Assembly: GCA_029718625.1 (NCBI GenBank)
Contig: CM056376.1
Location: 28,922,424-28,986,423, forward strand
Source of the DNA: Synaphobranchus kaupii
Taxonomy: Eukaryota > Chordata > Actinopteri > Anguilliformes > Synaphobranchidae
Direction of reading: 5' to 3'
Length of the DNA: 64,000 bases
Part shown: positions 1-64,000 of the stretch, piece after piece
Layout: each line of letters opens with the position of its first letter
Numbering within the stretch: position 1 is the stretch's first letter
Position numbers and translations under genes: made by a program
The notes under the pieces: generated by a model
The model's database searches: none
Told to the model about the DNA's origin: nothing
The model's input: the letters and a program-made list of their open reading frames with translations, nothing else

Positions 1-1
1 T

Positions 2-12249
<12,248 letters not shown>

Positions 12250-12344
12250 ATACCTCTGACCCCGCCCCCGGCACCCCGCGCACACACACACACACACACT
12301 CTCTCACACGCACACACACACACACTCTCACAAACGCACACACC

Positions 12345-12390
<46 letters not shown>

Positions 12391-12534
12391 CTCTCTCACA
12401 CATGCACACACCTTCACACGCACACGCACACACACACACACATTCATCCATAAATACGACCACATGCAAAGCTGGCTTGCACAGCACTATTGGTTGTATG
12501 AGCATGAGTAAGCGTGTGTACATCCATATGCATG

Positions 12535-12567
<33 letters not shown>

Positions 12568-13345
12568 CTGAATAAGAGAAAGCATGTGTGTCTTATGTGA
12601 GCATGGATGTGTGCGTATGTGTGTTTGTGTTTGCGTGTGTGTGTGAGTGCTTGCAGTGTTTTTGTAAGGCTTCACCTGTCCCCCTAAGTCCTTACTTTGG
12701 GGAGCACCTTCTCAGCTTCATCAGTATAGCGACTTTGGGGCAGGGTGGGGTGGGGGGGTAGTTTATCAAGACAAAATAAAAATATCTGTCTTACTTGATT
12801 GTGTGTGAAAAGGCTGACAACAACGGCACCAACAACAACAAATAATTCACGTTTTCTTTTGGTTTTTCAATCCTCAGTGATTTGTTCTGGTTGGGGGGTG
12901 GAGGGGGTGCAGTTGATGTTTTCACGGTTGTGTCAAAAACATGCGTTAGAAACTTCCAGGGGTTGCCTTGTGAGTGTGGGGTTCTGGGGTGAATCTTTGG
13001 GGTGCACTGGGAGGTGCGCGTGGCAGTTGCACGGGTGTGGAGGCTGACAACAGTGATGATGTCAGCAGAGCTACAGGAAGACGCAAAACCCAGGCCCAAA
13101 ATGGCCGCCCTGTGGGAGGCCAAAACAGTCGCTTATAATCTACTGCACTGTACACTTTATACCCAGCTCCTTTTAATTGCCTTTATATGAACATGTTTAA
13201 ATTATAATTTTTAAAAGGATAAAATAAAATGTCAAGAGTAATAATACTGTCAGATTTTATGTGTTGCCTTTTTCTTTTTCTTTTTTGTCTTTTATGAATG
13301 TTAAGTATCTGTACAATAAACAAAAATGAAAAATAAAAAGTTTGG
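12250..13345 (+). promoter_or_regulatory. clip1: clip1 3' UTR with CA repeats and poly(A) signals
   Basis: The region after the stop holds CA/CACG repeats (about 12282-12441) and a TG run (about 12537-12567). AATAAA hexamers stand at 12775-12780, 13315-13320 and 13332-13337, the last two in an A/T-rich stretch typical of a distal poly(A) site. The actual cleavage site cannot be fixed from sequence. Confidence 0.6.
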
Positions 13346-13399
13346 ATCATATTGTATCTCCCAAATATACCTGTTAAATAAATGTGGAAACTAAACTAT

Positions 13400-14169
13400 G
13401 ACTGTAAATACCTGCTGTATTTTTATTTTATTTTTTTGAGGGTGGGAAAAAGCAGTGCTGTGAGAATGTGTGGAGCTACCAATCGGCATCTGTGACTTAC
13501 TTGATTTGAACCAATCGCTGCATTTTGCTATGGAAAGCAAAAACCATTTTGATTGGTTAAAACAAGTCACTGATAGCCAGCTCATTGTAACTCCAGCAAT
13601 TGCAGAGTTCCTGAAACCTAACTCTCCCATTACTGGGAAAAATTACTGAACTTGGCACAAGGACCTGAGTGTTTCTGTGTTTTTGGGTTGGGCCCTCCTG
13701 TTATTTTGGGGATGGTTGTTGAATGTACAGCATTGGTGGCTGGGAGAAGCTTATCTAAAGGCAGTATTACCCCAAAGCACATTGTGGACTGTATCTACTT
13801 AAATAAACGGTGATAAAATTTTTATGGGTGTTTTCAGATATTTTTTAAAGCTTGCATTCTCTTTACATATTAAATAGATAATTCGAATCACTTTGGTCGT
13901 TTGGATGGGATCTGTTAAAACTGACAGGACAAGTTAAATTTTACCATAAAGCTTGTAGCCACGGTGATTGAGACAACTTTATTATTTTGTACACAATGTT
14001 TATTCTTGAATTAAAGCATATTTTACTCTAAAATATATGCTGTTTTAATTCATTATTCCGAGCTCAATATCGTAGTTTGCCAGTTTGCAATGTTTGAATT
14101 GCGCTTGTTTGCATTGTTATTCACAATTGTGTCCTTTCAAATCCGTGTTGTCCGTTTCTTTTTTGTACA
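13400..14169. other. intergenic, no feature recognised
   Basis: A/T-rich intergenic DNA after clip1. No ORF with a recognisable domain, and no terminal repeats. Confidence 0.5.
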
Positions 14170-14171
14170 TA

Positions 14172-14800
14172 CAGTGCCGTACCAAAGTATTTCAACTGAC
14201 ACATTTTGTTGTTTTGGCTTTGTACTTCAGCACATTGTATTTGAAATGGAATTTCCCCCGAACCGAAAGTAATTGGACAAAAGATTTTCATAAACTTAGT
14301 CGTCATATTTAACATTTGGTTGCATCTCCTTTGTATGCCATGACTTTGTGATGTCTGACCCAACAACATCAAAAGACTTATCTTATTTTCAGGTACTCTT
14401 ACAAGTGATACTATAACCTCTCAATTTGAATGGATCTCTATGGGAATTGGGGGGTGGGGGGGCAAGATTAAGTTGTAATTACACTGGAATAGTATGGAAC
14501 CCATGGTTGGCTAAATGGCTGTAAGTCGTTGAGGGTCTGCGGTATCAAATGAGCCTCAAACCATCACTGCTGCCAGATATGCAGTATATCTGGATGGATC
14601 ACTTTAAGGGTTGTTCCTCCTGACTAATTTTCCTGTTGAAAAAAAATAAGTCTGGAGAAGACACCCTACTGCAATTGCTACACGGTTCGCCCGATATGGA
14701 TGTAAATACCCTCAAATTAAAGCTGAAAGTCTGACCTTTAACCTCAGTCACTGTTCCATTTCAAATCCAATGTGCTGGAGTACAGAGTCAAACTGCACTG
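14172..14800. mobile_element. Tc1-type MITE, palindromic-core family, copy A
   Basis: It starts TA-CAGTGCCGTACCAAAGTATTT and ends CTGCACTG-TA. Inward on both sides are inverted blocks containing TGTACTxCAGCACATTGxATTTGAAATGGAA, a common fish Tc1 end. The core (about 14310-14620) matches the cores of the elements at 40891-41560 and 61154-62237. The right terminal repeat is partly deleted. Non-coding. Confidence 0.7.
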
Positions 14801-14802
14801 TA

Positions 14803-15221
14803 TTTTCATCTCATGTCATGTTTCTAAAAACTAAATTACTATTTTAACCCCTAATATTTATTCTAACACAACAGCTTTTATGTTGTATACAGGTGATCCT
14901 TAAATGAAATACATGTTACTTCACACTGAGGAACTGTTAAAATGTTCTTTGTTTTCCAATTATTTATCACTGCATTAAGTAGTTGATGTTTCTTGACCAA
15001 AGGTTCAACAAGAAACAACCACCACTGCTACATGCTGCCTGCAGGTGAGATCACATCATAAGCAAAGCAACTTGTGTGAATGGGTCACCCGTTTTAAAAT
15101 TCCTCTCTTATTAATGGAAAATGAATTGGGAAGGAGGAATTCCCCGATAAACTTAGTTGTTATAAACACTTAAATCAAAAGGAATCTATTTTTCCTCCGT
15201 GAAATTACCTCATGCTATACC
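14803..15221. other. intergenic, no feature recognised
   Basis: No coding signal or repeat structure that I can support. Confidence 0.5.
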
Positions 15222-15550
15222 CATTACATTACATTCATTTAGCAGACGCTTTTATCCAAAGTGACGTACAGTAAGTGCATACAGTGACATCGTCAAGATC
15301 ACTACAGAACAGACAAGAAAAAGCACATCCTTCCCATAATGAACGTTGACTGTAGTTCACAGTAAGCTGTGGGTAAATCAGCAATACTACACTTCTATTC
15401 TAAATACTATTATAAACTATAATAAACAGACAGGAAAACACAGGGAACTAGTAAACACAGGGAACTGATATTCCTAGGTTAGGATATCAGTCAAGGTGGA
15501 GTCTGAAGAGGTGTGTCTTCAGGCCTCGACGGAATGCAGGCAGGGTTGGA
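15222..15550 (-). mobile_element. 5'-truncated L2-type LINE, 3' end only
   Basis: The reverse complement matches the 3' UTR of the LINE at 44914-45200: CTGTGTTTTCCTGTCTGTTT, the long stretch with AGTAAGCTGTGGGTAAATCAG inverted, and the terminal GGATAAAAGCGTCTGCTAAAT with ATGTAATG repeats. Confidence 0.88.
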
Positions 15551-15716
15551 TATAGAAAATAAAATGCATGTGGTTATGTTGATGCTAAAAAAATATTACC
15601 TTTGCCCCAGTAACCAATGTTAATTAGAAAGGACTTGAATGATGACGTCTTGTTTGAAAAAGGCTTGTACTGCCGTGCATACAGTGAAAGTGAATAACCC
15701 CCCCCCAAAAAAAAAA

Positions 15717-15860
15717 ACTGCGGTCAAGCCAGCCTCCACTTCGAAAAAGACGGTCAAGCCAGCCGCCGCGAATTTATATATTTATTTAATTTATATACTA
15801 GGCATTCTACGGTGAGCGTGTAAGAATTGATTTCAAAATAAAAGTAAAGTTCTTCTAAAT
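15717..15860 (+). repeat. left unique terminal inverted repeat of giant element
   Basis: It matches 37988-38115 in reverse complement almost base for base, apart from small differences in the A/T-rich middle. It contains two direct copies of GGTCAAGCCAGCC, candidate transposase-binding sites. Confidence 0.88.
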
Positions 15861-16039
15861 TCAGATTGATATTAAAAGGAAACCTCCTGTTTTCACGGAA
15901 CCATTTCTCTTCAGAACGATAGAAGAACACAGAGTGTCACTCAGACAATCTCAGGACATTCTGATGTGGAATTTCAAATTTAAAGCCCTCTAAAATGTCA
16001 TATAGGAGCTGTTGTTCTTCTAAATTCAGATTGATATTA

Positions 16040-18048
16040 CAGTTTTTTACGATTGCTTTGACTCATTTTGCACAACAGAGTTTCAATGTGCAAAACTCTT
16101 AACACAGAATGCTATACTGCTCATTTTGGGTTCAAAATGTAATATAGCATGCAAAATAAAAATACCAGTGTCAAATCAGAGAATATTATATGCAAAAGTT
16201 TATCACAGCATCAGAACATTAGATATTTCAAACAATGAAGTTAAATCATTGCTGCATTTTCAATATACAACAGTCATCATGAAATAATGCTGCCAAACAC
16301 AAAATCCGTCTGATAAAAAAAGAGTTTCAAAGTGTTTTTTGGTCATAACGCAAAATGCTATACTCCTAATCTTGGGCTCAAAATCATATATAGCATGCAC
16401 AATAGAAACAACTGAACCAAATTAGATTGTATTTCATGCTAAAGTTTATCATAGTGTCAGAAGAGTGGATATGTTTATCGTTGAAGTTTAATTATTGGTG
16501 CATTTTCAAATACAACGGCCATTATCAAATAATGCGGTCAAACACAAAATACTTTTTACCAAAAAAGACTATGCAATGGTCATTTCCTCATAAATGCTTG
16601 AAATAATGTACAGCAAGCATCCCCTGTGATAGACTGCAGTTTTGCGCTTGTGTTTTTATGAAAGACAAACAAAATATTATATTAGATTATATGAAGTTTA
16701 ATCATTAAAGAAAAATCATACAGTAATGCAGTACTGTAAACTCAACTGTATTGTACAGTAAAAACAAAAACAACAGTAAAAGCAAAAACAGTTACAGTAA
16801 CAACAAACTTTATTGTAAAGTTAAAAAAAACTGCTTCTCGGTGCTTAAGCAGCATTTTGCCTCTCCGCTGCATTTAGCCACAGAATTTTGTCGACGTCAC
16901 ATCTGATGTCTTCGTTGGCAAGACAGCGCTGGTAAAATATTTTAGAGTGCCTTATCCACCCCTGACACTGCTGGGCTGTAATGTCCCTGAATGGCCTGAA
17001 GGAGCGTTTCCTGCTCATATGGACACCTATCGTATACCTTCCACCTGCAGGGCGAGAAAAACTCCTCGATGGGGTTCAGAAAGGGGGAGTAAGGTGGAAG
17101 GAATTGGAATCGGAACTCTGGATGGGCTGTAAACCAGTCTTGCACAGCCAATGCACGATAGAAGTTTACATTGTCCCAGACAATGATGAACACCATCTGA
17201 GCATTTGGCTGGACGAGACGGTTGTACAGCCCATCCAGAAAATGTATGAGGCGCACGGAGTTGTATGCCCCCAGCAGAGGGTCAGGCTGACCAATCAGGG
17301 ATGGATCTGTGTGGGCCTGCCCAATGGTCTCAGGGCCGGGTCTAGGCAAACTAGGCTTACCTATTACCTATTACAATACCTATTACCTATATACTGTATA
17401 TTTACTGTACATGGTTCACGACCATGACCATGACCATGACCACGACCATGACCCTGTCCTTCGTTACCAACCTCAACCTCACTGACCTGCTCCATGTTGT
17501 CAGAAACTGCCATTCAGGTTTCTAAGCAGCCTTTTATGTAGTGGTGAAGATATTATCAATTGTGTTGCAATGCTACTCACCTGGGCAAGGTTGTTGGAAG
17601 TACTGAGACATGACTACAAGCACCTGTTGAATTGATTTAGTGATCTGCATTTGTAGTAATAAACATTTGAACATTGTTGTAATATTAGGTGGCTGTATTC
17701 TGAGAATGGAGCATATGATTTAGAGTTTGGCACCTTGTATTAACAGTTTTGCACATTGTATGTCAGCATAGGATGTAGTGTCCTAAGGTAAGAATTCTGC
17801 AAGTCAGTTTAGCACTTTGCGTTAACAGTTTTACACTTTGTATGTCATCATAGGATGTAGTGTCTTAAGGTAAGAATTCTGCAAGTCAGTTTAGCACTTT
17901 GCGTTAACAGTTTTACACTTTGTATGTCAGCATAGGATGTAGTGTCTTAGAGTATGAATTTTGAAAGTCAGTTTGGCACTTTGCATTTTGAGTTTTGTAA
18001 ATTGAAATTCTGCTGTGCAAAATGAGTCAAAGCAATCGTAAAAAACTG
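16040..18048 (-). mobile_element. IS630/Tc1-mariner-type transposon nested in the left arm
   Basis: Perfect inverted ends of about 35 bp start CAGTTTTTTACGATTGCTTT, with TA on both sides (16038-16039, 18049-18050). The satellite monomer reads straight through if the insert is removed (GATATTA then AAAGG). The interior has two direct copies of a roughly 240-bp block (about 16105-16550) and three copies of a roughly 90-bp block (about 17740-18000). A decayed transposase lies on minus. Confidence 0.9.
16942..17349 (-). pseudogene. DDE transposase C-terminal fragment (IS630/Tc1-mariner)
   Basis: The open stretch contains VWDNVNFYRALAVQDW (second catalytic Asp) and LPPYSPFLNPIEEFFS (catalytic Glu, about 35 residues on). 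This is the DDE_3 type of endonuclease domain. The upstream HTH region and the first Asp are not in frame; a Gly/His-rich stretch from ACCATG repeats lies near 17405-17455. Probably inactive. Confidence 0.82.
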
Positions 18049-18915
18049 TAAAAGGAAACCGCCTGTTTTCACAAAACCATTTCACTTCAGAATGATAGAT
18101 GAACACCTCAGAGTGTCACTCAGGCAACCTCAGGACATTCTGATGTGGAATTTCAAAATTAAAGCCCTCTAAAATGTCATATAAATGCTGTGTTTCTTCT
18201 AATATTCAGATTGATATTAAAAGGAAACCGCCTGTTTTCACAAAACCATTTCACTTCAGAATGATAGATGAATACCTCAGAGTGTCACTCAGGCAACCTC
18301 AGGACATTCTGATGTGGAATTTCAAAATTAAAGCCCTCTAAAATGTCATATAAATGCTGTGTTTCTTCTATATTCAGATTGATATTAAAAGGAAACCGCC
18401 TGTTTTCACAAAACCCTTTCACTTCAGACTGATAGAGGAACACCTCAGAGTGTCACTCAGGCAATCTCAGGACATTCTGATGTGGAATTTCAAAATTAAA
18501 GCCCTCTAAAATGTCATATAAGAGCTGTGTTTCCTCTAAATTCAGATTGATATTAAAAAGAAACCTCCTGTTTTCACGGAACCATTTCTCTTCAGAATGA
18601 TAGATGAACACCTCAGAGTGTCACTCAGACAATCTCAGGACATTCTGATGTGGAATTTAAAAATTAAAGCCCTCTAAAATGTCATATAAATGCTGTGTTT
18701 CTTCTATATTCAGATTGATATTAAAAGGAAATCTCCTGTTTTCACGAAACCATTTCACTATACAATGATAGACGAACACCTCAGAGTGTCACTCAGACAA
18801 TCTCAGGACATTCTGATGTGGAATTTCAAAATTAAAGCCCTCTAAAATGTCATATAAGAGCTGTGTTTCTATATTCCGATTGATATTAAAAGGAAACTTC
18901 CTGTTTTCACAAAAT

Positions 18916-19610
18916 AATTTCAATTTATTGTTATCAACGATTTATTTATAAGATTCTCTCGTTAGACACAAAAATAATAATCAGAAGAATTTTTTATATT
19001 TTTACATCTATACATCCATCTATACTTTTTTATATGTAATGTATTTAAACTTTGAATTCACAATACACAAATGTTTTCCTATTTAGTTATTGTCATGCGG
19101 TGAGTGCGATTGCGAGGCAACGGAGAAATGCAGACAACCCACGCAGACTGGGACAGTTGAATAATTTACAGCTAAATAGTCATGTCAAGGATCTATAAAA
19201 TCACAATGTGGAAATCTCTTAGATGATTTTCAGGCTACTTTCACAAATTTCGACCTGTCCGTATTTTTCAACAAATGTTACCCACTATGTAACTACAGTA
19301 TGTGTGTTCATATAATTTGTATGAATAGTCACAATGAAGAAATTTAGTTTACTGTCAATATGTCGGTGTATCTAAATACTCAGCTTCACAGTTTACAATT
19401 TCTACTGCTTTTCATCTACAAATTCTGCTTTCACAACACCAGGAGAGCTAATGCAAATGCTACTACCTCAGAGTGTAAAGAGAATGGAACTAATATGATG
19501 ATGCAGCTTTTATCCCAGTTTAATCCAAGCCCATGTGGCCACCTCTAAACACCTAAAAGCAGCTTGCCTTGTCCTAAGATTGTCTGAGTGACAATCTGAA
19601 CTGTACTTCT
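18916..19610. other. central spacer of giant element
   Basis: About 0.7 kb of unique A/T-rich sequence between the two opposed satellite arrays. The longest open stretch (19360-19548) shows no recognisable domain, so the element looks non-autonomous. Confidence 0.7.
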
Positions 19611-22600
19611 ATCAATCTGAAGTGAAATTGGTCTTCTATCATTGTGAAGTGAACTGGTTTTGTGAAAACAGGAGGTTTCCTTTTAATATCCATCTGAATT
19701 TAGAAGAAACACAGCATTTATATGACATTTTAGAGCGCTTTAATTTTGAAATTGCACATCAGAATGTCCTGAGGTTGCCTGAGTGACACTCTGAGGTGTT
19801 CCTCTATCAGTCTGAAGTGAAATGGTTTTGTGAAAACAGGCGGTTTCCTTTTAATATCAATCTGAATTTAGAAGAAACACAGCATTTATATGACATTTTA
19901 GAGGGCTTTAATTTTGAAATTCCACATCAGAATGTCCTGAGGTTGCCTGAGTGACACTCTGAGGTGTTCTTCTATCATTGTATAGTGAAATGGTTTTGTG
20001 AAAACAGGCGGTTTCCTTTTAATATCAATCTGAATTTAGAAGAAACACAGCATTTATATGACAATTTAGAGGGCTTTAATTTTGAAATTCCACATCAGAA
20101 TGTCCTGAGGTTGCCTGAGTGACACTCTGAGGTGTTCTTCTATCATTGTATAGTGAAATGGTTTTGTGAAAACAGGCGGTTTCCTTTTAATATCAATCTG
20201 AATTTAGAAGAACAGCTCTTATATGACATTTTAGAGGGCTTTAATTTTGAAATTCCACATCAGAATGTCCTGAGGTTGCCTGAGTGACACTCTGAGGTGT
20301 TCTTCTATCATTGTATAGTGAAATGGTTTTGTGAAAACAGGCGGTTTCCTTTTAATATCAATCTGAATTTAGAAGAAACACAGCATTTATATGACATTTT
20401 AGAGGGTTTTAATTTTGAAATTCCACATCAGAATGTCCTGAGGTTGCCTGAGTGACACTATGAGGTGTTCATCTATCATTCTGAAGTGAAAGGGTTTTGT
20501 GAAAACAGGCGGTTTCCTTTTAATATCAATCTGAATATAGAAGAAACACAGCATTTATATGACATTTTAGAGGGCTTTAATTTTGAAATTCCACATCAGA
20601 ATGTCCTGAGGTTGCCTGAGTGACACTTTGAGGTGTTCATCTATCATTCTGAAGTGAAATGGTTTTGTGAAAACAGGCGGTTTCCTTTTAATATCAATCT
20701 GAATATAGAAGAAACACAGCATTTATATGACATTTTAGAGGGCTTTAATTTTGAAATTCCACATCAGAATGTCCTGAGGTTGCCTGAGTGACACTTTGAG
20801 GTGTTCATCTATCATTCTGAAGTGAAATGGTTTTGTGAAAACAGGCGGTTTCCTTTTAATATCAATCTGAATATAGAAGAAACACAGCATTTATATGACA
20901 TTTTAGAGGGCTTTAATTTTGAAATTCCACATCAGACTGTCCTGAGGTTACCTGAGTGACACTCTGAGGTGTTCATCTATCATTCTATAGTGAAATGGTT
21001 TTGTGAAAACAGGCGGTTTATTTTTAATATCAATCTGAATATAGAAGAAACACAGCATTTATATGACATTTTAGAGGGCTTTCATTTTGAAATTCCACAT
21101 CAGAATGTCCTGAGGTTGCCTGGGTGACACTCTGAGGTGTTCATCTATCATTCTGAAGTGAAATGGTTTTGTGAAAACAGGTGGTTTCCTTTTAATATCA
21201 ATCTGAATTTAGAAGAACAACAGCTCTTATATGACATTTTAGAGGGCTTTAACTTTGAAATTCCACATCAGAATGTCCTGAGGTTACCTGAGTGACACTC
21301 TGAGGTGTTCATCTATCATTGTATAGTGAAATGGTTTTGTGAAAACAGGCGGTTTCCTTTTAATATCAATCTGAATATAGAAGAAACACAGCTCTTATAT
21401 GACATTTTAGAGGGCTTTAATTTTGAAATTCCACATCAGAATGTCCTGAGATTGTCTGAGTGACACTCTGAGGTGTTCTTCTATCATTCTGAAGAGACAT
21501 GGTTCCGTGAAAACAGGTTTCCTTTTAATATCAATCTGAATTTAGAAGAACAACAGCTCTTATATGACATTTTAGAGGGCTTTAATTTTGAAATTCCACA
21601 TCAGAATGTCCTGAGGTTGCCTGAGTGACACTTTGAGGTGTTCCTCTATCAGTCTGAAGTGAAATGGTTTTGTGAAAACAGGCGGTTTCCTTTTAATATC
21701 AATCTGAATTTAGAAGAAAGACAGCATTTATATGACAATTTAGAGGGCTTTAACTTTGAAATTCCACATCAGAATGTCCTGAGGTTACCTGAGTGACACT
21801 CTGAGGTGTTCATCTATCATTCTATAGTGAAATGGTTTTGTGAAAACAGGCGGTTTCTTTTTAATATCAATCTGAATATAGAAGAAACACAGCATTTATA
21901 TTACATTTTAGAGGGCTTTAATTTTGAAATTCCACATCAGAATGTCCTGAGGTTGCCTGAGTGACACTTTGAGGTGTTCATCTATCATTCTGAAGTGAAA
22001 TGGTTTTGTGAAAACAGGCGGTTTCCTTTTAATATCAATCTGAATATAGAAGAAACACAGCATTTATATGACATTTTAGAGGGCTTTAATTTTGAAATTC
22101 CACATCAGACTGTCCTGAGGTTACCTGAGTGACACTCTGAGGTGTTCATCTATCATTCTATAGTGAAATGGTTTTGTGAAAACAGGCGGTTTCTTTTTAA
22201 TATCAATCTGAATATAGAAGAAACACAGCATTTATATGACATTTTAGAGGGCTTTCATTTTGAAATTCCACATCAGAATGTCCTGAGGTTGCCTGAGTGA
22301 CACTCTGAGGTGTTCATCTATCATTCTGAAGTGAAATGGTTTTGTGAAAACAGGTGGTTTCCTTTTAATATCAATCTGAATTTAGAAGAACAACAGCTCT
22401 TATATGACATTTTAGAGGGCTTTAACTTTGAAATTCCACATCAGAATGTCCTGAGGTTACCTGAGTGACACTCTGAGGTGTTCATCTATCATTGTATAGT
22501 GAAATGGTTTTGTGAAAACAGGCGGTTTCCTTTTAATATCAATCTGAATATAGAAGAAACACAGCTCTTATATGACATTTTAGAGGGCTTTAATTTTGAA

Positions 22601-25600
22601 ATTCCACATCAGAATGTCCTGAGATTGTCTAAGTGACACTCTGAGGTGTTCTTCTATCATTCTGAAGAGAAATGGTTCCGTGAAAACAGGTTTCCTTTTA
22701 ATATCAATCTGAATTTAGAAGAACAACAGCTCTTATATGACATTTTAGAGGGCTTTAATTTTGAAATTCCACATCAGAATGTCCTGAGGTTGCCTGAGTG
22801 ACACTTTGAGGTGTTCCTCTATCAGTCTGAAGTGAAATGGTTTTGTGAAAACAGGCGGTTTCCTTTTAATATCAATCTGAATTTAGAAGAAAGACAGCAT
22901 TTATATGACAATTTAGAGGGCTTTAATTTTGAAATTCCACATCAGACTGTCCTGAGGTTACCTGAGTGACACTCTGAGGTGTTCATCTATCATTCTATAG
23001 TGAAATGGTTTTGTGAAAACAGGCGGTTTCTTTTTAATATCAATCTGAATATAGAAGAAACACAGCATTTATATGACATTTTAGAGGGCTTTCATTTTGA
23101 AATTCCACATCAGAATGTCCTGAGGTTGCCTGAGTGACACTCTGAGGTGTTCATCTATCATTCTGAAGTGAAATGGTTTTGTGAAAACAGGCGGTTTCCT
23201 TTTAATATCAATCTGAATTTAGAAGAACAACAGCTCTTATATGACATTTTAGAGGGCTTTAACTTTGAAATTCCACATCAGAATGTCCTGAGGTTGCCTG
23301 AGTGACACTTTGAGGTGTTCCTCTATCAGTCTGAAGTGAAATGGTTTTGTGAAAACAGGCGGTTTCCTTTTAATATCAATCTGAATTTAGAAGAAAGACA
23401 GCATTTATATGACAATTTAGAGGGCTTTAATTTTGAAATTCCACATCAGAATGTCCTGAGGTTACCTGAGTGACACTCTGACTTGTTCCTCTATCATTGT
23501 ATAGTGAAATGGTTTTGTGAAAACAGGCGGTTTCCTTTTAATATCAATCTGAATATAGAAGAAACACAGCATTTATATTACATTTTAGAGGGCTTTAATT
23601 TTGAAATTCCACATCAGAATGTCCTGAGGTTGCCTGAGTGACACTTTGAGGTGTTCATCTATCATTCTGAAGTGAAATGGTTTTGTGAAAACAGGCGGTT
23701 TCCTTTTAATATCAATCTGAATATAGAAGAAACACAGCATTTATATGACATTTTAGAGGGCTTTAATTTTGAAATTCCACATCAGACTGTCCTGAGGTTA
23801 CCTGAGTGACACTCTGAGGTGTTCATCTATCATTCTATAGTGAAATGGTTTTGTGAAAACAGGCGGTTTCTTTTTAATATCAATCTGAATATAGAAGAAA
23901 CACAGCATTTATATGACATTTTAGAGGGCTTTCATTTTGAAATTCCACATCAGAATGTCCTGAGGTTGCCTGGGTGACACTCTGAGGTGTTCATCTATCA
24001 TTCTGAAGTGAAATGGTTTTGTGAAAACAGGTGGTTTCCTTTTAATATCAATCTGAATTTAGAAGAACAACAGCTCTTATATGACATTTTAGAGGGCTTT
24101 AACTTTGAAATTCCACATCAGAATGTCCTGAGGTTACCTGAGTGACACTCTGAGGTGTTCATCTATCATTGTATAGTGAAATGGTTTTGTGAAAACAGGC
24201 GGTTTCCTTTTAATATCAATCTGAATATAGAAGAAACACAGCTCTTATATGACATTTTAGAGGGCTTTAATTTTGAAATTCCACATCAGAATGTCCTGAG
24301 ATTGTCTGAGTGACACTCTGAGGTGTTCTTCTATCATTCTGAAGAGAAATGGTTCCGTGAAAACAGGTTTCCTTTTAATATCAATCTGAATTTAGAAGAA
24401 CAACAGCTCTTATATGACATTTTAGAGGGCTTTAATTTTGAAATTCCACATCAGAATGTCCTGAGGTTGCCTGAGTGACACTTTGAGGTGTTCCTCTATC
24501 AGTCTGAAGTGAAATGGTTTTGTGAAAACAGGCGGTTTCCTTTTAATATCAATCTGAATTTAGAAGAAAGACAGCATTTATATGACAATTTAGAGGGCTT
24601 TAACTTTGAAATTCCACATCAGAATGTCCTGAGGTTACCTGAGTGACACTCTGAGGTGTTCATCTATCATTCTATAGTGAAATGGTTTTGTGAAAACAGG
24701 CGGTTTCTTTTTAATATCAATCTGAATATAGAAGAAACACAGCATTTATATTACATTTTAGAGGGCTTTAATTTTGAAATTCCACATCAGAATGTCCTGA
24801 GGTTGCCTGAGTGACACTTTGAGGTGTTCATCTATCATTCTGAAGTGAAATGGTTTTGTGAAAACAGGCGGTTTCCTTTTAATATCAATCTGAATATAGA
24901 AGAAACACAGCATTTATATGACATTTTAGAGGGCTTTAACTTTGAAATTCCACATCAGAATGTCCTGAGGTTGCCTGAGTGACACTTTGAGGTGTTCCTC
25001 TATCAGTCTGAAGTGAAATGGTTTTGTGAAAACAGGCGGTTTCCTTTTAATATCAATCTGAATTTAGAAGAAAGACAGCATTTATATGACAATTTAGAGG
25101 GCTTTAATTTTGAAATTCCACATCAGAATGTCCTGAGGTTACCTGAGTGACACTCTGACTTGTTCCTCTATCATTGTATAGTGAAATGGTTTTGTGAAAA
25201 CAGGCGGTTTCCTTTTAATATCAATCTGAATATAGAAGAAACACAGCATTTATATTACATTTTAGAGGGCTTTAATTTTGAAATTCCACATCAGAATGTC
25301 CTGAGGTTGCCTGAGTGACACTTTGAGGTGTTCATCTATCATTCTGAAGTGAAATGGTTTTGTGAAAACAGGCGGTTTCCTTTTAATATCAATCTGAATA
25401 TAGAAGAAACACAGCATTTATATGACATTTTAGAGGGCTTTAATTTTGAAATTCCACATCAGACTGTCCTGAGGTTACCTGAGTGACACTCTGAGGTGTT
25501 CATCTATCATTCTATAGTGAAATGGTTTTGTGAAAACAGGCGGTTTCTTTTTAATATCAATCTGAATATAGAAGAAACACAGCATTTATATGACATTTTA

Positions 25601-28600
25601 GAGGGCTTTCATTTTGAAATTCCACATCAGAATGTCCTGAGGTTGCCTGGGTGACACTCTGAGGTGTTCATCTATCATTCTGAAGTGAAATGGTTTTGTG
25701 AAAACAGGTGGTTTCCTTTTAATATCAATCTGAATTTAGAAGAACAACAGCTCTTATATGACATTTTAGAGGGCTTTAACTTTGAAATTCCACATCAGAA
25801 TGTCCTGAGGTTACCTGAGTGACACTCTGAGGTGTTCATCTATCATTGTATAGTGAAATGGTTTTGTGAAAACAGGCGGTTTCCTTTTAATATCAATCTG
25901 AATATAGAAGAAACACAGCTCTTATATGACATTTTAGAGGGCTTTAATTTTGAAATTCCACATCAGAATGTCCTGAGATTGTCTGAGTGACACTCTGAGG
26001 TGTTCTTCTATCATTCTGAAGAGAAATGGTTCCGTGAAAACAGGTTTCCTTTTAATATCAATCTGAATTTAGAAGAACAACAGCTCTTATATGACATTTT
26101 AGAGGGCTTTAATTTTGAAATTCCACATCAGAATGTCCTGAGGTTGCCTGAGTGACACTTTGAGGTGTTCCTCTATCAGTCTGAAGTGAAATGGTTTTGT
26201 GAAAACAGGCGGTTTCCTTTTAATATCAATCTGAATTTAGAAGAAAGACAGCATTTATATGACAATTTAGAGGGCTTTAACTTTGAAATTCCACATCAGA
26301 ATGTCCTGAGGTTACCTGAGTGACACTCTGAGGTGTTCATCTATCATTGTATAGTGAAATGGTTTTGTGAAAACAGGCGGTTTCCTTTTAATATCAATCT
26401 GAATATAGAAGAAACACAGCTCTTATATGACATTTTAGAGGGCTTTAATTTTGAAATTCCACATCAGAATGTCCTGAGGTTGCCTGAGTGACACTTTGAG
26501 GTGTTCCTCTATCAGTCTGAAGTGAAATGGTTTTGTGAAAACAGGCGGTTTCCTTTTAATATCAATCTGAATATAGAAGAAACACAGCATTTATATGACA
26601 TTTTAGAGGGCTTTAATTTTGAAATTCCACATCAGACTGTCCTGAGGTTACCTGAGTGACACTCTGAGGTGTTCATCTATCATTCTATAGTGAAATGGTT
26701 TTGTGAAAACAGGCGGTTTCTTTTTAATATCAATCTGAATATAGAAGAAACACAGCATTTATATGACATTTTAGAGGGCTTTCATTTTGAAATTCCACAT
26801 CAGAATGTCCTGAGGTTGCCTGAGTGACACTCTGAGGTGTTCATCTATCATTCTGAAGTGAAATGGTTTTGTGAAAACAGGTGGTTTCCTTTTAATATCA
26901 ATCTGAATTTAGAAGAACAACAGCTCTTATATGACATTTTAGAGGGCTTTAACTTTGAAATTCCACATCAGAATGTCCTGAGGTTACCTGAGTGACACTC
27001 TGAGGTGTTCATCTATCATTGTATAGTGAAATGGTTTTGTGAAAACAGGCGGTTTCCTTTTAATATCAATCTGAATATAGAAGAAACACAGCTCTTATAT
27101 GACATTTTAGAGGGCTTTAATTTTGAAATTCCACATCAGAATGTCCTGAGATTGTCTAAGTGACACTCTGAGGTGTTCTTCTATCATTCTGAAGAGAAAT
27201 GGTTCCGTGAAAACAGGTTTCCTTTTAATATCAATCTGAATTTAGAAGAACAACAGCTCTTATATGACATTTTAGAGGGCTTTAATTTTGAAATTCCACA
27301 TCAGAATGTCCTGAGGTTGCCTGAGTGACACTTTGAGGTGTTCCTCTATCAGTCTGAAGTGAAATGGTTTTGTGAAAACAGGCGGTTTCCTTTTAATATC
27401 AATCTGAATTTAGAAGAAAGACAGCATTTATATGACAATTTAGAGGGCTTTAATTTTGAAATTCCACATCAGACTGTCCTGAGGTTACCTGAGTGACACT
27501 CTGAGGTGTTCATCTATCATTCTATAGTGAAATGGTTTTGTGAAAACAGGCGGTTTCTTTTTAATATCAATCTGAATATAGAAGAAACACAGCATTTATA
27601 TGACATTTTAGAGGGCTTTCATTTTGAAATTCCACATCAGAATGTCCTGAGGTTGCCTGAGTGACACTCTGAGGTGTTCATCTATCATTCTGAAGTGAAA
27701 TGGTTTTGTGAAAACAGGCGGTTTCCTTTTAATATCAATCTGAATTTAGAAGAACAACAGCTCTTATATGACATTTTAGAGGGCTTTAACTTTGAAATTC
27801 CACATCAGAATGTCCTGAGGTTGCCTGAGTGACACTTTGAGGTGTTCCTCTATCAGTCTGAAGTGAAATGGTTTTGTGAAAACAGGCGGTTTCCTTTTAA
27901 TATCAATCTGAATTTAGAAGAAAGACAGCATTTATATGACAATTTAGAGGGCTTTAATTTTGAAATTCCACATCAGAATGTCCTGAGGTTACCTGAGTGA
28001 CACTCTGACTTGTTCCTCTATCATTGTATAGTGAAATGGTTTTGTGAAAACAGGCGGTTTCCTTTTAATATCAATCTGAATATAGAAGAAACACAGCATT
28101 TATATTACATTTTAGAGGGCTTTAATTTTGAAATTCCACATCAGAATGTCCTGAGGTTGCCTGAGTGACACTTTGAGGTGTTCATCTATCATTCTGAAGT
28201 GAAATGGTTTTGTGAAAACAGGCGGTTTCCTTTTAATATCAATCTGAATATAGAAGAAACACAGCATTTATATGACATTTTAGAGGGCTTTAATTTTGAA
28301 ATTCCACATCAGACTGTCCTGAGGTTACCTGAGTGACACTCTGAGGTGTTCATCTATCATTCTATAGTGAAATGGTTTTGTGAAAACAGGCGGTTTCTTT
28401 TTAATATCAATCTGAATATAGAAGAAACACAGCATTTATATGACATTTTAGAGGGCTTTCATTTTGAAATTCCACATCAGAATGTCCTGAGGTTGCCTGG
28501 GTGACACTCTGAGGTGTTCATCTATCATTCTGAAGTGAAATGGTTTTGTGAAAACAGGTGGTTTCCTTTTAATATCAATCTGAATTTAGAAGAACAACAG

Positions 28601-31600
28601 CTCTTATATGACATTTTAGAGGGCTTTAACTTTGAAATTCCACATCAGAATGTCCTGAGGTTACCTGAGTGACACTCTGAGGTGTTCATCTATCATTGTA
28701 TAGTGAAATGGTTTTGTGAAAACAGGCGGTTTCCTTTTAATATCAATCTGAATATAGAAGAAACACAGCTCTTATATGACATTTTAGAGGGCTTTAATTT
28801 TGAAATTCCACATCAGAATGTCCTGAGATTGTCTGAGTGACACTCTGAGGTGTTCTTCTATCATTCTGAAGAGAAATGGTTCCGTGAAAACAGGTTTCCT
28901 TTTAATATCAATCTGAATTTAGAAGAACAACAGCTCTTATATGACATTTTAGAGGGCTTTAATTTTGAAATTCCACATCAGAATGTCCTGAGGTTGCCTG
29001 AGTGACACTTTGAGGTGTTCCTCTATCAGTCTGAAGTGAAATGGTTTTGTGAAAACAGGCGGTTTCCTTTTAATATCAATCTGAATTTAGAAGAAAGACA
29101 GCATTTATATGACAATTTAGAGGGCTTTAACTTTGAAATTCCACATCAGAATGTCCTGAGGTTACCTGAGTGACACTCTGAGGTGTTCATCTATCATTCT
29201 ATAGTGAAATGGTTTTGTGAAAACAGGCGGTTTCTTTTTAATATCAATCTGAATATAGAAGAAACACAGCATTTATATTACATTTTAGAGGGCTTTAATT
29301 TTGAAATTCCACATCAGAATGTCCTGAGGTTGCCTGAGTGACACTTTGAGGTGTTCATCTATCATTCTGAAGTGAAATGGTTTTGTGAAAACAGGCGGTT
29401 TCCTTTTAATATCAATCTGAATATAGAAGAAACACAGCATTTATATGACATTTTAGAGGGCTTTAATTTTGAAATTCCACATCAGACTGTCCTGAGGTTA
29501 CCTGAGTGACACTCTGAGGTGTTCATCTATCATTCTATAGTGAAATGGTTTTGTGAAAACAGGCGGTTTCTTTTTAATATCAATCTGAATATAGAAGAAA
29601 CACAGCATTTATATGACATTTTAGAGGGCTTTCATTTTGAAATTCCACATCAGAATGTCCTGAGGTTGCCTGAGTGACACTCTGAGGTGTTCATCTATCA
29701 TTCTGAAGTGAAATGGTTTTGTGAAAACAGGTGGTTTCCTTTTAATATCAATCTGAATTTAGAAGAACAACAGCTCTTATATGACATTTTAGAGGGCTTT
29801 AACTTTGAAATTCCACATCAGAATGTCCTGAGGTTACCTTAGTGACACTCTGAGGTGTTCATCTATCATTGTATAGTGAAATGGTTTTGTGAAAACAGGC
29901 GGTTTCCTTTTAATATCAATCTGAATATAGAAGAAACACAGCTCTTATATGACATTTTAGAGGGCTTTAATTTTGAAATTCCACATCAGAATGTCCTGAG
30001 ATTGTCTAAGTGACACTCTGAGGTGTTCTTCTATCATTCTGAAGAGAAATGGTTCCGTGAAAACAGGTTTCCTTTTAATATCAATCTGAATTTAGAAGAA
30101 CAACAGCTCTTATATGACATTTTAGAGGGCTTTAATTTTGAAATTCCACATCAGAATGTCCTGAGGTTGCCTGAGTGACACTTTGAGGTGTTCCTCTATC
30201 AGTCTGAAGTGAAATGGTTTTGTGAAAACAGGCGGTTTCCTTTTAATATCAATCTGAATTTAGAAGAAAGACAGCATTTATATGACAATTTAGAGGGCTT
30301 TAATTTTGAAATTCCACATCAGACTGTCCTGAGGTTACCTGAGTGACACTCTGAGGTGTTCATCTATCATTCTATAGTGAAATGGTTTTGTGAAAACAGG
30401 CGGTTTCTTTTTAATATCAATCTGAATATAGAAGAAACACAGCATTTATATGACATTTTAGAGGGCTTTCATTTTGAAATTCCACATCAGAATGTCCTGA
30501 GGTTGCCTGAGTGACACTCTGAGGTGTTCATCTATCATTCTGAAGTGAAATGGTTTTGTGAAAACAGGCGGTTTCCTTTTAATATCAATCTGAATTTAGA
30601 AGAACAACAGCTCTTATATGACATTTTAGAGGGCTTTAACTTTGAAATTCCACATCAGAATGTCCTAAGGTTACCTGAGTGACACTCTGAGGTGTTCATC
30701 TATCATTGTATAGTGAAATGGTTTTGTGAAAACAGGCGGTTTCCTTTTAATATCAATCTGAATATAGAAGAAACACAGCTCTTATATGACATTTTAGAGG
30801 GCTTTAATTTTGAAATTCCACATCAGAATGTCCTGAGATTGTCTGAGTGACACTCTGAGGTGTTCTTCTATCATTCTGAAGAGAAATGGTTCCGTGAAAA
30901 CAGGTTTCCTTTTAATATCAATCTGAATTTAGAAGAACAACAGCTCTTATATGACATTTTAGAGGGCTTTAATTTTGAAATTCCACATCAGAATGTCCTG
31001 AGGTTGCCTGAGTGACACTTTGAGGTGTTCCTCTATCAGTCTGAAGTGAAATGGTTTTGTGAAAACAGGCGGTTTCCTTTTAATATCAATCTGAATTTAG
31101 AAGAAAGACAGCATTTATATGACAATTTAGAGGGCTTTAATTTTGAAATTCCACATCAGAATGTCCTGAGGTTACCTGAGTGACACTCTGACTTGTTCCT
31201 CTATCATTGTATAGTGAAATGGTTTTGTGAAAACAGGCGGTTTCCTTTTAATATCAATCTGAATATAGAAGAAACACAGCATTTATATTACATTTTAGAG
31301 GGCTTTAATTTTGAAATTCCACATCAGAATGTCCTGAGGTTGCCTGAGTGACACTTTGAGGTGTTCATCTATCATTCTGAAGTGAAATGGTTTTGTGAAA
31401 ACAGGCGGTTTCCTTTTAATATCAATCTGAATATAGAAGAAACACAGCATTTATATGACATTTTAGAGGGCTTTAATTTTGAAATTCCACATCAGACTGT
31501 CCTGAGGTTACCTGAGTGACACTCTGAGGTGTTCATCTATCATTCTGTAGTGAAATGGTTTTGTGAAAACAGGCGGTTTCTTTTTAATATCAATCTGAAT

Positions 31601-34600
31601 TTAGAAGAACAACAGCTCTTATATGACATTTTAGAGGGCTTTAACTTTGAAATTCCACATCAGAATGTCCTGAGGTTACCTGAGTGACACTCTGAGGTGT
31701 TCATCTATCATTGTATAGTGAAATGGTTTTGTGAAAACAGGCGGTTTCCTTTTAATATCAATCTGAATATAGAAGAAACACAGCTCTTATATGACATTTT
31801 AGAGGGCTTTAATTTTGAAATTCCACATCAGAATGTCCTGAGATTGTCTGAGTGACACTCTGAGGTGTTCTTCTATCATTCTGAAGAGAAATGGTTCCGT
31901 GAAAACAGGTTTCCTTTTAATATCAATCTGAATTTAGAAGAACAACAGCTCTTATATGACATTTTAGAGGGCTTTAATTTTGAAATTCCACATCAGAATG
32001 TCCTGAGGTTGCCTGAGTGACACTTTGAGGTGTTCCTCTATCAGTCTGAAGTTAAATGGTTTTGTGAAAACAGGCGGTTTCCTTTTAATATCAATCTGAA
32101 TTTAGAAGAAAGACAGCATTTATATGACAATTTAGAGGGCTTTAATTTTGAAATTCCACATCAGACTGTCCTGAGGTTACCTGAGTGACACTCTGAGGTG
32201 TTCATCTATCATTCTATAGTGAAATGGTTTTGTGAAAACAGGCGGTTTCTTTTTAATATCAATCTGAATATAGAAGAAACACAGCATTTATATGACATTT
32301 TAGAGGGCTTTCATTTTGAAATTCCACATCAGAATGTCCTGAGGTTGCCTGAGTGACACTCTGAGGTGTTCATCTATCATTCTGAAGTGAAATGGTTTTG
32401 TGAAAACAGGCGGTTTCCTTTTAATATCAATCTGAATTTAGAAGAACAACAGCTCTTATATGACATTTTAGAGGGCTTTAACTTTGAAATTCCACATCAG
32501 AATGTCCTGAGGTTGCCTGAGTGACACTTTGAGGTGTTCCTCTATCAGTCTGAAGTGAAATGGTTTTGTGAAAACAGGCGGTTTCCTTTTAATATCAATC
32601 TGAATTTAGAAGAAAGACAGCATTTATATGACAATTTAGAGGGCTTTAATTTTGAAATTCCACATCAGAATGTCCTGAGGTTACCTGAGTGACACTCTGA
32701 CTTGTTCCTCTATCATTGTATAGTGAAATGGTTTTGTGAAAACAGGCGGTTTCCTTTTAATATCAATCTGAATATAGAAGAAACACAGCATTTATATTAC
32801 ATTTTAGAGGGCTTTAATTTTGAAATTCCACATCAGAATGTCCTGAGGTTGCCTGAGTGACACTTTGAGGTGTTCATCTATCATTCTGAAGTGAAATGGT
32901 TTTGTGAAAACAGGCGGTTTCCTTTTAATATCAATCTGAATATAGAAGAAACACAGCATTTATATGACATTTTAGAGGGCTTTAATTTTGAAATTCCACA
33001 TCAGACTGTCCTGAGGTTACCTGAGTGACACTCTGAGGTGTTCATCTATCATTCTATAGTGAAATGGTTTTGTGAAAACAGGCGGTTTCTTTTTAATATC
33101 AATCTGAATATAGAAGAAACACAGCATTTATATGACATTTTAGAGGGCTTTCATTTTGAAATTCCACATCAGAATGTCCTGAGGTTGCCTGGGTGACACT
33201 CTGAGGTGTTCATCTATCATTCTGAAGTGAAATGGTTTTGTGAAAACAGGTGGTTTCCTTTTAATATCAATCTGAATTTAGAAGAACAACAGCTCTTATA
33301 TGACATTTTAGAGGGCTTTAACTTTGAAATTCCACATCAGAATGTCCTGAGGTTACCTGAGTGACACTCTGAGGTGTTCATCTATCATTGTATAGTGAAA
33401 TGGTTTTGTGAAAACAGGCGGTTTCCTTTTAATATCAATCTGAATATAGAAGAAACACAGCTCTTATATGACATTTTAGAGGGCTTTAATTTTGAAATTC
33501 CACATCAGAATGTCCTGAGGTTGCCTGAGTGACACTTTGAGGTGTTCCTCTATCAGTCTGAAGTGAAATGGTTTTGTGAAAACAGGCGGTTTCCTTTTAA
33601 TATCAATCTGAATTTAGAAGAAAGACAGCATTTATATGACAATTTAGAGGGCTTTAATTTTGAAATTCCACATCAGAATGTCCTGAGGTTACCTGAGTGA
33701 CACTCTGACTTGTTCCTCTATCATTGTATAGTGAAATGGTTTTTGTGAAAACAGGCGGTTTCCTTTTAATATCAATCTGAATATAGAAGAAACACAGCAT
33801 TTATATTACATTTTAGAGGGCTTTAATTTTGAAATTCCACATCAGAATGTCCTGAGGTTGCCTGAGTGACACTTTGAGGTGTTCATCTATCATTCTGAAG
33901 TGAAATGGTTTTGTGAAAACAGGCGGTTTCCTTTTAATATCAATCTGAATATAGAAGAAACACAGCATTTATATGACATTTTAGAGGGCTTTAATTTTGA
34001 AATTCCACATCAGACTGTCCTGAGGTTACCTGAGTGACACTCTGAGGTGTTCATCTATCATTCTATAGTGAAATGGTTTTGTGAAAACAGGCGGTTTCCT
34101 TTTAATATCAATCTGAATATAGAAGAAACACAGCATTTATATTACATTTTAGAGGGCTTTAATTTTGAAATTCCACATCAGAATGTCCTGAGGTTGCCTG
34201 AGTGACACTTTGAGGTGTTCATCTATCATTCTGAAGTGAAATGGTTTTGTGAAAAACAGGCGGTTTCCTTTTAATATCAATCTGAATATAGAAGAAACAC
34301 AGCATTTATATGACATTTTAGAGGGCTTTAATTTTGAAATTCCACATCAGACTGTCCTGAGGTTACCTGAGTGACACTCTGAGGTGTTCATCTATCATTC
34401 TATAGTGAAATGGTTTTGTGAAAACAGGCGGTTTCTTTTTAATATCAATCTGAATATAGAAGAAACACAGCATTTATATGACATTTTAGAGGGCTTTCAT
34501 TTTGAAATTCCACATCAGAATGTCCTGAGGTTGCCTGGGTGACACTCTGAGGTGTTCATCTATCATTCTGAAGTGAAATGGTTTTGTGAAAACAGGTGGT

Positions 34601-37600
34601 TTCCTTTTAATATCAATCTGAATTTAGAAGAACAACAGCTCTTATATGACATTTTAGAGGGCTTTAACTTTGAAATTCCACATCAGAATGTCCTGAGGTT
34701 ACCTGAGTGACACTCTGAGGTGTTCATCTATCTTTGTATAGTGAAATGGTTTTGTGAAAACAGGCGGTTTCCTTTTAATATCAATCTGAATATAGAAGAA
34801 ACACAGCTCTTATATGACATTTTTAGAGGGCTTTAATTTGAAATTCCACATCAGAATGTCCTGAGATTGTCTGAGTGACACTCTGAGGTGTTCTTCTATC
34901 ATTCTGAAGAGAAATGGTTCCGTGAAAACAGGTTTCCTTTTAATATCAATCTGAATTTAGAAGAACAACAGCTCTTATATGACATTTTAGAGGGCTTTAA
35001 TTTTGAAATTCCACATCAGAATGTCCTGAGGTTGCCTGAGTGACACTTTGAGGTGTTCCTCTATCAGTCTGAAGTGAAATGGTTTTGTGAAAACAGGCGG
35101 TTTCCTTTTAATATCAATCTGAATTTAGAAGAAAGACAGCATTTATATGACAATTTAGAGGGCTTTAACTTTGAAATTCCACATCAGAATGTCCTGAGGT
35201 TACCTGAGTGACACTCTGAGGTGTTCATCTATCATTCTATAGTGAAATGGTTTTGTGAAAACAGGCGGTTTCTTTTTAATATCAATCTGAATATAGAAGA
35301 AACACAGCATTTATATTACATTTTAGAGGGCTTTAATTTTGAAATTCCACATCAGAATGTCCTGAGGTTGCCTGAGTGACACTTTGAGGTGTTCATCTAT
35401 CATTCTGAAGTGAAATTTGGTTTTGTGAAAACAGGCGGTTTCCTTTTAATATCAATCTGAATATAGAAGAAACACAGCATTTATATGACATTTTAGAGGG
35501 CTTTAATTTTGAAATTCCACATCAGACTGTCCTGAGGTTACCTGAGTGACACTCTGAGGTGTTCATCTATCATTCTATAGTGAAATGGTTTTGTGAAAAC
35601 AGGCGGTTTCTTTTTAATATCAATCTGAATATAGAAGAAACACAGCATTTATATGACATTTTAGAGGGCTTTCATTTTGAAATTCCACATCAGAATGTCC
35701 TGAGGTTGCCTGAGTGACACTCTGAGGTGTTCATCTATCATTCTGAAGTGAAATGGTTTTGTGAAAACAGGTGGTTTCCTTTTAATATCAATCTGAATTT
35801 AGAAGAACAACAGCTCTTATATGACATTTTAGAGGGCTTTAACTTTGAAATTCCACATCAGAATGTCCTGAGGTTACCTGAGTGACACTCTGAGGTGTTC
35901 ATCTATCATTGTATAGTGAAATGGTTTTGTGAAAACAGGCGGTTTCCTTTTAATATCAATCTGAATATAGAAGAAACACAGCTCTTATATGACATTTTAG
36001 AGGGCTTTAATTTTGAAATTCCACATCAGAATGTCCTGAGGTTGCCTGAGTGACACTTTGAGGTGTTCCTCTATCAGTCTGAAGTGAAATGGTTTTGTGA
36101 AAACAGGCGGTTTCCTTTTAATATCAATCTGAATTTAGAAGAAAGACAGCATTTATATGACAATTTAGAGGGCTTTAATTTTGAAATTCCACATCAGAAT
36201 GTCCTGAGGTTACCTGAGTGACACTCTGACTTGTTCCTCTATCATTGTATAGTGAAATGGTTTTGTGAAAACAGGCGGTTTCCTTTTAATATCAATCTGA
36301 ATATAGAAGAAACACAGCATTTATATTACATTTTAGAGGGCTTTAATTTTGAAATTCCACATCAGAATGTCCTGAGGTTGCCTGAGTGACACTTTGAGGT
36401 GTTCATCTATCATTCTGAAGTGAAATGGTTTTGTGAAAACAGGCGGTTTCCTTTTAATATCAATCTGAATATAGAAGAAACACAGCATTTATATGACATT
36501 TTAGAGGGCTTTAATTTTGAAATTCCACATCAGACTGTCCTGAGGTTACCTGAGTGACACTCTGAGGTGTTCATCTATCATTCTATAGTGAAATGGTTTT
36601 GTGAAAACAGGCGGTTTCTTTTTAATATCAATCTGAATATAGAAGAAACACAGCATTTATATGACATTTTAGAGGGCTTTCATTTTGAAATTCCACATCA
36701 GAATGTCCTGAGGTTGCCTGAGTGACACTCTGAGGTGTTCATCTATCATTCTGAAGTGAAATGGTTTTGTGAAAACAGGTGGTTTCCTTTTAATATCAAT
36801 CTGAATTTAGAAGAACAACAGCTCTTATATGACATTTTAGAGGGCTTTAACTTTGAAATTCCACATCAGAATGTCCTGAGGTTACCTGAGTGACACTCTG
36901 AGGTGTTCATCTATCATTGTATAGTGAAATGGTTTTGTGAAAACAGGCGGTTTCCTTTTAATATCAATCTGAATATAGAAGAAACACAGCTCTTATATGA
37001 CATTTTAGAGGGCTTTAATTTTGAAATTCCACATCAGAATGTCCTGAGGTTGCCTGAGTGACACTTTGAGGTGTTCCTCTATCAGTCTGAAGTGAAATGG
37101 TTTTGTGAAAACAGGCGGTTTCCTTTTAATATCAATCTGAATTTAGAAGAAAGACAGCATTTATATGACAATTTAGAGGGCTTTAATTTTGAAATTCCAC
37201 ATCAGAATGTCCTGAGGTTACCTGAGTGACACTCTGACTTGTTCCTCTATCATTGTATAGTGAAATGGTTTTGTGAAAACAGGCGGTTTCCTTTTAATAT
37301 CAATCTGAATATAGAAGAAACACAGCATTTATATTACATTTTAGAGGGCTTTAATTTTGAAATTCCACATCAGAATGTCCTGAGGTTGCCTGAGTGACAC
37401 TTTGAGGTGTTCATCTATCATTCTGAAGTGAAATGGTTTTGTGAAAACAGGCGGTTTCCTTTTAATATCAATCTGAATATAGAAGAAACACAGCATTTAT
37501 ATGACATTTTAGAGGGCTTTAATTTTGAAATTCCACATCAGACTGTCCTGAGGTTACCTGAGTGACACTCTGAGGTGTTCATCTATCATTCTATAGTGAA

Positions 37601-37987
37601 ATGGTTTTGTGAAAACAGGCGGTTTCTTTTTAATATCAATCTGAATTTAGAAGAACAACAGCTCTTATATGACATTTTAGAGGGCTTTAACTTTGAAATT
37701 CCACATCAGAATGTCCTGAGGTTACCTGAGTGACACTCTGAGGTGTTCATCTATCATTGTATAGTGAAATGGTTTGTGAAAACAGGCGGTTTCCTTTTAA
37801 TATCAATCTGAATATAGAAGAAACACAGCTCTTATATGACATTTTAGAGGGCTTTAATTTTGAAATTCCACATCAGAATGTCCTGAGATTGTCTGAGTGA
37901 CACTCTGAGGTGTTCTTCTATCATTCTGAAGAGAAATGGTTCCGTGAAAACAGGTTCCCTTTTAATATCAATCTGAATTTAGAAGAA
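19611..37987 (-). repeat. right satellite arm, about 109 monomers of about 168 bp, with higher-order repeats
   Basis: Monomers are inverted relative to the left arm and close to head-to-tail identical (AAAACAGGCGGTTTCCTTTT, ATATCAATCTGAAT, GAGGGCTTTAATTTTGAAAT). The repeat distance between sister positions is 168 bp, with 165-bp variants. Variant monomers recur in blocks. The GAAGAGAAATGGTTCCG type (GAAGAGACATGG in the first) lies at 21491, 22664, 24341, 26018, 27191, 28868, 30041, 30878, 31883, 34906 and 37928. Those spacings equal 7, 10, 10, 7, 10, 7, 5, 6, 18 and 18 monomers. Each monomer contains stop codons, so the array is not coding. Confidence 0.93.
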
Positions 37988-38115
37988 CTTTACTTTTATT
38001 TTGAAATCAATTCTTACACGCTCACCGTAGAATGCCTAGCATATTGCGAACCAAAAAAATTCGCGGCGGCTGGCTTGACCGTCTTTTTCAAAGTGGAGGC
38101 TGGCTTGACCGCAGT
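37988..38115 (-). repeat. right unique terminal inverted repeat of giant element
   Basis: Reverse complement of the left end; it ends GGCTGGCTTGACCGCAGT before eight A. A short open stretch crosses it but has no recognisable domain. Confidence 0.88.
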
Positions 38116-38159
38116 AAAAAAAAGTAGGCTAATCCCTGGTAAATAGTTCTGGGGTGCGT

Positions 38160-38630
38160 TTCAAAAAGCATCGTAAGGCTAAGACGTCGTATAACCCTTC
38201 GTACGAAGCTTCTTGAACTTTGGGTGCTTCCCAATAGCATCTTAATTTAAGACGCTCTTAGAAATGCTCGTAGATTAACGATTACTCCAGACCAGTCGTA
38301 GACGTTTGTGCGTTTTAGAAGCCCATGAATCACACACTTTATTAGATTTTTCGTGTGTGTTCATTTAATTTTACGGTTACCTTAACCACTGATTGTTTTT
38401 TTATAGTGATGTTAGATGCAACAATATTTAGGCTACGTTTATTTTTTAATTTAGGCAACTTATTTTTATATAGGCCTATTTGGAAATTACCATAGCTCCA
38501 TATATAAATAAGTATGAGACAACTAAAATCAGTGGGGAAAAGATTTTATTTCAAAAGAAACTTTGACGTGCTTAAACCGGCCAGAATCTATCGCCCTCCT
38601 CCCTTATCAGCAGCACCACAGAAAGAAGTA
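38160..38630. other. unassigned repeat-like sequence
   Basis: The stretch around GTGCGTTTCAAAAAGCATCG and the region 40750-40850 after the neighbouring TTAA element share short inverted motifs (GGGAAACAC, ATCGTAGAATCGCTCG). They could be two halves of one older element split by the insertions between them. This is a weak inference. Confidence 0.3.
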
Positions 38631-38834
38631 CAGAGAATGTAAAATCCAGGGACCAGAAAGGAAAAGTCCTGCCATGTGTTTCTTCCACCCATGGACTTAG
38701 CCAGCTGATTTCACTAAATAGTTCTACCGTAGACCTGGCTGAAGAATTGTGCAAAATAGCAAATCCAGGTGATTGGAACTAAATACTGGGGAAGACTTTT
38801 AGCCTACTTTCTGAACCCAGATTTTACACCTCTG
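38631..38834. mobile_element. Tol2-like hAT MITE
   Basis: Ends CAGAGAATGTAAAATCCAGG and TTTTACACCTCTG resemble the CAGAGGTG ends of Tol2-type hAT elements. It also shares AAAAGTCCTGCC, CAAATCCAGGTGATTG and TTTCTGAACCCAG with the better preserved copy at 49134-49328. The flanks AAGAAGTA and GTTAAGTA are only partly alike. Confidence 0.6.
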
Positions 38835-39172
38835 GTTAAGTAGCACTTAAAGGGTAAGTTCGCTATTTTGGACCTTGGACCCTATTTGCGGTCCGTCTTC
38901 CATGAACCTGACCCAATGAAGTCCATTTTTTCGCTTATCGGTCCAGTATTGAGTTCGCTACAGATTTCCTGTAGGCTCTCACTGGGCTACAATAGAGGTC
39001 AACGGGGCAATTAGAAATGTTATGGAAAAACAACGATAAATGTGCTTTTATAGCTCAGTGTGTATTCTTACGGTCTCAGTATGCTCTCCTGTGAAATGTA
39101 GGCTATCGCAAACGCAAAACCGAACGTTGAAACAACAGTTCCATTTGAAACAGAACTATTTCTCCGACCGCA

Positions 39173-39418
39173 CTACCTCGCACTGACTTCGGATAACATT
39201 ACCTGCGCAACTTCAGCCTCTCTCTCTTCTCTTGCTCTCTTATCATCCATCTCTTGTAGTTCCGTGTCCGTGTATTCTGGCTCAAATCTGTAGCCAGTAA
39301 CGTCAAAGTCAAAATCGAATTCTTCGTCTTCGTAATCATTATAGTCATCCATCATCCAAGTTTTTTTGCGGAAATTGTAGCCTATGTTGCTGCAGGTAAA
39401 CAAACGCAGACTGCTCAA
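39173..39418 (-). pseudogene. N-terminal part of the ballast-like transposon ORF, copy 2
   Basis: It reads MSSLRLFTCSNIGYNF, then the acidic EFDFDFDVTGYRFEPEYTD and an E/R-rich helix ending EVAQVMLSEV, where the internal deletion cuts it off before the cysteine motif. It preserves the 13 bases missing from copy 1, showing that copy 1's frameshift is secondary. Confidence 0.55.
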
Positions 39419-39518
39419 CTAGATAGTTTCGTAAACGGCCGGCACACCTTCCCGCTCCCCTACCCCCCGACACATAGTAGCCTACTCCGCGGGAGCAGCG
39501 AAAACAAGCAACAGAGAA

Positions 39519-40424
39519 TAGTGATGGGAATTATGGCTCTTTTAAGGGAACCGGATCTTATGGCTCCGTTCGTTTCCGAGAGCCATTCAAAAGAACGGCT
39601 CTTCGTTCTTTTTGCGTGTATGTGTGCATGCATGCATGTGTGAGAAGGGGGCACTTTACGACTACGAATGGCAGGATTACACTAGCCTACTAAATCTAAT
39701 AATGCACATACTAGTCGCCAAATGTCTGGCAGAGGACTGTAAACATCTGCCCATTAGCAGAAGACATAAATAACACGTGAACATATATGATACTCTACCT
39801 ACATATCTTTTTTTTTTTTTTTTCATATTTACGTTCACTTCATTACGATTTTCTACTGCCCCCACACACACGCACTTAAATTAGAATATAATAATAATTA
39901 GAAATTGATTAAATGTAATATAGGCTATATAGCCTAATGTATAATATTTTCCCACTCACTTTACAAGACGTAAGACTTCCTGTCGATATATTATGCAAGG
40001 TTGTGGAAGTTGAGCGATAGAGAGACGACGAATAATTTGCGAGTTGAAGAACTAATGCAAACTCTCCCTTTATTTTGAAAGCAACACAAGTATCAAAACA
40101 ACACATTCGACAACGTCATCCCCCAGTAGGGGTGCATGGGAAATGTATTTAAACCTACCAACGGAGTTTGTGAACTTCGCTCTGTATTTTTTAACAGCGA
40201 CAGTTAACGTGACTAAAATCTTATAGGCTATGGATATGTACTCTAATATAAAATATAATATACCAAAAACATGGTCGCGTTTTATGAAATATTTTTGATG
40301 GGAAACACTCTAGGGAAAACCTGGCAAAAAAGAACGGCTCAGATACCTACGAGACTCGGTTCCCTTCGTTCCTACCAAAGAGCCGTTCAAAAGAATCGGA
40401 TCGATCATGAACGACACATCACTA
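39519..40424. mobile_element. hAT element, non-autonomous, exact 8-bp duplication
   Basis: Ends TAGTGATG and CATCACTA, with AAGAACGGCTCTT-type subterminal motifs (AGAGCCATTC, AGAGCCGTTC). The duplication ACAGAGAA is perfect (39511-39518 and 40425-40432). The empty site is present once in TTAA copy 1 at 2809-2816. At 906 bp, with no transposase ORF, it depended on another hAT element. Confidence 0.93.
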
Positions 40425-40890
40425 ACAGAGAAGTGCTTACTTCCAAGCCATGCCAAGCACGTAAAAATGTTCGGATTGAGATACATTTCACAGGAGAGCA
40501 TACTGAGACCGGTAACAATACACCCTGAGCTTCCCGTCTCATTTATTGTACATGAAAGCACATTTATCGAACATTTCTAATTGCCCCGTTGACTTCTATT
40601 GTAGCCCAGTGAGAGCCTACAGGAAATCTGTAGCGAACTCAATACTGGACCGATCAGCGAAAAAATGGACTTCATGGGTCAGGTTCATGGAAGACGGACC
40701 GCAAATAGGGTCCAAGGTCCAAAATAGCGAACTTACCCTTTAAGAGGTGACTGCGAGGTTCACGCTTTAATAACTGTTTTGGGAAACACGTGTTACAAAT
40801 TAAAGAGCCATCGTAGAATCGCTCGTTGAAATCGCACTTAACCGCACTTTTTATTTTAAACGGCAGTTTTTTTTAAAAAACTCACAATTC

Positions 40891-41560
40891 CAGTGGGTCA
40901 GAAGTTTACATACGCTAAGTTGACTGTGCCTTCAAATTTTTAATATTTGGTCGCATATCCTTTGCATGCCATGACTTCCTGATGTCTGTGACCCAACAAC
41001 ATCAAAAGACTCTTTGGTATCTTATTTTCTGGTACTCCTACAAGCGATACTATAACGTCTCTGCATTTGAATGGATCATTATGGGAATTGGGGGGTGGGA
41101 CTAGATTTACCTGTAAATTACACTGGAACAGTATGGAACAGTTGGCTAAATGGCTCTAAATCATCAATGGTCTGATGTATCAAACAAGCCTTAAGTCATC
41201 ACCCTGCTGCCAGAAATACAGTAACTATGGTGGAAAAGGGTTTCTTCTCCTGACTTATTTTTCCATAGAGTTCAATAGGAAAATTTGTCAGGAGAAACAA
41301 CCCTTAAAGTGATCCATCCATATCTACTGCATATCTGGCAGCAGAGTGATGGTTTGAGGCTTGTTTGATACCTCAGACCCTTGATGACTTAGCCTACAGC
41401 CATTTTACCAATCATGTATTCCATACTGTTCCAAAATAATTTACAGCTAAATCTAGTCCCACTCCCCAATTCCCATACAGATCCATTCAAATGCAGAGAC
41501 GTTATAGTATCGCTTGTAAGAGTACCAGAAAATAAGATATCAAGAGTCTTTTGACGTTGT
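40891..41560. mobile_element. palindromic Tc1-type MITE, copy B, right end truncated
   Basis: It starts CAGTGGGTCAGAAGTTTACA, a Tc1-like end of the Sleeping Beauty type. Arms around 40975-41265 and 41285-41545 are inverted copies of each other (for example CTCTGCATTTGAATGGATC and its inverse). The right terminal repeat is lost at about 41555, where a LINE-like 3' tail (GTGCTATACAAATAAAGC) follows. Core sequence is shared with copies A and C. Confidence 0.75.
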
Positions 41561-41639
41561 AAAATGCACGATACGATAGGTGCTATACAAATAAAGCTAT
41601 TATTATAAGAAGCAGAGCGGCTGGGTGAAACACAATAAC

Positions 41640-42195
41640 AGAATACCTGGGCTGTGTACGAATCAGAGCCCTATCTACAGCGCCCTGTCTCCTGTGTGCT
41701 GTCCGCGAGAAATATCCGTTACTATTTTCCAACCGCACTGTGGAAGTGTCGTAAGCAGGTGATAAGACCATAAGATGTCCCACCAGTGTTGCCATGTCCG
41801 CGGTTTTACAGCTAAATTGGGATACTTTCAAAGTGCAGTCACGGGTAGCCTAAAAATCACGCACTTAATTTAAAAAGTAAAAATATGATGATTTCTATTT
41901 AAAATACGTTGGTTTCAGTTAAAAATAACCTATAATTTGGGCTAGTTTTGAGTCGCCATTTGGCTGGAAAGTCTTACGTGATCTGGCAACCCTGCGCCCC
42001 ACTCTTGCGCTGCCATGTCACGTGTTGTTTTTGTTGTATTTGAAGGAAGACGTCAGCAAAGCTGTCCCTCATTTTTTTTAAAAGAAGCTTCACATCATAT
42101 TTATGTGACCAAAATGTTTGTGTACTTCTTGAAAAGTGTGCTCCCGAATGTACTCAGTGAAACCCCGGAAGTAAGTGTGTCATCCGGGTGTTTGA
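41640..42195 (+). repeat. dispersed repeat, also present inverted near 59940-60270
   Basis: Two blocks recur. The first is TCAGAGCCCTATnTACnGCnnCCTGTCTCCTGTG (about 41663-41700; inverse about 60220-60260). The second spans TGTTTTTGTTGTATTTGAAGGAAGACGTCAGC to TCAGTGAAACCCCGGAAGTAAG (about 42025-42175; inverse about 59995-60140). Superfamily not recognised; the short ORFs across it are incidental. Confidence 0.55.
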
Positions 42196-42863
42196 AGTAT
42201 ACTGCAATTTGAAAATTTTTCGCATACTCAACAACTTTCTCGCCCTATCTACTCACCAAGGCTACTCGACAGTGTGGAAGAATGCTCAATCAATCAATCA
42301 ATCTCAGCTGCATTCTAGTCTTTATAGTCAGTCTCATTGTGTTGCAGTCGTTTACCCACAAAGATTAATTGCATAGTTGGTCCTGTTGCTATTATAGCCT
42401 ACAGTGAGTGAGTATGAGTATTCAGAATGAAATTACTCTTTAATATGATTCTACGTTTTGGCTGATGACGTGACACATTTCACTGAAAATTGTCTGGTAA
42501 CCGCATGGGTGTGTTCAACTTTTAAGAGAGATTTAAAAAATAAAAAAAATAGCATACCAACATGACGGCATTTGTTTTTATATTTTTACATTTATATTTA
42601 TATTGTTTTTATATTTTGCCATTCCAGGTCATCCACAGCATGGCATTGTCATAACTCCAATAACTTTACTTTCATATTTAACCCACACCATTTCAATACA
42701 TTATTTCAATACAAGTTTTTACATTTTTTTAAAAATCCATTGGTGTCAATAAGTTACCTGACAGTTGCAGTTTTAACATTTCCTTTAAAGCCTGTTTAGA
42801 AATGTAGAAAAACAAACTCATCTGTACATATTATTGCACCAAGTCTAGAGGCCAGTTTGACCA
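42196..42863. other. intergenic / b3gnt4 3' flank
   Basis: A/T-rich, with a short (CAAT)n run near 42285-42303. It probably includes the 3' UTR of the minus-strand b3gnt4, but no strong poly(A) hexamer can be singled out. Confidence 0.4.
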
Positions 42864-44006
42864 TCACAGTTTGATGGACTTCCTGCAGATCAAGTTTGGG
42901 TCATTGACCATAGACCACATAGTCCACAGCTCTATGGAGTTTAGTTTGTGCACCAGCATGAGCTCTCTGTAGATGCAGGGGTCGAAGGGGGTGATTTTTT
43001 GGCGCAACCCAAAGGTTCTGAAGCCATCATGGAAGACTAATGTCACGTTCATCTTCTGCAGACACATGCCCACAAAGACGTCGTCAATGGGGAACAGGTC
43101 CGTGTCTTGGGCTGCGCGGTCTAGACCAATCACTGTCTGGCGGGACATCAGGTAACCACCCCCTCCTGCGTATGGCGGGTACCGGTTAGCGGGGAACATC
43201 ACCACGGGGATGAAGTATTTAAGTTTGCGGTTGCGAATTGGCACAGCCTTTGAAATGATATCACCAGCAAACAGGTGATCTGAGGGGCTCCTGTCCTGGA
43301 GGAACTCCAGCAGGTTTCCCGTGTGGATGAAGACGTCGTCATCCCCCTTCAGCACAAACTGGGCCTCCCGGCAATCCTGGCTGAACCAGCTGAGAAAGTG
43401 GACCTCCTTCAGGGTCAGGTTGAAGAAGCTGTCCGCAAAGTCCCACTGGAGGATGTCGCCAAAACGCCTGCTCTCGTACTCCAGGAGCCTCTGCAGTGGG
43501 TAGCCCTTCACGTTGTCCTGGGACCTGCCCAAAAGGAACACCAACCTCACCTTCTTGCCCCTGATGGTCTCCACTTGGCCCCACGTGTTCCGGAGGGCTG
43601 CCCGGCGATCGATCTGGGCGGCGGTGGACTTGACAGCCAGCAGAAGATACAGGTCGTGGTCGCAGACCCTGGGGGTCAGCAGCCTGGGAAAGGTGCGGCA
43701 GTGCTTGTGCTGGAGGAAGAGCTGGTGTACAACGGGAATGTTCTGGGGAATGCCCGGAAGGCTTACTTTCTCCAGGCACTCGGAGACGGGAGCCAGTGGC
43801 TGGGGCGGGGTGTGGCTGAATTCAGAGGCGGAGTTCCCATTCTGAAAGTCGTGACTGCGGCGGGCTAGCCCAACCCCAACTATCTCCTCCGGAGAGGCTC
43901 GAAAATCCACCCAGCCAAACAGGAAGCACAAAATCGGGGTGAGCACCAGGACGTAGCACCAGAAGATGCAGTTCAGACATCTGGGTATGAAGATGAAGGT
44001 CTTCAT
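42864..44006 (-). CDS. b3gnt4: beta-1,3-N-acetylglucosaminyltransferase, B3GNT4-like
   Basis: A complete 380-residue single-exon ORF. It is a type II Golgi membrane protein that should add GlcNAc in beta-1,3 linkage to galactose, extending poly-N-acetyllactosamine chains. Residues about 12-31 form the signal anchor, followed by a stem. The GT31 domain shows RRAALRNTWG (134-143), LVFLLG (155-160), YESRRFGDILQWDF (177-190), the metal-binding DDD (222-224), YPPYAGGGGYLMS (276-288) and LFPIDDVFVGMC (304-315). N-glycosylation sequons are at N196 and N320. ILQWDF and the IELWTMW tail agree with B3GNT4, and so does the position next to clip1; B3GNT2/7-type paralogues are the alternative. An AG acceptor ends 4 bases upstream of the ATG. 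Confidence 0.88.
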   Translation of the reverse strand: MKTFIFIPRCLNCIFWCYVLVLTPILCFLFGWVDFRASPEEIVGVGLARRSHDFQNGNSASEFSHTPPQPLAPVSECLEKVSLPGIPQNIPVVHQLFLQHKHCRTFPRLLTPRVCDHDLYLLLAVKSTAAQIDRRAALRNTWGQVETIRGKKVRLVFLLGRSQDNVKGYPLQRLLEYESRRFGDILQWDFADSFFNLTLKEVHFLSWFSQDCREAQFVLKGDDDVFIHTGNLLEFLQDRSPSDHLFAGDIISKAVPIRNRKLKYFIPVVMFPANRYPPYAGGGGYLMSRQTVIGLDRAAQDTDLFPIDDVFVGMCLQKMNVTLVFHDGFRTFGLRQKITPFDPCIYRELMLVHKLNSIELWTMWSMVNDPNLICRKSIKL

Positions 44007-44025
44007 GGCTCTGAAACAGAGAGGC
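44007..44025 (-). promoter_or_regulatory. b3gnt4: 3' splice acceptor just upstream of the b3gnt4 start
   Basis: On minus the sequence CCTCTCTGTTTCAG is followed by AGCC and the ATG. This implies a 5' UTR intron, with the upstream exon and promoter somewhere beyond 44025. Confidence 0.55.
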
Positions 44026-44169
44026 GGTGGCAGTACTCAGGAACAGGGACTTACTGGGCAACAACATCCTCAGTTTGGGAAGCCCAATTCCAGATACAGA
44101 AACATAGGCTTATCAAAAAGCCAAATGGCATTAATGAGTTCTGATATGCCTTACTTCACATGGCTTACT

Positions 44170-45203
44170 TCACATGGCTTCTCATACCATAGATGATACT
44201 CAACTCTTCCTCCCTTTCCCTCCTTCTACCCCACAGGTTAAGGAGAGGATATCTGCTTGTCTGACTGACATCTCTGAGTGGATGGCTACCCATCACCTGA
44301 AGCTCAACCTTGACAAGACAGAGCTCCTCTTCATGCCAAGACCTCCCCACTACATGACCTCTCCATCACCGTTGACGGGACCGTGGTGGCTGCCTCCCAC
44401 TCGGCAAGGAACCTGGGGGTGGTCCTGGACGACCGCCTGGACCACAAAGAGCACATCATGGTGACGGCACGGTCCTGCAGGTTCCTCCTGTACAACATCA
44501 GGAGGATTCAACCGTACCTGACCACCTACTCCACCCAGATTCTTGTCCAGACCATGGTCACCTCACGCCTGGACTACTGCAACTCCCTGCTCGCAAGCTT
44601 ACCGGCCTGCGCCATTCTGCCTCTTCAACTGATCCAGAATGCAGCTGCCCGGCTTGTGTTCAACCTCCCGAAATTTTCCCATGTAACCCCCCTGCTGAGG
44701 TCACTCCACTGGCTGCCAGTTGCAGCCAGGATCAGGTTCAAAGTTCTGACCCTGGCCTACATTGCAGCCAATAGTACAGGCCCCGCCTACCTGCAGGACT
44801 TAATCCAGAACTATGTTCCTGCTCGACCACTTTGCTCTTCTACAGCAGGGCGACTCGCACTTCCCCCCCTCCGTGTCAACGGCTCTGACACACCTCTTCA
44901 GACTCCACCTTGACTGATATTCTAACCTAGGACCTCATGGTACTAGTTCCCTGTGTTTTCCTGTCTGTTTGTTATAGTTTATAATAGTATTTAGAATAGA
45001 AGTGTAGTATAGCTGATTTACCCACAGCTTACTGTGAACTACAGTCAACGTTCATTACTAGGGATAGCTGCTACATTATGGGAAGGATGTGCTTTGTCTT
45101 CTGTTCTGTAGTGACTTTGATGACATCTCTGTATGCACTTATTGTACGTCGCTTTGGATAAAAGCGTCTGCTAAATGAATGTAATGTAATGTAATGTAAT
45201 TAA
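44170..45203 (+). mobile_element. 5'-truncated L2-type LINE with 3' UTR and tail
   Basis: It begins inside the reverse transcriptase: the decayed YADD box reads HTIDDTQLFLPF, followed by ISEWMATHHLKLNLDKTEL. After a frameshift near 44380 it continues in another frame with NLGVVLDDRLDHKEHI, VTSRLDYCNSLLASLP and LQLIQNAAARLVFNL, to a stop near 44913. The 3' UTR ends GGATAAAAGCGTCTGCTAAAT with an ATGTA microsatellite tail, identical to the SINE tail at 243-300. It lies just upstream of b3gnt4. Confidence 0.92.
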
Positions 45204-45827
45204 GTTTCAAATTAAATTACCTAAGAGAAAGCACTAACAAGAAATATAATGGATCAGTCTTGTCCTTGAGAGAAAAAATAAGAGTTAGGATTTGTTCAAT
45301 CTGAAAAGCCAAGCCTCTTCATTATGGACGTAATGACAGGGATCAAAGGGATCTGGAAAGGATCTTTGATTGCTCACTGGCCTTATGGCTTACTTTCTAT
45401 TTCATTGATAAGTGAATCATAATATGGATAATATGAGTCTAAAACTTTTTTTTCTGTAATCCTTCTGTTTTAGAGGGTGTCCTGTGACAATGACATTTGT
45501 ATTTGTGGGGGTTCAACTATTTTACGTGCATATATTACATGGCGCTCTGGTATGGGGGGGGGGGGGGGGGGGTATGTCTCTGGAGAGGGGTGATTACAAA
45601 AGAGACACAATGACAAAAAAGGGACAGTGTAATAGAACCATTTATTGCTACCAGTTCTGGGTGTCTGTTTGAGAATGGTGTGAATAATTTGTCATCTTTT
45701 ATGACCAGCCATAGGAACCATGGATCTTCCCACACCAACAAACATGTACCCACAGATGTGTCCATATACTTTCTTAAAAATATTTATTTATATGATCAAA
45801 TACAATACATGCAGTAAATGCATCCGG
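45204..45827. other. intergenic, poly-G run at 45554-45572
   Basis: No gene recognised. The only structure is the 19-base G run. Confidence 0.5.
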
Positions 45828-46019
45828 GGCCTTTTACAGAAAGCAGGATTTCTGAGTTAGCTGGATAACTGCACTGAGTAAAACCGGAACCCTCCCATAT
45901 CTGGAACGTGGACTGAAGTAAAAACATCTCTTTTTATTTCAGTCCATATTCCAGATACGAGGAGGTTTCGAGTGCCGTTATCCATCTAACTCAGTAATCC
46001 TGTTTTTTGGAACAGGCCT
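45828..46019. mobile_element. inverted-repeat MITE
   Basis: The left half GGCCTTTTACAGAAAGCAGG to TTAGCTGGATAACTGCACTGAG is inverted on the right (GAGTGCCGTTATCCATCTAACTC to GGAACAGGCC), with a further paired block around CATATCTGGAACGTGGACTG. Length about 190 bp; superfamily not assigned. Confidence 0.6.
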
Positions 46020-48106
46020 CTGGACATCAGTTAATTATTAACAAAGAGTTATTATAATGATGGTCTTGCATACAATAAATGTCAACATTCAAATGTCAAC
46101 GCCTTGAAATCATGAAATTCAGCAAGAGGCTAATGTCTTCTTATGTACACTTGTACTATGAAGGCTTCGAAATAGTTTTTAATAATATTTTACAGTCTAG
46201 CCACATCGTCTAAGTGCTGGGATCACGTGATTCTATCTAAAATCGGTTGTTTAAAAGCAGTTGGGTATGGCCTTTTCGTTTGTACAGGAGTAAAGGGCCT
46301 GTCGTTTAATCACAGTTTTAAATTTCACAAGTTCAGGACACACCAAAACCATACTGTTAATTACCGTCATATCAGTGCCTTGGACTGTATCACGCGGATA
46401 CACTGAGGTAGGCCTACGTGTAGGCTACCAGTTCAGGTATTGTGAATAATGACTAATTCGTAGCATCATCGAAATCGGCGACGAATTATAATAATAATAA
46501 TAATAATAATAAAAGCACGATGGCTGAGTCTACTTTTTTGAGAATATAGTAAAATACCAGCCTACCCAAAAACCGACTTAGTAGGCTACAATAGGCTAAT
46601 TGTGGTCGCTAATAAATAGACCTTAGTTGTAGGCTACTGAAGAATCGGTTGTTTGCTGTCTTCCCTTCGTGATGGCAGTTCGCTCATCAGCATTGTACAC
46701 CCCAATCATTTTCCAACAAACTTTGTTCACAAAATCTCACGGGTAAATACGGGTAAGAAGGCACCGTGTTCGATGTACATGGACCTCAAGTGAACGGAGA
46801 TGTAAGTAGGCTAGCCTACAGTGTGCCAGAGGCGAAGTGAGGAGAAATGTGTACATCTCTGACGCTGTAAACTATTTATTTATGTACATTAAACAGCGTT
46901 TGCTGGACGAAAAAAAATTATTGTGATTAACATGCCTCTAGCAGTTGACAAGACAGCTACTATTTAGGATATACAATTTAAATGTGATGTTATCACGATT
47001 TATTTCTGAAGTGCTGCATTTGGAAATGCAGGCGACAATTATATTAATTTCACAATAGACATAGCCTATTAGTTGGCTGAAATTAGTAAGCCAATTATAT
47101 AAACATTATATAAAAAGCCTATAATTTTAGATGAGGACAAAATACGATCGTCATCTATAGAAGCAAAAATCTGAGAAAGCGAAAATAATTTTTTTTTATG
47201 AGTACTTGACTGAGAACAACGAATAAAAATGACACTTATTAACTCTGCTCCAGCGTAGTTAATTGCATTAGACTATACTGAATTAATCCGCATGGGTAGA
47301 TTCCACTAAAGTGAGCAAGTTTCAAATAAGGATATAGGCTACATTACCTGATATTTCACCGCGTTTGAAAGGTGTCCGATCGACAGGTGAAGGTAAGTGG
47401 CGTGTTAACTGACAGAGGCGTTACAGAAATCTCACACATGAAGATAATCAGGTGTCACATGCGGCTCTCTCTGCAAGGTGTAATGGGCGTGGCGTTCCTG
47501 GTTACGTAGGGTACGTCATCAAAACCAATTTTATAATAACGTCAGCAAGAAAACAAAACGTACCTTTGATTTATGTAAATATCACAATGTATTTCTTTCC
47601 AATGTAGGCTACATGTATTCCACTGACAGTGTAACAAGTTTATATAAGTAGACTATGAATCCTGATATAACTATTTTGGCAGTTGTTACTGTTTTTGTAC
47701 CTGTTTGTAACAAGTTTGCATTGTAAATATAGGCCTATGCATCTGCATAAAAAAGAATAATTCCGGCGAAGCTACAAACCAGTAATATTTTTACATAGGA
47801 GGAGCATGCACTGTATTCCCTCTACAGGTTGTGAATAGATAAATGTTTGGAATATCAATCATATAACAAACCAAAAAAGAGCGAATCATAATTAGTGCTG
47901 GCGTTCTTATATATATAGTGATATTTTAATGCTCACGATCATTGCAGGTGAAACCTTGTACAATTTAGCGTGCAAACTATCTCATTGTCGCCACTCAGAT
48001 GACCATATTTCAAATTATAACGGATTAAGCAAATTATTTGTGGCAAACACAATTTATTTATGATACTGTGATACCACAACAGTACAGACGGGTTATCCCC
48101 CAATTC
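46020..48106. other. intergenic, possible b3gnt4 upstream region
   Basis: About 2 kb without a coding signal; a (TAA)n run lies near 46488-46512. A b3gnt4 5' UTR exon and promoter may lie here, given the acceptor upstream of its ATG, but none can be identified. Confidence 0.4.
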
Positions 48107-48300
48107 CTGCAAGCCGTTATGGGGAGCCAGTGGAGGGCGATGAGAAGGGTGGAGACATGGCTGAGCCTGGGAGGTTGTAGATCAGGTGAGCAGCGGCGTT
48201 CTGGATGAGCTGCAGAGGTTTAAATACGCAGACAGGGAGACCAGCGATAATCCAGATAGGGGATGAGATTCCTAAGAGATCAGGAGATGAGCACTGTGAT
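48107..48300 (-). mobile_element. L2-type LINE fragment
   Basis: Minus-strand reading contains LQLIQNAAAHLIYNLPGSA and the SPSTGSP end corresponding to the RSLHWLPV region of the LINE at 44500-44730. Short and frameshifted. Confidence 0.75.
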
Positions 48301-48735
48301 GTTAAATCCAAACACATGAAAATATCAGCAAGATACTCTGGAAGTCACCTGTAGTTAATTTGTAACAATGACAGAGCAGATCATGACTAAAAGAAATCAG
48401 ACATAAGTGTGTTAGTGGTTTCAAGGTGATTAAACAGGTTGGTATTTCGCAAACCCCCCCCCCCCCCCCTTCTGTGACTTTCAGCTCCATTCTGTATTTG
48501 CTTTACCTTTAGGAGACAGCCTGCCTATTCACCTTATCCTTCCTGGATATATGAATTCCTCTTCCTTCTCCTGTCTGTCCTTATTTATCCACACAGCATG
48601 GCGAAACCTGAGAAGCACTTGTACTTAGTACACAGTCAAACGTGAGTCAATGTTTAATCAACTCTGATAGAGTACATTTTACAGTGACAGAGCACATTCG
48701 ATCCCTTTTGGGCTCATATAATATGGAGGATTATT
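48301..48735. other. intergenic with C run (48454-48469)
   Basis: No gene or mobile element recognised. Confidence 0.5.
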
Positions 48736-48866
48736 CAACCCAAAATGAAAATGAAAATGGAAAATGAAAATGGAGGATTTTTCAGCCCAAAATTAAAATT
48801 AAAATTAAAATCTTTTCATTTTCGTTTTCATTTTCATTATCGTTTTCATTTTCATTTTCGAACTGT
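48736..48866. repeat. inverted AAAATG / CATTTT simple repeat
   Basis: GAAAATG units on the left are followed by CATTTTC/CGTTTTC units on the right, forming an imperfect hairpin-capable palindrome of about 130 bp. Confidence 0.75.
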
Positions 48867-49133
48867 ACTATCTATGTAAATGAGGGGGTATGGTCAAGCA
48901 AGCAGGGTGGGCCTCATACAGGTTTAGTGCAGTAGCACTTAATGAACATTAGGGGGAGCATAGCATAGGGATGGGTAACAGTCTATGCTTGATACTATGC
49001 TCTCAGGGCACTCATACGTTTTAATGTATGAAATGATGAAGAATCTGAGCAGTGTTATAAAGTATTCTTGTTTTATGAAAGAAACGGAGCTAGCTAGCCA
49101 GCGCTACGCTGTGTAGGCTATAGGTCAAACCTG

Positions 49134-49328
49134 CGAGGTGGAAAATCCAGGTTCAGAAAGTGAAAGTCCTCCCCAATCATTTGTTGCAATCACCTGGATT
49201 TGCTAATTATCACAATTCTTCAGCCAAGAGGTAGGCGCTAACTAGGCTAATTAGTTTAATCGTGAGTTCATGGGTGTAAGAAACACGGCAGGACTTTTAC
49301 TTTCTGACCCCTGGAATTTCCACCTCTG
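49134..49328. mobile_element. Tol2-like hAT MITE with perfect 8-bp duplication
   Basis: Ends are CGAGGTGGAAAATCCAGG and GGAATTTCCACCTCTG, with matching inner blocks (CAGAAAGTGAAAGTCCT against AGGACTTTTACTTTCTG). The duplication CAAACCTG is perfect (49126-49133, 49329-49336). At 195 bp it is non-coding. Confidence 0.88.
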
Positions 49329-49684
49329 CAAACCTGGTAGTAGCCTACGATAGGCTACATTGTGGCAGGTTAAACGTTGGATTGGATGGTTGTGTTGTGA
49401 AATCCTTTCTTAAAATAAATGAAAAGACCGCAAATGAGTCACTGGATCGTTTAAACTTTTAACTTGGCTCCGGTACTTTAAGCGAACATTAAGGCATTGC
49501 TTCAAAAAGTCTATCGACAGCCAGATTCTATTCTATATGTTATGCAAAATGAGAAATGTTAATGTAGGCTATTTGAAAGTGAATAGTCATGGCGTACATT
49601 AATAGTCATAGTAATAATAATAATAATAGTAATAATAGAAAGAAATAGTCATGAATAGTCCCCCCCATGGCGCCATGATCATTA

Positions 49685-50455
49685 TTGCTGACTAGGGAAC
49701 AGGAGGAACAATTGGAGGCGTTACCTAAAGAACTCTGGTCACAAGGATCAGCAGATGTGGGTTTGATGAAGGGAGTAACTCCCATTGAGATAATACCAAA
49801 AGGCACCCACAGACCGTACCAACGGCAATACCCTTTACGACGTGAAGCGATAGAAGGTGTGCGACCTATAATCCAAGCACTGTTAGAGAAGGGGGTACTG
49901 GTCTTTTGTAAACATTCTCCTTGTAACACTCCTTTGTTTCCTGTTAAGGAGGTTCCGCCCTCTGTGGGATGGAGGTTGGTGCAGGATCTCCAGGCTGTAA
50001 ACAATGCTGTGATTGCACAGGCGCCAATAACACCTGATCCAAGCACCTTGCTAAATGACATGCGACCGGATGCTGCAGTTTTTACAGTTATAGACTTGGC
50101 AAATGCTTTCTTTTCCATACCTGTAGCTCGTGAGTCCCAATACTGGTTTGCTTTCACATTTGAAAATCAAAGGTACACCTACACTCGCTGTCCACAGGGA
50201 TACGTAGAGTCACCTGCGATATTTTCGCAAGCCATGGAAGCAAATTTGGCCAAATTTGAACCACCTGCAGGAAGTCAGATCTTACTGTATGTGGATGACA
50301 TTCTAATTTGTTCAGATACGATGCAACATTGTGAAAAAGACTCCCTTGCCTGTATGAGGTTTCTAGCAGAACAAGGCCACAAGGTCAGTAGGAACAAATT
50401 ACAATGGTGTCAACTGAATGTAAAATATTTGGGACTTGTCTGGCGAGGGGCGTAG
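49685..50455 (+). pseudogene. ERV reverse transcriptase segment of pol
   Basis: A 256-codon open stretch covers the fingers and palm. The first catalytic Asp lies in the block near 50090-50100 (VIDLANAFF) and the YVDD box is at about 50287-50298. The frame ends at 50455, and a shift of reading frame near 50440-50460 separates it from the RNase H part. The ORF begins abruptly at the truncated left end, so the ATG is not a natural start. Confidence 0.9.
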
Positions 50456-50459
50456 CCTT

Positions 50460-51465
50460 GATGCCAGACCGAAAAACTGCCATCTTACAGGCGCCAAGAC
50501 CTGTAACTAAAAGGCAAATGATGTCATTTTTGGGAATGATAAATTACTGCAGAGCCTGGATCTGTGCATATGCTGAGTTAACGCAGCCCCTGTTAGATGC
50601 CATTTACGGGGAGCCAATGGAAGCCAGGGACAAAATTAATTGGACAACAGAAGCTGTCCAAGCCTTTGAACAGGTAAAAAAGGTGTTGGTAAGCTCTGCG
50701 GTCCTAGCGAATCCTGACCCAACCAAACCATATACACAGACGGTGGACACAAGGGGGGGTTTCATGACTTCAGTGCTTATGCAAACATTTGGGGGAAAAC
50801 AGAGGCCATTGGCCTACTACTCCACCCGCTTAGATGCGGTAGCACAGGGAATGCCATGCTGTTTGCAAGCTGTGGAAGCAGCGGCATTAGCAGCGAGAGC
50901 GTCACAGCCGGTGGTACTGTACCAACCATTGTTATTGTTGGTACCGCATGCTGTGTCTGCCCTACTACTGCAGACCAAGAATACCTTACTGTCCCCTGCG
51001 CGACAATTATCTTGCATGGCAGTATTGTTGGCAACACCAAATTTGACAATACAGAGATCAATGATGAAAAAAATTGACAATCCATCAACAATGGTGCCCA
51101 CGACTGATGACGATGACCCACATGACTGTGTGGCGGAAACGTCACGATCAGTATCAGCACGTCCAGGCCTTCAAGACACACCCTTGACTAACTCAGACTT
51201 GACGTACTTTGTAGACGGCTCCTGTAAAAAAAACATGCAGGGAAACAATCAAAGTGGTTATGCTGTATGCACACTGACTGAGACTGCTGAAGCTAACTCC
51301 CTTCCACCACACTACTCTGCACAAATGGCCGAGCTTGTCGCTCTGACACGAGCATGCGCGTTAGCAAAGGGAAAAAGAGCTACCATTTACACTGACTCTC
51401 AATATGCACACTCTACATGCCACATTTTTGCAGGTCAATGGCGAAACAGAGGTATGATTACCTGA
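50460..51465 (+). pseudogene. ERV connection and RNase H segment of pol
   Basis: It is open in a different frame from the RT segment. The C-terminal part is an RNase H domain with its acidic residues in FVDGS (about 51210), AELVAL (about 51330) and YTDSQYA (about 51390). It ends at an in-frame TGA (51463-51465), after which the same frame resumes, so the stop is a point lesion. Confidence 0.87.
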
Positions 51466-51492
51466 ACAGGTAAACCAATAGCGCATGCACCA

Positions 51493-52482
51493 TTGATATT
51501 GGATTTGATCACAGCACTACAATTACCTGAAGAATTGGCCATATGTAAATGTGCTGCACACACGAAAGGGCAAGATGAAGTGTCACTAGGGAACGCGAGA
51601 GCAGACGAGGCAGCAAAAAAAGCAGCAGTGACAACCGCAACTTTTGCATTAACAGAATCTAACATTGATCACACGCTGTTGCGAGAAATGCAAGAGGAAG
51701 CGAAGGAGTTAGAAAAAAGGATGTGGCGCAATCACAAATGCACTGAGACCGCAGATGGCTTGTGGGTGGGTCCCGAGGGGAAACCAGTTCTACCCAGAGC
51801 TTTGTTTACAATTGCGGCGGAATTGAGCCATGGTGTAAGTCATGTCTCAAAAGGAGGGATGGTTAATATGGTAAACAAACGATATACTTCGTTTGGATTC
51901 TCTAACTACTCAAAAAATTTTTGTAAACGATGTTTGACATGCTTGAAACACAATCCACAAGGGCAGATTCCCTTTGAACGGAAACCATTTGTAACATGGA
52001 TGATGGATTTCATCCACCTCACACCAAGTGAAGGAAAGAAAAACTGCCTGGTTTTGGTGTGCCCATTCACAAAGTGGGTGGAAGCATTTCCCACCTCCAC
52101 TATTGACGCATCGGTAGTGGCAAAAATATTATGCAGAGAAATAATACCAAGGTGGGGAATACCAGCTACATTGTACAGTGACAATGGCCCAGAATTTAGG
52201 AATGCAGTTCTAGACAGAATGGGAAAACAATTGGGCATTAACATGAAAAAGCACTGTGCATACCACCCACAATCTGCTGGATTAATGGAGAGAAGCAATG
52301 GCACCCTAAAAAATAAATTGAGTAAGGCTATGCAGGAAACAGGATGGGGCTGGGTGGCATGTTTACCCCTTGCCCTGACCAGTATGAGAATCACAAGGGG
52401 TCCACATGGACTGTCTCCTTACGAGATAGTCCATGGGGACCTTACCAGGTGCTTCTGTCCACACCCACCACTATCCGCATAG
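51493..52482 (+). pseudogene. ERV integrase segment of pol
   Basis: It contains an N-terminal HH-CC zinc region (about 51825-51950) and the DD35E core, with Asp in MDFIHL (about 52005), Asp in YSDNGPEF (about 52175) and Glu in ERSNGT (about 52288). It is open to 52482, near the expected end of pol. Same frame as the RNase H segment, separated from it only by the stop at 51463. Confidence 0.9.
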
Positions 52483-52649
52483 CCGAACGTTCCTCTTGGA
52501 TACACATGACCCACTGCAAAAAGGTAACGCACGTATCAGAAGGAGTGACAGAGAGCTAGTCCAGCTACAAAGGGGGCAGGAACCAATAGGGCTTGTCGTC
52601 TCAAAACTGGTGAAGAAAGTGAGCTCCTGAAACTTTAAAACACCTGAAG

Positions 52650-53269
52650 ATATGTTGCGCGGGGTATTGTGGGGGCTGGGAATAACCCTGGCGGTTCTGC
52701 TATTGATATCAGTAGATAAAAAGGGCCTGCGTCACAGGAGGTTCATACAAAATGTTTCTGAGCATGATACGGCACTAAATCCCTAATATTACTGAATCAA
52801 TAAAAAGGGAATTAACAGCCTTAAGGTTAATGACCCTGCAGAACAGGATGGTGTTGGATATGTTAACAGCCTCCCAAGGTGGTGTGTCCTAGTAGGAACT
52901 TCGTGCTGCACCTTTGTGCCAGCGAATGACGCGGATGGGGGTGAGATCGACCAGGCCATGAATAGGCTGAGAGAATTGGCCAGACTCCAACAACAAGAAC
53001 TGACCTCGGCAGGAGACGGCTGGTGGAACTGGGTTCTGGGCGGGGGATGGAAGACGACGATCCTAGCTGTAGGAGGGTTATTGGCAGGAGCACTTGGATT
53101 GCTCCTGATCTGCAGCTGTTGCGGTGTACCCCTGATAAAAGGACTGATATCTAAGATGATCACTTGTACTCCTGAATACCAAGCATTGTCTATGACAGAT
53201 AATGAAACTGATTACAAGACCGTGGTCCCTCCCGAGAAATATGATGAGGTGAAGCTTTTCGAAGAATAA
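52650..53269 (+). pseudogene. ERV env remnant: leader and transmembrane subunit
   Basis: A leader-like hydrophobic stretch after ATG 52653 is followed within about 140 bp by transmembrane-subunit sequence, so the receptor-binding surface subunit is essentially missing. A helical region with a nearby double-cysteine motif (about 52830-52915), typical of the TM ectodomain, is interrupted by stops. The readable tail 52916-53269 has a W-rich membrane-proximal part, a roughly 20-residue membrane span (about 53050-53120) and a cytoplasmic tail ending in a stop. Not functional. Confidence 0.75.
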
Positions 53270-53402
53270 ACTTCCCAAAAACACTGAACAATGGACATTT
53301 CACTGATGATGTTTTTGGTTGAAAACCTGTGAAAACAGAAAGGCAAAAAACTGATGTAAATGAAATGTATTAGTTATGACTTGGTATAGGGTATAAAATC
53401 AT

Positions 53403-53413
53403 AAAAGGAGGGA
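53403..53413 (+). promoter_or_regulatory. ERV polypurine tract
   Basis: AAAAGGAGGGA is followed by T and then TGATAG, the likely start of the 3' LTR at 53415. This is the usual plus-strand primer position downstream of env. Confidence 0.7.
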
Positions 53414-53414
53414 T

Positions 53415-53548
53415 TGATAGAGAAATTAGTTTAAATTAGTTTTTAGAACATTGTGTACCCATTGTATTGCAAAATGTTATGATGAATACTAATGTGCTTT
53501 GCTTAGAAAATAAGCGGAACCGCCCTAACTACAGAATGCGCTATGAGC
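53415..53548 (+). repeat. start of ERV 3' LTR, truncated
   Basis: Sequence from the polypurine tract to the LINE junction. No second LTR copy exists in the window to define its length. Confidence 0.5.
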
Positions 53549-53549
53549 T

Positions 53550-56500
53550 GATACTGTTGTGCATTTGATAAAAATTTCTTATGCGAACTGTGTGAAACAA
53601 AATGATACAAATTGGACAATACAGATGTATATTTATAAAACAAGTAAAAGCAAAAGACAAGTAAAAACTAAAATAGGTAAAAGCCATCCTAAACAAGTAA
53701 GTTTTCAGAAGACTTTTAACAAGTGCTACATTTGGTGCCTCTCTGATCTGTCTGGGCAAGCTATTCCATAGTGTGGGGGCATAGAAATAAAAATAAGCTT
53801 CTCCACTTCTTTTATAATTTACTTTTGGAATACATAACAAGTTATCACCAGAAGATCTGAGGGCACATTTGGGCTGATATCTATTCAGCAGGTCAGTTAT
53901 GTAAAGTGGTGCTAAACCAGTCAGAGCTTTAAAAACAAGTAAAATAATTTTAAAATCAATTCTAAATTTCACGGGCAGCCAATGCAGAGATGCAAGTACC
54001 GGTGTGATGTGAGCTCTCTACTGTCAAGATTATTGCAGCTGAGTTTTGCACAAGTTGTAGCTGCTCTATATATTTTTTTGGAAGACCAGAGAAGGGAGCA
54101 TTACAGTAATCTAATCTACTTGTAACAAAGGCATCTATTAACCATTCAGCATCAGCTTGTGTGAGGAAAGGCCTTACTTTAGTAATGTTTTGCAAATGGA
54201 AAAAGGCTACCCTTGTTACATTTCTTATACATATGTGGCAGAAAGCTTAGGTCAGCATCCAAGATTATACCTAGATTCTTAACTTGAGGTTTATTGTTTG
54301 ACACTAGAGGTCCTAGGTTCTTAAATAATCTTTCTCTCTGGGCCTTAGATCCAATGATAATTATCTCAGTCTTATCCTGATTCAACTGAAGAAAATTCTG
54401 AGACATCCAGAGATTAATATCATTCAGACAGTTTTCTAAGCTGATTGGGCTTTCATCCTCAGGCAATATAGAAATATACAGCTGTGTATCAACAGCATAG
54501 CTATGAAAATTAACCCCATGGTTACTAATGATTTTATCAAGTGGAAGCATGTATAAAGAAAAGAGTAATGGGCCAATAATAGAACCCTGAGGAATCCCAC
54601 AATTAATAATAGCCTTTTCTGATACAGAATCCCCCAGTGCAACACAAAATTTCTTCCAGCCAGATATGAATAAAATCATTTAAGAGCTGTTCCTGAGAGA
54701 CCTACCCATTGTTCAAGTTGATGTAGCAAAATCTTATGGTCCACAGTGTAAAATGCAGCACTGAGATCTAACAGAACAAGAACAGACACACCACCAGCAT
54801 CTATGCACATTCATTGATTACCTTGACTAGAGCAGTTTCTGTACTGTGGTTTGACTGGAAGCCTGACTGAAATTTCTCAAGAATGGTATTTTTATTGAGA
54901 AAATAATTTAACTGTCTAAAAACCACTTTTTCGATAATCTTCCTTAAGAAAGGGAGGTTTGATATGGGTCTAAAATTACTAAGAATTGAGGGATCCAAAT
55001 TACTTTTCTTTAGTAAGGGTTTTACAATGGCAGTCTTCAGTGCAGTTGGGAAGTTGCCAGTCTCCAAAGAAGAGTTTACAAATACACAGGTAGAGGGTTT
55101 TAATGGCTGGACAATTTCATTGAGCATTTGTGCATCAATCAGGCCAAATGCATGCATGTCAGCTGTGCACGGGGCATCTGAACTGCCCAGGTCTGGGGTT
55201 GTACCCATTTGAGCTATGTGTAACCTAATAGTGCTTATCTTTTCATTAAAATAAATAGCAAACTCTTCACATTTATTTGAGGAGATGAGCTCACTGCCAA
55301 AATCAGCAGCTGGACTTGGATTTATCAAGCAATCAGTTGTTGAAAAAAGCACTTTGGGATTATTCTTATTGTCACAAATAATCTTGGAAAAATAAGTCTG
55401 TCTTGTGTTTCTTATTGCTCAATTATAATTTGTAAGCTGTTCTTTAAGGATGTCAAGATGTACCTGTAGTTTTGTCTTTCTCCATTTACGCTCTGCTTTC
55501 CGACAGTTCCTCTTTAGTTTAAGAATTTCACTGTTTTTCCAGGGTGTCTTATGATTTGAAATCTTTTTTTATTTTCTCTGGGGCAACAATGTCGAGTGTA
55601 GCTCTAAGTTTTCTATTAAAACTATACACTAACTCATCAGTAGTTAGCGGGTTTAGTGGTACACATGTAAGATTTACAAGTTGTGCAAACCTATCAGCTG
55701 CTGCAGAGTTTAAAATGCGCTTCTTTATAATGCGATCAGCTTTTTTTCTTTCCTTTTAACAACATGACATGAAAGAATACACAGAAATGATCTGATATAG
55801 CGAGATCAACAACAGAGGAAATTGTAACTCTTAGCCCTCTAGAAATGACCAAATCTAGAGTATGGCCATGCTTATGAGTTGGCTCAGCAACATGCTGATT
55901 AAAATCAAGAGAGAGTAGTAAGCTTTTGGCCATGTGAAATCCATGGCCTTGGAATCTGACACATTATCCACATGCAAATTAAAATCACCTACCAGAAGAA
56001 CTCTCTCATGATCAGTTGATATAATAGACATGAATTCAGCAAATTCGGAAAAAAATGCTGGGTTTTGTCTTGGAGGGCGATAGATGGTCACCATCAGCAC
56101 AGGAGAATCAAAACTTAGAATCTGAGCAAGACCATAGATATTCAAAAGAAGAAAATTCCCGAAAGTCCATTTGCCTGCATTTAAATTAACATGAATAAAT
56201 ATTTGCTAAGCCACCTCCTCTCTTATTCTGCCTAATTCTTTGAGAAAAGGTGTAATTCAGGGGCGAAGCCTCTATTACGTCTCTGTTAAGAATAAAAAGA
56301 CAACTTTCTTGTCTTGAACAAGGTCATTAATTAAAAATGCTTTAGATGCCAGGGATTGAATATTTAATAATGCAAAGGTGAGCAGAGAATATGACACAGG
56401 TTTCACATGGGATTCCCTTTGTAGAGGGATGATTTTCACATTAACCATATTAACTCCACGACAAATGGTTCTTGCATGGATACGCTTAATGTTGGGCTTA

Positions 56501-56710
56501 TTGTATGGATACTGTATTCATATAAGGGGGACAGATATCGAAATGGACAACACTGGTGTTTTCATTTCCACTACTGCAGTATCGTCAGGCATCAAGGGCT
56601 TTCTGGATGTTGTCTGACAGATTCGCTGAGCCTCGCCTATTTGGATGCAGGCTGTCTCTGCGGTAGAATGCAGGTCTCTCCCAGAATAGATCCCAGTTAT
56701 CAATAAAACC
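53550..56710 (-). mobile_element. degraded L2/CR1-group LINE, long copy
   Basis: On minus, from 5' to 3': an SGNH esterase-like end (about 56704-56590: WDLFWERPAFYRRDSLHPN, with the D-x2-H pair), seen in ORF1 of CR1/L2 elements; an endonuclease (about 56145-55740: VTIYRPPRQNP, LLVGDFNLHVD, ISDHFCVFF); a reverse transcriptase (about 55350-54180: FRPISNLPFLRKIIEK, GIPQGSIIGPLLFSLY, and YAVDTQLY in place of YADD); a C-terminal region (SRLDYCNAPFSGLP, then LVFKALTGLAPLYI). Frameshifts and stops separate all parts, so it is dead. The 3' end abuts the ERV LTR. Confidence 0.88.
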
Positions 56711-56810
56711 GATGTTTTGAGCTACACACCAACCACAAAGCCAATCGTTAAGTAAAAGGAGTCTACTGAATGCTTCAAATGATTTATCGTCTCAGGGGCG
56801 TTGGAAAAGG

Positions 56811-56953
56811 TCAGCTGGTGGCTCTGTCTGTCTGACTGTCTATGTGCCACTTGTCCAGGTGGACGCTGATCTCCAGGAGCAGAGGCTCTGCCAGGTTGTG
56901 GACGGTCTCCGCAGGGCCTTCAGCCTTGCTCTCCTTCTTCCCCCTGTTCTTAC
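56811..56953 (-). CDS. lrrc43: lrrc43 candidate terminal exon
   Basis: The acceptor AG lies directly after a run of 18 C (G in plus, 56956-56973). The split Gly codon completes with the previous exon, then KNRGKKESKAEGPAETVHNL to the stop. No other reading frame stays open with the same splice sites. Confidence 0.65.
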
Positions 56954-59900
56954 CTGGGGGGGGGGGGGGGGGGCAGAAAGGGAGCCAGTGATAATAATAA
57001 AATAATAATACATTTTTACTGACCTGAACTTCAGCACCACAAGTCTGACTTTACAAGAAGTAATATGACAATAATAACATCTGTGAAATGAACCCCCCCC
57101 CCCCATTGATTGTCCCCACGAAGTGTCTCACTCCTTACCTTTAGAGGGTGTAGTTCTCTGTGTGGCTGTGCTCTCTCCAGCAGTCTTTGCCCTCTTATTT
57201 TCTTTCTTCTTGTCCTCTTTGACCTTCTTGCTTTGCTCCTTGGAACCAAATAAAACAGTGGGTGTGTCCCAATAGTCGAAAAATGCACCCTCCCTTCCTC
57301 CACTACCACCTCCTCTACTCCGTGCCCCGGAAACGGATGGTGTTTTAATCTAATGTTGCTGATTACATCTTAATTACGCATTAATGGTTACATATTAATT
57401 AATGTCTCGACGCAAACTGCAATGTCAGGTACATTGTATACTGTACATTTAAATACTTGAACTCGAAACATTCTGGCAGTTTTGCATACTTCTGGGTAGG
57501 AGAGGAGTGGTAGTGGGGCAGTGGAGGAAAGGAGGTGGGGAGTGAAGAATATTGGGACACACCCAGTATCACACACAGGGCTCTATCTTGACGATCTTGA
57601 CGCATCGTCTAAAACGCTAGGCACAAGTGCATTTAGGGCGTGTCCAAGTCCACTTTTGCTAGTTAGACGGCGCGTTATTTGAGCGCTAAGTGAGGCGCAA
57701 GGCGCTAATGAACCTAGACTCTTCATTAATTATAGGTGCGTCTTGGGTGTAGGATGCAATAAACCAATAAAAATGTTATATCCCATTCCCTTTAAAAGCC
57801 GGCTTTCCACCTTGACTGATTGCTTATATGATGGCGAAACAGACATGCTCGTGTGTGTAGTGCGAGCAAGGAATAGGCTATATGGATCAATAGTATGATC
57901 AATATTATTCGGACTAACCATTATGACACGTTTTGATATACACAATAATAATGTTAGCATTAGGGTTTAACACCGGCAAAGGTTCCCGGTGATTCCCGCC
58001 AGTGCTGTTATTTTAGAAAATGCATGCGGTTAAATTTAGTTCAAAGCACCTGCAACTGCTGAGAATAAGCTACCAATGGCTTCCGTCTCACCTTAGAAAA
58101 CGGCAAATTAGCCTGCTTGTTTAACAAATTTCGTTTGATTATGCAATGAGGCATTGTCAAACATCAATTCCACGAGGCTGTTCTCATAGAGTTCTCGAAG
58201 TTCAAGCTTCAGCTGAAGTTCATTACCTGCATTCTAATATTGATTAATAACATGAATACCGTTATTTTACCTTAATGATGACACTAAATACAATAAAGCT
58301 GTCAGGTTGGCAACCCAGAGGTTCACGCATATTTTCCCTTGTTTCTATAATGTCCTGCTTATGGAAATGTGACCAACGCGTTTTACTAGCAGCTTAATGC
58401 TTTAAAAACAAGTCCACTTTCCCGGGAAGGCTGTGAAAAGTGCAATTTACAGCAGGTGGAACAGACCTGCTCCTGCATGAAGTTAAAGCGCACATGCAGA
58501 GAATGCCATTAAAATGAATTGTGAATTAATGCTTTCCTTTAAAATCGTTTTGTTCAGTTATGGTATAACTGGTGAAATCAGCTGGGTTTTAATAAGCTGA
58601 GAGTATGGAAGCCTGGTCGTGGTCACTTTAATTAAAAAAAATATGAAGGATGAAGAATAAGGCTAAAATTCAGTTTACATGGTGAAATTTATCTCCGTTT
58701 ATTAACCATAGGCTATCGAAAAACCGTTATGCACAGCGAATCCCGGGGACTGTAGCCTATAGGCTATTTGAAAAACAATAAATGCAATATTCACTGGACA
58801 AGGCATTTTCAGAACTCAAATGTCCGTCTATTGCAGTGCACAAGTTTTCCATTGAATGACAATTCATGCATTAGGTGTAAATGACAATTCGCGCATTAGG
58901 TTTGATATAGGTGTTAATGAATAGCCATTGTCCCGTAACAGAAGATTGACCACACAGAAGCTTACAGGAATTATTGGCAAATATAGGCTAAATCATAGCT
59001 TGATCCAGGATAATTGTGAATAGTTTATAGCCTTACACGTACCATCGCACATCGCCTGGATGATGGAGTGGGCTGAAAGCAATTTACTGTGGAATTCCCC
59101 TTCGCTGAGGGACAAGTATGTGCTACACAATAATAATATTTCACATTGTAATCTTGATATTTTTAGTCAAGATTACAATGTAATCTTGTCATTTAGCTTG
59201 TGCGCGTCCCTGTGTGGAACAGACAGGAGGGTGTACGCGCGTTGTGCACACGCCTATGTAGACGCACTTATATGCGCCATTAAAATAACATGTAAACAAC
59301 TGCGACATGACTTTAGACCAGGTTTTTGGTGGTTTTACCGCAAGCGCTTTCTGCTGGCTCAAGATAGCAAGACGGCAAAATAAAAAAATCACGCCCAGTT
59401 CACTTGCTGTGGGCGCAACATCACTTGGTATTTAACCGACGTGAGCGCAAGGGGCTATAATGAACCCTGTGCCGGGTGTAAGATAGCAAAGACACTTACG
59501 TTTGGGTTAGCGCCACTAACGCCGGGTGTAAGATAGGGGGTTCAGTCCAATCGCTTATTTTTACTCCCTGCATCCTTTCCTCGCATCCTTTCCTCACCCT
59601 TTAGCTCCGCCCAACGGAGGACGCGAGGAAAGGATGCAAGGATCAGATACGAGGGTGGAGGAAACGAGGCAATGTATTAGGCAAATGTAACGTCCTTGCT
59701 CAATCAAGCGTCATCGTCATATTATGCTCACGTGCTTAACTATAATGATTTTTAGCTTATTTTTTCATGAATAAACAGGGCTTTTTTTAGTTATAGAGAA
59801 TGGATTAGCGCTTTTTAATAAATGGAAAGGAACTGTAAAATTGCATTTGTGTATGGGGTGTGCCAGCGACGTGCCAGATGTGGAGACTGGTGGATAATTT

Positions 59901-62598
59901 ATACAGGTCAAGTGGCTTCCGCAAAGGCTACACTTGCGCTTCCTCACTGAAGAATCCTCCGGGAGCCTCGTCGGGACACAGATGATATACTTACTTCCGG
60001 ACTTTCGCTGAGTATATTCGGGAGCACACTTTTCAAAAAGCACACGTTTTGGTCGCATAAATATGACGCACAGCTTCGTTTTAAAAAATGAGGCACAGCT
60101 TCGCTGACGTTTTCCTTCAACAACAACAAAAACAACACCTGAGCATGGCCGCATGAGTATTTTTTGCATACTGCAAGTAATGTACTATTACAGTATACAG
60201 TAAACAGTCTGATAGTACACAGTACACAGGAGACAGGATGCAGTAAATAGGGCTCTGAGTCAGACACAGCCATGGTTTTGCTGGCATATAATAGATCAGA
60301 CTCAGCTGGACTGTCTTGCTGTAAGGCACGTTTATCAGGATCCAGCCCTGGAGAAGCTACAGTGTTTGATGGTTTTCGGTGTGCTATAGCAACAGAGATT
60401 AATTGAAGTAACTGATTGGCTGAAGAATATACACACCATGGTTCTGCTGGCTTTAATTGGTTGCTGGCTGAAAGGAAGCCACAAACACCAGCAGACACTG
60501 GTGATTATTCAAGTGGACTTTCTTCAGTTTTACAGCATGATTAAACACAGAGTTATGTGAATCAGGCTTTTTTTTAATCAGCGCTCATTGCCGTAACCTC
60601 CGTTATCAATTTGAGAGAGCGCACATGTGTGGCATAAGCCGCCGCCTCTTATCACACCGCAGTGCAGAAGTCAGGCTCACACTAATGTGAGTCAGAGGAA
60701 CACACACTACCTGTGCACCTGAGCAGGTGATTGTGCACCTGAGTGTTGGTGTGATCAATCCCTGTCACCCTGGTCCACTGAAACCCTCCCATCTCTGGGC
60801 AACAATGGAGCCAACCATGCATTCCCCAGTGGGGCCCATCCATGCACTAGAACCTGGATTTTCAAGAAAAATTATGCGTCTTTTGTAGTTATTTTTCGTG
60901 AAGTTGTAGTTTGCCATGTTGAACAATCACATCAATATCACCCGACGTTGCACCATGACGCAAGGTAGAGAAGGAGGTTTGACTACCACACTAGACGCTA
61001 GATTCCTTGTAAAACTCTCCTTCCATCCTTTCCTTGACCCCTGTGACACTTTCGACCCCTGTGACAAGGTCAAGGAAAGGAAAAAGGAGCTATTTTTTTG
61101 ACAATCCGAATGCAGCCAGGGGATCTCTGGCCAAACTTGCTATGCAATAACTACAGTGCATCCGGAAAGTATTCACAGCGCTTCACTTTTTCCACATTTT
61201 GTTCTGTTACAGCCTTATTCCAAAATTGATTAAATTCATTTTTTCCCTCAAAATTCTACACACAACACCTCATAATGACAATGTGAAAAAAGTTTTTTTG
61301 AGATTTTTGCAAATTTATTAAAAATAAAAAAATAAAATTTCTCATTTACATAAGTATTCATAGCCTTTGCTTTAACGTATTTTTAAAGTATCATATTTCA
61401 TATTTGGTCGCATATCCTTTACATGCTGTTACTTCCTGAAGTCTGTGACCATCAACATCAAAAAAACTGTCGATATCTTATTTTCAGGTACTGTTACAAG
61501 CGATACTATAACCTCTCTGCATTTGAATGGATCTCTATGGAAATTGGGGGGTGAGACTAGATTCAGCTGTAAATTACACTGGTACAGTATGGAACACATG
61601 GCTGGCTAAATGGCTGTAAGTTATCAAGGGTCTGAGCTATCAAACGAGCCCCAAACCATCACTCTGTTGCCAGATATGGAGTAGATGTGGATGGATCACT
61701 TTAAGGGTTGTTTCTCCTGACTTTTTTCCCCATAGAGTTCTATAGGAAAATTAGTTGATAACTTCATAACTTACAGCCATTTAGCCAGCCATGTGTTCCA
61801 TACTGTACCAGTGTAATTTACAGCTGAATCTAGTCTCACCCCCCCAATTTCCATAGAGATCCATTCAAATGCAGAGAGGTTATAGTATCGCTTGTAACAG
61901 TACCTGAAAATAAGATATCGACAGTTTTTTTGATGTTGATGGTCACAGACTTCAGGAAGTAACAGCATGTAAAGGATATGCGACCAAATATGAAATATGA
62001 TACTTTAAAAATACGTTAAAGCAAAGGCTATGAATACTTATGTAAATGAGAAATTTTATTTTTTTATTTTTAATAAATTTGCAAAAATCTCAAAAAAACT
62101 TTTTTCACATTGTCATTATGGGGTGTTGTGTGTAGAATTTTGAGGGAAAAAATGAATTTAATCAATTTTGGAATAAGGCTGTAACAGAACAAAATGTGGA
62201 AAAAGTGAAGCGCTGTGAATACTTTCCGGATGCACTGTATATATAGATTTGAGAAAATATTTCAAAATATGATAGGGGTCCCCTGGATGCCTTTGAGCCT
62301 GGGTGGGGACCCCTGGATTTATGAAAGGTTGAAAAGAGTGGCTTAACAGGACAAATCAAACAGCAGCAGCATGAATCAGTATTAACACACACAGGCACAA
62401 TGAACAGCCTGATGAAAGGCTATATCACACCTTTTCCAGCACCTCGGGAACCCCAAAGTCACACTGCCAGTACACCTGGTTGACCCCGGACACCAGGTCC
62501 TGGAGCTCCATGTGAGCCAAACCCAGGCTCCTCCTCACTGGGGCATCCTGGACCAGCTGTACCTGTGGGTCCTTCTTCCGCTTCTTGTCCTTGCTTTT
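56811..62598 (-). CDS. lrrc43: probable lrrc43, last three exons
   Basis: Three minus-strand exons join in phase with GT/AG sites: 62431-62598, 57139-57238 and 56811-56953 (stop TGA at 56811-56813). Together they encode about 135 residues. These start with a lysine-rich stretch, then HMELQDLVSGVNQVYWQCDF, a long K/E-rich linker, and AETVHNLAEPLLLEISVHL near the end. I do not recognise the domain itself. The name comes from synteny: human LRRC43 follows B3GNT4 on the same strand, opposite to CLIP1, as here. The leucine-rich repeats would lie upstream, beyond the N gap. Further exons inside the 5-kb intron cannot be excluded. Exon reality is more certain than the name. Confidence 0.55.
57139..57238 (-). 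CDS. lrrc43: lrrc43 candidate penultimate exon
   Basis: A 100-bp exon reading EQSKKVKEDKKKENKRAKTA to TPSK plus one base, with a GTAAGG donor. Lysine-rich and low-complexity, so protein evidence is weak, but boundaries and phase fit both neighbours. Confidence 0.6.
57261..57563. mobile_element. MITE with GGTGTGTCCCAATA ends
   Basis: GGTGTGTCCCAATAGTCGAA at the left is inverted at the right (AAGAATATTGGGACACACC), with the flanks CAGTG and CAGTA nearly alike. It sits 22 bp beyond the acceptor of the lrrc43 exon 57139-57238. Superfamily not assigned. Confidence 0.65.
57577..59545. mobile_element. possible hAT-type element, low confidence
   Basis: The left sequence CAGGGCTCTATCTTGACG and the right GCCGGGTGTAAGATAG-type sequence are partly inverted. 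Short shared motifs follow inward (GCGCTAA, AGGCGCAAGG and GAGCGCAAGG). No target duplication is clear and no transposase is seen in about 2 kb. It may be two unrelated fragments. Confidence 0.35.
59546..61150. other. lrrc43 candidate intron, mostly unassigned
   Basis: It holds an inverted GCATCCTTTCCTCGC repeat (about 59570-59642), the inverted copy of the dispersed repeat (about 59940-60270), and a second CATCCTTTCCTTGA / TCAAGGAAAGGA pair (about 61022-61082). No exon recognised. Confidence 0.45.
61154..62237. mobile_element. palindromic Tc1-type MITE, copy C, near-perfect 470-bp arms
   Basis: Ends CAGTGCATCCGGAAAGTATT and the inverse, flanked by TA (61152-61153, 62238-62239). The arms 61154-61623 and 61768-62237 are inverted copies of equal length with very few differences, around a 144-bp loop. 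Non-coding. It lies in the intron between the lrrc43 candidate exons. Confidence 0.92.
62431..62598 (-). CDS. lrrc43: lrrc43 candidate exon, third from end
   Basis: It reads KSKDKKRKKDPQVQLVQDAP then VRRSLGLAHMELQDLVSG to PEVLEK, 56 codons in phase 0. The acceptor CTCCAATCAG precedes it; the donor GTGTGA is weak. This is the most protein-like of the three exons. Confidence 0.6.
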
Positions 62599-62727
62599 CT
62601 GATTGGAGCAGGTGTTGCTTGTTGGACGGACACTCTGCTCGATCATAGTAATCATATCTCACCTTTTAAACATAATTTTTACAATGTTTTGCCCAAATGT
62701 CACTTGACCTACCTACTCAGCTCTTCG

Positions 62728-63227
62728 NNNNNNNNNNNNNNNNNNNNNNNNNNNNNNNNNNNNNNNNNNNNNNNNNNNNNNNNNNNNNNNNNNNNNNNNN
62801 NNNNNNNNNNNNNNNNNNNNNNNNNNNNNNNNNNNNNNNNNNNNNNNNNNNNNNNNNNNNNNNNNNNNNNNNNNNNNNNNNNNNNNNNNNNNNNNNNNNN
62901 NNNNNNNNNNNNNNNNNNNNNNNNNNNNNNNNNNNNNNNNNNNNNNNNNNNNNNNNNNNNNNNNNNNNNNNNNNNNNNNNNNNNNNNNNNNNNNNNNNNN
63001 NNNNNNNNNNNNNNNNNNNNNNNNNNNNNNNNNNNNNNNNNNNNNNNNNNNNNNNNNNNNNNNNNNNNNNNNNNNNNNNNNNNNNNNNNNNNNNNNNNNN
63101 NNNNNNNNNNNNNNNNNNNNNNNNNNNNNNNNNNNNNNNNNNNNNNNNNNNNNNNNNNNNNNNNNNNNNNNNNNNNNNNNNNNNNNNNNNNNNNNNNNNN
63201 NNNNNNNNNNNNNNNNNNNNNNNNNNN
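62728..63227. other. assembly gap of 500 N
   Basis: Exactly 500 N, a conventional placeholder, so true size is unknown. The lrrc43 candidate and the L1 element on either side may be further apart than shown. Confidence 0.98.
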
Positions 63228-64000
63228 CACAAACTTGTTTTATCGCTCGATGCTGAAAAAGCCTTTGATCGGGTGGAATGGGGCTACTTATTTTTTGCTC
63301 TAAATTTCTCTATAACAATCCTAGAGCAGCCGTCATTACAAATGGCAAATGCTCCCCTTATTTTAATTTGTACCGTGGGACTCGTCAAGGGTGTTGCTTA
63401 TCGCCATTATTGTTTGCTCTAGTTATAGAGCCTTTGACAGAGGCTATACGATGCAACACATCCCTATTCTGGGATTTAAAATAGGTGAGAATCATCATAA
63501 GATTACTTTATATGCGGACAATCTCTTGCTTTTTATCGCGAACCCAACTACCTCTGTGAGAGCTCTTATTGATGTCATAGACCAACATGTTTCTGGTTAT
63601 AAAGTTTATTTAGGCAAATGTGAAGCAATGCCTTTGGATATGCTAAGAGATCAACCTGCTCCATCTTCCTTTCTATTTTGGTGGTCTCCAGAGGGGTTTA
63701 CATATCTTGGGATAGTCATACGCCCCTTTTTTCAGCTGTATAAAAAAAGGGGCGTATTTTGTCAAATTTTTAACCACTTTTTAAACGTATTAGAGGTGAC
63801 TTGGAGAGGTGGGCTTCCATGCCGCTATCTATGCTGGGAAGGGTCTCTCTGGTAAAAAATTTACATCTTGCCGAGACTCCTATATCCGCTACAAATGATT
63901 CCAATATATTTTAAACATAGTACATCCAAGACGATTGATGGGTGGTTTAGTACATTTATTTGGAATAAGAAAAGGCCCTGTCTGAAAATGACAAAGCTGC
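63228..64000 (+). mobile_element. L1-type LINE, reverse transcriptase fragment
   Basis: The gap opens into [18 protein letters not shown], the first RT catalytic block of L1/Tx1 elements. After frame changes follow [38 protein letters not shown], a decayed active site ITLYADNLLLF (YADN for YADD) and YLGIVI. At least two frameshifts occur within 770 bp. Both ends are missing. Confidence 0.9.
63718..63757. repeat. 15-bp perfect hairpin in the L1 fragment
   Basis: ATACGCCCCTTTTTT and its exact reverse complement flank a 10-base loop. Confidence 0.85.

What the first reader, a model, noticed from the sequence alone, without database searches (positions are those of the whole stretch)
15717..38115. 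Giant 22.4-kb fold-back element whose arms are a satellite array
Nearly identical unique ends (ACTGCGGTCAAGCCAGCC) enclose two opposed tandem arrays of one roughly 168-bp monomer around a 0.7-kb spacer. Fold-back elements with tandem-repeat arms are known (FB, Galileo), but one with about 109 monomers in one arm and higher-order structure looks more like a centromere-type satellite packaged in a transposon. It may be a source of new satellite DNA in this fish.
Basis: partly seen in the sequence, partly recalled or inferred. Interest (0 to 1): 0.9.

Follow-up and report, generated by a model that had tools for sequence, protein, structure and literature searches.

The report
Jumping fold-back element with satellite arms
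A 22-kb jumping DNA element in what is probably a fish chromosome has one arm made of about 109 copies of a 168-base repeat, and sister copies elsewhere in the genome show that such elements jump with their repeat arrays on board, one way for satellite DNA to spread between chromosomes.

Summary
Window 15717-38115 is one copy of a dispersed family of non-autonomous fold-back DNA transposons: 130-bp ends enclose opposed arrays of a 168-bp monomer, 6 left and 109 right, around a 0.64-kb middle. The 24-bp end has 273 matches; among 100 listed, 32 of 34 neighbours under 60 kb apart are inverted pairs, 1.3-31.6 kb long. Of 28 copies with both ends read, 17 have exact 8-bp target duplications and 4 match at 7 of 8; none of 756 mismatched flank pairs reaches 7. 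Four sister copies of 20-27 kb on four contigs share middle stretches 99.7-99.9% identical, and three of their 5' arms match almost monomer for monomer, so arrays travelled with the element. The window's long arm grew in place by block duplication. The middle of most copies keeps a relic exon with half a PHD finger, lost from the window. A cousin family has diverged 171-bp repeats at the same place. No transposase was found. A centromeric role is not supported: about 7,200 monomers, 0.08% of the assembly. Closest precedent: Tetris of Drosophila virilis.

The parts
15709..15716 (.). left 8-bp target duplication, AAAAAAAA (lies in a poly-A run, so weak taken alone)
15717..15849 (+). left terminal domain (TERM): ACTGCGGTCAAGCCAGCC tip, its core CGGTCAAGCCAGCC at +5 and again at +35
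   Evidence: the 24-mer of this end has 273 matches genome-wide
15850..16039 (-). left satellite arm, first piece
16040..18048 (.). nested Tc1/IS630-type element inserted in the left arm, TA on each side; TIRs identical over the first 35 bases (CAGTTTTTTACGATTGC...)
   Evidence: broken DDE_3 transposase frame at 16942-17349 minus strand, Pfam E 6e-12
18051..18925 (-). left satellite arm, second piece (left arm about 6.3 monomers in all)
18926..19569 (.). middle (M) domain; near 19036-19043 the site where 10 other copies carry a Tc1-like insert is empty; near 19189-19192 a 116-bp stretch with the PHD exon relic is missing
19570..37987 (+). right satellite arm, about 109 monomers of 168 bp with irregular higher-order blocks
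37988..38115 (-). right terminal domain (TERM), inverted copy of the left one
38116..38123 (.). right 8-bp target duplication, AAAAAAAA

Best explanation
It is a non-autonomous fold-back DNA transposon. SHOWN: near-identical inverted tips at many loci, 8-bp target duplications, opposed satellite arms behind the tips in every copy read end to end, and transposition of 20-27 kb copies with their arrays as ordered cargo. INFERRED: a cut-and-paste transposase made elsewhere binds the repeated CGGTCAAGCCAGCC core in the tips, excises the element and inserts it with an 8-bp stagger. INFERRED: the arms arose from a subterminal repeat about 170 bp long and change length by whole monomers through unequal exchange or slippage, each arm largely on its own since the last jump. 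In the window copy the right arm reached 109 monomers after this lineage split from the other copies read, while the left arm stayed at 6.
For: Pairing: 130 forward and 143 reverse end matches, 0 in the reversed-pattern control; of the 100 listed places, 32 of 34 neighbours under 60 kb are +/- pairs. Target duplications: 17 of 28 copies 8/8, 4 of 28 7/8, 7 of 28 at most 6/8; control 0 of 756 reach 7. Mobility of large copies: C18 (24.4 kb), C3 (20.3 kb) and C1b (24.0 kb) each have an exact and different 8-bp duplication; the best matching stretches of the sisters' middles, 2.8-7.2 kb, are 99.75-99.93% identical (of C1b only half the middle was compared). Of 7 flank pieces compared all against all with megablast, one pair matched, over 114 bp. 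Arms as cargo: the 5' arm of C18 is 99.9-100% identical to that of C3 and C1b over the first 800 bp, while the 5' and 3' arms of C18 are 95.7%. Monomer by monomer, C18 and C3 5' arms align at 29 positions, 23 with no difference, separated by whole-monomer gaps of 3 and 10. In-place growth in the window: nearest monomer inside the arm differs at 0.41 sites on average, nearest outside at 3.84. Chronology: the Tc1-like insert in M is absent from the window, L009, L042, L043 and L044 and present in ten others.
Against: No transposase or autonomous copy was found, so the mobilising enzyme is inferred. 7 of 28 copies lack a good duplication, C19 and C1_77.65 almost entirely (1 of 8), so some loci may be recombinants. 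The window's own duplication is eight A in a poly-A run. The C2 sister aligns less cleanly: 5 of 8 flank bases, and single monomer pairs with up to 10 differences to C18. Against separate evolution of the arms: over all copies read, monomers of the other arm of the same element are as close (8.65 differences) as those of the same arm (8.86), and closer than other elements (10.9), so the two arms share a recent origin or exchange sequence at times. Array lengths rest on one assembly; no reads were seen.
Confidence: 0.9

Rival explanations
1. The copies spread as segmental duplications or by ectopic recombination, not by transposition.
For: 7 of 28 copies have at most 6 of 8 matching flank bases, two of them 1 of 8, as expected of recombinants.
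Against: Sister copies have different flanks, three of four with different exact 8-bp duplications; 17 of 28 exact against 0 of 756 in the control.
Confidence: 0.05
2. A host satellite came first, and transposon ends later landed at its borders or captured it.
For: The monomer is far more abundant than the ends (7,178 against 273 matches).
Against: All 22 copies read from end to end have the two arrays in the same opposed orientation behind the same tips. The cousin locus L060/L063 has its own diverged 171-bp repeats behind the same tip. The monomer shares a 14-of-16 motif with TERM (1 of 300 shuffles). About 26 monomers per end accounts for the genome count.
Confidence: 0.08
3. The long array is an assembly artefact.
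For: Only one assembly, no reads; arrays are a known source of error.
Against: No N inside the element; 20 variant classes in an irregular order; sister arrays on other contigs agree monomer by monomer over long runs.
Confidence: 0.05
4. The mobilising transposase is of the Mutator/Rehavkus kind; the PHD exon relic in M is the 3' end of its gene.
For: Rehavkus is described with a PHD finger and a minisatellite before the 3' TIR (PMC6446971 passages). M in 14 of 16 copies holds an exon-like relic; Pfam scores the L011 version as PHD, E 3e-6, 27.5 bits against a cut-off of 24; the L042 version stays below it, 20.8 bits.
Against: Rehavkus is listed with 9-bp target duplications and in arthropods and annelids only; here the duplication is 8 bp. 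No DDE or MULE domain of the element's own was found; the exon could be a captured host exon (the PDB chain most like it is KMT2D).
Confidence: 0.3
5. The mobilising transposase belongs to another superfamily with 8-bp target duplications (P/THAP9; hAT, Merlin, KDZ/Zisupton named from recall).
For: 8-bp duplications fit (zebrafish Pdre2 also has 8 bp, PMC10983969 passages); Galileo of the P superfamily is fold-back-like (PMC3573991 passages).
Against: The Pdre2 tip CATACCTGTCAAC is unlike ACTGCGGTCAAGCC. Family searches for KDZ and P did not complete.
Confidence: 0.5

Closest known systems
Tetris (Drosophila virilis fold-back element, PMC4079207; part 1 of 6 of the text and 12 passages seen)
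   Same: Apparently non-autonomous; outer flanking domain, then tandem repeats of about 220 bp, then a middle domain; 8-9 bp target duplications (9-10 in rearranged copies); repeats amplified in satellite-like arrays of up to 66; differing repeat number between alleles; a 37-bp stretch shared by flanking domain and repeat.
   Different: No sequence relation tested. Here a larger genome of an unnamed host, a 168-bp monomer, 109 monomers in one arm of an element with both ends present, and sister copies showing whole arrays moved by transposition.
Galileo (P superfamily, PMC3573991; abstract and passages seen)
   Same: Long internally repetitive TIRs; repeat number differs between the two TIRs of one copy; longest TIRs are in non-autonomous copies.
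   Different: TIRs up to about 1.26 kb with at most three 210-bp repeats in the passages seen, and 7-bp flanking sequences; here arms to 18 kb and 8 bp.
Rehavkus / Mutator-like elements (PMC6446971; passages seen)
   Same: PHD finger and a minisatellite near the end are features of Rehavkus; a PHD half-exon and tandem arrays occur here.
   Different: 9-bp duplications and invertebrate hosts there; 8 bp and no transposase found here.
miDNA4 and Xstir MITEs of Xenopus (review PMC12628747; passages seen)
   Same: Vertebrate inverted-repeat elements linked with tandem arrays of variable copy number.
   Different: MITEs (miDNA4 is Tc1/mariner) with an internal repeat; here two opposed arrays form the arms.

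Membership tests
fold-back (FB-like) DNA transposons, as a structural class | long inverted arms with internal tandem repeats around a middle domain | tested here: met
   six short copies (L026, L037-L041) lack the middle domain
fold-back (FB-like) DNA transposons, as a structural class | dispersed copies with target site duplications | tested here: met
   8 bp, 17 of 28 exact, 4 of 28 at 7/8; control 0 of 756
Tetris family | sequence homology to Tetris | not tested
   Tetris sequence not at hand; same architecture only
Rehavkus/MULE | 9-bp target duplication (8-11 for MULEs) | tested here: inconclusive
   8 bp: not the 9 bp listed for Rehavkus, within the MULE range
Rehavkus/MULE | MULE-type DDE transposase, in Rehavkus with PHD finger | tested here: inconclusive
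   only a PHD half-exon relic found, no transposase; no MULE family search was run
P/THAP9 superfamily | 8-bp target duplication | tested here: met
P/THAP9 superfamily | THAP/P-type transposase sharing the tips | not tested
   family search not answered
Tc1/mariner (for the element itself) | TA target duplication | tested here: not met
   8-bp duplications. Tc1-type transposases in M belong to nested inserts
classical centromeric satellite | high abundance in long arrays at centromeres | tested here: inconclusive
   7,178 monomer matches, about 1.2 Mb of 1,503 Mb, speaks against; centromere positions, unassembled DNA and the strand excess are open
classical centromeric satellite | CENP-A binding / in situ signal | not testable with these tools
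   none

The most novel reading that the evidence does not exclude
An old lineage of fold-back transposons keeps a repeat of about 170 bp behind its tips as a working part, for example a multivalent transposase-binding or nucleosome-phasing array. It exports satellite arrays of tens of monomers by transposition, and at least one array has escaped to grow much longer, which would explain the excess of reverse-strand monomers.
Probability: 0.3. Interest if true: 0.8.

Novelty: new variant of a known kind. Interest (0 to 1): 0.62.

Why it matters
How satellite DNA gets from one chromosome to another is an old question. Here one genome holds sister copies on different contigs, three of the four with their own exact target duplication, in which tandem arrays of tens of monomers can be aligned monomer by monomer. 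That makes array transport and array length change directly measurable: which blocks were gained or lost since the jump, and how far the two arms of one element change on their own.

Tried and rejected
Autonomous partner: (a) the Tc1-type frames in the middle of L012, L015 and L028 looked like the element's own transposase at first; they sit in nested inserts and the element makes 8-bp duplications, so they were rejected. (b) The PHD exon gave 98 matches. One weaker one (C16, 74%) was opened and proved to be another interrupted family copy; the three matches at 46-49% were not opened. (c) The tip with another base after position 18 gave 7 places: five were fetched, of which one is a family copy (L062), two are the cousin family (L059, L060), and two (L058, L061) I take for the zinc knuckle of a gypsy-type gag (read by eye), a chance match; the other two (C1:50776212, C5:69622583) were not fetched but lie within 1.6 kb of listed PHD exon copies.

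The strand excess of monomers (2,376 forward, 4,802 reverse) was not explained; the DNA search meant to locate long arrays did not complete and was given up. The extent of the cousin family was not measured, since its pattern search did not complete.

Papers: searches (15 listed of 537; 15 of 19; 15 of 138; 12 of 76; 12 of 43) looked for fold-back or TIR elements with satellites, the last two in fish; apart from Tetris, Galileo and the cases in reviews, the titles and abstract starts listed showed no like case. The library holds open papers only, and the unlisted papers were not seen. One fish paper that came up (PMC5638112) mentions fold-back only in a reference.

Rows dropped: 28 of 636 units cut at the anchor were left out of the monomer tables because they fell outside 150-190 bp; one of these is the 337-bp double unit of the window right arm (107 of 108 used). 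Elements with only one end fetched (such as L024, L028/C16, L057, L062) and the end-to-end pair in L056 are not in the count of 28. L026 was left out of the arm tables because its middle is nearly gone. Of the 273 end matches only the first 100, all without mismatch and on contigs C1-C6, were listed and used. One script failed for a file name, and two paper look-ups for a two-letter term.

Full report
CHECK OF THE OBSERVATION. The left end 15717-16039 matches 38115-37798 inverted at 91.4%. Tandem Repeats Finder gives period 168 with 109.4 copies for 19635-37987. A 26-mer of the monomer, calibrated at 681 matches in 694 monomer lengths of 31 arms or arm parts, counts 109 in the right arm, 6 in the left and 0 outside the element. 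There is no gap in the element; the window's only run of N is 62728-63227. The left arm is cut by a 2,009-bp insert with TA on both sides, TIRs identical over the first 35 bases and a broken DDE_3 frame of 135 codons.

A DISPERSED FAMILY. The window lies in a 1.50-Gb, 94-contig genome, at 28.92-28.99 Mb of a 145-Mb contig. A first search with 201 bases of the left end gave 53 matches, with 40 of 549 candidates scored. The 24-mer of the end has 130 forward and 143 reverse matches with up to 2 mismatches and none in the reversed control. The first 100 are listed. Among them 34 neighbours lie under 60 kb apart, of which 32 are in the +/- order of a complete element, 1 is -/+ and 1 is -/-. The 32 pairs are 1,341 to 31,619 bp long, median 7.5 kb. 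Twenty-two copies were read from end to end (the window, L009-L013, L020, L026, L027, L037-L044, C19, C4b, C18, C3, C1b). In 22 of 22 the tips enclose satellite in minus sense on the left and plus sense on the right, with arms from about 0.5 to 109 monomers. Sixteen of them have the M domain between the arms; five short ones (L037-L041) show none and L026 has 75 bp there. In L038 and L041-L043 the first monomer begins 420-550 bp from the tip, in L044 1.27 kb, instead of about 130 bp; I take these for older forms.

TARGET DUPLICATIONS. For the 28 copies with both ends fetched, the 8 bases outside each end agree at 8 of 8 in 17, 7 of 8 in 4, and 6 or fewer in 7 (L009, L011, L038, C19, C2, C1_77.65, C4_55.8). 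Among 756 pairings of the left flank of one copy with the right flank of another, none reaches 7. Exact agreement at the other lengths tried (5, 6, 7, 9, 10) is seen in at most one of 28. The window's own duplication is AAAAAAAA in a poly-A run and says little alone.

THE ARRAYS TRAVEL. Four copies on contigs C18, C3, C2 and C1 are sisters: the best matching stretches of their middles, which hold nested inserts, are 99.75-99.93% identical over 2.8-7.2 kb (of C1b only half the middle was compared). Three have exact and different duplications (ctttttag, aaattggg, gcccctgc); C2 has 5 of 8. Their 5' arms are 98.4-100% identical over the outer 800 bp and 98.9-99.9% over the inner 800 bp, whereas 5' and 3' arms of one element are 95.6-95.7% (outer, C18 and C3) and 93.8-94.3% (inner, all four). 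Aligned by monomers, C18 and C3 5' arms pair at 29 places with 23 exact, separated by one gap of 3 and one of 10 monomers; C18 and C1b pair at 15 places, 13 exact, with gaps of 9 and 15. C18 and C2 pair less cleanly, with several short gaps and single pairs of 3, 4 and 10 differences; the 3' arms show long exact runs and also pairs of up to 9 differences. The 5' arms hold 39, 32, 36 and 15 monomers (C18, C3, C2, C1b). So arrays of this size moved as an ordered cassette, and their lengths then changed by whole blocks. Since the last jump the two arms kept their own identity. Over all copies read, though, a monomer of the other arm of the same element is as close (8.65 differences) as one of the same arm (8.86), against 10.9 for other elements, and the two arms of L009 are 97.0% alike in their outer 800 bp; so arms share a recent origin, or exchange sequence, in some copies.

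GROWTH IN PLACE. In the window's right arm the nearest monomer inside the arm differs at 0.41 sites on average and the nearest outside the arm at 3.84; for the 69-monomer arm of C19 the figures are 0.57 and 4.8. The window arm has 20 variant classes at one difference, with colinear runs of up to 17 monomers; 200 order shuffles reach at most 5. This is the pattern of repeated block duplication by unequal exchange or slippage. Which of the two is not shown.

THE MIDDLE. M of 14 of 16 copies examined (11 of 13 in one set, and L042, L043, L044) holds, on the strand opposite to the spacer sense used here, a splice-acceptor-like TTTTATAG or near variant followed by IQCDKCERWFHEQCL(D/G)MDTEDLEQAREDSWN(Y/C)C(L/V)CA, with a stop after it in all but L043 and small changes in L009, L020, L024 and L042-L044. 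Pfam scores the L011 version as the second half of a PHD finger (E 3e-6, 27.5 bits, cut-off 24) and the L042 version below the cut-off (20.8 bits). The genome has 98 matches, three of them at 46-49%. The window lost it in a 116-bp deletion, and L026 lost nearly all of M. I take M for the 3' end of a gene left in an internally deleted element. Whether that gene was the transposon's own or a captured host exon is open; the best PDB match is the PHD finger of KMT2D. Ten copies (L010-L013, L020, L024, L027, L028, C19, C4b) carry a Tc1-like insert, in L020 and L027 partly lost, in M at one shared point; five (window, L009, L042, L043, L044) lack it there. Since copies with long outer domains are among the five, the insert probably came later and the window belongs to a lineage without it.

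A COUSIN FAMILY. Two loci share the tip ACTGCGGTCAAGCCAGCC but go on with another sequence. One of them (L060 with L063) has, behind the tip, diverged repeats of period 171 that align to the window monomer at 71-83%; of the other (L059) only 511 bp were read. The repeat behind the tip thus seems older than this family. TERM and monomer share a 16-base stretch with 14 matches, GATTTCAAAATAAAAG against AATTTCAAAATTAAAG, reached by 1 of 300 shuffles of single bases. In Tetris too a 37-bp stretch is shared by outer domain and repeat. I infer that the monomer began as a subterminal repeat of the transposon.

SATELLITE OR NOT. The assembly holds 2,376 forward and 4,802 reverse monomer matches and none in the control, about 7,200 monomers or 1.2 Mb, 0.08%. 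Divided by 273 ends this is 26 per end, near the 22 per arm of the arms read, so the elements can account for most. The excess of 2,426 on one strand is not explained; one or a few long one-way arrays would do it. On contigs C1-C4, 33 of 52 loci of the listed ends lie in the middle third, 21 of 27 single ends and 12 of 25 pairs, which would fit pile-up near centromeres if these chromosomes are metacentric; centromere positions are unknown.

WHAT IT WORKS LIKE AND WHAT IT IS. It works like a fold-back DNA transposon moved by a transposase supplied in trans. It is filed as a fold-back element by structure only. It is not filed under any superfamily: the 8-bp duplication fits several, the listed 9 bp of Rehavkus is not met, and no transposase was seen. 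The distance from Tetris is one of scale, host and proof of array transport, so I rate it a new variant of a known kind.

Noticed in passing
right flanks of L011, L042, C2 (L045), C4b (L019), L038, C1_77.65 (L047); Counted by eye: in 6 of the 11 copies without an exact 8-bp duplication the right flank reads 5-6 bases and then ACTG, the element's own tip letters; in 0 of 17 exact copies. It looks like a footprint of a lost neighbour or a failed event.
   Followed up: partly
L056 (C6:34940900-34941400): Two elements stand end to end with only ATTGCT between their tips, shorter than one target duplication.
   Followed up: no
genome-wide: Twice as many monomers on the reverse as on the forward strand of the contigs (4,802 against 2,376).
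   Followed up: partly
L060 with L063, L059; A cousin family with the same 18-bp tip; one locus has its own diverged 171-bp repeats.
   Followed up: partly
L012, L028, L015, L017/L018, L024: Nested inserts inside the middle domain: Tc1-type elements with frames of about 340 codons, a LINE frame with reverse transcriptase, and a gypsy-type retrotransposon (by eye from the frames); described only.
   Followed up: partly
L036 about 1816-5465: The left arm of copy C1b is interrupted by a 3.6-kb insert whose two ends look by eye like inverted copies of each other.
   Followed up: no
window 256-309 and 45130-45184: Two UnaL2 LINE 3' elements (Rfam).
   Followed up: no
window about 42900-44000, minus strand: A GC-rich stretch that reads by eye like a single-exon glycosyltransferase gene; not tested.
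   Followed up: no
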